Shown one piece after another: positions 1 through 64,000 of a DNA stretch of 64,000 bases; positions within the stretch are counted from its first letter, which is position 1, and each line of letters opens with the position of its first letter. The stretch is from contig PLWQ01000012.1 of the NCBI GenBank assembly GCA_003165595.1, positions 248,015 to 312,014 on the forward strand, read 5' to 3'. This DNA comes from Fibrobacterota bacterium (GTDB lineage Bacteria; Fibrobacterota; Chitinivibrionia; Chitinivibrionales; FEN-1185). The notes beneath the pieces are model-generated. The model was given only the letters and a program-made list of their open reading frames with translations, did not search any database and was not told the origin of the DNA. Made by a program: the position numbers and the translations under genes.

Positions 1-1
1 G

Positions 2-238
2 TTGCTAACACTTGTAAAGGACTACAAGATCAGCGGCGTGATCTATCATGTGATACGTGGTTGTCATCTGTATGCCATGGAATATATGCGCCTGAAGCGT
101 CTGTTCGAAAAAGAGAAAATTCCGATATACTACCTTGATACGGAATACAGTCGCGAGGACAGCGGACAAATGAAAACAAGAATCGAAGCCTTTCTTGAGA
201 TGTTGGCGACAAAGACCCAAACCGATGATCTGTATTAA
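2..238 (+). CDS. 2-hydroxyacyl-CoA dehydratase / benzoyl-CoA reductase-type subunit, C-terminal part (5' truncated by window)
   Basis: This is the last 78 codons of a gene that starts before the window. The tail has the family signature of HgdB/HgdC and BcrB/BcrC subunits: a GVIYHVIRGCH segment with a Cys that can ligate an Fe-S cluster, then a DTEYSREDSGQ stretch and the terminal TRIEAFLEML helix. Such subunits hold the [4Fe-4S] site that reductively dehydrates 2-hydroxyacyl-CoA or reduces aromatic CoA esters, after electron injection by an ATP-driven activator. The activator gene follows 21 nt downstream, which supports the call and implies one operon. The substrate cannot be decided from this fragment. 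Confidence 0.8.
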   Translation: MLTLVKDYKISGVIYHVIRGCHLYAMEYMRLKRLFEKEKIPIYYLDTEYSREDSGQMKTRIEAFLEMLATKTQTDDLY

Positions 239-259
239 ACTGAAGGAGTATCGATTACA

Positions 260-1978
260 ATGATCAGCACAGGAATAGACGTAGGCGCAAGAAACGTAAA
301 GGTAGTCATTGTCAACGATGGGAAGGTTGTCGCCAAGAGCATGGTACCCACCGGATTCGATCCGTCGGTCTCCGCCAGCGATGCATTACGTAAGGCCATA
401 GAACAAAGCGGCCTGGCGGAATCCGATATCAAACAAATAATCGCTACCGGCGTCAATGCCGAAATGACCTCACACGCCACGGGAAAGGTGAGCATGGTGC
501 GTGCCATGGCGAAGGCCGGCACCTATTTATTTCCAAATGCGAAAACAGTGATCGATGTGGGCGCAGAGGATGCGAGAGCGGTCAAGTGCGACGAGAAAGG
601 AAATATAGCGGATTTCGTGGCCAATGACCGCTGTGCGGCGGGCGCGGGCGCGTTCATCGAGGCCATGACAAGGGCGCTGGAGCTGAATCTGGAAGAGATG
701 GGCTCCCTGTCGCTCAAGGCCGAAAAAGCGATCCCGATGAATGCCCAGTGTGTTATCTTCGGCGAATCGGAAGTTGTCACCTTAATTCATCAAAAAACTC
801 CAAAAGCGGATATTGCGAGGGCAGTCTACGACGCCATGTCCGATAGAATCTCTTCCATGGTCAGAAGATTGGGTATAAATCCTGATGTTGTACTCATAGG
901 AGGAGTAGCCAAAGACGTTGGCCTGGTGAGTTCTCTTAAAAGCAAATTGGGGGTAGACCTGCTTATTCCGGAAGAACCCGAGTTCGCTTCCGCATTGGGA
1001 GCAGCGCTTTCTTCGGCCCTGGAGCATATTGAAGACCGTGTTATTTCGTTGCCCAAGGTAGAGATGGGCGATGGCGATAACGGAAAAGGCGCAAAGAAAG
1101 AATATTGGAGATGGCCGGAATACAGAAAAACCGTAGAAGGAATGGATCCAAAAAAGGCCAAGATAATCTCCGCCGGTATTGATGTCGGTTCCGTGGGTTC
1201 GAAGGCTGCGGTCATGCTCGATGGAGAGATATATACTTGGGCCATTATGCGGACGGGCTCAAATAGCCCGGAAAGTGCAACGAAGATTTTGAATTGGGCA
1301 TTGGAGGGCACGGGTCTTACGGAAAAAGATGTTCACTATATCGTGGGAACCGGGTATGGAAGAGTCAACGTGCCTATGGCAAAAAAGGCGATTACGGAAA
1401 TCGCCTGTCACGGAAGGGGTGCGTCATATATCTGGGGACCTACGGTTAAAACCGTGTTGGATGTGGGCGGTCAGGATATCAAAGCCATCCGCATCGATGA
1501 AAAGGGCAAAATAACCTCGTTTCTTATGAATGATAAATGCGCAGCAGGGACGGGAAGAGGGATGGAAGTCATTGCAGACCTTTTATCGGTACCTATCCAG
1601 GAGGTTGGTGCGCACTCATTGCAAGTCGAGAAAGATCCGCCTCCGGTGAGTTCGACCTGCGTCGTCTTTGCCAAATCCGAGTCGGTATCGCTCTTGCGAA
1701 AGGGATGGACCAAGGAAATGGTACTGGCATCGTACTGTAATGCAATGTCTCTCAGAATGCATGAATTGCTGAATAAGGTAGGTATTGAGCCGAATTTTGT
1801 CATTACAGGCGGTCAATCCAAAAATATCGGGATCGTAAAGAGGATAGAGAGGCTCATTGGTTTCAATTGCCTCCCGCTGCCGCAGAATAGAAATTGTGAA
1901 TTGGATCCTCAAACGGCAGGTGCCATTGGGGCAGCGCTTTTTTCCAAGGCACTGTACGAGAAAGAACAGAGAGCATAA
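260..1978 (+). CDS. Fused double BadF/BcrA-type ATPase, acyl-CoA dehydratase activator
   Basis: 572 residues with two tandem ASKHA ATPase domains (BadF/BadG/BcrA/BcrD family), where HgdC-type activators have one. Each copy starts with the phosphate-1 motif (GIDVGARN near residue 5, GIDVGSVG near 306). Each also carries the two cysteines that ligate the dimer-bridging [4Fe-4S] cluster: C125 in NDRCAAGAG and C164 in the first half, C427 in NDKCAAGTG and C467 in the second. By family knowledge it hydrolyses ATP to push a low-potential electron into the dehydratase or reductase. The fusion makes the normally dimeric activator intramolecular. ATG 260 follows a GAAGGAG box. Ferredoxin-type donors lie directly downstream. 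Confidence 0.88.
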   Translation: MISTGIDVGARNVKVVIVNDGKVVAKSMVPTGFDPSVSASDALRKAIEQSGLAESDIKQIIATGVNAEMTSHATGKVSMVRAMAKAGTYLFPNAKTVIDVGAEDARAVKCDEKGNIADFVANDRCAAGAGAFIEAMTRALELNLEEMGSLSLKAEKAIPMNAQCVIFGESEVVTLIHQKTPKADIARAVYDAMSDRISSMVRRLGINPDVVLIGGVAKDVGLVSSLKSKLGVDLLIPEEPEFASALGAALSSALEHIEDRVISLPKVEMGDGDNGKGAKKEYWRWPEYRKTVEGMDPKKAKIISAGIDVGSVGSKAAVMLDGEIYTWAIMRTGSNSPESATKILNWALEGTGLTEKDVHYIVGTGYGRVNVPMAKKAITEIACHGRGASYIWGPTVKTVLDVGGQDIKAIRIDEKGKITSFLMNDKCAAGTGRGMEVIADLLSVPIQEVGAHSLQVEKDPPPVSSTCVVFAKSESVSLLRKGWTKEMVLASYCNAMSLRMHELLNKVGIEPNFVITGGQSKNIGIVKRIERLIGFNCLPLPQNRNCELDPQTAGAIGAALFSKALYEKEQRA

Positions 1979-1998
1979 AGAACGGAAGCGAAGTTTAC

Positions 1999-2283
1999 AT
2001 GATTATTCACTATGGATATCAAGACGGTTCGGGTAAGTATTACGTAAGCATTGATGCCGAAAAGTGCAATGCGTGCAAAGTCTGCATTGAGAAATGTCCT
2101 CAAAATGCGCTTAAGATCGATACGGTGATGATTGACATAGAGGATAAGCAGGTGGCTGTGGTCCATGAGTCGCACCGGAAAAAGATCCAGTATACCTGCG
2201 CCTCCTGTCACCAGAAGAAAGAAATCCATTGTGCGCAATCATGTAAGAAGGGAGCAATTGCCGCCACGTGGGAAAAGAAATAA
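1999..2283 (+). CDS. Small ferredoxin-like Fe-S protein
   Basis: 94 residues. The N-terminal part carries a bacterial ferredoxin motif CNACKVCIEKCP near residues 20-31. The C-terminal part adds CASCHQ and CAQSC cysteines, enough for a second cluster with unusual spacing. It lies 20 nt after the activator gene, and its 3' end overlaps the next gene by 16 nt, so it is translationally coupled to the NuoG-like protein. The likely role is electron transfer to the ATP-driven activator, inferred from position. ATG 1999 has a GGAAGCGAAG box upstream. Confidence 0.8.
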   Translation: MIIHYGYQDGSGKYYVSIDAEKCNACKVCIEKCPQNALKIDTVMIDIEDKQVAVVHESHRKKIQYTCASCHQKKEIHCAQSCKKGAIAATWEKK

Positions 2284-3371
2284 CCATATCCATTGATAAT
2301 CATGAAGTTCGTTCGCAAGAAGGGGCTTCAATTATCGAGGCGGCAGATAAAGTGGGGATCTACATTCCTCGCCTTTGTTACCATCCGGATGTTCCGCCCG
2401 GGCCGGGGACCAAGGCAAACGGCCGAATCTACAGGGGCGGCGAACTCATCGAGGCGGGCGGCGCCGATGATGCAGAATACCATGGATGCAATCTCTGCGT
2501 CGTGGAAATTGCGGGAAGAGGTGATTGTCAGGCATGCGCCACCCTGGCACAGGAAGGGATGGTTATTGCTTCGAATACACCGCGCATCCGGGAAAAAAGA
2601 AAAGAAAGCCTGGCACGGATCATTGCACTGCATCCCCATGCCTGCCTGTCCTGCTCCGAACGGTCCGGTTGCGACCGGGGATCGTGCACCCAGGGCGTGA
2701 TAAAAAACGCACGGTGCTGCCCGAAATTTGACAACTGCGAATTCCAGAGGGTGAGTGAATATATAGAGGTCAAAAACGACGTTGCGCAATACATTTCCAG
2801 GGACTTTCCCGTTAGCGAAACGCCGTTTTTCCTTCTCGATCCTAATCTTTGCATCGGGTGCGCCCGGTGCGTACGGGCCTGCGAGAACGTTTCGGGGAAA
2901 CAGGTAATGGGGTTTGCGTTGCGTAACGGTGAATTTATTATCGGAACCGCCGAAGCGTCCCATAAGAAATCGGGGTGCGTGTTCTGCGGCGCCTGTGTTG
3001 CAGTGTGTCCTACAGGCGCTCTAATGGAAAAAGGGCTGCCCTGGAGGAAGAAAGCGGAACTGAAGCTCGCTCCTGTCATATTGCCGCCGGAGGATGACCT
3101 TGAACTATCCGAAGAAAATGTAAAGAGAGTTCCTGAAGTAAGTGGAGTCTACCAACTGTTAAACGAAAAGCAGGAAGTAATTTATATTCGAGGTGCCGAC
3201 AATATACGCAAAGACTTGGAGGAGAAGTGGCAATCGGTGGAAAATGCCCGTTTCTTCCAGTACGAAGATCATGCTATGTATACCATGAGAGAGAACGAGA
3301 TGGTGGAAAAATTTCTTAAGAAATTCGGTAAATTGCCTGAGGTTAATAATGAGATTTCGGACCTGTATTAA
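2268..3371 (+). CDS. NuoG/HoxU-like multi-cluster Fe-S protein with C-terminal GIY-YIG-like domain
   Basis: 367 residues starting at GTG 2268. The order is a plant-type [2Fe-2S] domain (CysLys-rich first ligand at RLCYHP, an inserted Gly-rich loop, then CNLC and CQAC), a NuoG-type His-Cys cluster (HPHACLSC, CDRGSC), and a dicluster ferredoxin (CIGCARCVRACE, CVFCGACVAVCP). This architecture is that of electron-input subunits of complex I and hydrogenases, here probably feeding the acyl-CoA dehydratase activator. Residues 291-367 are unexpected: GVYQLLN, then EVIYIRGADNIRKDL, then a late Glu helix, the layout of UvrC-type GIY-YIG domains but with YIG changed to YIR. No NADH-binding module is present. 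Confidence 0.8.
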   Translation: MGKEITISIDNHEVRSQEGASIIEAADKVGIYIPRLCYHPDVPPGPGTKANGRIYRGGELIEAGGADDAEYHGCNLCVVEIAGRGDCQACATLAQEGMVIASNTPRIREKRKESLARIIALHPHACLSCSERSGCDRGSCTQGVIKNARCCPKFDNCEFQRVSEYIEVKNDVAQYISRDFPVSETPFFLLDPNLCIGCARCVRACENVSGKQVMGFALRNGEFIIGTAEASHKKSGCVFCGACVAVCPTGALMEKGLPWRKKAELKLAPVILPPEDDLELSEENVKRVPEVSGVYQLLNEKQEVIYIRGADNIRKDLEEKWQSVENARFFQYEDHAMYTMRENEMVEKFLKKFGKLPEVNNEISDLY

Positions 3372-3372
3372 A

Positions 3373-3530
3373 GGACCCCGCAGCAAGCTGCGGGGACCGC
3401 GACTACAACCGGATGTACGCCCCGGTGAGCAGCCCGCAATCCTTCCATCCCTATGGAAGAAGAAATATTTGTATTCGCTCGCTAACCCCGAAGCAAGCTT
3501 CGGGGAATTCGCTCGCTGTGGGATTGAAAC
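3373..3530. repeat. Dispersed palindromic repeat, copy 1 (longest form)
   Basis: This copy has two perfect stem-loops of the same design: CCCCGCAGC-AA-GCTGCGGGG at 3376-3395 and CCCCGAAGC-AA-GCTTCGGGG at 3486-3505. Between them is TTCCATCCCTATGGAAGAAG and a CGCTCGCTAA stretch, and it ends GCTCGCTGTGGGATT. The same parts recur at 9858, 16019, 23317 and 40140. It lies between the NuoG-like gene and the next secreted-protein gene, and it is read through in frame by the latter's upstream extension. Confidence 0.75.
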
Positions 3531-3543
3531 CTGTTTTTTGATT

Positions 3544-4854
3544 ATGCTGCCATCCGTTTTCTGCCTTGCGGCTGATTCGGCCTCGGCCTCCGCATCCACG
3601 AAAATTACCGACTCGGCCGCGTCAGTAGTATCCGTGAAGAAGGCCGACTCGGCCCCGGCCTTTATTTCCATGGCCGGAGACTGCAGATACCCCGCCGTCG
3701 TCTCGGAGGGAAACAACCTCCACTTGACATGGGTTGTTACGGAGGGGGTGACAGCAAGCATTTATTACCGGCGGAGCGCTGATGAGGGAAAAGACTGGAC
3801 AATCTCCCGGCGGATTAGCAACGAAAAGAGCGATTGTTATCCTCCGGCAATGGCGGTAAACTCGGGAATAGTGCACGTTGCATGGATAGACTACGGCGAG
3901 ACGGTAGACGGAGAGCTCTACTACTCCCGGAGCCTTGACGGAGGAGAGACCTGGGAAAAGAACCGCATCCTTATCACCGATGCCAACAGCGCGCGTTATC
4001 CGTTGCTTGCCTGCAAGGAACAAAATGTCTACCTGATCTGGCAGGACGTGGAAAACAAAGTTTACTTCAAGGCCAGCCGAGACCAGGGACTTACCTGGGA
4101 AAAGGAGATGCTTCTGGGAAAAGTGGGTAAGCATTCTTGTTATTGTTACCCCCCGGCCCTTTCGTGCAACGGAAATGAATTGCTGGTGGTGTGGACCGAC
4201 TTTCGGGAGGATAAAAAGGGCATTAACCTTGGATTGGACGGATTTACGCTCTTCAAAAACAACGACAAAATGGTCTCCTCCGTTGTCTGCCGGACAAGCG
4301 CGGACAAGGGCCGTACCTGGAACAACGAACAGGTCCTGTCGGCAACCCCGGTCTCCAAGGAAACGAAGGAGGAAATTGACAATCCCATAGTGCTTTCGGA
4401 CGGCTCGCAGTCGTATCTTTTTTGGCTTGACAGACGCAATATTCAGCTCGGCGAAATTTTCTACGCCCGATTCGACCCAAAGACGGACAAATGTCCCATC
4501 ACCGGCAGGAACTTGTATCCTATCGAAAAGAGGTCACCGAAGCGTCCGTCGGTGGTGTTCGACAAAGACAAGCACCTTCATTTCACGTGGGCAAGCTATT
4601 TAGGCGGGGAATCGGTCGTCTCCTACGGCGAGATCGACCCTGCGGGAAATGCCCTGAAAGAAAAGAAAGAGCTCACGACGAGCGTCGGCAGTTACAATAA
4701 TCCGATCATAACGATGACCGCTTCCGGATTTTTGCACGTATTCTGGTTTGATGCACCGAAAGACAAGACCGAATGGTCAAGGATATTTTTAAAGACAAGC
4801 AAGGACAATGGGGCGACCTGGGAAGACTGGGGATCTCAAAAGAAGGAAATGTAA
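3544..4854 (+). CDS. Exported sialidase-like (BNR/Asp-box) propeller protein
   Basis: About 436 residues from ATG 3544. A short hydrophobic stretch (LPSVFCLA) precedes a Ser/Ala/Lys-rich linker and then repeated Asp-box motifs such as SADEGKDWT, SLDGGETWE, SRDQGLTWE, SADKGRTWN and SKDNGATWE. These are typical of sialidase-fold six-bladed propellers. I see no clear sialidase catalytic Arg triad or Tyr, so glycosidase activity is not claimed. The frame is open from ATG 3349, which has its own GAGG box, but codons 9-60 of that version are the dispersed repeat. I therefore think the native 5' end was replaced. It heads a three-gene secreted operon. Confidence 0.65.
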   Translation: MLPSVFCLAADSASASASTKITDSAASVVSVKKADSAPAFISMAGDCRYPAVVSEGNNLHLTWVVTEGVTASIYYRRSADEGKDWTISRRISNEKSDCYPPAMAVNSGIVHVAWIDYGETVDGELYYSRSLDGGETWEKNRILITDANSARYPLLACKEQNVYLIWQDVENKVYFKASRDQGLTWEKEMLLGKVGKHSCYCYPPALSCNGNELLVVWTDFREDKKGINLGLDGFTLFKNNDKMVSSVVCRTSADKGRTWNNEQVLSATPVSKETKEEIDNPIVLSDGSQSYLFWLDRRNIQLGEIFYARFDPKTDKCPITGRNLYPIEKRSPKRPSVVFDKDKHLHFTWASYLGGESVVSYGEIDPAGNALKEKKELTTSVGSYNNPIITMTASGFLHVFWFDAPKDKTEWSRIFLKTSKDNGATWEDWGSQKKEM

Positions 4855-4856
4855 TA

Positions 4857-5675
4857 GTGAAAACATTTTCACTCTTTCAATCGCCGAAGGTCGGTTGCAC
4901 GCGGAAGCCCTTGACACCTGTCTCATTGCTCGCGGCAGTCTCGCTTGCCGTGTTCCTTGTGTTTTTCTGTGCTAGGGTCGTGGCTCAGGAGGATTCGCTT
5001 TCGAAAATAAAACTCATTTCCACGAACGATTCTCTTTCAAAGGGAAGCATGACGGATCGAGGGGATTCGCTCACAAAGAACAAGGCCGCCGTTCAAAAAG
5101 AATCTCCTTCAAAGAACACCGATGTTGATATGAAGGAGCTGACGAACATCGTCTTAACGGATAAGAAGATCCGTGCCTCCGGATGGGGTGAATACATAGT
5201 CGGAGGACATTGCCTCTGCTGTGACAATATGAGAAGTGCCGACTGTATTACGGTCAATACCACCAACAGAACGGACAAGCTGCGTATTAAACAGATTATT
5301 GACGGGAAAACAGAAGCGGACACCGGAGACAACACCACTTATTTCGGCGACTTATTTGAGCGAGAAGTGCCGACAAAACCCGTCGCACTGCTCATGGCCG
5401 AAATTACCTTGCCTAAACTGCAGGACATCTACAGGATAATAGTGTATACCGTGGCGGACAGCTTGAAAAGGAAGAACGTTCTTTTCAATTGCGAATTGGG
5501 CTACACCGACCAGTTCGACAGGCTGCAATGGGCTGGAAAGGTTGAAAACAGGGCGCATGACGGCCATATCACCTTCGACCTGGAAAAACCCATTTTCACC
5601 AAGGATATCCTCTTGAAAGTAGAGGACGGAAGAAACAGAATAACCGAAGTGGCCATATTTACCAAGAACAAATAA
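4857..5675 (+). CDS. Exported protein of unknown function, discoidin-like shape
   Basis: About 272 residues from GTG 4857, chosen because AGAAGGAA sits 8 nt upstream and a signal anchor (SLLAAVSLAVFLVFFCARVVA) follows. GTG starts two bases after the previous stop, so the two genes are coupled. The N-terminal third repeats DSLSK/DSLTK units, a low-complexity linker. The rest contains a Cys cluster (CLCCDNMRSADC) and a beta-rich segment ending in DILLKVEDG and ITEVAIF, which resembles F5/8 type C (discoidin) domains. I do not recognise the family. Its place between a propeller and a phosphatase-like protein suggests a shared surface role. Confidence 0.65.
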   Translation: MKTFSLFQSPKVGCTRKPLTPVSLLAAVSLAVFLVFFCARVVAQEDSLSKIKLISTNDSLSKGSMTDRGDSLTKNKAAVQKESPSKNTDVDMKELTNIVLTDKKIRASGWGEYIVGGHCLCCDNMRSADCITVNTTNRTDKLRIKQIIDGKTEADTGDNTTYFGDLFEREVPTKPVALLMAEITLPKLQDIYRIIVYTVADSLKRKNVLFNCELGYTDQFDRLQWAGKVENRAHDGHITFDLEKPIFTKDILLKVEDGRNRITEVAIFTKNK

Positions 5676-5683
5676 GAGTGAAC

Positions 5684-5706
5684 GACCACCGCCACAGGCG
5701 GTGGCT
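5684..5706. repeat. Intergenic hairpin
   Basis: CCACCGCC-ACA-GGCGGTGG forms an 8-bp stem with a 3-nt loop between the second and third genes of the secreted operon. No T-run follows, so it is more likely an mRNA-stabilising or attenuating hairpin than a terminator. A partial copy of the left arm (CAACCACCGCCACAGG) occurs near 41540. Confidence 0.5.
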
Positions 5707-5752
5707 TTGGGAGACGGGCATGGCCACAAATGTCAATTCAAGGTAGCAGGTA

Positions 5753-6745
5753 ATGACCCTCTCTAAAATACTATCCCCTCTCATTGCGACGATCCTCTTA
5801 ACGGCCATGCCGTCGAACGCCGGCGACCAGTCCGTTCCCCAGAAATCTCAAGCCAGGAATCTATTCATTATCGTTATGAACGGTGTGCGCTACAATGATG
5901 CGTTCGGCGACAAGAACCACTTGTACATCGATAATATCTGGACCAAGCTCCGGCCTCTCGGGACGATCTGCACCAAGTTCGAGAATCGAGAACTCACCCT
6001 GCCCATCCCGGCGCAGATGAGTCTTCTTACCGGCGTGTGGCATGTCCTAAGAAATCCGTTCAGTGAAACCATTCGCCCCACCTTCCCGACCCTGTTTGAA
6101 TACTGGAACAGCGTCAGGAAAGATTCCGGAACTTCCTCCTATTTCGCCTCAAGCAGGCGAAATTTCGAAATCCTAGACTACAGCACTAGCACTGAGTTCG
6201 GGGCTAAATATGCGCCTACATTTGAGGCTGACAAGGAAGTGAAAGAGAACGAAAACGCAATCTATGAGAAGGCGCTGCCCCATATCATGGAAAAACACCC
6301 TTCTTTCGTGTATCTCAGCTTTGGCGCCGGGGGCGGTACCGAAACACCGGAAAAGGAACTGGCTGCCGAATGCCCATTGAAAGGTCAGAAGGATGCCTGC
6401 GGCGGAGCCGCCGGGCTGAATTCCTATTACGAGTCGATAATCCTTATGGATCAGATTGTCTATGACCTCTGGGACCGGATTCAGAAAGTGGACGCCTATA
6501 AGGACAAAACGGTTTTTCTGGTAATGAGCGTCCACGGAAGACACACCGATGATTACCACGGCTATGGGGACAAGTGCCGGGGGTGCACGGAACTTTTTCT
6601 CCTGGCAATCGGACCGGGGATCAAGAAGAATTTCGTTTCCAAACAGGGAAGAACCCTTATCGATATCTGCAAAACTGTGGGAACTCTCTTCAATATCCCT
6701 ACCCCGTACGCAAAAGGCGATGTCATGAAGGAACTATTCGAATAG
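5753..6745 (+). CDS. Exported alkaline-phosphatase-superfamily protein, probably catalytically impaired
   Basis: 330 residues with a cleavable signal peptide ending near PSNAG. The fold signature of type I phosphodiesterase/sulfatase enzymes is present: a strand-turn IVMNGVR (about 40-46), a nucleophile region LTLPIPAQMSLLTG, and a C-terminal SVHGRHTDDYHGYGDKCRGC...GPGI block. Two metal ligands look lost. The Asp of the usual DG-R is Asn43, and the Asp of the usual DHG is Val260. The nucleophile Thr and later His are kept. It may bind rather than hydrolyse a phospho- or sulfo-substrate. It is the third gene of the 3544-6745 operon. Confidence 0.7.
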   Translation: MTLSKILSPLIATILLTAMPSNAGDQSVPQKSQARNLFIIVMNGVRYNDAFGDKNHLYIDNIWTKLRPLGTICTKFENRELTLPIPAQMSLLTGVWHVLRNPFSETIRPTFPTLFEYWNSVRKDSGTSSYFASSRRNFEILDYSTSTEFGAKYAPTFEADKEVKENENAIYEKALPHIMEKHPSFVYLSFGAGGGTETPEKELAAECPLKGQKDACGGAAGLNSYYESIILMDQIVYDLWDRIQKVDAYKDKTVFLVMSVHGRHTDDYHGYGDKCRGCTELFLLAIGPGIKKNFVSKQGRTLIDICKTVGTLFNIPTPYAKGDVMKELFE

Positions 6746-6929
6746 TTTGGTGTGCCTTTCAGGGATGCCATAAGCTTTCGACTTCAAGAATGCATTGCCG
6801 GCTGTTCGTCTAAATCCGCAACGCACCCCACCCCCAGCCGTTGGCGAAGACGTTGCTGCTCCTGTAGGAATTGTGTGTAGCCCAAGTCGTGGTCTCCTTG
6901 ACAAGGAGAAGGGAGCAGTATTCCTGTTT

Positions 6930-6980
6930 TCTCCCCCTCTCCCTATCGAGGAGAGGGGTGCCGCGTAGCGGGGTGAGGCG
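6930..6980. repeat. REP-like palindromic element
   Basis: CTCCCCCTCTCCC and GAGGAGAGGGG form a stem, followed by GCCGCGTAGCGGGGTGAGGCG. This resembles intergenic REP-like elements common in FCB genomes. Only one copy is in this window. Confidence 0.45.
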
Positions 6981-7059
6981 GGCATCGGTTTGAGCGAGAA
7001 TGCCGGATAGGCATTGAATTCCCCGCACTGTGGATCACTCCCGAGTATGTCGACTGCGT

Positions 7060-7157
7060 CTTAGAGGGTATGGCAATAACTACGATGATTGGTGCGAAGC
7101 ACCATTACCATGCCATAAGGAAACGAAGTGACAATACGCTCGCTGTGGTATTCGGGA
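7060..7157. repeat. Dispersed repeat, second type, copy A
   Basis: GGGTATGGCAATAACTACGA..GATTGGTGCGAAGCACCATTACCATGCC, then AAACGAAGTGACAA and CGCTCGCTGTGGTATTCGGG. It is close to the element at 24386-24480. The arms GGTATGGCAAT and ATTACCATGCC form an imperfect hairpin, and its end matches the end of the first repeat type. Confidence 0.7.
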
Positions 7158-7208
7158 TGCGGGACAAACCAGTCGAATTCGTCAAGGCAGATAGGATTCA
7201 CTTTGGGC

Positions 7209-7247
7209 AAAAAAAAGTTCCCCCTCGACCGAAAGTCGAGGGGGAAC
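7209..7247 (-). terminator. Rho-independent terminator
   Basis: On the minus strand, a 13-bp GC-rich stem (GTTCCCCCTCGAC / GTCGAGGGGGAAC) with a 5-nt loop is followed directly by a run of eight T. It lies about 30 nt past the stop at 7279. Confidence 0.9.
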
Positions 7248-7278
7248 GGCACTCGGATTGTCTTGTAATCCTCAAGTG

Positions 7279-8715
7279 TTATCTTACTATCCTCAAGCCA
7301 GAGCCTTCTATATCCTGTTCCATGTTAGTGGCGGTTCGAAATTTAAATCTATACACATATACCCCATCTTGAAGACGTTTTCCATAGTTGTCGCTGAGGT
7401 TGTCCCACCGGACTTTGTTCCAGCCTTCGCCCAGGGAGCTCGAAGGGCTTTCCAGGGTCGCCACGCGTTTCCCCGAAAGCGTGAGGACATCTATGGTCAC
7501 GCTCCTGGCCGGCTGGTAGAGATAGTACGTGAACATGGTCCAGGTGGAAGCCGGGTTGGGCTCATTCGCAATGCGCCCCCTATCCGATATTCTGTCTTCG
7601 AATGACGGTACTTTGAAGGTGAAATCCGACGAGTAAGCGGCCGTATTCGCGTTTTCCCCGGTATAGGAAACAGCCCGGGCGTGATACGTTGCCCCTTTCT
7701 GGAGATCGAACAATTGAATGTAATGATTATAGCCCATCTCGGCGTTCACCCCGCTATTCATTCCATATTGCGTTGTCAAACCGTATTCGACCGAAGAGGT
7801 CGCGGGTATGTTCGTTTTCCAGGTGATCGTCACGTCTTGTGCCGTGACTTTCGCCGCCGTCACTTGTGACATAACGGCATTCTCTGCTACCGTGTTAAGT
7901 ACGCCGGTCGTCACTCCTACAAAATTCTGGGCGCTCACGCTCGCAGTCAAGGTATAGGTTTTGCTCAGAGGAGTGAATACTACCCCAGTCTTGGTCGGGG
8001 TAACGGTATAGGTACCCGCTTGCAGATTAGCAAACGAGTACGCTCCGGTGCTCGTCGTGGTATCTTTTTTTGAGGCGCCACCTGACAAAGTAACGAGGAC
8101 CCCGGTAATTCCCGCATCTGCTTTTGCGGATGCTACGCGTTTTCCGGTTGCGGTCGTGCCTATAATGCCAGCTATGGTAAAGCCCGTGGAGCCCGCCAGG
8201 GTGGTGAGTGTCCAGTCACTCGTGCCGCCACTCTGCTGATATGTCTTACAGTAGGTTGGACCACCACCTCTGGAACAGTTGCTCAAACAACATCCTTTTA
8301 CTCCGGCGTGATAAAGTGTGCCGGGAGTCAGGTTTGGCACGGTAACGGTATAATGGGTATAAGCGGTCGTGGGCAGGGTAGTCGGGTAGATACTACTTTT
8401 GGCGTTAGTTGTACCATATGTCACCTGATAGGCAGCAGGACCCGCCGAACCCGTGTAGGTGCCGCAATCCCACGTCATATCAAAAGAGGTGCTCGTAATA
8501 TTCGAAATCGTAACATTCGAAATCCATGGCTGAAAACAGTCACACGCATGATCGCCGTTTGCGTTGTGGAGAAGTTGACTATGCTCTTTTGCCTCATCAG
8601 CCAATACTATTCGGGATGAAGAGGTTTTGTTAAGAAAGACAAAGACGCCTGCGCCCGCCAGTACTACGGCAAGCAGCCCAATGCCGGTCCATTTAAAAAC
8701 ATTTGATCTTTTCAT
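7279..8715 (-). CDS. Exported fibronectin III / carboxypeptidase-regulatory-like protein with FlgD-type C-terminal domain
   Basis: 478 residues. The N-terminus is a membrane segment (IGLLAVVLAGAGVFVFL). Next come an Fn3-like domain with several Cys (CDCFQPW, GCCLSNC), a SdrD-B/carboxypeptidase-regulatory-like domain (TGVLVTLSGG...YSFANLQAGTYTVTP), a second Fn3-like unit (ITWKTNIPATSSVEYG), and a C-terminal FlgD-like Ig domain (SVTIDVLTLSGKRVATL...DGVYVYRFKF). This end is typical of exported proteins of the FCB group. TAGGGGG precedes ATG 8715. Its ligand is unknown; adhesion or metal-rich surface binding is possible. Confidence 0.75.
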   Translation of the reverse strand: MKRSNVFKWTGIGLLAVVLAGAGVFVFLNKTSSSRIVLADEAKEHSQLLHNANGDHACDCFQPWISNVTISNITSTSFDMTWDCGTYTGSAGPAAYQVTYGTTNAKSSIYPTTLPTTAYTHYTVTVPNLTPGTLYHAGVKGCCLSNCSRGGGPTYCKTYQQSGGTSDWTLTTLAGSTGFTIAGIIGTTATGKRVASAKADAGITGVLVTLSGGASKKDTTTSTGAYSFANLQAGTYTVTPTKTGVVFTPLSKTYTLTASVSAQNFVGVTTGVLNTVAENAVMSQVTAAKVTAQDVTITWKTNIPATSSVEYGLTTQYGMNSGVNAEMGYNHYIQLFDLQKGATYHARAVSYTGENANTAAYSSDFTFKVPSFEDRISDRGRIANEPNPASTWTMFTYYLYQPARSVTIDVLTLSGKRVATLESPSSSLGEGWNKVRWDNLSDNYGKRLQDGVYVYRFKFRTATNMEQDIEGSGLRIVR

Positions 8716-9096
8716 TAGACCCCCTACTTCTTAAATGTTGAAGTTTATTCCAATCCTCTTCCTTATTTACGTGCTTAAATAGAAAATGAATCAATTGCTA
8801 TAAAAATCAAAGAATTGCACTATGGTTGTAACCGATGCCAGCTCGTAGGTGTCTAAGCAGGTCAATAGTATTGTAATATATAATCAACAAAAAAGGAAAT
8901 GTCAATTATTTTTTAGAAAAATTGAGTATAAATGGCAATCTCGTCCGTATCAGGAAAAGAAAAAGGCGGGCGCTTGCAAAGGATTTCCAAAACAATTGCA
9001 TGGTTTTTTGATTAAGGAAGCATAAGGCGGGTTGTATTTTCAAATCATGCACCGTATGAAAAATTCCCTATTCGCAAGCATTGGCTGGAGGGTTTT
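8716..9096. other. AT-rich divergent intergenic region
   Basis: 381 nt between divergent genes (7279-8715 minus and 9097-9843 plus). It must hold both promoters. AT-rich blocks near 8875-8930 are the best candidates, but I see no clear paired -35/-10 and no operator. Confidence 0.5.
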
Positions 9097-9843
9097 GTGA
9101 AAACAGTACTGTTTATAGGGAGCATGTTCCTGATTTTGTTTTCGTCTTGTTCGCGAAACACAGTAACTGACGCTGACGGAAACATATACAATACCGTCAG
9201 GATCGGGAAACAAGTCTGGACTGCCGAAAATTTACGGACGACGAAGTGGAGCGACGGCACCCCCATTCCGCATGTACCCGACAGTGTCGCCTGGCATAAT
9301 CTTGCCTCGCCCGGCTATTGTTACTATGGAAATACGAATAATGCCGACAGCATAAAGAGATTCGGGGCCCTTTACAATTGGTATTGCGCCGATTCGAAAA
9401 AACTTGCTCCGCCGGGATGGCATGTCTCCACGGATGATGATTGGGATGCTTTACGGGATTACCTGATTAAACACGGATACAATTGGGACAAGGAGAGAAG
9501 GGATAACAGAATAGCTAAATCCCTGGCGGCGCAAAGCGGTTGGAAACCGTTCGGTATCGAAGGCATGCCCGGAAATAACATGAAGGACAATAACAGGAGC
9601 GGTTTTTCGGGCTTTGCCGCCGGTTCCCGCTATGATACGCGGGATTCCATTAGCGGGCATCCTCCTGTTTCCATGTTTTGGGCCATTGGCCACAGGGCTG
9701 CATGGTGGAGCGCCACGGAGGTCACCGAATCAATCGCCACTGTATATGGGCTGGGTTTCTGCGTTGATTATCTTATTAAGTACGAACGTCAATGGCTCAA
9801 GACGTGCGGTTATCCGGTCAGATTGGTGAAAAATGGGAAGTAA
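9097..9843 (+). CDS. FISUMP (Fibrobacter major paralogous domain) lipoprotein
   Basis: 248 residues from GTG 9097, with GGAGG 5 nt upstream. The signal peptide ends in a lipobox-like LFSSC. The mature part matches the fibrobacter succinogenes major paralogous domain throughout: DADGNIYNTVRIGKQVW, AENLRTTKWSDG, YCYYGN, ALYNWYCA, LAPPGWHVSTDDDWDALRDYL, a Trp-rich WWSATE block, and the terminal GYPVRLVK. The domain is abundant in Fibrobacterota and some Bacteroidota; its function is unknown. It is the best single taxonomic marker in the window. Confidence 0.88.
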   Translation: MKTVLFIGSMFLILFSSCSRNTVTDADGNIYNTVRIGKQVWTAENLRTTKWSDGTPIPHVPDSVAWHNLASPGYCYYGNTNNADSIKRFGALYNWYCADSKKLAPPGWHVSTDDDWDALRDYLIKHGYNWDKERRDNRIAKSLAAQSGWKPFGIEGMPGNNMKDNNRSGFSGFAAGSRYDTRDSISGHPPVSMFWAIGHRAAWWSATEVTESIATVYGLGFCVDYLIKYERQWLKTCGYPVRLVKNGK

Positions 9844-9857
9844 TGGCGCTTTTATTG

Positions 9858-9980
9858 AAGACCCCCGCAGCAATAGCTGCGAGGAGTCTTCCATCCCTAT
9901 GGAAAAAAACATACTTATACTTATAGTCGCTCGCTAACCCCCGAAGCAAGCTTCGAGGAATACGCTCGCTATGGGATTCT
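9858..9980. repeat. Dispersed palindromic repeat, copy 2
   Basis: Same order as copy 1: an imperfect first stem (CCCCGCAGC..AGCTGCGAGG), TCTTCCATCCCTATGGAAAA, TCGCTCGCTAA, then CCCCGAAGCAAGCTTCGAGG and ATACGCTCGCTATGGGATTC. It ends at the base before the ATG of the gene at 9981 and so supplies that gene's leader. Confidence 0.75.
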
Positions 9981-10598
9981 ATGATCGCAACCTTGACACA
10001 AGGCTTTCTTCTCGGCCTTGCCACCGGAACAACCTGCCTGGCCACGTGCGGACCGGTCTATGCGCCCTACCTGATGCAGTACGGCAAGAGCCTGCCGAAA
10101 AGTCTGCTCGCAGTTCTTGAATTATCGGCCGGCAGGTTTATATCTTACGTTATTTTCGGCGCGGCCGCAGGGCTGCTTGGCAGGCAGGTTGACTTTGAAG
10201 GAAAAGGTCTCATCACCGCGGCCGGCTACTTCCTATTCTCCGTTTTTCTGCTGGTCACTGCCTTTCGTACTCACCAGCGCGACAAATGCTGCCGTACCGG
10301 CCGCTGGGCGGGAATTATCGACCGGCCGCTGGTTCTGGGAATTCTCACCGGCATCAATATCTGCCCTCCTTTTCTTCTGGCATTGACAAAAGCGTTTGGC
10401 GGGTCGGGACCGGCGGACGGCATGACGCTTTTTGCGGCGTTCTTTGTGGGCACATCAATCTGGCTGGCGCCGATAGCGGCATTCGGGTTGCTGGGCGAGC
10501 GAAAGCTTCTTCGCTCGATAGCACGATGGGGAGCAGTTGCTGTAAGCGTCTGGTTTCTCGTCCTGGCAGGGCTGCTAACCTACAATAATTTCCGATAG
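9981..10598 (+). CDS. CcdA/UreH-like (sulfite exporter TauE-annotated) membrane protein
   Basis: 205 residues, about six membrane helices. The first helix carries TTCLATCGP, the Cys-x3-CGP motif of the UreH_2/CcdA-like family, and helix 4 has a NICPPF motif. Family members move reducing equivalents or metal ions across the membrane. The motif set fits a thiol-redox or metal permease better than classical TauE. No cytochrome biogenesis genes lie beside it. ATG 9981 abuts the dispersed repeat and has no clear ribosome site, so translation may depend on the repeat-derived leader. Confidence 0.6.
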   Translation: MIATLTQGFLLGLATGTTCLATCGPVYAPYLMQYGKSLPKSLLAVLELSAGRFISYVIFGAAAGLLGRQVDFEGKGLITAAGYFLFSVFLLVTAFRTHQRDKCCRTGRWAGIIDRPLVLGILTGINICPPFLLALTKAFGGSGPADGMTLFAAFFVGTSIWLAPIAAFGLLGERKLLRSIARWGAVAVSVWFLVLAGLLTYNNFR

Positions 10599-10673
10599 TA
10601 GTTTCACTCCGCAGTTTCAGGGTCGCTCACCAGTTCTCCCTCTGGGTCTGTCTGCTCCGCGCCGGATCCCGGC

Positions 10674-12062
10674 TCACCGACCGCTGGTCCGCGCCCCGCC
10701 TCCGTCGTTGTCAAAGTAGCGGACAAGCCGGGGATCCCGGCGAAGCGCCTGCGCAGACCCCTGGTCCCCAGTGGTCCGAAAGAAACGCTCCGCGGCCGCA
10801 ACAGACGTTGTAAGGTTCGCAAAGCCGGCCATCTCGCTGACGGGTTTGGCGAGTAACGCGATCGCGTGCTGGTAGTGCTGTCGTGCCTGAGTCGTATCGC
10901 CAAGCCGCTCATATCCGTACCCTATCAGTAAATCGAGGCTGTAGTTAGCCTCCTTCTTGCAGATCCGGGAGTAGTGCTCGATTGCCTTGGCAGTGTGCCC
11001 GGCGCGATCCAGGCCCTGAGCAAGTGCAACCTCGGCAACATCGTTCACCACGGCCGGAGCCGCGGCAAGGAAGCGCTCCGCCTCGTCCAAACGGCCTGCG
11101 TCGGCAAGTTGGCCGCCAAGCTCTGGCAGGATGTGGCAACAGCCCGGGTCGAGGCGCGCCGCTTTCTTTCCTTCGGCCAGGGCGCCGGACACGCTATCGG
11201 CCCTGAAGAGGGCATCGCTGAGGTAGACGCGGAGCCAGGGATCACTCGGATGCTGCTGCACCAGAGGCCGCACCCGCCGGACAATCTCGCGCGGGAGGAG
11301 GCTGCGGCGCCAATCCTCGACTTTGGCGAGCAGGGGCCAGGGCGCATCGGGCCTCGACGGGTCTTTCCCGTCGAGCGACTCGTGCAACGCGTTCCCAACC
11401 CAACGGAGTGTTACAGGGAGATACCCCCCATCCACGGAGAAGCACACGCTCGCGTGCTTCACATCCCAGGGCACGGCCCGAAAGGTTTTCCCGATCCGGC
11501 ACACGGCCTCAACAAGATTGATGCAGCGGTACTTGGCGTAGGATGGTACGCAGTCCGCGTCCACGGTGAGGAGCACAGGCCCCTGAAGCCGGAGTGCAGA
11601 AATGGAGTCTATAAGGCTGGCCCGGAACGGAAGGTGTGTTAATACTTTGCTCGCTGCATCCGGCAGGGGCGCGGCCCACACTACCTCACGGGCGATGCCG
11701 AGGGCATAGGCTGCAGTGATGAAATCGCCTATGTTGTACAAACCCGAGTCCGCAATGCCATTCGACCGCCCGATAGCGGCCACGTCGCCGGCTGCAAAGA
11801 GACGACGGAGCTTGCTTATGTTCTCTTGTGTGATCGGAGTGCAGTCGTCGTGGCCATCAACGTTGACCACTACCGCGCCGCGGACTCCGGTTTTGATCCA
11901 GGGCACAAGAACGTCGCTGTGGTTCTCCACGAGGAGAACGGGCGGCAGCGCGGCCATGGCCGCGAGAGGCAAGAGGCCGAAGAGGAAAGCCGCCCCTCCG
12001 AGCATAATCCGGCGCGACCAGCACCAGCTAACTGGCGGAATTTCCGATTTTACGTTACACAT
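10674..12062 (-). CDS. Exported UPF0489-like domain with TPR repeats, paralogue 1
   Basis: 462 residues. A twin-Arg-like signal (SRRIMLGGAAFLFGLLPLAAMA) leads to an N-terminal domain with VLLVENHSDVL and VVNVDGHDDC, then VLLTVDADCVP, motifs shared with the UPF0489 family (arginase/deacetylase-like fold, possible metal site). The C-terminal half holds TPR-like helices (WLRVYLSDALFRADSVSGALAEGK, DEAERFL, KAIEHYSRICKK, ARQHYQHAIALL). Enzyme activity is not known. AAAGGATTC precedes ATG 12062. GC content looks clearly higher than in its neighbours. It is a tandem duplicate of the next gene. Confidence 0.6.
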   Translation of the reverse strand: MCNVKSEIPPVSWCWSRRIMLGGAAFLFGLLPLAAMAALPPVLLVENHSDVLVPWIKTGVRGAVVVNVDGHDDCTPITQENISKLRRLFAAGDVAAIGRSNGIADSGLYNIGDFITAAYALGIAREVVWAAPLPDAASKVLTHLPFRASLIDSISALRLQGPVLLTVDADCVPSYAKYRCINLVEAVCRIGKTFRAVPWDVKHASVCFSVDGGYLPVTLRWVGNALHESLDGKDPSRPDAPWPLLAKVEDWRRSLLPREIVRRVRPLVQQHPSDPWLRVYLSDALFRADSVSGALAEGKKAARLDPGCCHILPELGGQLADAGRLDEAERFLAAAPAVVNDVAEVALAQGLDRAGHTAKAIEHYSRICKKEANYSLDLLIGYGYERLGDTTQARQHYQHAIALLAKPVSEMAGFANLTTSVAAAERFFRTTGDQGSAQALRRDPRLVRYFDNDGGGARTSGR

Positions 12063-12250
12063 GGAGTGAATCCTTTACTTCTTAGAGTTGTTTCGCATAC
12101 GTTCGACTCTTCCATGCGGTAGCCGAAAGGATACGTACTTCCTGAGAAAGACGTAGGCGTCCGGTTTCTAATTCCGGCGGGGACGCTCATGTTCCGCTGG
12201 TAGCCTCGGACACGGCGGAATCCGTCTCTTTACCGCGCCCGCATCCGGGG

Positions 12251-13648
12251 TCAATGACCGGCGGTCCCACCCGTGTCTTTGTCGCCGACGAAGAATTCGG
12301 CGAGCCGTTGATCCTGGCGAAGAGCAAGCGCCTGCCTATGATATCCGTTGGCCCGCAAGAAACGCTCGGCAGCCGCAACAGACGGAGCGAGGTCCGGGAA
12401 TGCGGGCATCTCGCTGACGCCGGCGAGCAGCGAGACCGCGTGCAGGTAGTGCTGTCGGGCCCGGGTCGTATCGCCGAGACGCTCATATCCGTACCCGATC
12501 AATAAATCGCCGCCGTAGTTAGCCGCCTGCTTGCAGTTCCGGGAGTAATGCTCGATTGCCTCGGCGGTGCGGCCGGCACGGTCCAGAGCCTGAGCCAGCG
12601 CGAGCTCGGCGGCAATGTTCACCACAGCCGGGGCTGCGGCAAGAAAACGCTCTGCCTCGTCCAGATGGCCCGCATCAGCCAGTTGTCCGCCGATCTCCGG
12701 CAGGATGCGGCAGCAACCCGGGTCGAGGCGCGCCGCCGTCTTGCCTTCGGCCAGGGCGCCGGGCACATCATCGGCCCTGAAAAGAGCATCAGCGAGGTAG
12801 ACACGGAGCCAGGGATCCTTCGGCTGCTTTTGCACCAGAGGCCGCACCCGCCGTACGAGCTCGCGTGGGGGGAGACTGCGGCGCCACTCCTCGACTTTAG
12901 CGAGCAGGGGCCAGGGCGCGTTGGTCCGGGACGGGTCCTTGCCCTCGAACGCCTCCTGAAGGGCGTTCCCTACCCAGCGAAGCGTGATGGGGAGATACCC
13001 CCCGTCACAGGAAAAGCACACGCTCACGTGCTTCACGTCCCAAGGAACGGCCCGGAGGGTTTTCCCTATCCGGCGCACAGCCTCAACCGGGTCTATGCCC
13101 CGGTAGTTGGCGAAGGGGGGCACGCAATCTGCATCCACGGTGAGGAGCACGGGGCCTTTGAGCTCGGGGAGAGACTCCAGCGAGCATATCCGGACAGGAA
13201 ATACAGGCGGCGCTGGGTGTACCCACGGCAGACCATCCTTCGCTCCGACCTGGGACGCAACCCACACGGCCTCGCGGGCAATGCCGAGGGCGTAAGCTGC
13301 GCTGATCCAGTCGCCCCAGCAGTACAGGCCCGAATCCGAGAAGGAGTTGGCCCGACCAATCGCAGCCACGTTGCCGGCTGCAAGCAAGCGCTGGAGTTTG
13401 TCGGCGCGCTGCGGCGGGATCGGAGCGCAGTCATCGTGAGCGTCAACGTTCACCGCGACCGCGCCCCGAACCCCGGTCCGCACCCAGTGCACGAGCACTT
13501 CGCCGTGGTTTTCCACGAGGACCACGGGCGGAAGCGCAGCCATGGCCGCGTGAGGCAAAAGGGCGAAGAGAACCGCCGCAGCTCCGAACAGGAACCGGCG
13601 CGACCAGTGCGGAAAGAGAGTCGGAATTTCCGATGTCGCCATGTGCAT
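12251..13648 (-). CDS. Exported UPF0489-like domain with TPR repeats, paralogue 2
   Basis: 465 residues, alignable to 10674-12062 over the full length, including the leader (AAGGGATTCGCTCC before ATG 13648). The signal peptide has SRRFLFGAAA, close to a Tat motif. Key parts are VVLVENHGEVL, VAVNVDAHDDC and VLLTVDADCVPPFANY, and the same TPR region. It differs from paralogue 1 by an insert near VASQVGAKDGLPWVHP. The pair is transcribed in the same direction with about 190 nt between them, which points to a recent duplication of gene plus promoter. Confidence 0.6.
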   Translation of the reverse strand: MHMATSEIPTLFPHWSRRFLFGAAAVLFALLPHAAMAALPPVVLVENHGEVLVHWVRTGVRGAVAVNVDAHDDCAPIPPQRADKLQRLLAAGNVAAIGRANSFSDSGLYCWGDWISAAYALGIAREAVWVASQVGAKDGLPWVHPAPPVFPVRICSLESLPELKGPVLLTVDADCVPPFANYRGIDPVEAVRRIGKTLRAVPWDVKHVSVCFSCDGGYLPITLRWVGNALQEAFEGKDPSRTNAPWPLLAKVEEWRRSLPPRELVRRVRPLVQKQPKDPWLRVYLADALFRADDVPGALAEGKTAARLDPGCCRILPEIGGQLADAGHLDEAERFLAAAPAVVNIAAELALAQALDRAGRTAEAIEHYSRNCKQAANYGGDLLIGYGYERLGDTTRARQHYLHAVSLLAGVSEMPAFPDLAPSVAAAERFLRANGYHRQALALRQDQRLAEFFVGDKDTGGTAGH

Positions 13649-13856
13649 GGAGCGAATCCCTTGCTTTTTATGGTCGTTTCAAAATTGGTGTTTCATCGGC
13701 GGGAACGTTCATCCTTCTACAAGCCCAGGATGAGCGGATTTGTTCATATTTAGTTGCCGGAGGATAATATACGTTTACAGCTGCAAAAAAGTGTGCCGAT
13801 CCCAATTTTCCAAGCCCCCACGGCCACTCTTTACCGGAACCCCTGCGAACAGCGAT

Positions 13857-15923
13857 CTATCGAAAAATCGGAATGCTCCTTACACAAGCATTCGATCCTG
13901 CTTGCATTCTTGCTAAATAACAACCAGTGGCCATGTTTCGCGTATCCCAGGAATAACTATACGACCCAGCCCCAAGATTCCTGTTGACAAGCGTGGTCAT
14001 TTCACGGCCGGACAGATCATAAACCTTCACCGACACCTGATCTGAATGAGAAAGAGAGAATTCAATGGTTGCGTTAGGGTTAGTGCGGCTCGGGGAGTGG
14101 ATGCCAAAATTACCTTGGTGTAACGTGATTCCCTTCGAAAAAGGATTGACTGCTCCTATCATTTCCGAAAGAGGTCTGCTCCAGACCCCGCCACCCCAGG
14201 TCGCGGCAAAGATGTTGCTGCCGCTCACGACAAGAGACGTGACATTAGTAATCATGAGACCGGAGTCGGCCTCGGTCCAGGTTGTTCCACTATTGGTGGA
14301 GAGAAAAATACCATAATCAGTGCCGGCAAAAATGTTGTTGCCGCTCACGGCAAGACACTGGACATAATGATCCGTGAGGCCGGAGTCGACAGCAGTCCAG
14401 GATGTTCCATTATTGGTGGAGAGAAGAACTCCGGTTGAAGTCTCGGCAAAGATGCTGTTGCCGCTCACAACAAGAGACATGACATCAGTAATTGTGGAGT
14501 CGACCTTAGTCCAGATCGTCCCGTTGTTGGTGGAGAGAAAAATTGCATATGGAGTTCCGGCAAAGATGTTGCTGCCGCTGGCGGCAAGAGACATGACATT
14601 AGTATTCTCGGGCAGGCCGGAGTTGACCGCAATCCAGTTAGTCCCGCTATTGGTGGAGCGAAAAGCGCCATCATAAACAGTGCCGGCAAAGATGTTGCTG
14701 CCGTCCACCGCAAGACAACTGAACCCCGTATTCTCGGGCAGGCCGGAGTTGACCGCAGTCCAGCCTGTCCCGCTATTGGTGGAGAGGAAGACACCACCAT
14801 CGGTCCCGGCAAAAACGCTGCTGCCGCTCACGGCAAGAGACATGACCATAGTGCTCGTGAGGCCAGAGTTGACCGCAGTCCAGTTTGTCCCGCTATTGGC
14901 GGAGAGGAAAACACCCGCGCCGTCAGTCCCGGCAAAGATGCTGCCGCCGCTCACGGCGAGCGAATAGACATCGGTACCCGTGAGTCCGGAGTTGACCGCA
15001 GTCCAGCTTGTCCCGCTGTTGGTGGAGAGGAAAACGCCCCTGCCATTAGTCCCGGCAAAGATGCTGCTTCCGATTGCGGCAAGAGTCAATACATCAGTGC
15101 TTGTGAGGCCGGAGTTGACCACAGTCCAGCTTGTCCCGCTATTGGCGGAGAGAAAAATACCGGTTGGAGTCGCGGCAAAGATGTTGCTGCCGCTCACGGC
15201 AAGAGACTGGAAAGTATTCCCGGGCAGGCCGGGGGTAACTGCGGTCCAGCTTGTCCCGCTATTGGTGGAGAGAAAGATACCAGTTGAAGTCCCGGCAAAG
15301 ATGTTGCTGCCGCTCACCGCAAAAGACTCGACATAAGTGTCCGAGAGGCCGGAGTCGGCAGCAGTCCAGGTTGTCCCACTATTGGTGGAGAGAAAAATAC
15401 CCGCTGAAGTCCCGGCAAAGATGTTGCTCCCGCTCACGGCAAGAGCCTGGACAAAAGTATTCGTGAGGCCGGAGTCGACGGCAGTCCAGGTTGTCCCGTT
15501 ATTGGTGGAGAGAAAAATACCACCACCAGTCCCTGCAAAGATGTTGCCGCCGCTCACGGCAAAAGACTGGACAAAAGTGGTTGTGAGGCCGGAGTTAACC
15601 GCAGTCCAGCTTGTCCCCTTATTGGAGGAGAGATAAACGCCGCCGTCAGTCCCGGCAAAGATGTTGCTCCCGCTCACGGCAAGAGAAATGACATTAGTAT
15701 TCGCGGGCAGGCCGGAGTTGACCGCGGTCCAGCTTGTCCCGCTATTGGTAGAGAGAAAAACACCACCATCAGTCCCGGCAAAGATGCTGCTCCCGCTCAC
15801 GGCAAGAGAGCGAATATTCCCGCCATTCGGCCCATTTGTCTGCACCCATTGAGCGCTTACCGTATGCGAAGATAACACCAGTAAACCGCCGCCCACCACA
15901 AGCTTTACCAAAAACCTTTTCAT
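13857..15923 (-). CDS. Exported 14-repeat Asp-box beta-propeller protein with sorting domain
   Basis: 688 residues from ATG 15923 (GGTGAGG 5 nt upstream). The signal peptide ends HTVSAQ. There follow 14 copies of a 40-residue unit of the form LAVSGSNIFAGT then GIFLSTNSGTSWTAV, each with an Asp-box in which Asp is usually Asn. This is enough for two seven-bladed propellers. The last 85 residues are a FlgD-like type IX-style sorting domain (SVKVYDLSGREMTTLV...GCYLARM). The ligand is unknown. The 120-bp DNA units are similar enough for copy-number slippage. Confidence 0.8.
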   Translation of the reverse strand: MKRFLVKLVVGGGLLVLSSHTVSAQWVQTNGPNGGNIRSLAVSGSSIFAGTDGGVFLSTNSGTSWTAVNSGLPANTNVISLAVSGSNIFAGTDGGVYLSSNKGTSWTAVNSGLTTTFVQSFAVSGGNIFAGTGGGIFLSTNNGTTWTAVDSGLTNTFVQALAVSGSNIFAGTSAGIFLSTNSGTTWTAADSGLSDTYVESFAVSGSNIFAGTSTGIFLSTNSGTSWTAVTPGLPGNTFQSLAVSGSNIFAATPTGIFLSANSGTSWTVVNSGLTSTDVLTLAAIGSSIFAGTNGRGVFLSTNSGTSWTAVNSGLTGTDVYSLAVSGGSIFAGTDGAGVFLSANSGTNWTAVNSGLTSTMVMSLAVSGSSVFAGTDGGVFLSTNSGTGWTAVNSGLPENTGFSCLAVDGSNIFAGTVYDGAFRSTNSGTNWIAVNSGLPENTNVMSLAASGSNIFAGTPYAIFLSTNNGTIWTKVDSTITDVMSLVVSGNSIFAETSTGVLLSTNNGTSWTAVDSGLTDHYVQCLAVSGNNIFAGTDYGIFLSTNSGTTWTEADSGLMITNVTSLVVSGSNIFAATWGGGVWSRPLSEMIGAVNPFSKGITLHQGNFGIHSPSRTNPNATIEFSLSHSDQVSVKVYDLSGREMTTLVNRNLGAGSYSYSWDTRNMATGCYLARMQAGSNACVRSIPIFR

Positions 15924-16431
15924 GTGATCCTCACCTTCTCTAAGGTGTGATGAAGATAAATTATACTTTATCAATCTTCTTTTCGTATGCAATTTGCGGA
16001 TATTCCCTCGGGTTGAAAGATTCCTCGCAGCAAGCCGTGGGGACTGCGCTCGCTCCGGGATTCACCGGATGCGGTAACAGCGTCCACGTTCACCACCGCC
16101 GAGCCGTAGGCGCGATATCTCCACGATCAGATTGTTCCCGTCGACCAAATTTAATATACCTATACTGCTGCCGAAATGGGGATAAAATGGCGCAAAGATG
16201 ATTGACATGACTTTGCGAGTGTTTCGAGAAGATCAGGGAGAGGAACCGGATGGCGCGAGCAATGATCGCGAAATATTTGCATCGAAGAAAGCAAAGAATG
16301 CGTGATTTGCAAAATGGAAGATACGGAGGCTTCGGGACGCAAATGTCAAATGCGGAACAAAGCGGCGCACTCATCTTTTAAGTATCGAAGCGTCGGCGAA
16401 GCTTGAAACGTCCACATGGACAGTGCTCAGG
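15924..16431. other. Non-coding stretch
   Basis: 508 nt with no credible gene. It includes a short dispersed-repeat copy at 16019-16066. The rest gives no clear motif. Confidence 0.5.
16019..16066. repeat. Dispersed palindromic repeat, copy 3 (short)
   Basis: It has ATTCCTCGCAGCAAGC, GTGGGGACTG and CGCTCGCTCCGGGATTC: the first stem joined directly to the terminal block, with the middle part missing. Confidence 0.5.
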
Positions 16432-16833
16432 TCAAGCGGGGGAGTCGATGCGCTTTCGGATGAAATCGCCAATGACGTCCTCGGAGCTGTTGTCGATAGC
16501 GACAAATGAGAGGCCGAACGTGGCCGTAGTCGCATTTGACACCGTCGTGCCGCGCAGGAAATAGGCGATGGTGCCGGTACCGGCGATGGCCTTGGGGGTG
16601 CCGGGCAGCTGGCATGAGAACTCGATGAGACCGTAATCGTCAACCAGTTCTTCAACCAGATCATCCGGCATCGGCGCGGTGACCTTCACGCCGCCCAGGC
16701 TTACATCGGCTGTAGAGCCGTTCATCCAGTCCGTGAGCGGCTTCGAAGTCTCTTCCTCGATCATTCGGAACCGGGCCGGTGCAATCACCTCTATCCTGAA
16801 GAACTTCCTGCGCTCGTCATTCGTCATAGCCAT
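16432..16833 (-). CDS. PilZ domain c-di-GMP-binding protein
   Basis: 133 residues. ATG 16833 was chosen because CAGGGGG lies about 8 nt upstream and the domain begins at once. Both parts of the c-di-GMP site are present: RKFFR (RxxxR) in ERRKFFRIEV and DVSLGG (DxSxxG) about 35 residues later. It is a single-domain receptor that probably regulates motility, adhesion or secretion by protein contact. No cyclase or phosphodiesterase is adjacent. Confidence 0.85.
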   Translation of the reverse strand: MAMTNDERRKFFRIEVIAPARFRMIEEETSKPLTDWMNGSTADVSLGGVKVTAPMPDDLVEELVDDYGLIEFSCQLPGTPKAIAGTGTIAYFLRGTTVSNATTATFGLSFVAIDNSSEDVIGDFIRKRIDSPA

Positions 16834-17058
16834 GGTTGCGTGCCCCCTGCTGAAGTGGATTGTCGCTGTCCTATTAATCGTATGAAAATTGGCACGCAAA
16901 GTCAAGCCGAAAGTGAAAACTCATTGTTCCTCGCTCGTGACAAGGGCTCACTCCAGCATATCGTCGGCAAACCCATATCTTTTCGCTGCAACGCCGAACA
17001 CCTCGGCAGAGGGCGTGCCTCGCGCCGCGTTTTTTCCGTCATGAATCTTGAATGCTTT

Positions 17059-17904
17059 CTACGCCTTTTCAAGTTCAAAGCCGAAATCCGCCGGGGCTCC
17101 ATAATAAACGCTCGATGTCGCAATTACATGAACGCCGGTTTCTGCATAGGAAACAATATTGGTATCGTTGATGCCCCCGGTCGCAATGACTATAATGATC
17201 GGTGAATGTTGCGAAGCAATTTTGACGATTTGTTCTATTTCCTTCACCGGCATTTTGTCGCATTGAATTCCATCCACCCCGGCATCGAGGGCAAGCAGGG
17301 CGCTTTCGTAATCGGTTACCTCAACGATCATTTTCCTCTCCGGACATGCGGCTCGAATTCTCGGCGTCGATTGAAGCAGGTTTCTCAGGCCATCCGTAAA
17401 ATTGCAGTGCTGTTCGAAAAAGAGAATCGTTTCGGACAAGCCCAGACGGTGGGGAAACGCTCCGCCCGCGCAGGATGCTTTGATTGCAAGATCGCGCGTT
17501 CCAGGAATGGTCTTTCGTGTCGTCACCAGGGCCACATTCTTATTTACCGATTTGGCAAGGTCCAACAGATGCCTTGTCCTGGAAGCAACTCCCGAACAGT
17601 ATTCAAGAATATTGATAGAAACCTTCCAAGCGGCATGAAGCATTCCCGCAGTGCCGGTGACGGCAAGGATGATTTCTCCCGCGCTAATGGCACTGCCTTC
17701 TTGTGCCGCACTCGAAACGGTTCCGCCTAGTTTCTTGATAATGCGGATGACTTCCTCTGTTCCGCTGACAACGCAATTTTGCCGGGAGACGATTTTTGCC
17801 TTTGCCGGCATCTCCCCTATGCCCAGAAGTGCCGTCGACAAATCGCCGTAAGGCATGTCTTCGAGAAGCAAATGGTCAAGCGTTGGTTCTTGTATGTACA
17901 TCAT
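17059..17904 (-). CDS. modD: ModD, molybdenum-associated nicotinate-nucleotide pyrophosphorylase homologue
   Basis: 281 residues from ATG 17904, after GAGGGTGTCT. The whole length matches the quinolinate phosphoribosyltransferase fold: an N-terminal barrel (DMPYGDLSTALLGIG), RTRHLLDLAK, the TTRKTIPGTRDLAIKA loop, HRLGLSETILFFEQH, and phosphate-binding strands VEVTDYESALLALDAGVD and IIIVIATGGIND. The HRLGLSE sequence and the genomic setting mark the ModD subgroup rather than NadC. Its exact reaction in molybdenum metabolism is unknown. It is separated from modC by about 160 nt and may be the last gene of the mod operon. Confidence 0.85.
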   Translation of the reverse strand: MMYIQEPTLDHLLLEDMPYGDLSTALLGIGEMPAKAKIVSRQNCVVSGTEEVIRIIKKLGGTVSSAAQEGSAISAGEIILAVTGTAGMLHAAWKVSINILEYCSGVASRTRHLLDLAKSVNKNVALVTTRKTIPGTRDLAIKASCAGGAFPHRLGLSETILFFEQHCNFTDGLRNLLQSTPRIRAACPERKMIVEVTDYESALLALDAGVDGIQCDKMPVKEIEQIVKIASQHSPIIIVIATGGINDTNIVSYAETGVHVIATSSVYYGAPADFGFELEKA

Positions 17905-18066
17905 AGACACCCTCTTTCCATAAAAGTTCGAAAGTCCTAACAAATATCAATTTTGATGCTATCGCAACACAAGATAACTATTGCCGGATTATTCTGAGCC
18001 GAGGTCTTTCAAAAGAAGAAATAGGGGCAAGCGGCATTTCCGTCGCTCACTAAACGCAGCAAATCG

Positions 18067-18951
18067 TCAGTCTATGCGCAGTTTTCTAATATCTGGAGTG
18101 AACGATTTTACGGAGATGCTCACCCGGTCGCCCACCGCAAGCGACTCGGCCTCTTTCCGCAGAACTGCAACGCGGGAAACATCAGCACCCACCGCAACCG
18201 TTACGATGCAGACGACCCCTTGCTCGATTTTGGCAAGCACCTGACCTGTTATCCGGAGCCGGTCGTCGGAAGCGCCGAAGATCTCCTGCGGCGATCCGTG
18301 CGCGATGATCTTCCCGTCAACGCAATGAAACACATGGCTGGTAAGCCTGAATATTTCCCCCAGATCGTGACTAACGAGAACCGTGAGGACCGGCATGTCG
18401 CGGTGCACGCGGCTGATTTCCTCTTGTAAAGCAGACCGCATCGCAGGGTCAAGGGCCGAGAGCGGTTCATCCAGCAGAAGGATTTGCGGCTGCGGCACAA
18501 GCGCTCGGGCAAGGGCGACGCGCTGTTTCTGGCCGCCCGACAGCGTGTCGGGGTATCGCCGGCCAAGCTGCGTGAGGTCAAAGGTTTCCATGAGATAACG
18601 AACCCGGTTTTTATCCGCAGGGCTGCGTATTCCATACGCGATATTCTTTTCAACCGTCATCGCCGGGAACAACGCGTAGTCCTGAAACACCAGCCCAACG
18701 CGGCGTTTCTGTGGGGACAAATTGATTTTTCTTGAGGAATTAAACCATTGCTCGCCATCCATGGAAATAGTGCCTTCGTCAGGGGCGGTAAGCCCGGCGA
18801 TCATTCTGAGCAAGGTCGTTTTCCCTGCGCCCGAAGGTCCGAACAGCGCGACGAATTCGCTTGCGCCAAGCTCCAGGTGAATGTCCAGAACCCGGTCTCC
18901 TCCTGCGGTGTGCAACCGCTTGCTTACTGAGAGCTTCAATGCTTGGTTCAT
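18067..18951 (-). CDS. modC: Molybdate ABC transporter ATPase ModC
   Basis: 294 residues from ATG 18951. Walker A GPSGAGKTT, Q-loop VFQDYALFPAMTVEKN, signature LSGGQKQRVALARAL, Walker B ILLLDEPLSALD and the His-switch VLVSHDLGE are all intact. The C-terminal region (about 225-294) is a TOBE/Mop regulatory domain, normal in ModC. The upstream in-frame extension to 19086 is a shadow of modB. ATG lies next to the modB stop, so the two are coupled. It powers molybdate or tungstate import with ModB and ModA. Confidence 0.95.
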   Translation of the reverse strand: MNQALKLSVSKRLHTAGGDRVLDIHLELGASEFVALFGPSGAGKTTLLRMIAGLTAPDEGTISMDGEQWFNSSRKINLSPQKRRVGLVFQDYALFPAMTVEKNIAYGIRSPADKNRVRYLMETFDLTQLGRRYPDTLSGGQKQRVALARALVPQPQILLLDEPLSALDPAMRSALQEEISRVHRDMPVLTVLVSHDLGEIFRLTSHVFHCVDGKIIAHGSPQEIFGASDDRLRITGQVLAKIEQGVVCIVTVAVGADVSRVAVLRKEAESLAVGDRVSISVKSFTPDIRKLRID

Positions 18952-18952
18952 G

Positions 18953-19624
18953 TCACCATGTCCTTGCGAACCGTTTGTTGACAAGAAGCAGAACAAGCAG
19001 AACGGCAAAGGATATGGCAACGAGAACGGCGGAATAAATATGGGCGGATGCGAAATTGAGCGATTCGACTTCATCGTACACGGCAATGGACGCGACGCGG
19101 GTGACGCCCGGGATCTTGCCGCCGATCATGAGTACCATGCCGAATTCGCCGATGGTGTGTGCAAAGGTGAGGATGGCGCCGGTAAGCAGCGCGGGCCTTA
19201 TTGACGGAAGGAGAACCCTGAGAAACGTCGCGAATTTCGAGCGTCCAAGAATAAAGCTGGCCTCGGCAAGGTTGCGCGGCAGTGCTTCGAGCCCGGACAA
19301 TATGGGGTTGACCATGAACGGAAGATTGAACAGCACCGACCCTACAACAAGCCCCTCAAAGGTGAAGACAAAGTTGGTGTGAAACACGGCATGCAGCATT
19401 CGTCCGAAAGCGTGATTCGGGCTAAAGAGCAGCAACAGGTAAAAGCCAACCACGACGGGCGGCAGCACCAGCGGCATGTTGACAAGCGTGCGAATGACAT
19501 TTCCGGAGCGGGATGCGGTGAAATGCAGCCAGAAGATCAGCGGCATTGTGAGAACAAACAGAAAAACGGCGGATAGAAACGCCAGTTTGAGCGTCAGCCA
19601 CAGGGGAATGAGGTCGATGTTCAC
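18953..19624 (-). CDS. modB: Molybdate ABC transporter permease ModB
   Basis: 223 residues, GTG start at 19624 in a GTGA overlap with the upstream TOBE gene. There are five membrane helices and the EAA coupling loop (EALPRNLAEASFILGRSKFATFLRVLLPSIRP). VLPPVVVGFYLL, FNLPFMVNP and GEFGMVLMIGG are ModB landmarks. It forms the inner-membrane channel used with ModC. Confidence 0.95.
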   Translation of the reverse strand: MNIDLIPLWLTLKLAFLSAVFLFVLTMPLIFWLHFTASRSGNVIRTLVNMPLVLPPVVVGFYLLLLFSPNHAFGRMLHAVFHTNFVFTFEGLVVGSVLFNLPFMVNPILSGLEALPRNLAEASFILGRSKFATFLRVLLPSIRPALLTGAILTFAHTIGEFGMVLMIGGKIPGVTRVASIAVYDEVESLNFASAHIYSAVLVAISFAVLLVLLLVNKRFARTW

Positions 19625-20031
19625 TCTCCCTCCAGGTCGATCATCACCTCTGTGGATTTAATGAGCGCATTCACCATTTTCCCCGGTGCAACCGCAAGAT
19701 CCCTGGCGGATCCGGAGGTAATGAGCGCGCAAAGCGGGTTCCCCTCGTAATCGAGCCTGACATTTGCAAGTATTCCGTCGTCCTCCACGGCGACAACGCG
19801 ACAAGGAAGGCGGTTGCGGATGCTGAGGCTGTGGGGCGGCAGATCCAGCGCCAGGGCGGTCTCCGCTTCCTTAAAGACAATTCCCGCTTTCTTTCCTACC
19901 GCCGCATCCGGATCGGAAGGCGTGAAATCCAGGGCAACAGCCGTGATCTCGACCGATCCCACTTGAACCACAACCTGGAAAACATGTCCGTTAGAATTGA
20001 CACCGACAATTGTTCCCAGGAGTCTGTTCAT
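19621..20031 (-). CDS. TOBE/Mop-domain molybdate-binding protein inside the mod operon
   Basis: 136 residues from ATG 20031, which overlaps the modA stop in ATGA. The second half (LSIRNRLPCRVVAVEDDG...LITSGSARDLAVAPGKMVNALIKSTEVMI) is a clear Mop/TOBE domain. The first half (MNRLLGTIVGVNSNGHVFQV) is a diverged one. It probably stores molybdate or regulates transport by sensing cytoplasmic oxyanion. It has 4-nt overlaps with genes on both sides, so it is made in step with ModA and ModB. Confidence 0.8.
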   Translation of the reverse strand: MNRLLGTIVGVNSNGHVFQVVVQVGSVEITAVALDFTPSDPDAAVGKKAGIVFKEAETALALDLPPHSLSIRNRLPCRVVAVEDDGILANVRLDYEGNPLCALITSGSARDLAVAPGKMVNALIKSTEVMIDLEGE

Positions 20032-20780
20032 GGAAGAATGTACCCGTACGCTTGCAGAATGTCGCGGGACTGCGTGTCGAAAAGATAATTGATAAAACGC
20101 TGGGATATGCCGGGATTGTTGTCCGTACCGTAACGGCACTCAACAACGCCCTGAGCAATAGGATCGTAGAGCGAGCTGTCGATTTCCGCCCATTTCCCCT
20201 TTGTTTTCATCTGTGGGCCAAGCACAATAGCCTTAGCATTAAAGCCGATGTCGGCAGAGCCCGTAACAATGTACTGCGCGGTCTGGGAAATGCTTTCCCC
20301 GTACACGAGACGGGAAAGGACTCCATCGTAGACCTTTGCATTCTTAAGCGCCTTTACCGACTCGCGGCCATACGGCGCGGTCCTGGGGTCGGGAACGGCT
20401 ATGGTTTTCACGGCCGGGTCGGTCAACACGGAAATTCCCTTGCCGACGTCAATGTCCTTTGTCGTCCACAAAACGAGTTTCCCATACGCATACACTTTCG
20501 GCTTGTCAACGGCAAATTCATGGACGAAAAGGCTCTCCGGATAATCCATATCGGCCGAAACAAAAACGTCAAATGGCGCGCCGTTTCTTATTTGCGTTAC
20601 AAACTTGCCGGAAGCGCCATAGATGACTTTTACTTCGCCGCCGGATTTGGCAAACGCAGTTTTTATCTCCTCCATGGCATACTGCATGTTCGCCGCGCAG
20701 GCGACGGTGATCTGGGAATAAACAGTCTGGCAGAAAAATAACAGGGCAACCGGTATGGCATAGTTGCACATCTTAATCAT
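20028..20780 (-). CDS. modA: Periplasmic molybdate-binding protein ModA
   Basis: 250 residues with a signal peptide ending VYSQ. Family landmarks are ITVACAANMQYAMEEI at the mature N-terminus, VIYGASGKFVTQI, NGAPFDVFVSADMDYP, IAVPDPRTAPYG and the hinge segment ADIGFNAKAIV. Oxyanion ligands in this family come from the AAN(M), GAS(G) and TAPYG loops, all present. It may bind molybdate or tungstate. It follows the porin gene by about 110 nt and is probably in one transcript with it. Confidence 0.94.
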   Translation of the reverse strand: MIKMCNYAIPVALLFFCQTVYSQITVACAANMQYAMEEIKTAFAKSGGEVKVIYGASGKFVTQIRNGAPFDVFVSADMDYPESLFVHEFAVDKPKVYAYGKLVLWTTKDIDVGKGISVLTDPAVKTIAVPDPRTAPYGRESVKALKNAKVYDGVLSRLVYGESISQTAQYIVTGSADIGFNAKAIVLGPQMKTKGKWAEIDSSLYDPIAQGVVECRYGTDNNPGISQRFINYLFDTQSRDILQAYGYILP

Positions 20781-20891
20781 AATGATTCTCCTAGGTTTTC
20801 ATCACATAAATCAAGGGCAGGCAAAGCACCGGAAGATGTCTTTCGTCTGGAACAAGTCCTGCTAATCCGGTTTTAATCCTGGCCATCCTGG

Positions 20892-22208
20892 TCAGAATTG
20901 GACTTGAAAATTAACCGCAACCATGTCGCCGCGCACGGTCACGTTTCCATTTGCGTCCGGCGCCGCACTCTGATAGTTGGATTTCGGCCTTCCTCCTTGC
21001 TTGATATAATGTGCAGCGATTTTAAGATTGTTTTTATTCAGGTACCAGTTGAGCCCGGCATCCAAAATGTGGTCGACACCGTTGGGATAGACCGTTGACT
21101 TCGCATCGCCGTCAAATTCGGTGTACATGAGCGCCGGTTCGAGAAACTGGTCCTTGGGAAGCGGAATGTCGTACCCGCCCCTGATATGATAGACCCTGTC
21201 GGTAAAGTTTGCGGCCGACGCTTTCACTAAACCGCCATGGTAAGAAATACCGTTGACGCTGCGGGACATAACATCGTATTCACCGTCGATATTGAGCCCC
21301 ATGAAATTTCCCACAAAGTCTCCGCCGAGGCTTCCGTTTTTCTGGAACCCACCCACATACTTTACAGCACCGGAATACGCCTTTGTGACGGCATTATACT
21401 TTACTGCGCTGGTGTCCCATGTTTCGTCCGTCGCACCCTGATAGCTGTAATGACCTCCCAGCGTTATTCCCTTGCGCTGCCCGAAGAAGTTGATCTCGGG
21501 AGAAAGACGATACGAAGGCATGTCTGCGTCAAAAAAGCTTACTGCGAGCCGGCCGACCCCCAGCGGATGCCATTTTCGGGGCCCGCCGTCCGTGCCGGCA
21601 ATCAATCCCTGCGTTGGATCAAATCCTCCTAGATTGTACGCCACCCCGACGAATTTTGAACCGTAAAACCCGCCGATATTCACGCCGGTTTCACGTCCGC
21701 TTGTCCTGCCTGTTAAAAAGGACCGCAGGTACATGCTCGTTAACCCTTTGTCAAGAGAATTGACCCCTGCGTCGGGAGCGATGTTTTCATGTCCGCTTTG
21801 CGGCCGGAAATACCCGAAGGTGATATTCGCAAACGTTGAATCAAGCGCGTAGCTCATGTACAAGTCATAGAGCTGGAAGGTGGTATTGGTGGTGGCCTGT
21901 GCAGTGCCCAGCGAACCCGTGAACTGGTCTTTGCCGAGATTATCAAAGGCAAAGATAGTGGAATAGGTAAGTCCCGGGATCGCCTGCCCCTTCACGCCGA
22001 CCCTGCCTTGTTTTAAAAAAAGATCGGCGCACGAAGAGGTGGCAGGCACGTCATTGGGATTCTGCGTGTATGCTCCCCACAATTGGTATGATTGTGTAAG
22101 TTCGCAAGAGCTTTTCCCGTCGTTGAACGTGAGCTTAGGGCCGGCAAAAACCACACAAAAGCAAACCAAGCCAAATAGACATGCCGAAACGAAAGCGCGT
22201 GCTTTCAT
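20892..22208 (-). CDS. Outer-membrane porin (phosphate-selective OprO/P-like), first gene of the mod operon
   Basis: 438 residues. The second ATG (22208) is preferred since GGAAAGGG then lies 6 nt upstream. A signal peptide (AFVSACLFGLVCFCVVFAG) precedes beta-rich sequence with alternating patterns and aromatic ends, closing in VAVNFQVQF, a typical C-terminal outer-membrane strand. Blocks such as NITFGYFRPQSG and GVGRLAVSFFDAD recall OprO/OprP-type porins. With a ModE operator on its promoter and modA behind it, diffusion of oxyanions is the likely job. Confidence 0.7.
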   Translation of the reverse strand: MKARAFVSACLFGLVCFCVVFAGPKLTFNDGKSSCELTQSYQLWGAYTQNPNDVPATSSCADLFLKQGRVGVKGQAIPGLTYSTIFAFDNLGKDQFTGSLGTAQATTNTTFQLYDLYMSYALDSTFANITFGYFRPQSGHENIAPDAGVNSLDKGLTSMYLRSFLTGRTSGRETGVNIGGFYGSKFVGVAYNLGGFDPTQGLIAGTDGGPRKWHPLGVGRLAVSFFDADMPSYRLSPEINFFGQRKGITLGGHYSYQGATDETWDTSAVKYNAVTKAYSGAVKYVGGFQKNGSLGGDFVGNFMGLNIDGEYDVMSRSVNGISYHGGLVKASAANFTDRVYHIRGGYDIPLPKDQFLEPALMYTEFDGDAKSTVYPNGVDHILDAGLNWYLNKNNLKIAAHYIKQGGRPKSNYQSAAPDANGNVTVRGDMVAVNFQVQF

Positions 22209-22252
22209 AAGCATCCCTTTCCATTAAATGAAAAATGGCTGACTAAACATTC

Positions 22253-22278
22253 TTGTTATGTAAAATATTATACAACGG
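22253..22278 (-). promoter_or_regulatory. ModE operator overlapping the porin-modA promoter
   Basis: TTGTTATGTA-N6-TATACAACGG, an inverted repeat matching the ModE consensus (CGTTATATA, 6 nt, TATATAACG) in both arms. It lies 45 nt before ATG 22208 and covers a candidate -10. Confidence 0.8.
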
Positions 22279-22290
22279 AAGAACAGTCAA
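22262..22290 (-). promoter_or_regulatory. Promoter of the porin-mod operon
   Basis: On the minus strand, -35 TTGACT (22290-22285), a 17-nt spacer and -10 TATTTT (22267-22262). The ModE operator covers the -10 and much of the spacer, as expected for repression by molybdate-loaded ModE. Confidence 0.6.
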
Positions 22291-22429
22291 CTCCCTTTGC
22301 ATTGGAGAGAGGCGGAGCGAAAAGTGGAGCAGCGAAAAAAAGAATAGCGGCCCTATGCGCAAATTAATTATTACACCTTTTTGAAAAGATTCCGCAGAGT
22401 GGATGTTTCGACACTTTGTTTGACGGTTT

Positions 22430-23236
22430 CTATTCGGTTACCGCAACAATGACCTGCGAGGCATTGAACACGGCGCATACCTCGCTGCCCAGGGAAAGCT
22501 TCATGCTTTCTGAGCTTTTTTTAGTGATGGTGGCGACAATGGTCCTGTTGCCGTCGAGTGCGATCTTTATTTCGTTGTTCACAGCGCCCTTTGTTATCCA
22601 AATGACTTTTCCGCACAGACGGTTCATGGCGCTCGTTTTGGTTTCTTCATCATCGACAACCATGAGGATCACGGCCGAAGCCTTGATAAGCGCCGTCGCT
22701 TTTCCGCCCTTCCTCAGGTCAAGCGCCCGAGCGCTTTCGTTTGTGATAACCGCCGTGATCGAGTCCTTTTCGCTGATGCGGAGCACGACTTCGGCTGATA
22801 CCGGTCCACGCACTATCCTATCGATCGTGCCGGAAAACTGGTTGCGCGCGCTGGTTTTCACGATGAGGCCCCTTGCGAAATCGGTAAAAAAAGCAAAGTC
22901 GTTCTTTCTCCCGGATAGGGTTTTCGTGATAATTTCGAATTGCCGCTGCTGGTGACCGTACTCATCGAGGATCTTTTTACCGTAGTCCGACAGTCTGCAT
23001 CCGCCACCGTGTCTGCCGCCCGTGCTGGTGACGACAAGCGATTTGGACGAAAGGTTGTTGAGCCTGTCGATAAGATCCCAGGCGGTCTTGTAGCTGATGC
23101 CGACTTCTTTGGCGGCCGAGGTGATCGATCCGAGTTTGTCAACGCTTTGAAGAAGATCGATGGCGTTTTTTTCGAGCAGGTGGCGTCCACCGAACAGGAG
23201 CCACAGTGGGCCGAAAGAGGGGGAATTGGAGTTCAT
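22430..23236 (-). CDS. modE: Molybdate-responsive transcriptional regulator ModE
   Basis: 268 residues, full length for the family. The N-terminal winged helix (AIDLLQSVDKLGSITSAAKEVGISYKTAWDLIDRLNNL, residues about 24-61) is followed by the GGRHGGGCRLSDYG wing and a linker. Two Mop domains follow (from KTSARNQFSGTID near 127 and KTSAMNRLCGKV near 200). Molybdate or tungstate binding between subunits of the Mop dimer promotes DNA binding. GGA lies 5 nt before ATG 23236. The three ModE boxes in this window are its expected targets. It is convergent to none and reads in the same direction as the mod operon. Confidence 0.95.
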   Translation of the reverse strand: MNSNSPSFGPLWLLFGGRHLLEKNAIDLLQSVDKLGSITSAAKEVGISYKTAWDLIDRLNNLSSKSLVVTSTGGRHGGGCRLSDYGKKILDEYGHQQRQFEIITKTLSGRKNDFAFFTDFARGLIVKTSARNQFSGTIDRIVRGPVSAEVVLRISEKDSITAVITNESARALDLRKGGKATALIKASAVILMVVDDEETKTSAMNRLCGKVIWITKGAVNNEIKIALDGNRTIVATITKKSSESMKLSLGSEVCAVFNASQVIVAVTE

Positions 23237-23316
23237 GCGCTTCCGAAAAGAGAGGTGTAGTATTTCTAATATTCGCTAGAAAGAAAATAGTCTTATCCCA
23301 TTGTCGAAACAATATT

Positions 23317-23395
23317 GAAGAATCCTCGTAGTAAGCTGCGAGGATTCTTCAATCCCTGCAGAATAAGAACATACTCTTAGTCGTTCGCTAATTCG
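23317..23395. repeat. Dispersed palindromic repeat, copy 4 (partial)
   Basis: AATCCTCGTAG-TAAG-CTGCGAGGATT stem, CTTCAATCCCTGCAG, ACATACTCTTAGTCGTTCGCTAA. It has the first stem and the middle block, and the second stem is missing. It lies between modE and the di-Mop gene. Confidence 0.65.
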
Positions 23396-23414
23396 TCCCC
23401 TTTGGGTTCCCGCG

Positions 23415-23843
23415 TTACTGCTTAATCGCCAGAATAACGTGCGAAGCTTTGACGAGCGCGCAAATGGTCTCGCCATTTTTCAGCTTCATGTCGTCAAGGC
23501 TTTTTTTGGTAATAGTGGCTACGATGGAATTCCCGTCGTCAAGATGTATGGTTACTTCGTCGGTCACCATGCCTTCGACGATTCCGTCCACCTTACCGCA
23601 GAACCGGTTCTTGGCGCTGGTCTTTACATGTTCGTCAGGTTCCATAAGAATTACCGACGAGGCCTTTATGAGAGCGGTAGCTGTATCGCCTTTCTTAAGG
23701 CCGAGGTATTGGGCGCTTTCGTTGGTGATCACGGCTGTCACGCTGTTTTCTTTACTGATGTGCAAAACGACTTCAGCCGATACCGGACCGTGAACAACCT
23801 TTTCGATGACGCCCGTAAGTTGGTTGCGTGCGCTTGTTTTCAT
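23415..23843 (-). CDS. Di-Mop cytoplasmic molybdate-binding protein (molbindin/ModG-like)
   Basis: 142 residues from ATG 23843 (AAGGAGCGAGGAC upstream). It consists of two Mop domains only, beginning MKTSARNQLTGVIEKVVHG and KTSAKNRFCGKVDGIVEG. It is very similar to the C-terminal half of ModE next door, so it probably arose by duplicating that half. Molbindins store or buffer molybdate or tungstate as hexamers. It has its own leader with an inverted repeat at 23890-23914. Confidence 0.9.
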   Translation of the reverse strand: MKTSARNQLTGVIEKVVHGPVSAEVVLHISKENSVTAVITNESAQYLGLKKGDTATALIKASSVILMEPDEHVKTSAKNRFCGKVDGIVEGMVTDEVTIHLDDGNSIVATITKKSLDDMKLKNGETICALVKASHVILAIKQ

Positions 23844-23889
23844 GTCCTCGCTCCTTTTCTTGAAAATTGAATTAGGCCATGTGTTCGAA

Positions 23890-23914
23890 TTATCTACGCA
23901 TCTTTCGTAGATAA
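23890..23914. promoter_or_regulatory. Inverted repeat in the leader of the di-Mop gene
   Basis: TTATCTACG-N7-CGTAGATAA, perfect 9-bp arms, 47 nt before ATG 23843. Not a ModE-type box; it could be an operator for another regulator or a leader hairpin. Confidence 0.45.
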
Positions 23915-24311
23915 GATCAAGTAAGAGAAAGAAAGGATCTTTCAAAAGTTAACATCAGGTTAATCATTTTGCTATCCGGAGAATCCTGGTTAGGTTATTG
24001 CAAAGATAATTTTCCCTTGCAAGAATCGGTGCTTTGAGACAGGAACATTAGGCTCTTTGATTAATAACGCCGCAAATACTGGGCCACTCCCACAATCCGC
24101 AGCTATCCTTGATTTCGGTTTCTTTTCGATTAAAATTTGCAGAAATGATAAGAAACAAGCTTTACGGCACCTGACAATTCGTGCGGCCGGTGTCGACGGA
24201 CCCGGATACCGGTTTCATCTGGTAGCAGGCACCAGTAGCGCATACGTCCATGACCTCGGCACGCCGACATTCTCTTCAATGTTAAGCCTGTCGGACAACG
24301 CTTCTGCTGCA

Positions 24312-24356
24312 AGAAACTGTTCATGATTCAGCGAAACCTCGCCATGAACAGTTTCT
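24312..24356. repeat. Perfect 14-bp inverted repeat
   Basis: AGAAACTGTTCATG and CATGAACAGTTTCT with a 17-nt loop, about 120 nt past the receptor stop on the minus strand. The T-run is weak, so it is only a possible terminator. Confidence 0.45.
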
Positions 24357-24385
24357 AATCATTTGGAGTAGCCGCGCTAGCGAAC

Positions 24386-24480
24386 CTTCGAGGGTATGGC
24401 AATCACTATAATGATTGGCGCGAAGCACCATTACCATACCATAAGGTAACGAAGTGACAATGCGCTCGCTATGGGATTCA
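24386..24480. repeat. Dispersed repeat, second type, copy B
   Basis: Near-identical to 7060-7157: GAGGGTATGGCAATCACTA, GATTGGCGCGAAGCACCATT, ACCATACCATAAGG, AACGAAGTGACAATGCGCTC, GCTATGGGATTC. The last bases form the stop codon region of the receptor gene. Confidence 0.7.
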
Positions 24481-26664
24481 ATCCCAATTGAAATTCGTAT
24501 GGAGGTTGACAAAGAACGTACGTCCCTCCTCCGGATATCCTGCTTCTAAAAAGTAGTTCTTATCAGAGACATTCCTTACTCCCCCCTCGAATGACGCGTT
24601 TGCACCCAGAGGAACATTTAATGATGCATTCCAGAGAGCGTACTCGGGAACCGTTGATCCTTGACTTGTCGTATAGCGCCAAGAATCGTATTCTGCACTT
24701 ATAAGGGCATAGCATCCGGTGATCGGGGTATATTTGACATATCCGACGACTTTGCCCGGAGGTATGTCGGTAAATTTGATCGCCGGATGAGAGAGGTTGT
24801 GTTTGTCTAGATAGCTGGCGTTTGCGCCAATCTCCAACGCTTTCGCCCACTCAACATCGTGAAAAACCGTAGCGTCAAGGCTCAGTTCAACTCCCGGCAT
24901 CTCGGCCTCACCGGTATTCTGCATCTGTGCACGTGCATTGGCATCCAGCACGCCTGCTTTAATCACGCTGTCAACCGACTGTATCGCATCATACAAATGC
25001 GTGTAGAAAAGGCTCACATGGCCGGATAATGACCATTTCCCCAGATTCAATCCCGCATCATAGGCCGCCTCATAATTAACGGCATCTTCAGGTTGAAGAG
25101 TAGGATTGGGAATCGCCGTGCCCAGCTTGTAGGAATATCGATCCTTGAGCGTCGGGAACCTTGTCTTGCGCGCTATCGATATACTGGCATTCTGTGAACT
25201 ATTGATATCAATTGTCGCCTTGCCCTCCGCATTAAAAGCTTGGGCGTTGTTGCTCGGGAAAGGGACTATCGAGTCAAAAACATTCTGAAATATCTTACCG
25301 TTGTAATGCGAGTAGAAATTGTCCGCTTCAACACTTGACCGGTTATCATAGGAAATTCCTCCTGTCAAGTTGAGAATCTTGAGAATAGTGGCGCCGTCCT
25401 CTAAACCAAGCGAAAACGTGTTGTCCTTGAAATGCCGTAAAGGCTCTTCCTGAAACGGTTTGGTGTTGGCTACCTTGACGGTGTCGTAGGCATTATGTTC
25501 TTCATGATAGTCTCGTTTGCCGTGAAGGGCGACACTCATCTCGTTTCCCGGAATAATGGTAGTGCCGAGTTCAACGGCGCCGCCTGCTGTCCAGTCATCA
25601 TAATTGCTTTTAAAAGAAGACCTTTTCTTGAATGTCGAATAGGTCGAATCGTCACAAGCGAAAAGGCTGTTGCTCAACTCATTATAATAGACCGGAACCT
25701 TGAGGGAAAAATTATCGGAAAGCACGGTTTTTGAAGACAGGTAGACGCTCTGTTTGTCCCAATAGGGCCAATACCAGTAGCGTACCATGCCCGTGGGATC
25801 GACGGTCGGCGGTACACCTTTTTCCCCATGTTGATTATCATAGGAGAGTGCATATTCATCACCTGGCGCCGGGTCCCACCCGATTTTTGCACTCGCCTTT
25901 GCATCACGGTGATATGAATTTGCGCGTAACCCGCCACTCTGGAGCACAGTCGGGGTAAATGCTTTCGACAACTCATAATTGCCTTTGTCAAGATCGGAAA
26001 TCGAGCCCATCAGAAAAAAATTACCCAATCGAGACCCTACGCCTATGTTCATGAGACTGCCGTTTAAATGGGGCATAAGCGTTGAGTCGCGCTTGGTGTC
26101 GACATACCCCATGGTGCCCACATCCGCTTGCAGTTCGAGCTTGTGCACCGGTTTCCGGGTAACCAGATTGATCGCTCCCCCAATTGCATTCGGGCCGTAG
26201 AGTACCGAAGAATATCCTTTTTCAACCTTTATTTCCGAATAATCGAACGTCGTGAAACGTCCCAGGTCGACATATCCGTCGTACGGCACATAAATCGGAA
26301 CGCCGTCGATATAGAGGGGAACCGAGCGCAGATCAAATCCTCGGATATATACTTGCGACTCGTTTCTTGGACCGATATCGGAAACGTTTACTCCGGGAAG
26401 AAGCGAAAGTGCGCGGGCAACATCGGTGCGGCCGAATTCCTTCATTTGTGCACTGGTGACAACATCCTTATTCTGTTGTTTTTTCTCGCTGCCGGTGACA
26501 ACAACGGTTCCAAGCGAAAAAACCGATGATGTATCCTGCTTGAGCGCCGTGTCACGCTGACTTGTGCCGGTAACATCAGCGGCTCTCGATGGAAATGCAT
26601 TTACTATAAGGCATAATGAAAACAGGATTAAGGAGTGATTGGTTATTGGGTGCGCACGAGACAT
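24478..26664 (-). CDS. TonB-dependent outer-membrane receptor under ModE control
   Basis: 728 residues. A signal peptide (to about FPSRAAD) is followed by a TonB-box-like FSLGTVVVTGSEKK, a plug domain (MKEFGRTDVARALSLLPGVNVSDIGPRNESQVYIRGFDLRSVPLYIDGVP type sequence, about 60-160) and a 22-strand barrel ending FVNLHTNFNWD. The plug sequences resemble receptors for metal chelates. A near-perfect ModE box lies 60-85 nt upstream. TonB, ExbB, ExbD and a FecBCD-like importer are encoded just upstream in the same direction. A molybdenum or tungsten compound is the inferred substrate. Confidence 0.88.
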   Translation of the reverse strand: MSRAHPITNHSLILFSLCLIVNAFPSRAADVTGTSQRDTALKQDTSSVFSLGTVVVTGSEKKQQNKDVVTSAQMKEFGRTDVARALSLLPGVNVSDIGPRNESQVYIRGFDLRSVPLYIDGVPIYVPYDGYVDLGRFTTFDYSEIKVEKGYSSVLYGPNAIGGAINLVTRKPVHKLELQADVGTMGYVDTKRDSTLMPHLNGSLMNIGVGSRLGNFFLMGSISDLDKGNYELSKAFTPTVLQSGGLRANSYHRDAKASAKIGWDPAPGDEYALSYDNQHGEKGVPPTVDPTGMVRYWYWPYWDKQSVYLSSKTVLSDNFSLKVPVYYNELSNSLFACDDSTYSTFKKRSSFKSNYDDWTAGGAVELGTTIIPGNEMSVALHGKRDYHEEHNAYDTVKVANTKPFQEEPLRHFKDNTFSLGLEDGATILKILNLTGGISYDNRSSVEADNFYSHYNGKIFQNVFDSIVPFPSNNAQAFNAEGKATIDINSSQNASISIARKTRFPTLKDRYSYKLGTAIPNPTLQPEDAVNYEAAYDAGLNLGKWSLSGHVSLFYTHLYDAIQSVDSVIKAGVLDANARAQMQNTGEAEMPGVELSLDATVFHDVEWAKALEIGANASYLDKHNLSHPAIKFTDIPPGKVVGYVKYTPITGCYALISAEYDSWRYTTSQGSTVPEYALWNASLNVPLGANASFEGGVRNVSDKNYFLEAGYPEEGRTFFVNLHTNFNWD

Positions 26665-26721
26665 AGGAATCCTTTCGGAAAAGAATGGATGAAAGTCCCC
26701 GGATTAGTTGCCTGACAAATA

Positions 26722-26747
26722 GCGTTATATATTTTTCTATATTACGA
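26722..26747 (-). promoter_or_regulatory. ModE operator before the TonB-dependent receptor
   Basis: GCGTTATATA-N6-TATATTACGA. The best match of the three to the ModE consensus, with one clear mismatch in the second arm. It lies between the DUF364 gene stop (26789) and the receptor start (26664), so it serves the receptor. Confidence 0.85.
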
Positions 26748-26788
26748 TGAGTGACATATGACTCCTTTGAATATGTTGACGAGGATAA

Positions 26789-27595
26789 TTACTCAGAACC
26801 TTTCAGATTCACTTCCGCAGCGCCGGATCTGTCATCGAATAGTTTAGGGGAATCAGGCCTTGTGATGTTGATTTTCTGCAATGCGCCTTGCGGAGCATGC
26901 ATAATGCTGCCTCCACCCATCCCGAAATAGCGAAGAGTTTTGTTGACATCCATGATTCGTGAAGTGCCGAGCCGATGCAGACCCAATTTGAAGAGGCTGG
27001 GCGTGAGCGGCACCGTGGGCCCCATTATGACACGGGTTGTTGCGTTAGGGGTCCTGCAAATTACCTCCCCGAACGTCCCGTTCACGAGCGTGAGCCCGGT
27101 CATGAATACCAGTTTCGCGCGGGAAAGCACGCCATGCGAATCGTCCCAACGGATGTCCCCCGGTCTGGGCAAAAGCTCCACAATCGATACCGGCCGCCCT
27201 TCATCGCGCCACATCTCCGCATCATGAAAATGGCCGATAAAGCAGGTTGGGCGTGTCTTGGTTTGCTCGGAAAACGGGTCTATTGCCGAGCTTACCGTGA
27301 ATTCGGGAACCGGTGGGATCACGCATTTCAGGCAGGCCATGCCCACGGCAATCCGAAGAACGTCCGTCGAAGCGAGGTATTCTTGCGCGATTTCCGCCGC
27401 CTTCCGTCCAATCAGATCGCCCAGCCAGGTGTCCCGGGGATTTTCCGTGAGCCCGGGAGTGGCCGAGAAGCAGGTTGACATTTCATAGCGCCCGGCTTTG
27501 ACCACCACCCAGTGATGGAAGAGATGGATGTCCTCCATCAGAGTTGAATAGTCCGTGATAGCGGAAATGAGCGTTTCACGTACAATTGTTTCCAT
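26789..27595 (-). CDS. DUF364 (putative heavy-metal chelation) protein, copy A
   Basis: 268 residues. The C-terminal Rossmann-like DUF364 domain is recognised by CFIGHFHDAEMWRDEG, VSIVELLPRPGDIRWDDS, LVFMTGLTLVNGTFGEVI, VIMGPTVPLTPSLFKLG and RIMDVNKTLRYFGMGGG. The N-terminal part is the DUF4213 enolase-like region. Structures of relatives suggest metal-ligand binding, but no reaction is established. It is the last gene of the fmdE-to-DUF364 operon. Confidence 0.8.
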   Translation of the reverse strand: METIVRETLISAITDYSTLMEDIHLFHHWVVVKAGRYEMSTCFSATPGLTENPRDTWLGDLIGRKAAEIAQEYLASTDVLRIAVGMACLKCVIPPVPEFTVSSAIDPFSEQTKTRPTCFIGHFHDAEMWRDEGRPVSIVELLPRPGDIRWDDSHGVLSRAKLVFMTGLTLVNGTFGEVICRTPNATTRVIMGPTVPLTPSLFKLGLHRLGTSRIMDVNKTLRYFGMGGGSIMHAPQGALQKINITRPDSPKLFDDRSGAAEVNLKGSE

Positions 27596-27637
27596 AAGAT
27601 TTCTTCTTCTACAAGTCGAACAACAATGTAACTCTAG

Positions 27638-28432
27638 TCACCTGACGTCGGCCGGATACAGCTTCACCATGTGCGCGCCCTGTTTGAAGATTGATCGGTC
27701 GCCTCCCTGCGCCACATGTTGCCAGATCCTGTCGGCATCGATAACCGTGGTGCCGGCCAGGGACGCGATTCCTTTACTGAACCACAAAGGGGTCAGCGGG
27801 ACACTCGGACCCACCATAACCATGCAGGCGTTGCGGCCCAATTCCATAAGCCGGGGCAATGTCTTGTTGGTAAACGTAACGCCGGTCATAAACAGGAAAT
27901 CCTGATCTTCCAAAATGTATTCGCACGCCGGATCAGGGAAATCGCCCTCCAGGGGGTTCCGCTCCAGGATGGAAAGCCGGCACATGGTCGAAAGCTCGGC
28001 CAGGTCCGGAAAGTGACCCACCACGGTCACCTTCTTGCCGGTGAGCTCGGGTTTCATGACGATAAAGACACTCTCGTTGACCTGCGACTCCGGCTGAGTC
28101 TTCCAAACATTCGCCATAGTGGAAGGCGCATTGACATAGGCGTTGATCGCCGCAACACCAAGGGCCGCCTCATAGGGCTGCCACGACTTGACAAAAGCAG
28201 CGAGTTCACGCAACCTGCGGCCCTTGAAGGCTCCGGCGCCCGAAATGGAGTGGGAACCATGCGGAGGCGTCATGGCGACGCCAACCCCCACGGAACGCAC
28301 GAGTGTCCAGTGAATGCCGACAAGCACGTCGTCGACCACCAGGTCGTCGGGGATCAGCGAAATCAGTTGATCGTACAACTCCCACTTCGATGGAGTGGTT
28401 CCTGATGAATCGCGGGAATCCGAGTTCTTCAT
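27638..28432 (-). CDS. DUF364 (putative heavy-metal chelation) protein, copy B
   Basis: 264 residues with the same layout as copy A but well diverged: VTVVGHFPDLAELS, LSILERNPLEGDFPDPACEYIL, FLFMTGVTFTNKTLPRL, VMVGPSVPLTPLWFSKG, TTVIDADRIWQHVAQGG. The GVAMTPPHGSH segment near residue 55 belongs to the DUF4213 part. ATG 28432 overlaps the xdhC stop (ATGA), so it is coupled to xdhC. The two copies likely act as a pair. Confidence 0.8.
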   Translation of the reverse strand: MKNSDSRDSSGTTPSKWELYDQLISLIPDDLVVDDVLVGIHWTLVRSVGVGVAMTPPHGSHSISGAGAFKGRRLRELAAFVKSWQPYEAALGVAAINAYVNAPSTMANVWKTQPESQVNESVFIVMKPELTGKKVTVVGHFPDLAELSTMCRLSILERNPLEGDFPDPACEYILEDQDFLFMTGVTFTNKTLPRLMELGRNACMVMVGPSVPLTPLWFSKGIASLAGTTVIDADRIWQHVAQGGDRSIFKQGAHMVKLYPADVR

Positions 28433-29277
28433 TTCCCCTCCGATTTGTCAGGTGTGATGGTTCCCTCCTCATGCCAGGGAAATCTGAAATGCTCCGGCGT
28501 GCCTTTGTTGATGAGGAGGATTATCTGGGCCACTATTGCCAAAGCGATCTGCTCCGGAAGATTGTTGGCGATTTTCAAACCCACCGGCGAGTAGACCCTT
28601 TCATCAACATGTCCGCCCCTGGAACGGATGTTGTTGACAACGATTCCGATTTTATTCTGGCTGCCGATCATGCCAATGTAGGGAACATCTTTGTTCCGAA
28701 GGATCTGTTCCAGACAAGTCTCGTCGTGTTTGTGCCCATGAGTCAGTATGACGCAGTAACTCGCACTGGTCAGCTTCATCGTCTCACTCAACGATTCATA
28801 CGGTTTACATACACACTCGACTGCCGAAGGAAACCGTTCGGCGGATGAGAAATCTTCCCGGTTGTCAAACACGCGGTATGGCATATTGAGGATTTCGCAA
28901 TACTTGGAAACCTTTTCACCGATATGGCCTCCGCCAAAAATCACGACTTCAGCCTCGGGCAAAACAGGCTCGATGAACACGGTTACCGATCCGCCGCAAA
29001 GGCCCTGCACCGTCCTGTCAGGTGTTACCTGCCACAGGTCTCCCGCAAGAGAGAAATCCAAGCTGATGCAGCGGTTGTCTTTGATGGCCTTTAAAGCTTC
29101 TGCACGGCTGATGTGCTCAACCGGTCCTCCTCCGACCGAACCGGCAATCTCGTTCGCCACGCTCACCACCATCTTGGAGCCGACACCCCGTGGCACCGAC
29201 CCTTCGGCCTTGACGATTGTGACGATCGCGCAGGCAATGCCCTTGTTCTTCCATTCATTCAAACTCTTGAGCCACAT
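28429..29277 (-). CDS. XdhC/CoxI-family molybdenum cofactor maturation protein
   Basis: 282 residues from ATG 29277, with AAGGAGCG upstream (the frame is open from 29316 but without a site). The N-terminal XdhC_CoxI domain has VKAEGSVPRGVGSKMVV and GSVGGGPVEHI. The C-terminal Rossmann domain has VVIFGGGHIGEKVSKY and YIGMIGSQNK. XdhC binds molybdenum cofactor and delivers the sulfurated form to xanthine dehydrogenase-type enzymes. No such enzyme is encoded here. Its place in a metal-import operon suggests a role in Mo handling. Confidence 0.85.
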   Translation of the reverse strand: MWLKSLNEWKNKGIACAIVTIVKAEGSVPRGVGSKMVVSVANEIAGSVGGGPVEHISRAEALKAIKDNRCISLDFSLAGDLWQVTPDRTVQGLCGGSVTVFIEPVLPEAEVVIFGGGHIGEKVSKYCEILNMPYRVFDNREDFSSAERFPSAVECVCKPYESLSETMKLTSASYCVILTHGHKHDETCLEQILRNKDVPYIGMIGSQNKIGIVVNNIRSRGGHVDERVYSPVGLKIANNLPEQIALAIVAQIILLINKGTPEHFRFPWHEEGTITPDKSEGK

Positions 29278-29331
29278 GTTCGCTCCTTTCAACTTTGTGT
29301 GTATCCAACCGGACACGTGACGCGGCGGCCC

Positions 29332-29997
29332 TTACTCCATCCGATATTCCAACGGGAACTTCAAGATAACCCGTACCGGCGGATGGGGAAATGGGGCCGC
29401 CCGTCTGACCGTGGCAACGGCATCCCGATCGAGTATCGAAGCCCCTGATCCCTTGAGTATCTCAATACTGTCAACGTCGCCGTCTTCGCGTACGCAGAAT
29501 GAGAGTAAGACCGTGCCGGAGATTTTCATTTCGAGCGCCATGGGCGGATAAACTGCTTTGCGGTAGATGATGTCCCGGATGTATTCGAACTGCTCTTTCA
29601 AATACCGCTGCCTCTCCCTCTCCCGCACTTGGCCCGTGTCCTGCGGCATTCCTAGCGGGCCGATCGAGGCAACCTGGACCAACTGATTGTCAACTCCGCT
29701 TGGTTCGGCATCCGTGAACTGCGCCGTATCGGCAATGATATCTTCGGCGGTTGTGTCGGGAAATTTCTCTTCTTCCTTAACCGGCGGAGGCGCGGGTCTT
29801 CTGGCGTGCCGAGGAGCCGGTTCCGGCACGGGGACCGTTGATGCCGCCGGCTGTATCACCGGCGATTTCTCGATGTTAAAGTCGATCGTGAGCGTACGAG
29901 CCGCCGGAGCGGAAAACGCCGCAATGCCGGTAACGGCGGCGATAAAAACCCCATGGATCGTCAGCGACACAAGCGTTGCACGTTTCTGATACTTCAT
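29332..29997 (-). CDS. tonB: TonB energy-transducing protein
   Basis: 221 residues. One N-terminal membrane segment (VSLTIHGVFIAAVTGIAAF) precedes a Pro/Ala-rich periplasmic spacer (VPVPEPAPRHARRPAPPPVKEEE). The C-terminal TonB domain follows: YPPMALEMKISGTVLLSFCVREDGDVDSIEILKGSG...LDRDAVATVRRAAPFP. The C-terminal domain contacts TonB boxes of receptors. ATG 29997 overlaps the exbD stop in ATGA. It is dedicated, by position, to the receptor at 24478. Confidence 0.92.
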   Translation of the reverse strand: MKYQKRATLVSLTIHGVFIAAVTGIAAFSAPAARTLTIDFNIEKSPVIQPAASTVPVPEPAPRHARRPAPPPVKEEEKFPDTTAEDIIADTAQFTDAEPSGVDNQLVQVASIGPLGMPQDTGQVRERERQRYLKEQFEYIRDIIYRKAVYPPMALEMKISGTVLLSFCVREDGDVDSIEILKGSGASILDRDAVATVRRAAPFPHPPVRVILKFPLEYRME

Positions 29998-30374
29998 CGC
30001 ACGGACTCCGTCTGCAAGCTGACCCGCGTGAACCCCCGGGTCTTGACGACATCGAGCACGTCCACGAACGTCTGAAGGGCAATTTTCCTGTCTGCGCGGA
30101 TAAGGATCGGTGTGGACCGATCTATGTGCATGAGCGCCTCAAACAGCGCCCGTTGGCACACGGCAGAGGAGTTGTAGTAGATGGTGCCTGTGCGGTCGAT
30201 CTCGATTGTCTGTATTCGCAGCAGATCCTCCCGGTTCTTGGATGCCTGCGGCAGCTGCAACGGGATGGATCCCGCCGCGACCAGCGTTGATGTGGTGAGC
30301 ACGATGGTGAGCAGCACCAGCATCACGTCAACAAACGGTATCACGTTGATATAGTCGAATTCCTTTTCATCCAT
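29994..30374 (-). CDS. exbD: ExbD/TolR-family biopolymer transporter
   Basis: 126 residues from ATG 30374. One helix near the N-terminus ([21 protein letters not shown]) holds the Asp that carries protons (FVD), and the periplasmic domain ends [19 protein letters not shown]. With ExbB it forms the proton-driven motor for TonB. It overlaps exbB by 8 nt. Confidence 0.92.
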
Positions 30375-30789
30375 GATGAATGTCCCACTCAAGGAGCAGC
30401 CTTTTGACTTTCCGCAAAAGGAAATTATAGAGTACCACGGACGGTATTGCGACAAGAAGGCCTGCCGCCGTCGCCTTGAGCGCCAGGGCAAGGCCAACCA
30501 TGATCTTGCCCGTGTCCATGAATCCCTGGTTGCCCAGGGTGTAGAATGTCAACATGATGCCCAGCACCGTGCCCAGCAGGCCCACATACGGCGCGCTGCT
30601 GCCGATGGTGGCGATTACATGAACCCGGGACGTCAGCATGAGTTCCAGTTCCTTTTTGCTGCCAAAGTCGGCGGGCCGGATGCGGCGGTACGTGAGCCAC
30701 CGTTCGATCGCCACGCTCACCGAGACTACGCTGAGAAATACCAGAAGTCCGATGATGCCGAAGTCGATCCCGAATTTCAGCCATTCCAT
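30367..30789 (-). CDS. exbB: ExbB/TolQ-family proton channel protein
   Basis: 140 residues, a short member. Three helices are visible: [25 protein letters not shown], then [22 protein letters not shown], then [24 protein letters not shown]. The GLLGTVLGI and AIPSVVLYN blocks are family hallmarks. It lies 30 nt after molA and just before exbD. Confidence 0.92.
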
Positions 30790-30819
30790 GGTTTACTTCC
30801 CATCGCCAGTGTCGTACGT

Positions 30820-31902
30820 TCAATGCGCAAGCGCCCGTTCCAGCAGCTCCGCGCATTCCGTGTCATTGAGCTTTTTGAAATAGAACAGTTCGTAGAATCG
30901 CCTTGTTTCTGCGCGCATGTCGATCTTCATCCGGTCCGGATACAGCAGATTGGCCAGCCACCGCAGGCCGATAATACGGTTGACAGAGGGCGGCCGATCG
31001 AACCAGCCGAAGGGCAGTGATGGTATCTCGAATACCTTCTTGTTCTTTACGGCATCGAGGTTCCGCCACGCGGGGTCGGACATGATTTTTGCGAAGTTTT
31101 CCGTGCCGTGCGCGAACCCGTGGTCCACCTGCACGATGATCATCTCCGGTTTCCACAGCAGAAGCTGCTCGAACGAGACTGCTGCGCGGCCGTACCCGCG
31201 CACCATGGGTACATCGGCCACGTTATCTCCGCCCACCATATCAAGCACCTCGGCATGCGTTGACCCCTTCGGGTCCGTTTCCAGCCCGTTGAGTCCTTCG
31301 GCGTAGTAAACCCGTATACGCTTCTGCGCCGGCATCGACGCAACGACAGCGGCGACCGTATTGAGGGTCTGCCGGCAATAACCGGCAAGGGTATCGGCGC
31401 GGCGCTCCTCACCAATGAGGCCGCCCACAAAGCGGTACGACGTGTCAAGCGATGTCAGCCGACCGTCGACCATCACCACCGGCGTTCCAAGTTGTTTCTC
31501 CATGCGCTCCGCTGCGGAAACGTCTGTTTTGTCAATATACCCCATCGACAGAACGATGTCGGGTTTCGCCTTGATGATCACCTCGGGGTTACCGGTGGTA
31601 CTTTTGCCGAACCACCCTCCGAGAAGCGGTTTTTTGTTGTACTCCTCAACAAGGAATCGTCGTTCGTCCGCGTCAGGGTTCCATGTTGTGCCGGTGATTT
31701 TGCCGGGCGCAAGTGTGTACATCAACACCTCGCCCATCGGCGACGTCGAGTAGACGGAACGTATGGCAGAAGGAATAGTGACATGGCGGCCTGCCATGTC
31801 CACGATCGTTCTTACGGAAGGAGACCCGGCCCAGCAGGCGCCCGTTGCGAGCGCCGCGAAGACCAGCACCGGAGTCATTACGCACAGATTCTTGTTTGTC
31901 AC
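30820..31902 (-). CDS. MolA/FecB-like periplasmic metal-oxyanion or chelate-binding protein
   Basis: 360 residues with a signal peptide (VLVFAALATGACWA). It is a type III substrate-binding fold: RTIVDMAGRHVTIPSAIRSVYS, KPDIVLSMGYIDKT, then a long helix and a second lobe with VEVLDMVGGDNVADVP-like and WKPEMIIVQ. The PPSVNRIIGLRWLANLLYP tail is characteristic of MolA/FecB-type proteins. Haemophilus MolA is such a protein and binds molybdate and tungstate with low affinity. ATG 31902 overlaps the ATPase stop in ATGA. The substrate is inferred from the ModE box and neighbours. Confidence 0.78.
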   Translation of the reverse strand: MTNKNLCVMTPVLVFAALATGACWAGSPSVRTIVDMAGRHVTIPSAIRSVYSTSPMGEVLMYTLAPGKITGTTWNPDADERRFLVEEYNKKPLLGGWFGKSTTGNPEVIIKAKPDIVLSMGYIDKTDVSAAERMEKQLGTPVVMVDGRLTSLDTSYRFVGGLIGEERRADTLAGYCRQTLNTVAAVVASMPAQKRIRVYYAEGLNGLETDPKGSTHAEVLDMVGGDNVADVPMVRGYGRAAVSFEQLLLWKPEMIIVQVDHGFAHGTENFAKIMSDPAWRNLDAVKNKKVFEIPSLPFGWFDRPPSVNRIIGLRWLANLLYPDRMKIDMRAETRRFYELFYFKKLNDTECAELLERALAH

Positions 31903-32675
31903 TTAGCACCTCCCATGGCCGGAACGCACAAAAATCGGCCTTCCGCCACTGAAATAATATCAACGTCGATCCCATACATTCTTTTGAGCAGCGTACAGGT
32001 TAGCACTTCTTTGGGTGGACCGTCGGCCGCGATGCGGCCGTCCAGCAGCGCTATCACCCGGGTGGCGCACGCGAATGCGTGGTCCGGGACATGGGTCGTG
32101 ATCATCACTCCCATGTCTTGGGTTGCAAGTTCACGGATAAGATTCAGCGCCCGGATCTGGTTGCCGAAATCAAGGTGCAACGTGGGTTCGTCCATGATGA
32201 GAAATTGCGGCGACTGCGCCAGCGCGCGCGCGATCAGCACCAGTTGGCGTTCACCCCCGCTAATCTGCGCGTAGTTGCGGTCGCACAGATGACCGATATG
32301 CAGCAGGTCCATGACGCGCGCCGCTTCGCGCCTGTCATCCGCCGAGGGAATGGAGAAGGCGCCGATAAAGGGCGTCCTTCCCATGAGCACGACGTCCATG
32401 GCGCTGAAGGGAAATGGCGGGATGTGGATCTGTGGGACATAGGCCAGCGTCCGAGCTCGTTCCCGCGTTGTGAACGTGCAGGCGGACCGCTGATCGAATT
32501 GGATATCTCCTCGCGAGGGAATGAGCCCAAGAATCGCCTTGAAAAGCGTGGTCTTGCCCGAGCCGTTGGGTCCCAGCAAGCAGACGACCTCGCCCGAATG
32601 CAACGATGCGCTGATTTCCGAAATAACCGTGCGCGACCCGTATCCCGCCGATATGTTGCTTATCGCCAGTTTCAT
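31899..32675 (-). CDS. MolC/FecE-like ABC transporter ATPase
   Basis: 258 residues from ATG 32675. The frame is open to 33569, but that part is the shadow of the permease gene. Walker A LGPNGSGKTTLF, Q-loop YVPQIHIPPFPF, signature ISGGERQLVLIARAL, Walker B FLIMDEPTLHLDFG and switch ITTHVPDHAF are intact. The type is that of siderophore/cobalamin/Mol importers. ATGA overlaps link it to the permease upstream and MolA downstream. Confidence 0.9.
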   Translation of the reverse strand: MKLAISNISAGYGSRTVISEISASLHSGEVVCLLGPNGSGKTTLFKAILGLIPSRGDIQFDQRSACTFTTRERARTLAYVPQIHIPPFPFSAMDVVLMGRTPFIGAFSIPSADDRREAARVMDLLHIGHLCDRNYAQISGGERQLVLIARALAQSPQFLIMDEPTLHLDFGNQIRALNLIRELATQDMGVMITTHVPDHAFACATRVIALLDGRIAADGPPKEVLTCTLLKRMYGIDVDIISVAEGRFLCVPAMGGAK

Positions 32676-33835
32676 ACCCACCCCCTGCGCCCCCGGGCGA
32701 GCAGGAATACGAAAAACGGCGCGCCGATGATCGCGGTCAGGATGCCGATGGGTATCTCGATGGGGAACGCGACGCGCGCCACGGTGTCGACGACGAGTAG
32801 GAACGTACCGCCCAGGAGCAGCGATGCGGGGAGCAGCACCGGGAAAGAGGGGCCCACCAGCATACGCGCCAGGTGCGGAACCACCAACCCGATCCAGCCG
32901 ATCATACCGCTGATGGACACCGCCGCGGCGGTCATGAGCGTTGAAGACACGATCGCGATCGCCCGTATCCGACCCGCGTCCACTCCCATGGCTTTGGCTT
33001 CCTCGTCGCCGAACGAGAGTACGTTGATCCGCCACCGCACGAGGAGTAAAGGGATTGCGCCCGCTACGGTCGCGATTGCGGCGATGCGGGCGTCGGACAA
33101 ATTGACCGAGGCCAGGCTTCCCATGAGCCAATAGGTGATCGCGGGGAGCTTTGAGTATGGATCGGCGACATACTTGACAAGCGAAAGCAAGGCGGAAAAC
33201 AGGGTGCCGGTCACGATGCCGCACAGTACGAGCGTCAATGTCTTTTCTCCGCGCTTTCCGACAAAGGCGGACAGCATGACCGTGGCAAACACCGAGACAA
33301 GGCCAAAGCCAAAGGAAAAAAGCTGGATCCCGACCACCCCGACCGAAAGCAGTATCGCCAGGGCCGCACCGAACGCCGATCCCGCGGTGACACCCAGAAG
33401 AGAAGGATCCACCATGGGGTTGCGGAATATACCTTGGTAGCACGCGCCAGAACCCGACAGGGCCATGCCGACAAGAACCGCCGCACACATGCGCGGCAGA
33501 CGGACATGGAACAAAACGGTGCTGCTTGCACCGAACACCATGGTGTCGTGGTGCCATAGTGATTTCCACACCAAGTGCAGCAGTTCACCGATACTGACGG
33601 GGTAACGTCCAACTGTCAAGGCTGCCACGGCCATCACGCACAGGGCGATCGCCAGGCCAGCCAGAACCAGGGGTCCCTTTGGCCCCACAGAATTGACCGA
33701 CTGGTTTGTTGTGCCGCCGTTCGTTCCTTTGTGCGTCTCTGCGGTCCCGGCAGTTGCCAGATGAGAATTAGCCGGTTCCGGACCATGCGGCTGATCATTC
33801 TTGACAGGCGGTTTACTCGTGGTGTTCGGTATCAT
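32672..33835 (-). CDS. MolB/FecCD-like ABC transporter permease
   Basis: 387 residues from ATG 33835; the frame continues to 34360 only as a shadow of fmdE. About 50 hydrophilic N-terminal residues precede ten FecCD-type helices. Landmarks are LPRMCAAVLVGMALSGSGACYQGIFRNPMVDPSLLGVTAGSAFGA and SISGMIGWIGLVVPHLARM, the ATPase-coupling loop. No good ribosome site precedes 33835, so a later start such as near residue 50 is possible. It forms the membrane pore of a type II (BtuCD/MolBC-like) importer. Confidence 0.88.
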   Translation of the reverse strand: MIPNTTSKPPVKNDQPHGPEPANSHLATAGTAETHKGTNGGTTNQSVNSVGPKGPLVLAGLAIALCVMAVAALTVGRYPVSIGELLHLVWKSLWHHDTMVFGASSTVLFHVRLPRMCAAVLVGMALSGSGACYQGIFRNPMVDPSLLGVTAGSAFGAALAILLSVGVVGIQLFSFGFGLVSVFATVMLSAFVGKRGEKTLTLVLCGIVTGTLFSALLSLVKYVADPYSKLPAITYWLMGSLASVNLSDARIAAIATVAGAIPLLLVRWRINVLSFGDEEAKAMGVDAGRIRAIAIVSSTLMTAAAVSISGMIGWIGLVVPHLARMLVGPSFPVLLPASLLLGGTFLLVVDTVARVAFPIEIPIGILTAIIGAPFFVFLLARGRRGWV

Positions 33836-33849
33836 CGAAAGTTGATGTG

Positions 33850-34401
33850 TCAATGTGCCGTGTAGTAGCTGCCAGACGAGCAGGCCATGCATACCGGCCC
33901 TTTTTCCCCGATTGTATCCTTGCCGTCGAAGACCTTTTCTCCGCACTCGACGCAGGTGACAACCCGCTTTGGCTTTCCGGGCATCTCTTCGGGCCGCAGG
34001 TTGACCTTCACTTCCCGCCATGCGAGCATCTCTTCGTCCGGGATGTAAAGTGCCTGTCGAACCGCATCTTCGTCTTCGCCGTTGATCGTGCGATCCATGG
34101 CAACGTTTAGACGCCATGAATGGTTCGTGGTGACATTCATGAATGTCGCGGCCATCCTGCCGTAGTCCTTGAGTTTGAAGCTCCGCCGCCCCAGGCGCGT
34201 ACCGGTGACCGTCTGGATGGCGTCGGCGATGCAGCGATCGTTCTCCACCACGACGATCAGGTCCTTGTAGGTGGACGGCGCCGCCAGGGACAACCCCTTG
34301 ACGGCAAGGCGCACTCCCAGCACCTGCCCCATGCAGAGGTGACCGTGGAATGTGACGCATTTGTCCAGAAGCTCGCCGAGTTCTTCCTTTGTTTTGCTCA
34401 T
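33850..34401 (-). CDS. FmdE/FwdE-family protein (formylmethanofuran dehydrogenase subunit E-like)
   Basis: 183 residues. ATG 34401 is preferred over 34419 because TGAGG lies 9 nt upstream. The FmdE domain is clear: CVTFHGHLCMGQVLGVRLA, VVVENDRCIADAIQTVTG, TRLGRRSFKLKDYG, and a C-terminal zinc ribbon CVECGEKVFDG..CMAC. FmdE proteins occur in many organisms that lack the dehydrogenase, often beside Fec-type importers, and have been linked to Mo/W metabolism. None of the other Fmd or Fwd subunits is here. It is the first gene of a ten-gene operon with a ModE box upstream. Confidence 0.85.
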   Translation of the reverse strand: MSKTKEELGELLDKCVTFHGHLCMGQVLGVRLAVKGLSLAAPSTYKDLIVVVENDRCIADAIQTVTGTRLGRRSFKLKDYGRMAATFMNVTTNHSWRLNVAMDRTINGEDEDAVRQALYIPDEEMLAWREVKVNLRPEEMPGKPKRVVTCVECGEKVFDGKDTIGEKGPVCMACSSGSYYTAH

Positions 34402-34517
34402 GATATTCAGCCTCATCACACTAAGGTTATGTTACCTCATTGAAATACCTTCGGAAACAGCTCATGAATTATGTTTACCCCGAAATTGACAGAATAAGAA
34501 GACAATGTCTTGCAGTT

Positions 34518-34543
34518 TCGTAATATACCTATTTATACAACGA
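34518..34543 (-). promoter_or_regulatory. ModE operator before the fmdE-mol-exb-tonB operon
   Basis: TCGTAATATA-N6-TATACAACGA, an inverted repeat with flanking TTT and AAA. Both arms match the ModE consensus with one or two changes. It is 117 nt before ATG 34401 and downstream of the mop remnant. Confidence 0.82.
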
Positions 34544-34589
34544 AAGCACAAAAAAACTTCCGCTGCATACAGCCACGGAAGCCTTGTGT

Positions 34590-34649
34590 TCACTCATCAA
34601 CCGCAATGATTGTCTGCGAAGCGTTGAACACCTCGCAGGATTTGTCATA
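34590..34649 (-). pseudogene. Remnant of a Mop-domain gene (3' end only)
   Basis: On the minus strand, 19 codons encode YDKSCEVFNASQTIIAVDE and then TGA. This matches the end of ModE (VCAVFNASQVIVAVTE) and of the di-Mop protein. An in-frame stop just upstream (34650-34652) and no further homology show that the rest is gone. A third Mop gene once stood before fmdE. Confidence 0.7.
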
Positions 34650-34666
34650 TCATGAAGAAATACAAA

Positions 34667-35437
34667 TCAAGAAATGGCATCGTAGGTTGCCTTCACGGCG
34701 GCGACTAGAATAACGACAGCGAACACGCGTTGGAGCATACAGCAAGAGATCTTCTTCTCTGCTAGCGTCGCGCCGCAAAGTCCGCCGATGAGCGCAGCCC
34801 CTGCCAACGGCAAGACGATACTCAACTCAATTCCACCTCTAATTCCATGTGCTGCTAACCCAATGCCTGACAATGCTAATACCAGGACGGAATTCATTGC
34901 AGCCATCTGTTTTGGTCCTGCCAATCCGAGAAATAGAATGAGCGGCCCGAGAAACACGCCGCCCCCAATTCCCAGGAAACCTGAAAGGAACCCGATAACA
35001 AGCCCTGCCGGGATTCCTATTAAGAAAAGACGAAGACGCCCCGGATCTTTTTCCTGCTCTTGAGCATTTGGCGCAGCTCGAAACATCGCGATGGCGGCGA
35101 TTGCAAGGGTTGCCGCCAATAATGCAAAAAATATCTTCCGATCGGCTGTTATGAATCCACCCAGGAATGCAGCCGGCATGGCGGGTAATAAAAACGGCAG
35201 GATAAGTCTCCAATTCAAACGTCCGGCCAAACCGAAACGCAGTAATGCCGCCCCCGTCACTACAATGTTTAACAACAAGACAGTTGGCGTCATTGCAGCA
35301 GCGGACATTCCACAGAGGGACAAGATGGCAAGATATCCTGTGCCGCCACCGAGGCCGACGGATGCATATGCCCCGGCAACAACCATAACCAAAGGCACTA
35401 GAAGTAGAAAAGTCCCAAGCGTCAATGTATCTGACAT
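34667..35437 (-). CDS. TSUP (TauE/SafE) family permease
   Basis: 256 residues, eight helices. The duplicated family motifs are YASVGLGGGTGYLAIL near residue 25 and GFLSGFLGIGGGVFLGPLILFLG near 150, with the MAAMNSVLVLAL helix after the second. TSUP proteins export or import sulfite, sulfoacetate and other small anions. It follows the TupA-like gene by 23 nt and shares its operon, so an oxyanion or sulfur compound linked to Mo/W chemistry is plausible. Confidence 0.8.
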   Translation of the reverse strand: MSDTLTLGTFLLLVPLVMVVAGAYASVGLGGGTGYLAILSLCGMSAAAMTPTVLLLNIVVTGAALLRFGLAGRLNWRLILPFLLPAMPAAFLGGFITADRKIFFALLAATLAIAAIAMFRAAPNAQEQEKDPGRLRLFLIGIPAGLVIGFLSGFLGIGGGVFLGPLILFLGLAGPKQMAAMNSVLVLALSGIGLAAHGIRGGIELSIVLPLAGAALIGGLCGATLAEKKISCCMLQRVFAVVILVAAVKATYDAIS

Positions 35438-35460
35438 TTCATTCTCGCATTACCATTAAG

Positions 35461-36357
35461 TTATTTGCTTGCTTTTTGCTTGCCGGTCACCGCAAGGGGA
35501 AAGTTGGTCTGGCGTTTGAATTTTTGTACGCCGGAATTGGCTATGTACTCCTGTATTTTCGGGGAAGTCAGATACCCTATGAAAGTCATTGCATCAACGT
35601 AATGGGCGTCCGGATATTTCTGCGGGTTTGCAGCCAGGACCTCATAGGCGGTTACCAGCTTATTGTCCATGTTACCGTCGACCATGACGTTCATATCAAG
35701 GGTTTCCTGCTGTTGTATGAATGAAGGATAATGGACAATCGTATATCCCCTCTTTCTATTCGCTATCACGAGGGTCGCGTCCGTGCCGGCATTTGTTGTG
35801 ATATACCAGTCGCCCTTTGGCTCAATCTTCGCCAGTTTCCACATTTTCATTTCCAATCCGTAAGTGCCGGAGTTGTCTCCCCGGGAGAAAAACAGCGCTT
35901 TCTTCTTTGCTATAATTTTGAGCGCCTCGGTCGGGTCTTTCATTCCCCTTATACCCGCCGGGTCTTCCTTGGGACCGACAATCGCGAAGATCGAATACAT
36001 CACTTCTCTTAAATTGACCAAATATCCGTCGGCTACGAGTTTGTTTTCAATATCCTTTTCGTGCCCTATAAAAACATCTATTGGTTGCGCACTGTCGGAA
36101 CGCATGAGTTTGTCCCCGTCTCCGGTGCACAAGTTTAATTTCTTAATGGGTATGTTGTACTCTTTTGTGAACATGCCGATGAGTTCATCCGGCAGTTCGG
36201 TGGAGCAAAGGGTGGCTGGGAAAATTACTGCGAGCGTTTTTGAATCTCTTGATTCCGGAGGGGTTGGTTGAGCCGACATCACGGGTAAACCCGCCAAGGA
36301 TATCAGGACTGCTGAAAAACATAACAACCTGATACCTGAGACTTTGCCTCTAAGCAT
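35461..36357 (-). CDS. TupA-like periplasmic oxyanion-binding protein without its permease
   Basis: 298 residues with signal peptide (LLCFSAVLISLAGLPVMSAQ). The FFSRGDNSGTYGLEMKMWK segment near residue 155 is the TupA/WtpA-type hallmark. KRGYTIVHYPSFIQQ and SPKIQEYIANSGVQKFKRQ follow the same layout. TupA binds tungstate very tightly; related WtpA binds both. No TupB or TupC is in the window. ATG 36357 follows AGGGAGG and overlaps the anti-sigma gene by 8 nt, an unusual pairing that suggests sensing as well as transport. Confidence 0.75.
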   Translation of the reverse strand: MLRGKVSGIRLLCFSAVLISLAGLPVMSAQPTPPESRDSKTLAVIFPATLCSTELPDELIGMFTKEYNIPIKKLNLCTGDGDKLMRSDSAQPIDVFIGHEKDIENKLVADGYLVNLREVMYSIFAIVGPKEDPAGIRGMKDPTEALKIIAKKKALFFSRGDNSGTYGLEMKMWKLAKIEPKGDWYITTNAGTDATLVIANRKRGYTIVHYPSFIQQQETLDMNVMVDGNMDNKLVTAYEVLAANPQKYPDAHYVDAMTFIGYLTSPKIQEYIANSGVQKFKRQTNFPLAVTGKQKASK

Positions 36358-37405
36358 GAATCCTCCCTGTTTTTACAGAACAGATTTGATTATTTCCGTT
36401 CAAAGGCCCGAATCCCTGTTCGTTGAGCCCTTTTTCCTGCCAGAAAACACGCACTTTGAATTTATTTTCGTTAGCCTCTTTGCCGAAAAGCTGCAGGTGA
36501 TCCGCCTTTTTCCCAGGGGTATATTCAGAAGCGTAAATACAATCGCAGAGGGACTGAACAGCCGCATATATCTTCTGCTTGACGGCAGTACTCTTTTCGG
36601 ATTCTGATTCGACAGCCGTCATTTGTTGCTGATACGTTATTCTGCCATTTTCAGCTAATACCGTCTTTTGCCCTTTATTCAGTACTATTTCTTCTAAGGG
36701 ATATTTAATTACTAATTTCCCCTCAAACACGATGCAGGTCGTTTCCGTTTTTAATACACCATTTTCCAGTCTCGCGACCGTTTGTATCTTTGAATTTGTA
36801 TTCCTTGAAAGTAATAATCCGTCGGGAGTCTCAATCTGAAGTTCTTTATCTCCCGACAGAAGCGATATTTCCCCACGCGATAATGCTATGTGCCGTGAGC
36901 CTTTAACCCTGACCATCGTATTATGGTGAATCTGTAATTCGTTTTTGCTTTCCAGACTTATGGCTGCAGTGGTACTGTCTCCCGTATATAACTCGTCGCC
37001 CGACTTAATATTTTCAAATTGCGCGATTTTGAACCTTTCCGACAGATTTTCAACATACCCTATATTCTTGTTGGCCAGGCACGCGTATGACAATATGGCA
37101 ACCAGCAGCACAAAAAAGCCGGCAAGAGCAGGCCTTAGCTTGGGGTTGAATAGGGGTCTGAATATGGAACGAGGTTCTTTACTTGTTGATTGATTAAGAC
37201 TATCCAATATTCTCTTTTCAATATTCGGCAGAACATCTTCAGGAGCCTTCTCCAGCGAACCTTTCTGGGAGCCGAGAGCCAAGATAAACTGGTGGAAATT
37301 CTTGCATTCTTTGCAATCACTCAGGTGTTCTTGTATTTCGATCGGCACAACAGTATCACTAAGATCATTCTCCTTTAGATACTTTTCAAAAATATCACAT
37401 TTCAT
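36350..37405 (-). CDS. Membrane anti-sigma factor with zinc-finger and FecR-like periplasmic domain
   Basis: 351 residues. The N-terminus has a zinc-finger anti-sigma motif (EHLSDCKECKNF, HxxxCxxC) for holding the ECF sigma factor. A single helix follows (PALAGFFVLLVAILSYACLA, near 95-115). The periplasmic part carries a FecR-type domain: VENLSERFKIAQFENIKSGDELYTGDST, LQIHHNTMVRVKGS, ISLLSGDKELQIETPDGLLLSRNTNSKI. A C-terminal region with CDCIYASEYTPG is unassigned. It is 57 nt behind the sigma gene and overlaps the TupA-like gene. Confidence 0.78.
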   Translation of the reverse strand: MKCDIFEKYLKENDLSDTVVPIEIQEHLSDCKECKNFHQFILALGSQKGSLEKAPEDVLPNIEKRILDSLNQSTSKEPRSIFRPLFNPKLRPALAGFFVLLVAILSYACLANKNIGYVENLSERFKIAQFENIKSGDELYTGDSTTAAISLESKNELQIHHNTMVRVKGSRHIALSRGEISLLSGDKELQIETPDGLLLSRNTNSKIQTVARLENGVLKTETTCIVFEGKLVIKYPLEEIVLNKGQKTVLAENGRITYQQQMTAVESESEKSTAVKQKIYAAVQSLCDCIYASEYTPGKKADHLQLFGKEANENKFKVRVFWQEKGLNEQGFGPLNGNNQICSVKTGRIHA

Positions 37406-37462
37406 ATGGAGTATCCCCTATAATGAATAGACACCGAAGACCCATCAACGGTTACAACTATT

Positions 37463-38038
37463 TTAGAAAATGTTTTTGAACTTGTTGTAGAGAAACTGCC
37501 GTCCCCTAAAGAGCTGTATTTTTACGTTTGAAGCGGACGTCTTGAAAATCCCGGCTATTTCCTGGCAAGTTTGACCTGAAATATAATAAAGTATGAACAT
37601 TTGTTTTTGTTCCAACGGCAGGAAAGAAATCACATCATCGACTACTTGTCTTAGTTCCTCAGCATCAAATTCCATGTTCGCGTCAGATAGTTCTCTTAAC
37701 CTCTTCCCCTTTTCATCGACAAAAGGCCTCAATTCCGATTCTGCAATAACGAATCTGTTCTTCTTGTCTCTCCAATAATTTTTAACCTGGTTTACGGCAA
37801 TCGTGTAAAGCCATGTCAGAAGCGAACTTTCCTTTCTGAAGTTTTTGAGATTCGAAAACGCCTTAAGAAAGACGTTTTGAGTGATATCTTTCGCATCTTC
37901 CCGATTCTTTATGGATCTCAAAACAAGGGTATATATCCGGTCTTGATACTTTACGGTAATATTGCTGAACGCCCGAACGTTCCCCTGCAGGGTTTGGTCT
38001 ATCCACAGAAAATCACTGGTTTCATCACTATTTGTCAT
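37463..38038 (-). CDS. ECF RNA polymerase sigma factor
   Basis: 191 residues. Region 2 (FSNITVKYQDRIYTLVLRSIKNREDAKDITQNVFLKAFSNLKNF, then LLTWLYTIAVNQVKNYWRDKK) and region 4 (VISFLPLEQKQMFILYYISGQTCQEIAGIFKTSASNVKIQLFRGRQFLYNKF) are complete. It is first in a four-gene operon with its anti-sigma factor, a TupA-like protein and a TSUP permease. Base composition of this block looks AT-rich against the cox and RND regions. Its target promoters are not evident here. Confidence 0.92.
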   Translation of the reverse strand: MTNSDETSDFLWIDQTLQGNVRAFSNITVKYQDRIYTLVLRSIKNREDAKDITQNVFLKAFSNLKNFRKESSLLTWLYTIAVNQVKNYWRDKKNRFVIAESELRPFVDEKGKRLRELSDANMEFDAEELRQVVDDVISFLPLEQKQMFILYYISGQTCQEIAGIFKTSASNVKIQLFRGRQFLYNKFKNIF

Positions 38039-38137
38039 AGAATTTATTTGTCGGATATGACTTCGTTCTTACAAAATGACACTTTAATATACTATGACCC
38101 CGTATTTCGGGATAACACTTATCAAAGAGGCCATGGC

Positions 38138-39064
38138 ATGCCAAAAAATATCATGTTTTCAATTTCCTTGCTTGTCTTTCTTCTCCTGCAAAACCTTTAC
38201 GGGAGCAGCGAAGGGTTACGGGAACAGGCAAGAATGCTGGAAAATTATGAGCATGTTGAAATCAATTCAATCATCGACACCATTAAGAAAGATTTACTTT
38301 CGGAAGATGCTTTAGTGCAGGATGCCGGATGTATCATACTGTTAAAAACGCTTGAACGGCTCAAGCAGGGCGACGGAAAGGCGGAACTTGTATTTGCCCA
38401 ATTATCCGGTGACAAAAAAGCAGTCAATGCTGCGGCCGACATAATTGATTCGAGATTGCTGGGATGGTACAGCCGGGCAAAGGCGGATGAAAACGACGAT
38501 GACATACAACTATACACTCCCCTGTTCTATATCCTCGGGAAAGCAGACGACAGAAGCGCCAGGGGAACGCTGGTCAGGTCAATTCTCTATCTTAGCGGCC
38601 GCAAGGATATTCTCGAAGGAATACCCATGAGCGAGGAAATGGTTGCGGTTTCATTGAGAAGACTTGCGGTAATCGAAGAAAAGCTGTGCTGCGTTTATCC
38701 GGGAAGAGATTTCGTTATTGAGATGCTGGATAAGGATTCACGATTCGACATGCTGGATATATTCGAAACTTTTCTTCTGGCGAATAAGAACCTCAGCGAG
38801 AAAACGAAAAAGGAAATAAAGGAATTTGTCACCGACTGCATGGGGTATGGGGATTCGAAAAACGGCTATTTGATCCGAATCAAGGCGGTAAAAATAGCCG
38901 CGATACTTGTGAAAAATGGAGAAAATGATCTGACGAGCAAAATCGAGGATTTGTCGAAAAACGACCCATATTATGTACACAAATCTACTGGCAAGGCAGG
39001 ATATAGCATGACGGAATTGATTTATCCGGTGAGGGAAATCGGTTCGAAAATCCTCCTGCGCTAA
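38138..39064 (+). CDS. Exported HEAT-like helical protein of unknown function
   Basis: 308 residues from ATG 38138 (AGAGG 8 nt upstream). The frame extends to 37877, but that part lies inside the sigma gene. A signal peptide (FSISLLVFLLLQNLYGSS) is followed by helical pairs such as DAGCIILLKTLERL, SRLLGWYSRAKADEND, VAVSLRRLAVIEEKLC and LIRIKAVKIAAILVKNG, a HEAT/ARM-like layout. I do not recognise the family. It is divergent from the ECF sigma gene with 99 nt between, so it could be a member of that regulon. Confidence 0.6.
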   Translation: MPKNIMFSISLLVFLLLQNLYGSSEGLREQARMLENYEHVEINSIIDTIKKDLLSEDALVQDAGCIILLKTLERLKQGDGKAELVFAQLSGDKKAVNAAADIIDSRLLGWYSRAKADENDDDIQLYTPLFYILGKADDRSARGTLVRSILYLSGRKDILEGIPMSEEMVAVSLRRLAVIEEKLCCVYPGRDFVIEMLDKDSRFDMLDIFETFLLANKNLSEKTKKEIKEFVTDCMGYGDSKNGYLIRIKAVKIAAILVKNGENDLTSKIEDLSKNDPYYVHKSTGKAGYSMTELIYPVREIGSKILLR

Positions 39065-39079
39065 AAGGCTTCGGCGGAC

Positions 39080-39832
39080 TCATTTCATCATGATCTTGCC
39101 TAGCGGCGATGCGCCAGGATGGCTCGTAAGGTACTCTTCCCATGTTGTCCAGGATGGGGTAGTCCCCGTATGACAATCTTTGCAATCTCCCTTGTCAAAA
39201 ACGCCATTGATGTGGCGTGACCAATCAACGGTTCCGGTGCCCACGTTGTACAAAGAATCTGTAAGAGATTTTCCGTGACAATTGAAACAATATTGCACAT
39301 TCGCACCCTGCACCTGGTTCCCCAGGCTATCCTTTTTCCCGTTGCGTGAATGCCCGTAATGGCCGGCATACATCCCGGGGGAAGTCGTACTCAAGTCGTG
39401 GCAGGCCCTGCAATTGGCAGGATCAACCGTATCCGTACCATTCCAATGAACGGAAGCATGGGTTCCCTGCGGGATACCGCCGTGACAATAGACGTTGTTG
39501 CATTGCTTTGAGGCTTTGGTGAAACTTGCTTTGCCGCTGTCGTCCCAGGGAGAGGAAAAAACGACGTCGGTATCGCCGTTCCTGTGGGTCACGGGATTTA
39601 CGATAAAAGAGTCAGTCATTGAGTCCATTGCATATCCCTTGTGACAATACGAGCATTTATAGCCAATCCCGGCAACGTGGTATGTATGCCCGGCGTCGGC
39701 GGGAGGAAGCGCGTGACAGCTTCCGCAATTTGCCTTCGTTATCACAAGCGGTGCCGGTTCGGTCGCTTTCTGGGCGCAGTTGACTGCTGCCAGCAACATC
39801 CCGGCCGCAAAGATCTTAATGAGTGTTTTCAT
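39080..39832 (-). CDS. Multihaem c-type cytochrome lipoprotein
   Basis: 250 residues from ATG 39832 (AGGAGG upstream). The signal peptide ends at a possible lipobox (AAVNC). Five CXXCH motifs (CGSCH, CSYCH, CRACH, CFNCH, CKDCH) and one CNNVYCH, a CX4CH form, give up to six haems. The CX4CH form and spacing recall the Geobacter CxxxxCH/CxxCH family of exported cytochromes. The likely role is extracellular or periplasmic electron transfer. No partner genes are adjacent. Confidence 0.78.
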   Translation of the reverse strand: MKTLIKIFAAGMLLAAVNCAQKATEPAPLVITKANCGSCHALPPADAGHTYHVAGIGYKCSYCHKGYAMDSMTDSFIVNPVTHRNGDTDVVFSSPWDDSGKASFTKASKQCNNVYCHGGIPQGTHASVHWNGTDTVDPANCRACHDLSTTSPGMYAGHYGHSRNGKKDSLGNQVQGANVQYCFNCHGKSLTDSLYNVGTGTVDWSRHINGVFDKGDCKDCHTGTTPSWTTWEEYLTSHPGASPLGKIMMK

Positions 39833-40312
39833 CGTAGCCCGGCCTCCTGTCGTAAAGAGCACGAATTTCCTGTCCAGCAGTACATGGCGCAGTTGACCGC
39901 GCCCCTCGTCAGAGTATCGTTAACCTTCAATGAAAAATATAGGTGTTTGCGGACGCCATCGTCAAGAAAGGAAAAACCAGGCATGTGGTTTTTTCTCAAA
40001 GCCTATTCTTTGGCGGTGGCCCGCCAAAGGTTCCGTGCTTCTCCATGTCCAAGCCAACGGGAATATAGCCCTGGATTATGAATTTCCCTGAGCAGGCATT
40101 GAAATAAATGAACAAAGGATACAAGCAGGAGCGGAAGTGAAAAACCCCGCCGCACACCGCGACTACGACTGCATATTTACCTACAGGAGTAGCCGCTTTG
40201 CGAACTGCGGGGCATCTTCCATCCATAAGGAAGAAGAACTTCATGGTCGTTTGCTAACCCCGGAGCACCACCACTACGGCTGCGAACCTTCGGGGTTAGT
40301 AAACGTTGGAAT
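39833..40312. other. Non-coding stretch with a dispersed repeat
   Basis: 480 nt without a gene. The main content is the repeat copy at 40140-40310. The rest, including the cytochrome promoter area, has no clear motif. Confidence 0.5.
40140..40310. repeat. Dispersed palindromic repeat, copy 5 (expanded stems)
   Basis: AACCCCGCCGCACACCGCG...GCGAACTGCGGGG, ATCTTCCATCCATAAGGAAG, TCGTTTGCTAACCCCGGAGC...CGAACCTTCGGGGTTAG. Same order as copy 1, but the loops of both stems are long. The last stem ends at the stop of the zinc-ribbon gene. Confidence 0.65.
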
Positions 40313-40486
40313 TCAACACGAAACTATCATCTGCTCTCCGCAGCACATGATGTCATGCGGGACCGCGCAACCACATTCATCAACAACCTCTAACTGCAAG
40401 CCGCATTCCCTGCAGGAAAGCTTGGAACCTTTACTTATGGCCTTTTTCGATTTTGGGCGAGCCGCTTTTTTCGGTTTCTTGTTCAT
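40313..40486 (-). CDS. Small zinc-ribbon / rubredoxin-like protein
   Basis: 57 residues from ATG 40486, where AAAGGGG lies upstream (an in-frame ATG at 40525 has none). A Lys/Ala-rich N-terminal tail (KKPKKAARPKSKKA) resembles a nucleic-acid-binding extension. The domain has CRECG, then CGC and CCGEQM, four to five Cys able to hold Zn or Fe. The Cys layout is close to that of desulforedoxin-type knuckles. Function unknown. Confidence 0.6.
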   Translation of the reverse strand: MNKKPKKAARPKSKKAISKGSKLSCRECGLQLEVVDECGCAVPHDIMCCGEQMIVSC

Positions 40487-40531
40487 TGCAGAATCCCCTT
40501 TCTTGGTGAAAAGTTTTCCGAACATTTGTCT

Positions 40532-41182
40532 TTATCGGTTCACGACCATCCCTATTCCGACAATCTCAGTTCCGTCGACCGACAACCTGGCGAAATACGG
40601 CCCGGCCGCCAGCCGGGGATTAATCGGCACGCGGAAAGCCCCGGCGTCGTACATACGCTGTGTCGGTGTGGTAACAGCGCGGCCACGCTCATCGAAGACC
40701 TCAATCTTTACAAATGCAGCGCGAGGAATCCTAAACTCGGCCGCCGCCAGGGGAGCCGCGATCATATGAACGGCTATTCCCGCGAACGTTTGTCCGGCAC
40801 GACCATACTGTCCGGTTTCTCTCACTGCCGAGCCGCTTGCTTCGAATGAACCGACCATGCCAAGACCCGCATGCACGTCACACTGATAATTGTACGTTCC
40901 CGTCACGGTTATCGCATAGAGAAACTTGGTTCCGGAAGTGTTGTGCCAGGTCGGGGCCCCGGCGGGAATCGTGGTAGAACTCAGCGGGTGCATGCCGAAA
41001 TCTCCATCCCACTCGACCGTGTCTCCTACGGATGCCGAAAAAGTCTTAGGTGAATACGCATAACCCAAACTTCCGCCGAACTGAACCATATGAGTTGTTG
41101 ACCAGTCGTCCTTTGCAGCCAGCAAAAGAATCATGGCCGGAATGATTCCGAGAATCGGGAAGGTCGGAACACGGTGATTCAT
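40532..41182 (-). CDS. Exported plastocyanin-like copper protein with C-terminal sorting domain
   Basis: 216 residues. After a signal peptide, a cupredoxin domain begins at FGGSLGYAYSPKTFSASVGDTVEW. The type 1 copper ligands are all visible: His in GMHPLS, then Cys, His and Met in YQCDVHAGLGM. Residues 145-216 are a FlgD-like domain (AFVKIEVFDERGRAVTT...GPYFARLSVDG). It is probably an electron carrier or copper binder held at the cell surface. The fusion is uncommon for plastocyanins. Confidence 0.78.
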   Translation of the reverse strand: MNHRVPTFPILGIIPAMILLLAAKDDWSTTHMVQFGGSLGYAYSPKTFSASVGDTVEWDGDFGMHPLSSTTIPAGAPTWHNTSGTKFLYAITVTGTYNYQCDVHAGLGMVGSFEASGSAVRETGQYGRAGQTFAGIAVHMIAAPLAAAEFRIPRAAFVKIEVFDERGRAVTTPTQRMYDAGAFRVPINPRLAAGPYFARLSVDGTEIVGIGMVVNR

Positions 41183-41650
41183 AAGATACCTCCAGTTTGT
41201 CCTTCAAGACTAAAGGGGCGCATGAGGGTGGGGCCATCCAGGTTTGGCAGGCTCCATTCCTCGAATGCTAAAAGAGAAGAAACTGCAGAAAAGAAAACAG
41301 CAATCGCAAAAACAGGTCGATTCATGAATCCCAGATCGTCGCAAAAGTTGTGCCGTATCGTATTTCTGCGGGTCAACCTCCAAGAAAGGCTGAACTTCCA
41401 CAATGATTATCAATCAATGGTGCAATGTCTGATTATAATAGGATGAGGCATCTCCACAATCAAGATTCGCAGATATGCCAAGTTCTTTAGAAATGAGAAA
41501 AGAGCGCCGGCTAAGCTTATGGCACCCATTTCCAGTAAACAACCACCGCCACAGGGAATGGTAACTGGAATTGGGCGCCCCGCCTCCGAATTTGGAACGA
41601 AACTTGCGAAAGAATAATTCTTCGAAACATCACATCCAAAGGAGGATCTC
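41183..41650. other. Non-coding stretch
   Basis: 468 nt between divergent genes. A TATAAT box at about 41434-41439 is a candidate -10 for a plus-strand promoter, but a clean -35 is not evident. Near 41540 there is a partial copy of the 5684 hairpin arm. Confidence 0.4.
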
Positions 41651-42280
41651 ATGGCAAGCAGCGTTGCCCCTGTGCGCAAGGGTCGTTTCAGTGCGAGATT
41701 AATACGCGCTTTTGCAATTCTGTTCCTTTTCAACTCCCCGTTTGTTTATGCTCAGAACAACTATCTTGGCGAAATCAAACTGTTCGCTGGAAATTTCGCC
41801 CCTGTCGGCTGGGCGTTCTGCGACGGCTCGCTTCTGCCGATCACCCAAAACCAGGCTTTGTTCTCCCTGCTCGGAACAACCTATGGGGGTAATGGAACGA
41901 CCACATTTGCGCTGCCCGATCTTCGGGGACGGTTTCCCATGAATGCCGGCACCGGGACAAATTTGACCCCCAGGCTTCTGGGGGACGTTGGAGGCCAGGA
42001 GACCGAAACGCTCACCGAGGCCCAAATGCCCGTACATACGCACGGTGCGGTTGTAGCAGTCGATTCGACTGTCGCAACTACCGACCGACCGCAGAACGCG
42101 CTGGCCGCCCGCAACGCATCGGCGACTCCCTCGTACGGGAAAACAGGCAACGCGACATTGGCCTCTTCGGCGGTGGCGGTGAGCCCCGCCGGCGGCGGGC
42201 AGCCGCACCCGATCATGCCGCCGTTTGAATGTGTCAATTTCATCATCGCGCTGACGGGAATATTCCCCGCACGCAATTAG
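41651..42280 (+). CDS. Exported phage tail-collar (MdpB-like) domain protein
   Basis: 209 residues. GGAGG sits just before ATG 41651. An N-terminal segment (LIRAFAILFLFNSPFVYAQ) looks like a signal peptide. The mature part is a typical tail-collar/microcystin-dependent domain: YLGEIKLFAGNFAPVGWAFCDGSLLPITQNQALFSLLGTTYGGNG, FALPDLRGRFP, MPVHTHG and the C-terminal PHPIMPPFECVNFIIALTGIFP. It has no phage genes around it. Surface adhesion or fibre assembly is possible. Confidence 0.8.
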   Translation: MASSVAPVRKGRFSARLIRAFAILFLFNSPFVYAQNNYLGEIKLFAGNFAPVGWAFCDGSLLPITQNQALFSLLGTTYGGNGTTTFALPDLRGRFPMNAGTGTNLTPRLLGDVGGQETETLTEAQMPVHTHGAVVAVDSTVATTDRPQNALAARNASATPSYGKTGNATLASSAVAVSPAGGGQPHPIMPPFECVNFIIALTGIFPARN

Positions 42281-42332
42281 TCCGGAACCGGCGCAGCCTT
42301 CACGGCGGCTGCGTTCACGAAAGGAGTTTGCA

Positions 42333-43505
42333 ATGGGGAAAATTACGGTTGCGGCACGGGGAATAATGGTGTGCTGCATCGCTGCGTGCGCGTTTCGCGC
42401 ACACGGCGTCACGTTGTATTGGATGGAGGCAAATTTCACCTCACCCCGGCTGGTCATGGCCGACGAAAGCGGTACCGTAAAATCGACACTCGCCCTTGCT
42501 GCGCAGTCCCTTCCGCAGGCACTGGCGGCAAGCCGGGGGACCAACGCGGTTTTCTGGACCGAACTCGCGTTTGTTAATGCTCATATCAAATTCGCGGGCG
42601 CGGATCCCGGCGACTCGGGCACGGTGATGTCTTTGCAATCGTGCGCCAGAGGGATCACGATCGACTCGACAAACGGGAAGATTTACTGGACCGCCACCAA
42701 TCTCACGGCAGGTCCCGGGATATTCCGCTCAAACCTCGACGGATCTTCAGCCGAGCCGCTCGAATTCTTCGGCGCATCGAGCCTGCACACGCCCTTTGGA
42801 ATCGCAGTCGACGAAAGATCGCAAACGATGTACTGGGCCGATTTCGGGGCAGGAGCGATTGAACGGGCCGCAGCCACGTCACAGGCGCCGTGGCAGGCAA
42901 TTGTGACCGGTCTTTCCGGGCCAGTGGGAGTGGCTCTCGACCCGGACAGCGGGTTCGTATTTTGGACAGATGCGAATGCGGGAAACATCGGCAGATCAAA
43001 ACTCGACGGGTCGGGCGTGACATCCATTATTGCGCATTGTTCCAGCCCGCAATACCTGAGCGTGGGCCGGACAACGCAGAGGCTTTTCTGGACCGAATTC
43101 GGCGCGGATCTGGTGCGGTCCTGCAGGCTGGACGGCACCGACACAATCACGGTTGCCCATACTACTTTTCCACCATGCGGGATTGCCGTTCTCGACGGGC
43201 CCTCCGCATTGTCGAAACCGTTCAAGTCTCCGAATGCTCCGCTCGGCTATACTGTTTTTGTGCACCCAGAGGATCCGTTTGGCAGGATCATACGCATACG
43301 GTACCAGCTCCCGAAAACAAGCAGAGTGGCCATCGAGGTGTTCGACCTGCGGTCGCGCCGCGTTAAAGCGCCGCCCGCAGCCTCGCAGTCCGCCGGATAC
43401 TATCATTGGGACCTTGACGCTTCCGCACTTGCGGCCGGTGCCTACGTGGTGCGATTTACCGCGGGCCAATTTACTAATACGACTAAGTGTACTATTGTGA
43501 AATAG
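42333..43505 (+). CDS. Exported YWTD-type beta-propeller with sorting domain
   Basis: 390 residues with a signal peptide (GIMVCCIAACAFRAHG). YWTD/LDL-receptor class B-like units repeat (LYWMEANF, VFWTELAF, IYWTATNL, MYWADFGAG, VFWTDANAGNIGRSKLDGSG, LFWTEFGADLVRSCRLDGTD), so one six-bladed propeller. The C-terminal region (SRVAIEVFDLRSRRVK...GAYVVRFTAGQ) is a FlgD-like sorting domain. AAAGGAG precedes ATG 42333. It follows the tail-collar gene by 52 nt and may be co-transcribed. Confidence 0.78.
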   Translation: MGKITVAARGIMVCCIAACAFRAHGVTLYWMEANFTSPRLVMADESGTVKSTLALAAQSLPQALAASRGTNAVFWTELAFVNAHIKFAGADPGDSGTVMSLQSCARGITIDSTNGKIYWTATNLTAGPGIFRSNLDGSSAEPLEFFGASSLHTPFGIAVDERSQTMYWADFGAGAIERAAATSQAPWQAIVTGLSGPVGVALDPDSGFVFWTDANAGNIGRSKLDGSGVTSIIAHCSSPQYLSVGRTTQRLFWTEFGADLVRSCRLDGTDTITVAHTTFPPCGIAVLDGPSALSKPFKSPNAPLGYTVFVHPEDPFGRIIRIRYQLPKTSRVAIEVFDLRSRRVKAPPAASQSAGYYHWDLDASALAAGAYVVRFTAGQFTNTTKCTIVK

Positions 43506-43815
43506 ACCTTGAATCGAGCATTTCTTGATTTTACGGTATTGCGCCAGAGACTCGGTACCTCCGGTCCTCGCGTTGCACATAATGATAATCAGACAACCAT
43601 TTTTGCGAATCAATCCCTCAGACACACCTTCCCACCGGCCACGGTGACCAGCGTGGCTGCTGATGATAACTGGATATCAACACCGGCCTCCCTCCCGTAT
43701 TATTGGTGGCATATTACTTGCGTTGTTACTCCAGCGGATCATCGGGTTATTCCGGCTGGGAACCCAGTCGACGCGATTGATCCGGCATGGAAACAGAAAA
43801 GGACATGAGTTCATT
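43506..43815. other. Non-coding stretch before the RND operon
   Basis: 310 nt with no convincing gene. It should hold the promoter of the efflux operon. No regulator gene and no clear operator are seen. Confidence 0.4.
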
Positions 43816-45282
43816 ATGGGAAACGGCAGTATTCCCGTTTTGGCAGCGTCCGTTTGCATTGCGATTTTCGCGGGATGCGTGTACGATGTACCACGCGTGT
43901 ACGGAGTTCCGGGCGCTTCGCCGCGGCCGGACGCCGCGTGGGTCCCGCCGAAGAAAGCGGTTGAAAAACAGGAAGAGGCGGCCCGGGCCGAAAAATCGGG
44001 CTCTCCGATTCCTCGTGAGTACCTTGACAACATAAGCAATCTCGGCCTGTGGGACATTGTGAATATTGCGCTCCGGAATAACAAGCTCACCCGCCAGACG
44101 TGGGCGCAGGCGCGGGCGGCAGCCGCGACGTTCGCCGGCAAAGTCGGCTCCTATTTCCCTGATATCAATGGATCAGCCGCTGCAACCGACACCAAAAATC
44201 CCACGCTTGGAGGACGATACGTCAACGGCGTGTGGAGCTATTCCGCCGGCGCATCCCTGGACTGGCTTCTCTTCGACTTCGGTGGGAGAAGCGCCTCGGT
44301 CGAGGAATCGCGCCAGGCCTTGTTCGCAGCCGACTGGTCCCACAACGCCGAGATTCAGGGCGTCATTCTTCAGGTGGAGCAGGCATATTACGGCTACTTT
44401 ACGGCCAAGAGTCTTCTCACAGCGCAGCAGGCTTCTGTGGAGGAAGCCAAGTCGAATCAAGCGGCCACCAACGACCGCCATTCGGCGGGACTTGCCACCA
44501 TCGCAGACGTTCTTCAGGCGCGTACCGCCCTGTCGCAGGCTCAGCTCGGGCTGGCGACACTATCGGGGCAAGTCATGACAACGAGGGGAAGTCTGGCAAC
44601 GGCAATGGGGCTTGAGGCAAATTCGGCGTTCGATGTCGTGCTTCCCGTTGGCGCGCCGCCCCGTGAGAAAAGAGTTCAGACGGTACAGGAATGTCTCGAT
44701 AGCGCGATTCGCAAGCGCCCCGACCTCGCGGCCGCCCGGACCCTTGCCCTTGAGGCCGACGCGCATGCAAAGAACGTACAAGCCAACGAGTTTCCTTCGT
44801 TGTCTGCAACCGGGAGCCTCGGCTGGATCTCGCTAGTCAACCTGAACGGCGGCTACACCACGTATAGCGCGGGTCTGGGGCTCAGCGTTCCGATTTTCGC
44901 GGGCTTTTCGCGTCACTACGACGCAGCAGCCGCTCGGGCACAGGCCGACGCTGCACACGCAAATGCGCAAAACGTCAAGGACCTCGTCACCCTCCAGGTC
45001 TGGACAAGTTACTACGGACTTGAAACGGCAGACCAGACCATTGTCGCCAGCGACGATCTGTTGGCAAGCGCCACGGAAAACCATGATGTTGCCCTGGGGC
45101 GCTACACGTCCGGGGTCGGAAGCATACTCGACCTTCTCGTCGCCCAAACAGCGCTCGAAAGCGCCCGGGCGCAGCAAATTCAGGCTCGCGCCAACTGGTG
45201 GCTGGCCGCGGCGCAACTTGCGCATGACATTGGTACGCTGGGAACAAAATCCGAAATGGAAAGAAAGGACGGCGGGCCATGA
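43816..45282 (+). CDS. RND efflux outer-membrane lipoprotein (OprM/TolC family)
   Basis: 488 residues from ATG 43816. The frame is open to 43663 without a good start. The signal peptide has a lipobox, IFAGC. Two outer-membrane-efflux domains are visible (LWDIVNIALRNNKLTRQTWAQARAAAATFAGK, then SILDLLVAQTALESARAQQIQARANWWLAAAQLAHDIG). It forms the trimeric exit duct for the adjacent adaptor and pump. It overlaps the adaptor gene by 4 nt (ATGA). Confidence 0.9.
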   Translation: MGNGSIPVLAASVCIAIFAGCVYDVPRVYGVPGASPRPDAAWVPPKKAVEKQEEAARAEKSGSPIPREYLDNISNLGLWDIVNIALRNNKLTRQTWAQARAAAATFAGKVGSYFPDINGSAAATDTKNPTLGGRYVNGVWSYSAGASLDWLLFDFGGRSASVEESRQALFAADWSHNAEIQGVILQVEQAYYGYFTAKSLLTAQQASVEEAKSNQAATNDRHSAGLATIADVLQARTALSQAQLGLATLSGQVMTTRGSLATAMGLEANSAFDVVLPVGAPPREKRVQTVQECLDSAIRKRPDLAAARTLALEADAHAKNVQANEFPSLSATGSLGWISLVNLNGGYTTYSAGLGLSVPIFAGFSRHYDAAAARAQADAAHANAQNVKDLVTLQVWTSYYGLETADQTIVASDDLLASATENHDVALGRYTSGVGSILDLLVAQTALESARAQQIQARANWWLAAAQLAHDIGTLGTKSEMERKDGGP

Positions 45283-46436
45283 AGGCTTATCATCCGATCC
45301 TTCGGCTTATCGTGCTCGCGCCTCTGATTGCAGGAGCGCTGGCCCTGTTCTCCGTCGGCTGCGCCACCAAGAAGGCCGGCAGAGGAGGTGCTTTTGCCGC
45401 TCCGGTAGTTGTTGAACAGGCCCTTTCGATGGATGTTCCGGTGGAGCTGCGACAAATCGGAACAGTGGAGGCGATAAACACCGTAGCCATCACTGCCCGG
45501 GTGGGAGGACAACTCGTGAGGGTGGGATTTACCGAAGGCCGGAATGTCCGCAAAGGCGAAGTGCTTTTTCAAATCGACCCCGCGCCCTACCGTGCCGCGC
45601 TTGCCCAGGCGCGGGCGAACCTCGAGCGCGACAAGGCGGCATTGTCAAACGCCAGTGCGGATGTGGCACGATATCGAGATCTGGTGCAGAAAGATTACGT
45701 GACCAGGCAGACATACGACGCGGCAGTCTCGACCGCTGCCGAGACAAAGGCCATGGTCGACGCCGATTCGGCGGCCGCCCAGACCGCCAGCCTCAACCTC
45801 GCCTACTGCACGATTGCGGCGCCCATAACGGGGCGAACCGGGCCACTGCTCGTTAAGCAAGGAAACCTCGTGGTTGCCAACGGCGCAACCCCGCTTGTCA
45901 CCATCAATCAAATTGAGCCCATTTACGTGAGTTTCGCTATTCCCGAACAGCAACTTTCCGAAGTCCGGGCCCGCAGGCGCCAGGGGGAGCTCCCGGTGAC
46001 GACGTATCTGCCTTCCGATTCCACAAAAATGTTCCAGGGCAGTCTCACCTTCGTCGACAACACGGTGGATCCGACAACCGGCACGGTCCTGCTCAAGGCG
46101 TCATTTGCAAATGCCGAAGGCGTGTTGTGGCCCGGCCTTTATGTAAAGGTGGCGCTTGTGCTCACCACCATTCGCAATGCCACCGTGGTGCCGGCCGCGG
46201 CCGTGCAAACGTCCCAGCAGGGGAATTTCGTGTATGTCGTGGCGCCGGGCGACACTGCGCAACTACGGCCGATCGAGATGGGGCCCTCGTACCTGCAATG
46301 GGTCGTTGTCGACAAAGGCGTTGCGTCCGGGGAAAAGGTGGTCACCGACGGACAGTTGGGAATACGGCAGGGAATGCGGGTTATGGTAAAAACCGGCCTC
46401 ATGTCGGCTGCCGCCGGAGGAGGACGGCACCAGTGA
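45279..46436 (+). CDS. RND efflux membrane-fusion (adaptor) lipoprotein
   Basis: 385 residues. The signal peptide has a lipobox-like FSVGC. HlyD/AcrA layout is intact: lipoyl half (VGGQLVRVGFTEGRNVRKGEVLFQIDPAPYRAAL), coiled-coil hairpin (ARANLERDKAALSNASADVARYRDLVQKDYVTRQTYD), second lipoyl half (APITGRTGPLLVKQGNLV), beta-barrel and membrane-proximal domains. It bridges OprM-like and AcrB-like partners. The stop overlaps the pump GTG start in GTGA. Confidence 0.92.
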   Translation: MKAYHPILRLIVLAPLIAGALALFSVGCATKKAGRGGAFAAPVVVEQALSMDVPVELRQIGTVEAINTVAITARVGGQLVRVGFTEGRNVRKGEVLFQIDPAPYRAALAQARANLERDKAALSNASADVARYRDLVQKDYVTRQTYDAAVSTAAETKAMVDADSAAAQTASLNLAYCTIAAPITGRTGPLLVKQGNLVVANGATPLVTINQIEPIYVSFAIPEQQLSEVRARRRQGELPVTTYLPSDSTKMFQGSLTFVDNTVDPTTGTVLLKASFANAEGVLWPGLYVKVALVLTTIRNATVVPAAAVQTSQQGNFVYVVAPGDTAQLRPIEMGPSYLQWVVVDKGVASGEKVVTDGQLGIRQGMRVMVKTGLMSAAAGGGRHQ

Positions 46437-49400
46437 ACATCTCCCGAATCTTTATTCTCCGCCCGGTCATGACCACGCTCGTCATGCTTGGCATACTCAT
46501 GTTCGGCATCATCGCCTACCGCGGGCTTCCGGTGAGCGATTTGCCTACCGTGGATTTCCCAACCATCCTGGTGACCGCGACCCTGCCGGGAGCGACCTCG
46601 GAAACTATGGCATCGGCGGTAGCAACGCCGCTGGAGCAGCAATTTTCCACCATCGCCGGCGTTGCAACCATGACTTCGGTGAACAGGTCCGGGCTTTCGC
46701 AGATTACGCTGCAATTCGTTTTAAGCAAGAACATCGACGCCGCGGCCCAGGACGTGCAATCTGCGATCGCGCTTGCACTGCGGCTGCTGCCTCCCGGCAT
46801 GCCCACGCCGCCTTCATACCGGAAAGTAAACCCGGCCGACCAGCCGATCCTGTACATCGCGCTCACCTCGCCCACACTGCCCTTGTATTCCCTTGATGAG
46901 TACGGCGAAACCATGCTTGCCCAGCAGATATCCATGGTGGATGGTGTTGCGCAGGTCCAGGTGTACGGCTCGCAAAAGTACGCCGTGCGGGTCCAGTTGG
47001 ATCCGAGCGCACTGGCCACCCGCGGCATCGGCATCGACGATGTGCAAAACGCAATCAACGGCGCAAACGTAAACCTGCCAACCGGAATCCTTGACGGATC
47101 GAAAAAATCCTATGCGGTGCTCGCCACCGGCCAGCTCCTTAACGCCAACGCCTACAAGGGAATAGTCGTATCATATCGAAACGGGCGGCCCGTACGTATG
47201 GGAGAAATCGGCAACGTTATCGACGATGTGCAAAACAACAAGACCGCAGCCTGGTTCAAGGGCAAGCGCGGCATCATCCTGGCCATCCAGCGCCAGCCCG
47301 GCACCAATACCGTGGCCGTTGCCGAAGCCGTAAAAGCGCTCCTGCCGAGCTTTCGCGGCAAGCTACCGGCAGCCGTGGACCTGCAGATATTGTTCGACCG
47401 GTCCGACACCGTGAGGGACTCGGTTCTCGACGTAAAGATAACGCTCCTGATCGCCCTGATTCTTGTGATCCTCGTTATCTTCGCCTTTCTCCGAAACCCC
47501 TCGGCTACGCTCATTCCGTCGCTCTCGCTGCCGATGTCGCTGGTAGGCACATTCGCCGTCATGGGTCGCCTGGGTTATACGCTGGACACCTTGTCGCTCA
47601 TGGCGCTCACCCTGTCCATCGGCTTCGTGGTCGATGATGCCATCGTGATGCTCGAGAACATCGTGCGGCACATGGAACTCGGCGAGAAGCCGCTGGAGGC
47701 GGCGCTCAGCGGATCCAAGGAAATAAGCTTTACCATTGTGTCAATGACTTTGTCTCTGGTTGCGGTATTCATCCCGGTGCTCTTTATGGGCGGCATAATC
47801 GGAAGACTGTTCCGGGAATTTTCGGTGACCATCGTCGTTGCCGTGCTCATTTCCGGATTCGTGTCCCTCACCCTCACGCCAATGCTGGCAAGCCGTTTCA
47901 TCCGGGCCCCGGGCGAGGTGCGCCACGGCAAGGTCTTCCTGGCAACCGAGCGCGGCTTCACGGTCGTTCGCGACGCCTACGGCCGCGGGCTTGCCTGGTC
48001 GCTCGACCACAAGGCGTTCACGCTTGTCGGGTCTCTCGTTGTGCTGGCGCTTACCGTGTTTCTCTTCGTCATCAGCCCCAAGGGGTTCTTCCCCGCGGAC
48101 GACACCAACAGGCTGGTGGGAATTACGCAGGCACAGGAAGGGATTTCGTTTGAAGACATGAAGCGTCACCAGCTTGCCGCAATGGCAGTTGCCGACAGCG
48201 ACCGCAACATTGATGCATACATGTCAAGCGTGGGAGGGTTCCTTTCGTCGAACCAGGGAGTGCTTTTTATCCGTCTTGTCCCCAGGGCAAACCGCGCCCT
48301 CGACGCCGACAAGGTGATCCAGGAGCTGCGGCCGAAGTTCGCCCAAATTCCCGGGCTGCGGGTGTTCTTGCAGAATCCACCCCCCATTTCATTCGGCGCC
48401 ACTATTTCCCAAAGTCAATACCAGTTTACGCTTCAGGCGGCCGAGACCGACAGGCTGTATCGCGTTGCGCAGCAAATGACGGATGGGATGCAGCGAATCA
48501 AGGGGCTTCAGGACGTCACGAGCGACCTGTTGATCCGCAATCCCCAGGTCAATATCGAAATCGACAGGGACAAAGCCGCGAGCCTCGGGATTTCCGCCGA
48601 AAAAATCGAATCCGCGCTCGCCGACGCCTACTCGTCGGGACAGATATCGACCATTTACGCGCCCAACAACGAGTATTGGGTGATCATGGAACTTTTGCCG
48701 CAGTATCAGTTCGATCCGGCGAATCTCTCATCCCTGTATATCCATTCGTCAAGCGGGCAGCTTGTGCCGCTCAAGACGCTGGCGCGAATCACTCAAGACA
48801 TCGGTCCGGCAACGGTTAACCATCTCGGACAGTTGCCTTCGGTGACGATCTCGTTCAATCTGGCGCCGGGCACGGCAATCGGCACGGCAATCGGCGAGGT
48901 GCAGCGCTTGAGCCGGGAAGTTGTTCCCGTCGGTATCTCCACCTCCTTCCAGGGTACAGCCCAGGCATTCCAGTCCTCGCTGTCCGGACTTGGGCTGCTG
49001 CTCGTTATCGCAATTTTCGTGATCTACCTTGTGCTGGGTATATTGTACGAAAGCTTCATACATCCGGTGACCATTCTGTCGGCCCTGCCTTTTGCCGGGT
49101 TCGGCGCCCTCATCACCTTGATGATTTTCAGGGTGGATCTCAGCATCTACGCGTTTGTGGGCATTATCATGCTTATCGGACTTGTCAAGAAGAACGGTAT
49201 CATGATGATTGATTTTGCGCAACATGCCCAGCATCAGGGCGGAAAATCCCCGCGCGACGCTATATTCAGCGCCTGCCTGATCCGTTTCAGACCCATTATG
49301 ATGACCACCATGTCGGCGCTTGCCGGCACCTTGCCCATTGCGATTGGTCTGGGCGCGGGTTCGGAATCACGGCGGCCGCTCGGCCTTGCCGTGGTGGGCG

Positions 49401-49510
49401 GGCTTCTCTTTTCTCAATTTCTCACTTTGTTCGTGACGCCGGTATTCTATCTCTATTTTGACCGGCTCCCGACGGATATCGCCAGGATCTTGCGGCGCCA
49501 AAAGAGTTGA
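46433..49510 (+). CDS. RND efflux pump (AcrB/MdtB-type)
   Basis: 1025 residues from GTG 46433; the open frame back to 46127 is a shadow of the adaptor gene. It starts ISRIFILRPVMTTLVMLGILMFGIIAYRGLPVSDLPTVDFPTI, typical of MdtB/MdtC-like multidrug pumps. The helix-4 proton relay Asp pair is in GFVVDDAIVMLENIV, and the helix-10 Lys is in LIGLVKKNGIMMIDF. The length and the periplasmic porter domains are complete. Substrates are likely drugs, bile-like compounds or metals; not decidable here. The operon has no regulator. Confidence 0.93.
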   Translation: MNISRIFILRPVMTTLVMLGILMFGIIAYRGLPVSDLPTVDFPTILVTATLPGATSETMASAVATPLEQQFSTIAGVATMTSVNRSGLSQITLQFVLSKNIDAAAQDVQSAIALALRLLPPGMPTPPSYRKVNPADQPILYIALTSPTLPLYSLDEYGETMLAQQISMVDGVAQVQVYGSQKYAVRVQLDPSALATRGIGIDDVQNAINGANVNLPTGILDGSKKSYAVLATGQLLNANAYKGIVVSYRNGRPVRMGEIGNVIDDVQNNKTAAWFKGKRGIILAIQRQPGTNTVAVAEAVKALLPSFRGKLPAAVDLQILFDRSDTVRDSVLDVKITLLIALILVILVIFAFLRNPSATLIPSLSLPMSLVGTFAVMGRLGYTLDTLSLMALTLSIGFVVDDAIVMLENIVRHMELGEKPLEAALSGSKEISFTIVSMTLSLVAVFIPVLFMGGIIGRLFREFSVTIVVAVLISGFVSLTLTPMLASRFIRAPGEVRHGKVFLATERGFTVVRDAYGRGLAWSLDHKAFTLVGSLVVLALTVFLFVISPKGFFPADDTNRLVGITQAQEGISFEDMKRHQLAAMAVADSDRNIDAYMSSVGGFLSSNQGVLFIRLVPRANRALDADKVIQELRPKFAQIPGLRVFLQNPPPISFGATISQSQYQFTLQAAETDRLYRVAQQMTDGMQRIKGLQDVTSDLLIRNPQVNIEIDRDKAASLGISAEKIESALADAYSSGQISTIYAPNNEYWVIMELLPQYQFDPANLSSLYIHSSSGQLVPLKTLARITQDIGPATVNHLGQLPSVTISFNLAPGTAIGTAIGEVQRLSREVVPVGISTSFQGTAQAFQSSLSGLGLLLVIAIFVIYLVLGILYESFIHPVTILSALPFAGFGALITLMIFRVDLSIYAFVGIIMLIGLVKKNGIMMIDFAQHAQHQGGKSPRDAIFSACLIRFRPIMMTTMSALAGTLPIAIGLGAGSESRRPLGLAVVGGLLFSQFLTLFVTPVFYLYFDRLPTDIARILRRQKS

Positions 49511-49656
49511 CGGCGCCCGACAGAACCCCGCTGATTCTTGAGCCGGGAAGACTTTCCGAGAATCCGCTCGCTGTGCAATTCGAACATTTTCTTGTCAATA
49601 CCCCTCGCTTTTTCTCCGTACTATTGCTGGAGAACGGGATCAAGGAGGTGATTGGT

Positions 49657-50097
49657 ATGTCAGAACTCATAAGATATGATTGGCCGGAAACGTCGGTTGG
49701 GACGCTTTTCGAGGATCTTCTTGCGGACAGCTTTTTCAACAGGGTGGACCGCGATCTTAGCGATACCACATGGCCGCGCGTGGATATTATTGAGCGGCCT
49801 GATTCCTATGTGCTGAAAGCGGACCTGCCGGGGCTGGAAAAGGACGACATTTCCATCAAGGTCGACAGCAGAATGCTGACGATCAGCGGCGAGAAAGAAG
49901 AGACCAAAAGAGACGTCAAGAGAGGGAACTATTATCATCTGGAAAGGGGTTACGGCAGCTTTTGCAGGTCGTTTACTCTTCCTTCGCATGTTGACGACAG
50001 GAAAGTAGAGGCCCATTTCAAAAATGGAGTTCTTGAGCTTATCCTCAAGAAAACCGGGGAAGTGACTTCGAAAGCGATAGCAGTAAAGGTTGACTAG
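49657..50097 (+). CDS. Small heat-shock protein, Hsp20/alpha-crystallin family
   Basis: 146 residues from ATG 49657 (AAGGAGGTGATTGGT upstream). The alpha-crystallin domain spans about residues 38-130: PRVDIIERPDSYVLKADLPGLEKDDISIKVD, LTISGEKEE, ERGYGSFCRSFTLP and the FKNGVLELILKK strand. The A-x-x-x-n-G-v-L motif is present as HFKNGVLEL. ATP-independent holdase. It stands apart from the RND operon by about 150 nt. Confidence 0.94.
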   Translation: MSELIRYDWPETSVGTLFEDLLADSFFNRVDRDLSDTTWPRVDIIERPDSYVLKADLPGLEKDDISIKVDSRMLTISGEKEETKRDVKRGNYYHLERGYGSFCRSFTLPSHVDDRKVEAHFKNGVLELILKKTGEVTSKAIAVKVD

Positions 50098-50225
50098 TTT
50101 GGGATGGGCAAGAGTGCTCCGTGCAAACGGACGCCGTAAGGTCGGGCTCCCAGACGCAAGGGGGTTCGGCCTTCTCTTTTGGTTTGGCATAGAAGTTGTT
50201 TGTTCTATTCCAAAAAGGAGGTCCC

Positions 50226-50684
50226 ATGGATGACAGAGAAGTAACGAGACGTGAGTTCATTAGAAATGCGGGAAGAACCGCCCTTGCGGCTGCAGTTGCA
50301 GTGCCCTTCATGAACCTGGAATCGAGCGCCTCAAGCGGCAAACCACCTCTTCCCATGCAGCCGATCACCGTTGATTTGACCAAACAGGAATTTGAGCCCC
50401 TTGCAAAGGTTGGCGGCGCTGTAAAGATCCCCAACCCGCATGATGCTCACAAACCAATAATCGTGAGCAGGATATCCGAAACCGAGGTAGCCGCTTTTTC
50501 GTCAAAATGCACCCACTTCGGGTGCGAGGTGCCGCTTCCCGATAATAATGTGATTACCTGTCAGTGCCATGGCTCAAAATTTGACATAGGCGGAAAAGTC
50601 ATCCATGGTCCAGCCAATAAACCCCTTAAGGCATTCTCGGCTGCCTTGTCAGGCACGACCATTACGATAAAGGACATAGAGTAG
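50226..50684 (+). CDS. Tat-exported Rieske [2Fe-2S] protein
   Basis: 152 residues from ATG 50226 (AAAAGGAGGTCCC upstream). A twin-Arg signal (TRREFIRNAGRTALAAAVAVP) is at the N-terminus. Cluster ligands are CTHFGC and CQCHGS, with the Pro loop GPANKPLKAF. The domain is of the cytochrome bc/b6f or high-potential Rieske type. No cytochrome b gene is nearby, so its partner is encoded elsewhere. A hairpin follows at 50711. Confidence 0.9.
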   Translation: MDDREVTRREFIRNAGRTALAAAVAVPFMNLESSASSGKPPLPMQPITVDLTKQEFEPLAKVGGAVKIPNPHDAHKPIIVSRISETEVAAFSSKCTHFGCEVPLPDNNVITCQCHGSKFDIGGKVIHGPANKPLKAFSAALSGTTITIKDIE

Positions 50685-51113
50685 TAGCCTTCGGCCGCAA
50701 GAACACCACGCCTTGCCGATTTGAAAATCATCGAATCGGCAAGGTAAATATGAATGACGATATTCGCAATACCGGGAATTCTTTGTCATAACCAAGAATC
50801 GATATTTCCGAAAGATACTGCCATGGTTCAAGACTTGCCATACAGTCGATTCCGGGAGCGACACACGCTCAGGGGATGAATGCATATTTCCAATCGCTCT
50901 TCGGGCAGGGATGCACGCCAGAGGATTGTGATCGCCCTTCACAGCGAATCACTTTCCCGGCTTGTACAAAATGAACTTAATTTATTTGTGGCAAACCGCA
51001 AACACTCGCTACTATTTTGATTCCTACACGACGAAGTCGATCGCATCGAGGGGGCTCAACGCTTTCGGCAATGCGGCATTCCGGGGAAAAGCCAACAAAG
51101 GGGAAGGACGATC
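50685..51113. other. Non-coding stretch
   Basis: 429 nt. Apart from the hairpin at 50711-50744, no gene or motif is supported. Confidence 0.5.
50711..50744 (+). terminator. Possible terminator after the Rieske gene
   Basis: CCTTGCCGATT and AATCGGCAAGG form a perfect 11-bp stem with a 12-nt loop, 27 nt past the stop. No T-run follows, so termination is uncertain. Confidence 0.5.
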
Positions 51114-51674
51114 ATGAAAGAACTGGTCCGGTGCAAGTCCTGCGGGTACATCATGGAAAAGGGAAAACTGCACGGTAAATGCCCTGCCTGCGGCGTTCCG
51201 GACAAGATGTTCGAGCCATATTCGGAAAAAATCGCCCCTGTGCGAAAATTTATTCTGTCGCTCGACCTGCACCCGATGCTCGTGCATTTTCCGCAGGCAT
51301 TTGTCACAACAGTGCTCTTGCTTTCCCTTCTCGCAATGGTTGTGCACGGTCGGGTCCGGGACCTCATCGTTTGCGCCGACACTGTAGTGGGAATCGCGCT
51401 CCCCTTTGCGGTCCTGCTTGCCTTTTGCGCAGGCCTTCTCGACGGCAAAATCCGTTTCCGCCGCGTCACCACGCCGCTTCTGGTAAAAAAGATTGTTTTC
51501 GGGTCTCTGTTCTTCCTGCTTTCATGCGGCATCGTTGCACTGGAGCTGGCATTACCTCTCAATGCATTTTCCACGTTTGCAAGCATTGCCGGCCTGAGCC
51601 TTGTCGCTCTTGCCTGCGCCGTTTACCTCGGCTTGATGGGCGTCGGCCTTCTTAATTCAAAATTCCCGGGGTAG
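51114..51674 (+). CDS. Rubredoxin-like knuckle fused to a DUF2231-like membrane domain
   Basis: 186 residues. The N-terminal 30 residues hold a rubredoxin/rubrerythrin-type Fe or Zn site (CKSCGYIMEKGKLHGKCPACG). Then LDLHPMLVHFPQAFVTTVLLL opens a four-helix membrane domain; the HPxxVHFPxA signature is that of DUF2231. The domain may carry haem or quinone, but this is not established. Convergent with the cox operon, whose other end also carries a DUF2231-like gene. GGGGAAAAGCC.. and GGAAGGACG precede ATG 51114. Confidence 0.75.
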   Translation: MKELVRCKSCGYIMEKGKLHGKCPACGVPDKMFEPYSEKIAPVRKFILSLDLHPMLVHFPQAFVTTVLLLSLLAMVVHGRVRDLIVCADTVVGIALPFAVLLAFCAGLLDGKIRFRRVTTPLLVKKIVFGSLFFLLSCGIVALELALPLNAFSTFASIAGLSLVALACAVYLGLMGVGLLNSKFPG

Positions 51675-51700
51675 CGAGGAGCCGGGGCCCGGGTTCTTTT

Positions 51701-52582
51701 TCAGCTCGGCTTCAGCACGCCGCTCCCGATGATCAGAAGAAAAACGATCCCTTGATAAACATAGAGGGACCCGAACAGCGTGGCGAAGTTGGGGGTTTGT
51801 CTCACCCGTACCAACCGTGCGCAGGAAAAGATCAGGAAAAGCGCGCCGGCTGCAATCAGCACGGCGGTTGCAACCTCCCCGGAAACGATACGAACCGCGA
51901 GAAGGCCGAGCGAGCCGCCCACGGCTGCCGTCATCCAGAGTAGAACGGAAATTCTGAGGCCTTTCTCATTTGTCGGCGACACCATTGCCGGAAAGCCCGC
52001 ACGTTCGTACTCCCTTCCGTATTTTACCAACAGCAGTTGAAAATGCGAAACCTGCCACAGGAACATGAACAGCGAAATAGCCAGGCAGGGACTGACGACG
52101 GGACCGCCGGCCGCGGTATACCCTATCAGCGGCGGAAGCGCGCCGGTGATCGCGCCGACGAGCACGGCAAACCGTGTCCTTCGTTTGAGCGGCGTGTAAA
52201 CTCCGTTGTACCAGAGCAGAGTGAAGATGCCGAGGGACGCCGCGAAGGACGTCGATTCGAAATACAACAGTGCCGCGCCGGCAAGGATCAGCAGCGCCGC
52301 GATACCAACCGCCAGCCGCCCCGAAATTTGTCGCATCGGTAAAGGCCGGTTCTTCGTGCGGTCCATTTGAGCATCGGAGTCCCGTTCCTGGTATTGGTTG
52401 AGCGCCGATGCCCCGCATGCGAGCAGCAGCACGCCAGTAAACGCGGCCCAGGCACGGTGGTCGGCCGCATGCCGGAAGCAAACGAACCCGGTGAGCGCGG
52501 AAAATGCGACAACGAGCGAAAGGCCGAATCGCGTGAGTGCGGGAATGGTTCGCCACGCCGGGCCGGGCTCGCCGGCAATCAC
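51701..52582 (-). CDS. cyoE: Protoheme IX farnesyltransferase (haem O synthase)
   Basis: 293 residues, UbiA fold with eight or nine helices. The first Asp-rich motif NQYQERDSDAQMDRTKNRPLP (NxxxDxxxD, residues about 72-90) marks CyoE/CtaB and binds farnesyl diphosphate. The second motif region is YGREYERAGFPAM. It makes haem O for the oxidase encoded upstream. ATG 52582 overlaps the coxB stop (ATGA). It is the last gene of the operon. No haem A synthase is present in the window. Confidence 0.92.
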   Translation of the reverse strand: MIAGEPGPAWRTIPALTRFGLSLVVAFSALTGFVCFRHAADHRAWAAFTGVLLLACGASALNQYQERDSDAQMDRTKNRPLPMRQISGRLAVGIAALLILAGAALLYFESTSFAASLGIFTLLWYNGVYTPLKRRTRFAVLVGAITGALPPLIGYTAAGGPVVSPCLAISLFMFLWQVSHFQLLLVKYGREYERAGFPAMVSPTNEKGLRISVLLWMTAAVGGSLGLLAVRIVSGEVATAVLIAAGALFLIFSCARLVRVRQTPNFATLFGSLYVYQGIVFLLIIGSGVLKPS

Positions 52583-53493
52583 TTGAGGCCTTTGAGATAG
52601 GAAATGATCCGGCCGATCTCGTCTTCGGAGACGACGTCCTTGGATGGCGGCATGGTGTTTGGAAATCCGGACACAATGTCGGCGCCGGGATCAACAATTG
52701 ATTTATGGATATAGGCGCTGTCCGCGACGACGGTCCGCTGCACGCCGGCGGTTGTCACAACCACCTGTGAGCCGAAGAGACCTTTAAACGGGGGGCCCAT
52801 CATCTTGTTGTCTTCGAGCGAGTGGCACGACACGCATCCGCGTTCGTAGAGCAGGCGCTCGCCGGCCGGCATGTTTGCATAACTCGCGCCGGTGAACTCG
52901 ATCTTCTTGCCCTGGCGCCATGCCTCGAACTGGTCCGGCGGCACCACGATGAGCTTTGCGATCATTGCCGAATGCCTTCGCCCGCAGTACTGCGAGCAGA
53001 GAATGTAGTAACTCCCCATGGTGGTGGCGTTGAACCATGCGTAGGTCGCAAGTCCCGGCACCGCGTCCTGCTGGATGCGGAAAGCCGGGACGTAAAAGCC
53101 ATGGATCACGTCGGCGGAAATGAGCTCGCAGCGGACGTTTTTCCCCAGCGGCACGATAAGGTCGGCGCTCTTTTTGCCGTTGTCGTATTCGAAGAGCCAC
53201 GACCACTGGCGCGCGTACACCTTGACGACAAGCGAATTGGCCGGCGCGGAGCGAAGGAACCGGAAGCCGGTAAGTCCGTAGATGAACATCGTGGTAACCA
53301 GCAGCGTCGGCACGATAACCCATATCGCCTCGATAAGCGGGCTTTCCGGCAGCTCACTCGGCACCGGGTTGCGCGAGGCACGGTAGCGGACCGCGAAGTA
53401 GATCATGAAGAAGACAATGAGGAACAACAGGAGCACCGACATCGCCAGAATGTAAATGAGCGCTCCGTCAACGACGCCGGTCGATGTTGCCAT
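52579..53493 (-). CDS. coxB: Cytochrome c oxidase subunit II with fused cytochrome c
   Basis: 304 residues. Two N-terminal helices are followed by a CuA cupredoxin domain with the ligand set in CSQYCGRRHSAM, preceded by an upstream VIHGFYVPAFRIQQD strand carrying His. A C-terminal class I cytochrome c domain (GCVSCHSLEDNKMMGPPFKGLFG, axial Met in NTMPPS) makes this a caa3-type subunit. It accepts electrons from soluble cytochrome or directly from a quinol-cytochrome c module. It overlaps cyoE and follows the small subunit gene. Confidence 0.94.
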   Translation of the reverse strand: MATSTGVVDGALIYILAMSVLLLFLIVFFMIYFAVRYRASRNPVPSELPESPLIEAIWVIVPTLLVTTMFIYGLTGFRFLRSAPANSLVVKVYARQWSWLFEYDNGKKSADLIVPLGKNVRCELISADVIHGFYVPAFRIQQDAVPGLATYAWFNATTMGSYYILCSQYCGRRHSAMIAKLIVVPPDQFEAWRQGKKIEFTGASYANMPAGERLLYERGCVSCHSLEDNKMMGPPFKGLFGSQVVVTTAGVQRTVVADSAYIHKSIVDPGADIVSGFPNTMPPSKDVVSEDEIGRIISYLKGLK

Positions 53494-53508
53494 GGCGGTT
53501 CTTCCCCG

Positions 53509-53820
53509 TTATCTCGTGATGACGTCCGAAAACGTAAGACCGATAAAGATGGCGAGCGCGCCGATTGCAATCGGGATCAACAGCTTGATAATGAGCCGGT
53601 GTTCGTACCGAAGGTGCATAAAATAGAACAGCACGAGCGTTGACTTCACCGCCGCGATGCCCAGGCACACGATAATGGCGATCTTCTGGAGATTGAAACC
53701 GGCAACGGCAACGGTCGTTGCGGTGAGCACGATGAGCGCACCCCACACCGCCACATAGGAACGAGTCGTCGGCCCATGGGGCCGTGCGTCCGGCATTTCC
53801 CGCGATGCGTCTGCGTTCAC
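53509..53820 (-). CDS. Cytochrome c oxidase small subunit IV-like (CoxD)
   Basis: 103 residues from GTG 53820 (AGGGGC upstream; ATG 53796 is an alternative). Three helices: YVAVWGALIVLTATTVAVAGF, AIIVCLGIAAVKSTLVLFYFMHLRYE and LLIPIAIGALAIFIGL. The KSTLVLFYFMHLRYE segment is a hallmark of caa3-type subunit IV (COX4_pro/CtaF). It sits 8 nt after coxC. Confidence 0.85.
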   Translation of the reverse strand: MNADASREMPDARPHGPTTRSYVAVWGALIVLTATTVAVAGFNLQKIAIIVCLGIAAVKSTLVLFYFMHLRYEHRLIIKLLIPIAIGALAIFIGLTFSDVITR

Positions 53821-53828
53821 GACCGCCC

Positions 53829-54428
53829 CTAGGTAATAAGATAAAAAAGCGGGAAAAGGAATATCCAGATGATGTCGACAAGGTGCCAATACAAACCGGA
53901 ATTCACCAGATACGTTGGATTCTGCGGAGTAATGGTGCCGCGCAGGACACGCACGAGCATTACCGATAGGACGCCGATGCCCACAATAACATGCACCCCG
54001 TGCAGCCCCGTCATCAGGTAATACAGCCCGAAGAAGAGGTTTTCCCCTTTGGGAAGTGACAGCAGCACCTTGGCATTCGGGTACAGGCCGTGATGGAATT
54101 TTGCGGTCCATTCGAAAAACTTTACTATGAGGAAACCGAACGCGCAGGCAATGGTGGCGGCCACAAACCAGGCGGACTTCCGGGTCCTGCCTTTGCCGAG
54201 CGAATCAATGGCGAGCGCGACGCAAAGACTGCTGGTAATGAGGATCACGGTGTTGAGCGTGCCCAGAACCCTGTTGAGTTCCAGGGATCCCGCGTGAAAA
54301 TCCGCGGGATTCTTGAGCCGGTACATGGAATACAGGAGAAACAGGCCGCCAAACAGGATTATCTCGGTGGAAATAAACAGCCATATTCCCAGCCTGCCGG
54401 CCGCATGTGCATCTTCGGAGGCGTTCAT
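53829..54428 (-). CDS. coxC: Cytochrome c oxidase subunit III
   Basis: 199 residues, five helices, the short bacterial form. Landmarks: GIWLFISTEIILFGGLFLLY, LNTVILITSSLCVALAIDSL, FFGLYYLMTGLHGVHVIVGI and the C-terminal GLYWHLVDIIWIFLFPLFYL. The Glu of helix 3 and the His pattern GLHGVHV are kept. ATG 54428 overlaps the coxA stop (ATGA). Confidence 0.94.
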   Translation of the reverse strand: MNASEDAHAAGRLGIWLFISTEIILFGGLFLLYSMYRLKNPADFHAGSLELNRVLGTLNTVILITSSLCVALAIDSLGKGRTRKSAWFVAATIACAFGFLIVKFFEWTAKFHHGLYPNAKVLLSLPKGENLFFGLYYLMTGLHGVHVIVGIGVLSVMLVRVLRGTITPQNPTYLVNSGLYWHLVDIIWIFLFPLFYLIT

Positions 54429-56053
54429 GCGCCGGACTCCTTTTTGTCAAATTCGTACGGTCCGTGAGTGATCACCGGAATTTCTTCGAAGTCCTCCTGG
54501 CCTGGCGGCGACGGCAGTGTCCACTCGAGTGTGGCGCCGCCCCACGGATTGGCTGGCGCCCTGGCGCCCGCCACAAGGCCGCGAAGCAGATTCCCCGCCA
54601 CCAGCACAAGGCCGGCAACCATGATGAACGACCCAATGCTCGCGACCTGGTGGAGCGTGGCAAACTGCGGCAGATAGTCGTAGTAGCGCCGAGGCATTCC
54701 TTCCCACCCCAGGATAAACATCGGGAAGTAGAAAATGTTGAACCCCACGAATACAACAAGCCAGGCAACCACCGACAACGGCTTGTTGTACATCTTGCCG
54801 GTCATCTTGGGGAACCAGTAATGAACCGCCGCGGCCAGCCCGAACCCCATGCCGCCGAAAATGACATAGTGGAAATGTGCCACCACGAAATAGGTGTTGT
54901 GGAGCTGGACATTGGGCGACAACGCTCCAAGGAAAAGACCCGTGAGCCCGCCGATGGAAAACAGGAAGATAAAGGACAGTGCATACAAAAAGGGCGGCTC
55001 CACCTGGATTGATCCCTTGTACATGGTGGCGAGCCAGTTGAACACCTTGATTGCGCTCGGGACCGCAACGAGAAATGTGAGCAGCGAAAAGATGATGCCG
55101 GCGGTGTCGCTCTGGCCGCTCACGTACATGTGATGGCCCCACACCAGCGACCCCACGCTCGCAATGGCAAGGCTCGAAAACGCGATCATCTTGTATCCGT
55201 AAATATTCTTCCTCGAAAACACGGGAAAAATGTCGGAAATCACCCCCATGGCGGGAAGTATCATGATGTAAACCGCGGGGTGCGAATAGATCCAGAACAA
55301 ATGCTGGTAGAGCAGCGGGTCGCCGCCCTTTGCCGGATCGAACACGCCGATACCGAACAGCCTTTCCATGACCACGAGCAGCATGGTTATTCCGATGATG
55401 GGCGTCGCCAGGATCTGCACCCATGCGGTGGCGTAAAACCCCCATACAGACAGCGGCATCCTGAAGAATCCCATACCCGGCGCCCGAAGCTGGTGCACGG
55501 TTGTCACGATGTTGATGCCGGTGAGAATCGACGACATGCCCAGGATAAACACGGCAAACACCGCGAGCGGAACGTTTACCGTTGTTTTGAGGCTGAACGG
55601 CACGTAGAAGGTCCAGCCGGTGTCAACCGCTCCGCCGCCGAAGAAAACCGAAACCAGGGCGAGCACCGCGCCAAGCACGAACAAGTACCACGTAAAAAGG
55701 TTGAGCCTGGGGAAGATCATGTCGCGGCCGCCAATGAGGATGGGGAGAAAGAAGTTTCCAAAAATGGTGGGCACGGCGGGGATCACCACAAGAAAGACCA
55801 TGATGATCCCGTGCAGGGTGAAAGCCGCGTTGTACTGTTGCGCTGTGAGAATGACATGACCGGGCAGCATGTTGATGCGCATGATCACGCCGATAATCAC
55901 CGCAACTGAGAAAAACGTAGCGATGCACGCCAGGTACAGGAGACCGATACGTTTGTGATCGGTGGCCAAAAGCCAGCCTAAGGCGCCCGGGTATTTCCCT
56001 TTGTGCAAAAAGTACGGGACGTAGTCGCTTTCGTGTGTTTCGCGTTCTGCCAT
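54425..56053 (-). CDS. coxA: Cytochrome c oxidase subunit I, A2-type
   Basis: 542 residues, twelve helices. Haem a ligand His is in TLHGIIMVF. CuB and haem a3 ligands are in SHPAVY, GHHMY and VAHFHYV. The helix-6 motif is YSHPAVYIMILP: Glu of A1 enzymes is absent and Tyr-Ser precede HP, which is the A2-type signature. The Tyr of HPAVY forms the cross-link in this family. K-channel residues (SAIKVFNW) are present. It reduces O2 to water. It shares a single base with the SCO gene stop. Confidence 0.96.
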   Translation of the reverse strand: MAERETHESDYVPYFLHKGKYPGALGWLLATDHKRIGLLYLACIATFFSVAVIIGVIMRINMLPGHVILTAQQYNAAFTLHGIIMVFLVVIPAVPTIFGNFFLPILIGGRDMIFPRLNLFTWYLFVLGAVLALVSVFFGGGAVDTGWTFYVPFSLKTTVNVPLAVFAVFILGMSSILTGINIVTTVHQLRAPGMGFFRMPLSVWGFYATAWVQILATPIIGITMLLVVMERLFGIGVFDPAKGGDPLLYQHLFWIYSHPAVYIMILPAMGVISDIFPVFSRKNIYGYKMIAFSSLAIASVGSLVWGHHMYVSGQSDTAGIIFSLLTFLVAVPSAIKVFNWLATMYKGSIQVEPPFLYALSFIFLFSIGGLTGLFLGALSPNVQLHNTYFVVAHFHYVIFGGMGFGLAAAVHYWFPKMTGKMYNKPLSVVAWLVVFVGFNIFYFPMFILGWEGMPRRYYDYLPQFATLHQVASIGSFIMVAGLVLVAGNLLRGLVAGARAPANPWGGATLEWTLPSPPGQEDFEEIPVITHGPYEFDKKESGA

Positions 56054-56958
56054 CAGTGGTGTTCTCTCGACGTCCGTTTCATTCCGGAAACAATGAGGTA
56101 TACGATGAAAATTCCCAGCAGCGTAAAAATAACCGTGGCGCTCACCTGGAGGATATTGAACACAAAGCAGTGGCTCTTGGGGTCGTAGCTGAAACAGGCG
56201 CGCAGCACGCGCGCGATAGTCGGCTGTACGGTGCCGTTTGATGCCTCCATGAGCGACATGGATATGTCCATGGGAAGGTAATCGGTGCCCAGGATGTAGC
56301 GCACCACTTTGCCTTGCGGAGAAAGAACAATGAGGCCGAGCGGGTGATCGAATTCGTCCCCCTTCTTAACAAATCGGAAGCCGACCGCGTCGGCCACCTG
56401 CCTGATGCTTGCCGCAGGCCCGGTAAGAAAATGCCATCGCTGCGCCGGGTATGGTTTCTGGACCGCCTCGAACGCGATTGTTTTGGCCTTCATCGCGTCG
56501 GCGGGGGTTTCCTTTTCGTCAATGCTGATGCAGACGACGTTCGGCGCGGTTTCCGGTTTGTCGGAAAAGGGCCGGAGCGCGTTTGCGATTGAGGTGAGCA
56601 GGATGCTGCACGCATCGGGACACTTGTAATACAGCAGGGAGAGTATGGTTGGTCCCTTTACCACGGCCCCGAGCCGCACCGAATCGCCTCTCTCGGTGAC
56701 AAAGGGGAGGTCGAGCGGAACAAGCGCGCCGGGATGTTCCTCCATGCCCATGGTGCCGGTTGCCGCCGTGTCGGCCGAGGCGGGCCGGACGGTTATTGAG
56801 TCGAGCGCCGACCCGCGGGAGGCAGCCGGCTGGTGACTGTGCCCCCCGTGAGCAAAAAGAGGCGACCCCATTGCCGACACCGCGATGATCGCGGCAAGGG
56901 CGGCGCACCGCCGCACCGCATCAACCGAGCTCTTCACGCCGGAAATTTTGCGCCGCAT
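56053..56958 (-). CDS. SCO1/SenC-type copper chaperone for cytochrome oxidase, membrane-anchored
   Basis: 301 residues from ATG 56958 (AAAGGTAGGG upstream). A signal peptide (AALAAIIAVSAMGSPLFA) is followed by a His-rich HGGHSHQ stretch. The thioredoxin-fold SCO domain has the CuA-chaperone motif CPDAC and the distal His in FDHPLG. A C-terminal helix (ATVIFTLLGIFIVYLIVS) anchors it. It inserts copper into the CuA site. It reads directly into coxA. Confidence 0.92.
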   Translation of the reverse strand: MRRKISGVKSSVDAVRRCAALAAIIAVSAMGSPLFAHGGHSHQPAASRGSALDSITVRPASADTAATGTMGMEEHPGALVPLDLPFVTERGDSVRLGAVVKGPTILSLLYYKCPDACSILLTSIANALRPFSDKPETAPNVVCISIDEKETPADAMKAKTIAFEAVQKPYPAQRWHFLTGPAASIRQVADAVGFRFVKKGDEFDHPLGLIVLSPQGKVVRYILGTDYLPMDISMSLMEASNGTVQPTIARVLRACFSYDPKSHCFVFNILQVSATVIFTLLGIFIVYLIVSGMKRTSREHH

Positions 56959-56965
56959 GGGTACC

Positions 56966-57538
56966 CTACCTTTCCTGTTGTCGTGCAGGGCTCGTGGAGG
57001 CAGCAGGATTCCTTGCGGAATCAGGTTTCGCGCGGCCGGTGTCGGCCGGATTGCCCGTTCCTGGCGAACCCGTTGCCACGACCGAGGATTTCGGCGCCTT
57101 GATCTGCAATCCGCGTCCGTAAATAATGCCCGAACCAAAATAGCCCAGTCCTATCATGACGACGAAGGCGACAACGTATAGAATGGTCATGGTCATGGTG
57201 TGCAGCTTGATTTCGGAACCGAGAATGATCCCCGTGCCGAGTACGATGAGCGCGATGCCGGCAAGCGCCATCTTTATCATGATGGGTACAAACAGTGTTG
57301 CGTGGTAGAAATGGATCCAGTCCATAACGCCGAGCATGATGGTGGGAAACGCGAAGATAAACGCAAGTATGGAGGCATGCCGCGCCGTGAGCGCCAGGTT
57401 CTTTTTCTTGAAAATGACGGCCACGAGGAAAAATATCAAGGCCCCCACAACAAGCCCTATCGGCATATGCGTCATCGGCGAATGGAGCGGCTCATTAAAA
57501 CCGAATTTGGCAAGCAAGGCATAGAGGTCATCGATCAT
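56966..57538 (-). CDS. DUF2231-like membrane protein, first gene of the cox operon
   Basis: 190 residues from ATG 57538 (CGGAG upstream). Four helices follow a HSPMTHMPIGLVVGALIFFL start, the DUF2231 pattern. A Pro/Ala/Thr-rich C-terminal tail (about 145-190) is periplasmic or cytoplasmic and disordered. It lies 7 nt from the SCO gene, so it belongs to the cox operon. Function unknown; possibly haem or quinone related, as the second DUF2231-like gene is at 51114. Confidence 0.72.
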   Translation of the reverse strand: MIDDLYALLAKFGFNEPLHSPMTHMPIGLVVGALIFFLVAVIFKKKNLALTARHASILAFIFAFPTIMLGVMDWIHFYHATLFVPIMIKMALAGIALIVLGTGIILGSEIKLHTMTMTILYVVAFVVMIGLGYFGSGIIYGRGLQIKAPKSSVVATGSPGTGNPADTGRAKPDSARNPAASTSPARQQER

Positions 57539-57697
57539 TGGCGTTCTCCGGAGAATTTCCTTAAGGAAAATATATTCCGGGACTAAAACAGATTCCAAAC
57601 CGGTGCTTCCGCAAGAGGGGACGCTTAACGAAATTTCATTCTGTCATGGCTGCCAATCAAGCGGCAACCAATAAAAAAGCAAATTGTATTCCAGACA

Positions 57698-59065
57698 TCA
57701 GCCGAAGATCTGCATTTTTCGCTTTTCGATGCCGATCACCCTGTTTGCCCATAAAGAAGCGATTATCCCGGCAACAACATTGGCGAGAGACAACCCGAAA
57801 AAGGCCCCGGATATGCCTAAGAAATGCGCCCCAAAAAAAGCCAACGGAATCCAGAGGCAGAACGCAAGGATCCCTTCCAGGATCAGGGAATCGTAGGGTC
57901 GGCCTATGACATTGAGCGCCGTCCAGATTATCTGGTGCACGCCCCTGAGGCCAAGGCTTGCGCCCAGAATCCACAAATAGAGCCGGGCACACGAAACCAC
58001 GTGCAGGTCATTTGTAAACAGCGCCGCAAACCGGCCGCCCATAAGCAGAAACAGAGCAGCGAGCACCGCGCCCCATGCGAGGGAAAACCGCGAAGCGAAC
58101 TGGAGACCCTTTTGTATTCTGTCTATTTTTCGCGCCCCATAGTTTTGCCCTACGAAGGGGCTCACGCCGGTTGAAAGGGCTATGATAAGAGTAAAACCCA
58201 GCGCCTCGATGCGCGTGGCCACGCCGAACCCGGCAACCGCCTCGGCGCCGAAAGCGCTCACGATCCGGGTAATGATGCCGGTTGCGATTGGGACAACAGC
58301 GTTTGAAACCGCCACCACGAGCCCTGTGGCAAGAATGGTTTTCCAGGATTCTAAAAGCGTCGCGAGTCCGGGCCATGGCCGGCAAAGCAGCCCGTTGCGA
58401 AAGTAAAGCACCCACAACGAAACGCCGAGCATGAGACCCCGGGACACGAGGGAGGCAACTGCCGCACCCGCTATCCCCATGGCTGGAACAGGCCCCAACC
58501 CGAAGATAAACAGCGGGTCGAGGAGTGTGTTGGCGAGCATCCCGCCGGCCATGATGATGCTTGGCGTAAGCGTATCGCCGGTTGCCCGCATCACATTGTT
58601 GCCGATCATGGGGACCACAAAGAAGACCATGCCCGGATACCAGACATACAGGTAACTCTTGACAAACGGCATGGTCGCATCCGTCGCGCCGAGGGCGCGA
58701 AACAGAGGCTCCACGCTGGCCAGCCCGCCGGCGGTGAGAACGATCACGCACGCGGCCGACAGCGTGAGGGAATCGGTTGCATAGCGCCGGATGCGGGACC
58801 GGTCTCCCTCGCCGATGCTTTTTGAAATCGCCGCCATTGCTCCCACGCCGATACCGATTGTGAATGTGCTGATGACCATGACCACCGGAAAGGTGAGGGT
58901 AATTGCTGCAAGCGGAAGTGTGCCAAGCCGGGCCACAAAAAGCGTGTCTACAAGATTGAACGCCATCATGGAGAAAATGGCCAGGAGCATGGGCGCGGAA
59001 AGGCGGATAAGGGTGGGAGCGATAGGACTGGAAATCAGTTTCGCGGAAGATGATGGAGAATTCAT
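57698..59065 (-). CDS. MATE family multidrug/organic cation exporter
   Basis: 455 residues from ATG 59065; a GTG at 59113 is an in-frame alternative and neither start has a strong site. Twelve helices, two MatE domains: LSAPMLLAIFSMMAFNLVDTLFVARLGTLPLAAITLTFPVVM and, in the second half, GFGVATRIEALGFTLIIALSTGVSPFVGQNYGA. It is a Na+ or H+ coupled exporter of the DinF/NorM type. It is divergent from the desaturase gene. Confidence 0.9.
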   Translation of the reverse strand: MNSPSSSAKLISSPIAPTLIRLSAPMLLAIFSMMAFNLVDTLFVARLGTLPLAAITLTFPVVMVISTFTIGIGVGAMAAISKSIGEGDRSRIRRYATDSLTLSAACVIVLTAGGLASVEPLFRALGATDATMPFVKSYLYVWYPGMVFFVVPMIGNNVMRATGDTLTPSIIMAGGMLANTLLDPLFIFGLGPVPAMGIAGAAVASLVSRGLMLGVSLWVLYFRNGLLCRPWPGLATLLESWKTILATGLVVAVSNAVVPIATGIITRIVSAFGAEAVAGFGVATRIEALGFTLIIALSTGVSPFVGQNYGARKIDRIQKGLQFASRFSLAWGAVLAALFLLMGGRFAALFTNDLHVVSCARLYLWILGASLGLRGVHQIIWTALNVIGRPYDSLILEGILAFCLWIPLAFFGAHFLGISGAFFGLSLANVVAGIIASLWANRVIGIEKRKMQIFG

Positions 59066-59334
59066 TACCGGGTTTGCTGCCTGTGCTGGTGAAAGAGAAA
59101 AATAGATTGTCACTCACGCGGTGACAATGATGAAGCAAAATCGGATACAGACCGTCCGTCTGCTTGCAGCAATGGCGATTCCTGAGATATTGGAACAACA
59201 GGCCTTTCAGAAGATTCTCACTTTTAGGAATTATTCCTAAAATTGAAAATTCACCATTGCCTTACTTTCTGCGTTATCAATGGAAAACCCCATTGGTATA
59301 TTTTTTGCGAAAATCCGTCAACATCGGCTATACC

Positions 59335-60471
59335 ATGCAACAAGAAACACCTTTGCCTCAAAATCCATCAGCAAAGCCGGCGGCAAGCGGGCCGTCCGAA
59401 CGTTTGAGGTTCGGGGACAACAGGTCCTTTCAGATCGAACTCAGACGAAGGATAGATGGCTTCTTTGGAACCAATGGAATCTCGCAGGTTGACAATTGGC
59501 AGATGTATTTGAAGAGTGCGATCATTCTTGCGTGCTTCGTGACCTCATATGCACTCCTGGTGTTCGCGTCGCGCACTTTCTGGATGGGTATCCCGCTTGC
59601 GGTCTTGCTGGGTCTTACCATGGCGGGCATCGGTTTCTGCGTCCAGCATGATGGCGGTCATAATGCCTACTCAAAACACCGGGCCATCAACAAACTCGCG
59701 GCAATGACGCTCGACCTTATCGGCGGAAGTTCGTATGTATGGCATTTCAAGCATGCGGTTATCCACCACACGTATGTCAACATCACGGGGTGGGACACCG
59801 ACATCGATTTCGGCAGGCTCGCGCGTATCTCCCCGCACCAGAAGCTGCTGCCGTTTCACCGATGGCAGCACCTCTACCTGTGGCCGCTCTACGGGTTCCT
59901 GGCAATCAAGTGGCAGCTTTTCGACGATTTCCAGTATATCATTACGGGCCGTCTGGGCAGGCACCGCGTTCCCCGACCCCGCAGAAAAGACCTCGCGGTC
60001 TTTATCGTTGGAAAAGTCGTATTCTTCTTATGGGTATTCGCGATTCCGCTTATGTTTCATCCCTTCCTTGCAGTTCTTTTTTACTACGGCATTGCGGTAC
60101 TGGTGCTCGGGCTGGTCCTCAGCATGATATTTCTGTTGCCGCACTGCGTGGGGCAAGCCGACTTTCCCCTGCCCATAACCGGCTCGCAATCGATTGAAAA
60201 ACCCTGGGCCCAGCATCAGGCCGGGGTAACACTTGACTTCGCACAAAGCAACTGGGCGGCCACCTGGCTGCTCGGCGGCCTCAACTATCACCTTGAACAC
60301 CACCTGTTTCCCACAATTTGCCACGTCAATTACCCGGCAATGTCGAAGATCGTCAGGGAAACCTGCCGGGAATTCGGCGTGCCCTACCGGGCTCACCCTA
60401 CATTTATCGAGGGGGTTGTGTCGCACTATCGCTGGCTAAGACAAATGGGAATGCCGGACAATGGCTCGTGA
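59335..60471 (+). CDS. Membrane fatty acid desaturase
   Basis: 378 residues from ATG 59335; the open frame to 59164 has no start signal. Three His boxes for the di-iron site are present: QHDGGHN near residue 110, HAVIHHTY near 145 and NYHLEHHLFP near 320. The order and the last HxxHH box fit acyl-lipid or front-end desaturases (Des-type). TTGCGA and TATACC lie 17 nt apart just before ATG, so the mRNA may be nearly leaderless. Oxygen is required, in line with the oxidase operon. Confidence 0.88.
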   Translation: MQQETPLPQNPSAKPAASGPSERLRFGDNRSFQIELRRRIDGFFGTNGISQVDNWQMYLKSAIILACFVTSYALLVFASRTFWMGIPLAVLLGLTMAGIGFCVQHDGGHNAYSKHRAINKLAAMTLDLIGGSSYVWHFKHAVIHHTYVNITGWDTDIDFGRLARISPHQKLLPFHRWQHLYLWPLYGFLAIKWQLFDDFQYIITGRLGRHRVPRPRRKDLAVFIVGKVVFFLWVFAIPLMFHPFLAVLFYYGIAVLVLGLVLSMIFLLPHCVGQADFPLPITGSQSIEKPWAQHQAGVTLDFAQSNWAATWLLGGLNYHLEHHLFPTICHVNYPAMSKIVRETCREFGVPYRAHPTFIEGVVSHYRWLRQMGMPDNGS

Positions 60472-60510
60472 CCGGGGTTCATTGAATATGGGGTCGTGCC
60501 ACGCCGGTTC

Positions 60511-60702
60511 TTATCCCGTAACCGCTATCGCCTTTACCGGGCAACCTTCGGCGGCTTCGCTGCAGCACGCTTCATCTTCCGGAGGGACAGTGCCTGCCAA
60601 AGCGTGAGCAACGCCATCTACGGCCATCGAAAAAAAAGACGGACATATCTGGGTACACAATTCACACCCGATGCAGAGGTCCTTGTCGACTGTCGCTTTC
60701 AT
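60511..60702 (-). CDS. Single-cluster [4Fe-4S] ferredoxin
   Basis: 63 residues from ATG 60702 (GGAGGATCACT upstream). CIGCELCTQICP binds three Cys and the fourth is in GCPVKAI. The spacing is that of monocluster ferredoxins of the Thermotoga/Desulfovibrio type. It is 116 nt downstream of the thioredoxin reductase gene in the same direction, so the flavoprotein may be a ferredoxin partner. Confidence 0.9.
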   Translation of the reverse strand: MKATVDKDLCIGCELCTQICPSFFSMAVDGVAHALAGTVPPEDEACCSEAAEGCPVKAIAVTG

Positions 60703-60818
60703 AGTGATCCTCCAGCTTTCTTTCCACTTTTGCTTCTTCGCCCGCGTAAAAGACGAGCGACCTGTTGCTGAGGTCGTTGGCCGGCGTGCGGCAAACAACC
60801 GACAGCAGCAAAGATTCA

Positions 60819-61772
60819 TCAGAGAAGCCTTTTCTCCATGAGCCATCTCTCCGCATCCATCGCCGCCATGCACCCGCCTCCCGACGCGGTCACCGCCTGA
60901 CGGTATCTCTTGTCAACAATATCGCCGGCCGCAAATACTCCTTCGACCGAGGTGGCTGTCGTGCCCGGTTCGCACCGGATGTGTCCGGATTCATCGAGGC
61001 CAAGCTGGTTCGAAAGAAAAGCCGTGTTCGGCAAATGTCCAATGGCCTCAAAGGCGCCGCATACTTCCAATTCCCGTATGTCTCCCGTTGTTGCACTTTT
61101 TAGCCTGAGGCCTTCCAGAAGTTCGCTGCCAAAAAACTCCGCAACGGTCCGATCCCAGAGCACCTCAATACCCGGAGTATTCTGCACGCGATGCTGCATG
61201 ATTTTGCTGGCGCGCAGCCGATCGCCCCGGTGTATCAGATAAACCTTCGAAGCGAATCGAGTGAGATGAAGCGCGCTTTCCGCGGCGGTATCTCCCCCTC
61301 CGATCACGGCAAGAGGCTTGTTCCGGAAGATCGGCAAAGCCCCGTCGCACACGGCGCAGGCCGAAATTCCCTTGCCCCAATATTTTTCCTCCGATGCGAG
61401 GGGCAGTCGCCTTGCCGCAGCGCCTGTTGCGACGATTACCGAATGCGTTTCCCACGCGCTGCCGTTCGAGCATACAATTGAAAAGGGACGTGCCCGCAAA
61501 TTGGCCTCCTTCACGTCAGCCGCAACAACTCGCAGGTTATACCCCTTTAACTGGTCTCTCATCAGTTGAATGAGTCCCGATCCATCAACCTCCCCTGCGA
61601 GGGCGGGAAAATTTTCGATTTTCCCTGCCACCATGAGTTGACCTCCCGCCATACCCCCCGTACCAGCGCCTTCAATGATTAAAGGGTTAATATTTGCACG
61701 TGCTGCATAAAGCGCGGCAGTCAAGCCGGCGGGGCCGGATCCTACGATGATAAGCTTTTCGGGTTGAGCCAA
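60819..61772 (-). CDS. trxB: Thioredoxin-disulfide reductase
   Basis: 317 residues. TTG 61772 is the likely start: AAGGA sits 8 nt upstream and the FAD domain begins at once (LIIVGSGPAGLTAALYAARA). The redox CxxC is in SACAVCDGALP, the NAD(P)H site is VIGGGDTAAESALHL, with HRGDRLRASKI suited to NADPH. The end GVFAAGDIVDKRYRQAVTASGGGCMAAMDAERWL is standard. It reduces thioredoxin or, in some anaerobes, ferredoxin. The frame upstream to 61877 has no homology. Confidence 0.92.
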   Translation of the reverse strand: MAQPEKLIIVGSGPAGLTAALYAARANINPLIIEGAGTGGMAGGQLMVAGKIENFPALAGEVDGSGLIQLMRDQLKGYNLRVVAADVKEANLRARPFSIVCSNGSAWETHSVIVATGAAARRLPLASEEKYWGKGISACAVCDGALPIFRNKPLAVIGGGDTAAESALHLTRFASKVYLIHRGDRLRASKIMQHRVQNTPGIEVLWDRTVAEFFGSELLEGLRLKSATTGDIRELEVCGAFEAIGHLPNTAFLSNQLGLDESGHIRCEPGTTATSVEGVFAAGDIVDKRYRQAVTASGGGCMAAMDAERWLMEKRLL

Positions 61773-62255
61773 CGCAATCTTCCTTGTGCGCCCTTTGTCG
61801 CATTTGGCCTGGTGAAGAGTTCTTGCGCAGGTAAACAGCAACAATGATACCAAAGACGAGGAAAACACAACGATCACAGGAATAACGCTTTGGCGCTATT
61901 GCCGTATTTCGCATATCCGGGATTTCTTCAGAACTGACAATTGATTCTCTTGAAAACAAGAATACAAAACTCCTTTGCTCCTCGTTGCCAGGAAATGATC
62001 TCCCACTTGCAAACTCCCTATTCCGATTCGACCGGAACCGCCTCCGGCGCCACCTTCTCGGTAAAATGCCTGAGCAGCACAAGTGAGCACCTTTTCCCCA
62101 CTATGTCGATCACCAAGGTACGCGCTTTCTTCCGGGCATAGCGATTGCTCAATAATGTCTCCAGTGCATTAGGACGCTTCCTTAAGTTGTTGGTTGGGGA
62201 ACTTTAGGCCGATGGAAATAATGCAGTTTTGAACTTGACAAAAAAGGAGATCCCT
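61773..62255. other. Non-coding stretch
   Basis: 483 nt. A minus-strand frame from about 62203 to its stop at 62018 is open without a good start and reads like a protein end (ARTLVIDIVGKRCSLVLLRH), but I cannot assign it. No other motif. Confidence 0.4.
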
Positions 62256-62675
62256 ATGATTGATTTCAGTATTTCCGTTCTACCGCTTATTGTCCTGGCC
62301 GTGGTCAATTTTATTCTCAGCTGGGTCTGGTACTCACCGCTTTTGTTTGCAAAACCCTGGATGAAAGCACTGGGAATTGATCCTCAGCATACAATGACCG
62401 AGCAGGATAAAAAGAAGATGCCATGGCTGTTCCTGAGCGGCATTGTCGCTTCTCTCTTTGTGGTCTATGCCATGATGGTGATCATCCACAGTTTAAGGGC
62501 AACCGATTTCTTTTCCGGCCTGGCCGTGGGCATAGTTATCTGGGCAGGTTTTGCCCTCACGCATAGCCTTAATACACTCTGGGAAGGAAGAAAACCGCTG
62601 GTTCTGGTGATCAATAACGGCTTGTTCCTCCTGACATATGCCTTATACGGAGGAATCCTGGCAATCTGGCGATAG
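62256..62675 (+). CDS. DUF1761 membrane protein
   Basis: 139 residues from ATG 62256 (AAAAGGAGATCCC). Four helices; the opening NFILSWVWYSPLLFAKPWMKALG and the ending HSLNTLWEGRKPLVLVINNGLFLLTYALYGGILAIW match DUF1761. Function unknown. The next gene starts 2 nt after its stop, so the pair is one operon. Confidence 0.85.
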   Translation: MIDFSISVLPLIVLAVVNFILSWVWYSPLLFAKPWMKALGIDPQHTMTEQDKKKMPWLFLSGIVASLFVVYAMMVIIHSLRATDFFSGLAVGIVIWAGFALTHSLNTLWEGRKPLVLVINNGLFLLTYALYGGILAIWR

Positions 62676-62676
62676 T

Positions 62677-63105
62677 ATGGACAAGAATCTTGTTGCAAAA
62701 GCTTCAATAATTATCAACGCATCGTGCCCAAAAGTCTGGGCTGCGCTGGTGAATCCGGAAGCCATCAAACAATACATGTTCGGCACGACGGTTGTGACGG
62801 ACTGGCGCGAAGGCAGCGATATAGTGTGGAAAGGCGTGTGGCAGGGCAAATCGTATGAAGACAAAGGGGTAATCCTCAAAAACAAACCGCTCAACATAAT
62901 TCAATACAGTCATTTCAGCCCGTTTTCGGGACTCAGTGATAAACCGGAGAACTATCACATTGTGACAATTGAATTGACAGACGAAGGAGATCATACCCGG
63001 GTGGCGCTGACCCAGGATAAGAATCCGACTCAGGCAGTGCGCGACCATTCCCAAAAAAACTGGGAAATGCTGCTTGCGGGCCTAAAAAGGTTTGCGGAAC
63101 AATAG
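62677..63105 (+). CDS. SRPBCC/AHSA1 domain protein
   Basis: 142 residues from ATG 62677. The START-like/AHSA1 fold is seen in ASIIINASCPKVWAALVNPEAIKQYMFGTTVVTDWREGSDIVWKG, LNIIQYSHFSP, and the terminal NWEMLLAGLKRFAEQ helix. Such proteins bind small hydrophobic ligands or act as co-chaperones. It is coupled to the DUF1761 gene. Confidence 0.85.
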   Translation: MDKNLVAKASIIINASCPKVWAALVNPEAIKQYMFGTTVVTDWREGSDIVWKGVWQGKSYEDKGVILKNKPLNIIQYSHFSPFSGLSDKPENYHIVTIELTDEGDHTRVALTQDKNPTQAVRDHSQKNWEMLLAGLKRFAEQ

Positions 63106-63137
63106 CGCTGCATACGGCATCGAATGCCGCCTGCGAA

Positions 63138-63521
63138 CTACTTTCGGGCGGCAGCATCCTGAACCGCGGGAGGAAATTCCGAGAACTCCTGCACCTGTCG
63201 CACCTCGATAATATCGTTGTCCGAGGCGGGACAGCGCGATGCCCAGGCAATCGCCTCCTCTTTTGACTTCACCCGGATCATCCAATACCCGCCGAGAATT
63301 TCATTTACATCAGGAAATGGGCCGCCGGTCACCGAGGGTTTCCCTTTGTTAAATGCGATACGCGCGCCCATTGAGGGCGGGTGCAGGCCTTCGAGCGAGA
63401 GCAGCACACCCGCCTCCTGCAGCGTTTTGTTGTACTTCGCCATCGCCTCAACGGCCTTGGCATCGGGCATGGTGCCCGGCGCAGCCTTTTCATATCCTTT
63501 GGGTATCTTCCGCTTTGTCAT
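63138..63521 (-). CDS. YCII/DGPF-domain protein with an aberrant 5' end
   Basis: 127 residues. Most of the YCII/DGPF family is there: MPDAKAVEAMAKYNKTLQEAGVLLSLEGLHPPSMGARIAF, GGPFPDVNEILGGYWMIRVKSKEEAIAWASRCP. The usual first beta strand (MRFMVIVKA-like) is missing and replaced by MTKRKIPKGYEKAA. No ribosome site precedes ATG 63521. The GAGGAGG box upstream instead serves a GTG at 63552 in another frame that encodes the start of a different family (see pseudogene). The gene is therefore probably a deletion chimera, perhaps not translated efficiently. Confidence 0.65.
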   Translation of the reverse strand: MTKRKIPKGYEKAAPGTMPDAKAVEAMAKYNKTLQEAGVLLSLEGLHPPSMGARIAFNKGKPSVTGGPFPDVNEILGGYWMIRVKSKEEAIAWASRCPASDNDIIEVRQVQEFSEFPPAVQDAAARK

Positions 63522-63552
63522 TGAACCACAAAAAGGGGATGATCTTTTTCAC
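63490..63552 (-). pseudogene. Start of a PhnB-like (VOC, demethylubiquinone methyltransferase-like) gene, cut short
   Basis: With GAGGAGG 7 nt upstream, GTG 63552 begins VKKIIPFLWFNDKAED, the conserved N-terminus of PhnB/3-demethylubiquinone-9 methyltransferase-like VOC proteins. After 20 codons it reaches TGA inside the YCII gene. This looks like a VOC gene fused out of frame to a YCII gene by a deletion. Confidence 0.65.
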
Positions 63553-63636
63553 AAGCAATCCTCCTCATCCAAAGGCGATTATGGGAAGCCGCACCGTTCC
63601 GCACGACGGCTTAAATTCGTGGGGGATCTCCTTACG

Positions 63637-64000
63637 TCAATATTCTTCCCGGGCCGGAAGAAGCGGAACCTCCAGTGCCTGTTTCGGAATTGCGCCCGTA
63701 AGGGCGTTCAGGAACGCCATAAGGTTCTTCAGCTCGTCGCCGGGCAACGTTCTGTTGAGCTGCGCTTTTGCCATGATGTATACCGCATCGGTCAACGAAT
63801 TGACCGAACCGTCATGGAAATACGGAGGAGTCATGGCGACGTTCCGGAGCACCGGCACCTTGAACACGTATTTGTCGTTTTCGTCCCCCGTCACCACGAA
63901 CCGCCCCAGATCGGGCGATTGGCTCTTCGTAAATGTCCAATATGGCGCGCTCACTCCGAACTTTTTGTACGACTGCCCGCCAAAATACACGCCGGAATGA
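63637..64000 (-). CDS. Di-haem cytochrome c peroxidase (MauG/CcpA type), C-terminal part (5' truncated by window)
   Basis: About 120 codons, continuing beyond the window edge. The first visible residues HSGVYFGGQSYKKFG follow directly on a CxxCH haem site that lies outside. FKVPVLRNVAMTPPYFHDGSVNSLTDAVYIMAKAQLNRTLPGDELKNLMAFLNALTG is the typical C-terminal haem domain of bacterial di-haem peroxidases, with the axial Met region in VAMTPPYFHDG. It reduces peroxide in the periplasm using cytochrome c electrons. Confidence 0.88.
   Translation of the reverse strand, partial: HSGVYFGGQSYKKFGVSAPYWTFTKSQSPDLGRFVVTGDENDKYVFKVPVLRNVAMTPPYFHDGSVNSLTDAVYIMAKAQLNRTLPGDELKNLMAFLNALTGAIPKQALEVPLLPAREEY

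Follow-up and report, generated by a model that had tools for sequence, protein, structure and literature searches.

Organization of the putative import operon and its surroundings

The 64,000-nt window, by which we mean the whole stretch of DNA analysed, carries an operon of eleven genes that all lie on the minus strand and run from fmdE to a gene for a TonB-dependent receptor (TBDR). This arrangement had been proposed in an earlier, sequence-only reading, and each of the eleven products matched its stated family in Pfam. The first gene, fmdE (33850..34401), encodes a 183-aa protein (PF02663, 90.9 bits) with an FHGHLC motif and a Cys-rich, zinc-finger-like C-terminus, in which we saw no signal peptide. 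It is followed by genes for a FecCD/BtuC-type permease (32672..33835; PF01032, 272.9 bits), an ABC ATPase of the FecE/BtuD type (31899..32675; PF00005, ABC_tran, 96.3 bits) and a MolA-like periplasmic binding protein with a GTG start (30820..31902; PF01497, Peripla_BP_2, 66.3 bits), which together make up an ABC importer of the FecBCD/BtuCDF type. Next come exbB (30367..30789; PF01618, MotA_ExbB, 101 bits), exbD (29994..30374; PF02472, 78.5 bits), tonB (29332..29997; PF03544, TonB_C, 61.5 bits) and an xdhC-like gene (28429..29277) that begins at ATG 29277 or, alternatively, at GTG 29316. The xdhC-like product contains the Pfam XdhC domains (PF13478, XdhC_C, 113.5 bits; PF02625, 61.3 bits) but scores below the XdhC equivalog cut-offs (TIGR02964, 122.7 against 161.6 bits; NF045664, 199.3 against 350 bits). 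Two genes for DUF364 proteins complete this unit, one with DUF4213 and DUF364 domains (27638..28432; PF13938, 76.7 bits; PF04016, 111.6 bits) and the other matching PF04016 at 91.6 bits (26789..27595).

Adjacent genes overlap by 4-8 nt at five of the nine junctions from fmdE to the second DUF364 gene, and gaps of 14, 30, 54 and 42 nt occur at the other four; the overlaps described earlier are real, but placing them at most junctions was slightly generous. The TBDR gene (24478..26664) has its own promoter region, since the 124-nt spacer that precedes it holds its own ModE box. Its product consists of a Plug domain followed by a beta-barrel (PF07715, 83 bits; PF00593, 83.4 bits), as in TonB-dependent transporters, and a TVVVTG-like stretch near residues 53-58, spotted by eye, is a candidate TonB box, with tonB, exbB and exbD encoded in the same operon. 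The fold matches of its AlphaFold2 model (pLDDT 79) include FepA, BtuB and OprC, and its closest PDB relative by sequence reached 48 bits, over the plug alone. Alignment placed the receptor in a subfamily that accompanies MolA-like genes, and its kinship is of a Desulfobacterota kind.

The AlphaFold2 model of the MolA-like protein (pLDDT 90.4) had its best fold match in 4pag (Z 39.4) and shares the fold of Haemophilus MolA (3psa; TM 0.75, Z 26.8, rmsd 3.2 over 297 residues), a molybdate-binding protein according to its PDB title. The name MolA-like, taken from the sequence-only reading, is therefore apt for the fold but not for descent. In the tree, HI1472 falls on a long branch outside the whole family of 79 MolA-like sequences (support 97/88), and the MolA-like protein is not an orthologue of MolA (HI1472). 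The DRPPS motif conserved in that family is lacking in HI1472. The nearest kin of the MolA-like protein are Bacillota proteins whereas the receptor is of the Desulfobacterota kind, which makes the operon a mosaic. As the two come from different lineages and yet sit together, a shared substrate would suit both.

Directly downstream of the TBDR gene lie modE, two genes for Mop-domain proteins and modABC-D, all on the minus strand. One Mop gene encodes a di-Mop, molbindin-like protein (23415..23843; TIGR00638, 134.7 bits). The mod operon opens with a gene for a porin-like outer membrane protein (20892..22214; a weak ExtI porin match of 33 bits, below the cut-off) and continues with modA (20028..20780; TIGR01256, 180 bits), the gene for a Mop/TOBE-domain protein (19621..20031; PF03459, 72 bits), modB (18953..19624; TIGR02141, 207.6 bits) and modC (18067..18951), recognised from its place after modB and its ABC ATPase sequence. 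modD (17059..17904) scored above the cut-off of TIGR01334 (229 bits). Upstream of the import operon, also on the minus strand, we found a gene for a homologue of the tungstate-binding protein TupA (35461..36357), which stays below the TupA equivalog cut-off (NF041772, 110.6 against 400 bits) and at which no ModE box was found, followed by a gene for a TauE/SafE-family membrane protein (34667..35437; PF01925, 107 bits).

ModE boxes and homologous loci

ModE boxes were defined by the palindrome CGTTATATA-N6-TATATAACG, and mismatches were counted against this pattern. With up to three mismatches it occurs, without assigned strand, before fmdE (34519..34542, two mismatches), before the TBDR gene (26723..26746, one mismatch) and 40 nt before the start of the porin gene (22254..22277, three mismatches), where it heads the operon porin-modA-mop-modB-modC. 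The first two boxes had been noted before, and the third adds the porin-mod operon to the set. The 5.39 Mb genome contains no match besides these three, and 0.01 match would be expected by chance in the window. However, the reversed control pattern also has three occurrences in the host genome at this threshold, and the weight therefore rests on the clustering of the boxes and not on their genome-wide count. The pattern with a 7-nt spacer gave no match.

The modE gene (22430..23236, minus strand) encodes an HTH domain and two Mop domains. Its product scored 156 bits against the NCBIfam ModE equivalog (NF007957, cut-off 369), 88 bits for the HTH (TIGR00637, cut-off 98.5) and 122.6 bits for the two Mop domains (cut-off 55). 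With a ModE regulator encoded in the host genome, and with ModE palindromes before operon genes that are kept in relatives, the operon probably belongs to a ModE regulon. Since an Rfam scan found no riboswitch in the window, we propose ModE alone as the regulator in this host.

Elsewhere, a TBDR is encoded at 35 of 79 homologous loci. Mod genes, ModE boxes or Moco riboswitches were present at 22 of these 35, in contrast to none of 12 control FecB/TBDR loci from the phylum of the host (p = 1e-4), two of which carry cobalamin riboswitches; at the other 13 TBDR-bearing loci no link to Mo or W was found within the DNA covered per locus. Where the same TBDR subfamily occurs, mod, tup or modE genes accompany it at 15 of 22 loci. 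The homologous loci and the window together hold 25 ModE boxes with up to three mismatches, a count in which two boxes (L022, L025) appear twice, compared to 0.4 in shuffled sequences, an enrichment of about 60-fold. Across 29 whole genomes, we counted 46 boxes with up to two mismatches versus 4 for the reversed pattern, and 14 of the 46 lie inside MolA loci, where 0.23 would be expected.

The sequence-only reading had suggested looking for the same gene set with ModE boxes in other genomes, and such loci exist. The relative L022, whose MolA-like protein is 61% identical, carries modE-DUF364-TBDR-fmdE-FecCD-ATPase-MolA-tonB-xdhC, all oriented alike, and has two ModE boxes. Other loci carry Moco riboswitches (RF01055): in Geobacter (L103) before FecCD, before a methyltransferase-MolA-DUF364-TBDR unit and at xdhC; at L047 before MolA-FecCD and before a TBDR gene; at L080 before a TBDR gene; and in Syntrophomonadaceae (L029) 54 nt before FecCD-ATPase-MolA.

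Several labels at the homologous loci were revised. Proteins of 264-302 aa labelled FmdE in Campylobacterota and some Desulfobacterota are really class I methyltransferases, linked through an FmdE fusion in L101, and the FmdE counts at those loci are inflated by drift of the iterated profile; the same correction applies to L103 3534, L103 8947 and L047 8211. The iterated TonB profile drifted as well (136 hits) and was used at a strict cut-off alone. Some proteins labelled Mop are full-length ModE, those of 119-128 aa in L057 and L069 are ModE DNA-binding domains, and weak matches to ModB (L084) and ModE (L092) were dropped.

A molybdenum or tungsten compound as the probable substrate

We interpret the operon as a ModE-repressed, TonB-energised system for acquisition of a Mo and/or W compound, with a probability of about 0.8. 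Import of these metals had been suggested before, and the clustered boxes, the Moco riboswitches in other phyla, the linkage to mod, tup or modE genes and the absence of such features from the control loci all support it. We infer that ModE acts as a repressor, that the substrate is a Mo/W species, which way transport runs and what FmdE, XdhC and the DUF364 proteins do. When cytosolic Mo or W drops, ModE would come off the boxes at the promoters of fmdE, the receptor gene and the porin-mod operon. The receptor would then bind some scarce or bulky form of Mo or W and carry it across the outer membrane, powered by the operon-encoded TonB-ExbB-ExbD, after which the MolA-like protein would collect it for import by FecCD and the ATPase. 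In the cytosol, FmdE, XdhC and the DUF364 proteins may strip the metal, convert it or pass it on, and the Mop proteins may hold it, while free molybdate would take a parallel route through the porin and ModABC.

A chelate, with a metallophore of the host's own or a foreign one, is about as likely to be the imported form as all other forms together. The chief alternative is that free molybdate, tungstate or a thiomolybdate/thiotungstate is taken up at very low levels without any organic chelator, a plausible reading to which we give less than even odds. It is favoured by the molybdate bound, per the PDB title, by the structural relative Haemophilus MolA, by the presence of OprC, a copper TBDT, among the fold matches of the receptor, and by the many family members from sulfidic or anaerobic groups (Sulfuricurvum, Sulfurovum, Desulfobacterota, Chromatium), settings in which thiomolybdates would form. 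However, for the free oxyanion the host already has porin-ModABC under the same regulator, the cargo of FecCD-type permeases is mostly a chelate or a cofactor, and the presence of methyltransferase, FmdE, DUF364 and radical-SAM genes at the loci suggests that an organic moiety undergoes processing.

Salvage of ready-made Mo/W cofactor or pterin from the surroundings, with XdhC taking over the cofactor, is improbable. XdhC-type proteins bind Moco, and some homologues are under Moco riboswitches. Moreover, MoaC and MoeA are absent from both the host genome (G000) and its closest system-bearing relative (G002), each 98% complete. Moco transfer to XdhC is the topic of a paper cited in a passage of PMC13197769, and a portion of PMC2954201 proposes that DUF364 acts on a pterin or flavin derivative. 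On the other hand, no Moco-using enzyme was found in the host, which ranks salvage low. No SO-family enzyme was found in G000 or G002, and their single DMSOR-family (PF00384) matches, considered as molybdoenzymes, both proved to be NuoG by sequence. The XO, AOR and nitrogenase families, which were searched in G000, gave no match there, and NuoG was the sole hit for a Moco-type metabolism in the host among MoaC, MoeA and the DMSOR, SO, XO and AOR enzyme families. Furthermore, MoaC is present in 27 of 32 genomes checked, most of which carry the import system, and those with MoaC thus need no salvage. ModE, besides, senses the oxyanion and not the cofactor.

Less probable still is an ordinary importer of a ferric siderophore, corrinoid, haem or nickel/cobalt chelate that sits beside mod genes by chance or is merely cross-regulated by ModE. 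Iron, B12 and haem are the usual cargo of the FecCD, FecB and TBDR families, and the TBDR has its best NCBIfam matches, all weak, among receptors for haem, siderophores and B12, yet every one of them falls far below the curated cut-offs (TonB-hemin, 114 against 317 bits; siderophore, 93 against 223.5 bits; B12, 79.8 against 599.7 bits), and the linkage to ModE boxes, Moco riboswitches and mod genes is seen repeatedly in different phyla but at none of the 12 control loci. Least probable is a recently acquired, non-functional or vestigial relic, which would fit the mosaic ancestry, as this implies horizontal transfer, and the failure to find a Moco pathway or Mo enzymes in the host, but the reading frames of the operon are all intact, its junctions are tight, and the set, modE and boxes included, is retained by a relative from a different family.

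What speaks against the favoured reading of Mo/W acquisition is that the metal has no recognised use in G000 and G002, because MoaC, MoeA and the enzyme families searched in each are missing. The earlier idea of a route parallel to ModABC fits the host genome, where ModE boxes of the same kind precede porin-modABC, whereas employment of the metal in Moco enzymes, as would be expected, does not fit. It is conceivable, although we consider it unlikely, that the host takes up Mo or W for a purpose other than the known pterin and nitrogenase enzymes, with FmdE, XdhC and DUF364 as part of a new handling pathway.

Comparison with known systems

Iron, haem, cobalamin, nickel, copper and sugars are all known to cross the outer membrane by energised transport. 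On a TonB-dependent Mo/W receptor we found nothing direct in open-access PMC papers, in which the word ModE is inseparable from 'mode' and 'model'; within that literature, the earlier statement that no well-characterised receptor of this kind is known holds. Uptake of Mo by way of metallophores has long been discussed, and the TBDR subfamily, which recurs in several phyla in association with ModE boxes and Moco riboswitches, provides a concrete gene set on which to test it. Many unannotated receptors in anaerobes could also be assigned through this subfamily. The missing Moco genes in two hosts raise the question of other uses of Mo or W.

Haemophilus influenzae MolBCA (HI1470-1472) likewise pairs a FecCD-type ABC importer with a periplasmic protein that binds molybdate and is related to the MolA-like protein, but HI1472 stands apart from the MolA-like family in descent and motif, and we know of no TBDR, TonB, ModE, FmdE, DUF364 or XdhC partners of MolBCA. 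ModABC, WtpABC and TupABC also take up Mo or W, and the ModABC of the host adjoins the import operon with the same ModE boxes; unlike the system proposed here, they are sulfate/molybdate-type transporters that lack an energised step at the outer membrane. In 2018, a survey that covered about 5900 organisms gave these three as the sole high-affinity prokaryotic Mo/W ABC classes and did not mention TonB (PMC6147048).

In Pelobacter carbinolicus, ligand-gated channels that lie near molybdopterin-binding proteins or molybdopterin riboswitches received a one-line remark that they may transport metals, in a passage of PMC3543383 that does not work out substrate, gene set or regulon. The DUF364 protein Dhaf4260 (3l5o) is of the same family as those of the operon, and its genomic association with the transport of molybdate, tungstate and vanadium had been pointed out in PMC2954201, in a portion that reports no TonB-dependent context or ModE control. 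Finally, BtuB-BtuCDF, FepA-FepBCDG and other TonB-dependent metal or cofactor systems share the combination of a TBDR, TonB-ExbBD and a type II ABC importer, but are controlled by Fur or a cobalamin riboswitch, whereas a ModE box or a Moco riboswitch takes that place here and the receptor belongs to a separate subfamily.

Gene layout and ModE boxes of the receptor operon

Family searches placed the eleven operon genes on the minus strand of the window, from 34401 to 24478, and each matched the family proposed for it by the sequence-only reading (fmdE, FecCD permease, ATPase, MolA-like binding protein, exbB, exbD, tonB, xdhC, two DUF364 genes and the TonB-dependent receptor, TBDR). Overlaps of 4-8 nt had been described at most junctions; between fmdE and the last DUF364 gene, 5/9 junctions overlap by 4 or 8 nt, and at the other four the genes lie 14 to 54 nt apart. 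The last DUF364 gene is separated from the receptor gene by 124 nt that contain the latter's own ModE box. Downstream of the receptor, and in the same direction, lie genes for a di-Mop protein, ModE, a porin, ModA, a Mop protein, ModB, ModC and ModD.

The ModE palindrome CGTTATATA-N6-TATATAACG was searched with up to three mismatches in the host genome (G000, 5.39 Mb, 98% complete; window, G000:C37:248015-312014). Three matches were found in the window, compared to 0.01 expected, and no further match outside it in the 5.39 Mb. They are located 5' of fmdE (34519-34542) and of the receptor gene (26723-26746), as previously predicted, and 5' of porin-modA-mop-modB-modC (22254-22277), a box that had been missed. 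Since a reversed control pattern likewise yielded three matches genome-wide, the evidence resides in the clustering of all three true matches within 12.3 kb and in their placement, each preceding a gene of the molybdenum/tungsten (Mo/W) set. The third box ties the receptor operon to ModABC. As a porin-like gene (20892-22214) heads this ModE-boxed modABC operon, ModE may also control a second step at the outer membrane, a passive one.

Upstream of the operon (34667-36357), a TupA-like binding protein gene without TupB/TupC is followed within 24 nt by a gene coding for a TauE/SafE-family membrane protein, a pair that is possibly another oxyanion route. TupA-like genes are also present in three homologous loci (L056, L071 and L087). 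Elsewhere in the window, two adjacent, closely alike genes (10674-12062 and 12251-13648; 462 and 465 aa) have the appearance of a tandem duplication, and a BadF/BcrA-type ATPase gene (572 aa) precedes that of a ferredoxin-like protein similar to the N-terminal part of NuoG (260-3371).

Homologous loci and controls

Genome contigs searched with the binding-protein alignment revealed 79 homologous loci, many of which encode a TBDR, TonB, ExbB, ExbD, FmdE or DUF364 together with the FecCD-ATPase pair, although these tallies are affected by profile drift and the FmdE profile also picks up class I methyltransferases. The search for ModE boxes beside such gene sets in other genomes, suggested by the sequence-only reading, returned 25 boxes with at most three mismatches in these loci and the window versus 0.4 in Markov shuffles, the count including twice both boxes of bog_1184 (L022 and L025). 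Most of these boxes precede TBDR, TonB, MolA, DUF364, methyltransferase, ModE or ModA genes. In 29 whole genomes, at most two mismatches gave 46 ModE matches versus 4 for the reversed pattern; 14 of the 46 fell inside MolA loci, although these loci together cover just 0.5% of the 29 genomes (0.23 expected, p about 1e-20).

Moco riboswitches (RF01055) were found in Geobacter L103 (5' of FecCD, 5' of a methyltransferase-MolA-DUF364-TBDR unit and at xdhC), in Geobacteraceae L047 (5' of MolA-FecCD and 5' of a TBDR), in L080 (5' of a TBDR) and in Syntrophomonadaceae L029 (54 nt 5' of FecCD-ATPase-MolA). Two unrelated Mo/W-sensing devices thus indicate the same genes.

As controls, we used 12 further FecB/TBDR loci from the host's phylum, which the window's binding protein had retrieved as weak matches. 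Up to 20 kb was fetched for each, and 10 had FecCD within that DNA. None of the 12 contained a ModE box, mod gene, XdhC, DUF364 or the TBDR subfamily, and none of the seven scanned with Rfam had a Moco riboswitch; two of these seven had cobalamin riboswitches. Mo/W-specific evidence was present in 22/35 TBDR-bearing family loci and in 15/22 loci with the TBDR subfamily of the window (family loci versus the 12 controls, Fisher p = 1e-4).

Several related loci encode fusion proteins. L080:8131-9939 encodes a protein of about 600 aa with an N-terminal AmmeMemoRadiSam-like radical SAM part and a C-terminal MolA-like binding domain, an unusual joining of a binding-protein fold to a radical SAM enzyme. 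The same fusion occurs in L032, L034, L036, L037, L040, L043, L045, L046, L048, L051, L053 and L082, and usually adjoins genes for a 208-aa methyltransferase and FecCD. In Clostridia, MocA/DVU_1551-type nucleotidyltransferases fused to a ModE DNA-binding domain are encoded close to FecCD-MolA genes (L033:1321-2262, L049:11226-12140, L064:8816-9712). Lone ModE DNA-binding domains without Mop domains lie 5' of a TBDR-MolA pair in Bacteroidota (L057:254-640, L069:860-1219). L101:8442-9968 is an FmdE-class I methyltransferase fusion; in many of the related loci, methyltransferases of this family are encoded as separate proteins. In Fibrobacter UBA1313, MolA-like genes adjoin nitrogenase-like (PF00148) and NifH-like genes (L024:636-5375, L021:1-3176), in L021 with a TBDR-like gene.

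Ancestry of the receptor and the binding protein

Seventeen members of the receptor subfamily, from Desulfobacterota, Campylobacterota, Pseudomonadota, Bacteroidota and Fibrobacterota, aligned with the window receptor at 28-43% identity. The best match of the receptor is from Syntrophobacteraceae. PDB relatives matched the plug only (48 bits at best), and fold comparison of the predicted model indicated the FepA, BtuB, OprC and FecA type. The binding-protein model (pLDDT 90.4) best matched 4pag of Sulfurospirillum deleyianum (Z 39.4), followed by 4ovk, 4hn9 and Haemophilus MolA (HI1472). HI1472 shares the fold (Z 26.8), yet it branches, like 4ovk, outside the binding-protein family in the tree. 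The window protein is nested with Bacillota and Actinomycetota sequences (28 rows, 99/96), and a separate clade holds most TBDR-linked binding proteins. Because the binding protein groups with Bacillota/Actinomycetota and the receptor best matches Syntrophobacteraceae, the operon is, on sequence grounds, a mosaic of a Gram-positive-type inner-membrane importer and a receptor of the Desulfobacterota kind.

Proposed function and comparison with known systems

Under low Mo/W, ModE would be released, allowing synthesis of the receptor, TonB-ExbBD, the binding protein and the importer, which would draw a Mo/W compound into the cell. Cytosolic FmdE, XdhC and DUF364 proteins would then process it, with the Mop proteins as putative holders of the metal. 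DUF364 is encoded close to genes for the transport of molybdate, tungstate and vanadium, and has been proposed to take part in metal uptake by acting on molecules that resemble chelators or pterins (PMC2954201). A second family layout includes the 208-aa methyltransferase (22 loci), often together with the radical SAM/MolA-like fusion protein. These genes suggest, but do not prove, that the imported compound has an organic part which is processed in the cytosol, and for this reason we lean toward a chelate.

Unusually, two Fibrobacterota genomes keep the uptake set but have no MoaC or MoeA. Per-family searches of G000 gave no match to MoaC, MoeA, MoCoBD, AFOR, nitrogenase or the SO family, and its sole PF00384 match is NuoG, a protein without molybdenum. 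G002 (PLTF01000125, bog_1184), a MAG assigned to the same order of Fibrobacteres and the closest relative carrying the system, had no MoaC, MoeA or SO-family match, and again NuoG as its only PF00384 match. Both genomes are 98% complete, and incomplete sequence is an unlikely cause. MoaC was found in 27 of the 32 genomes searched, most being carriers of the system; MoaC, MoeA and PF00384 matches were likewise absent from the Dysgonomonadaceae genome carrying L069 (G179).

Among open-access papers, the one related remark found was a sentence in the description of the Pelobacter carbinolicus genome, which suggests metal transport as a possible role of ligand-gated channels encoded close to molybdopterin riboswitches (PMC3543383). 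The high-affinity systems for Mo/W uptake in prokaryotes given by a 2018 survey are ModABC, WtpABC and TupABC, and TonB is not mentioned there (PMC6147048).
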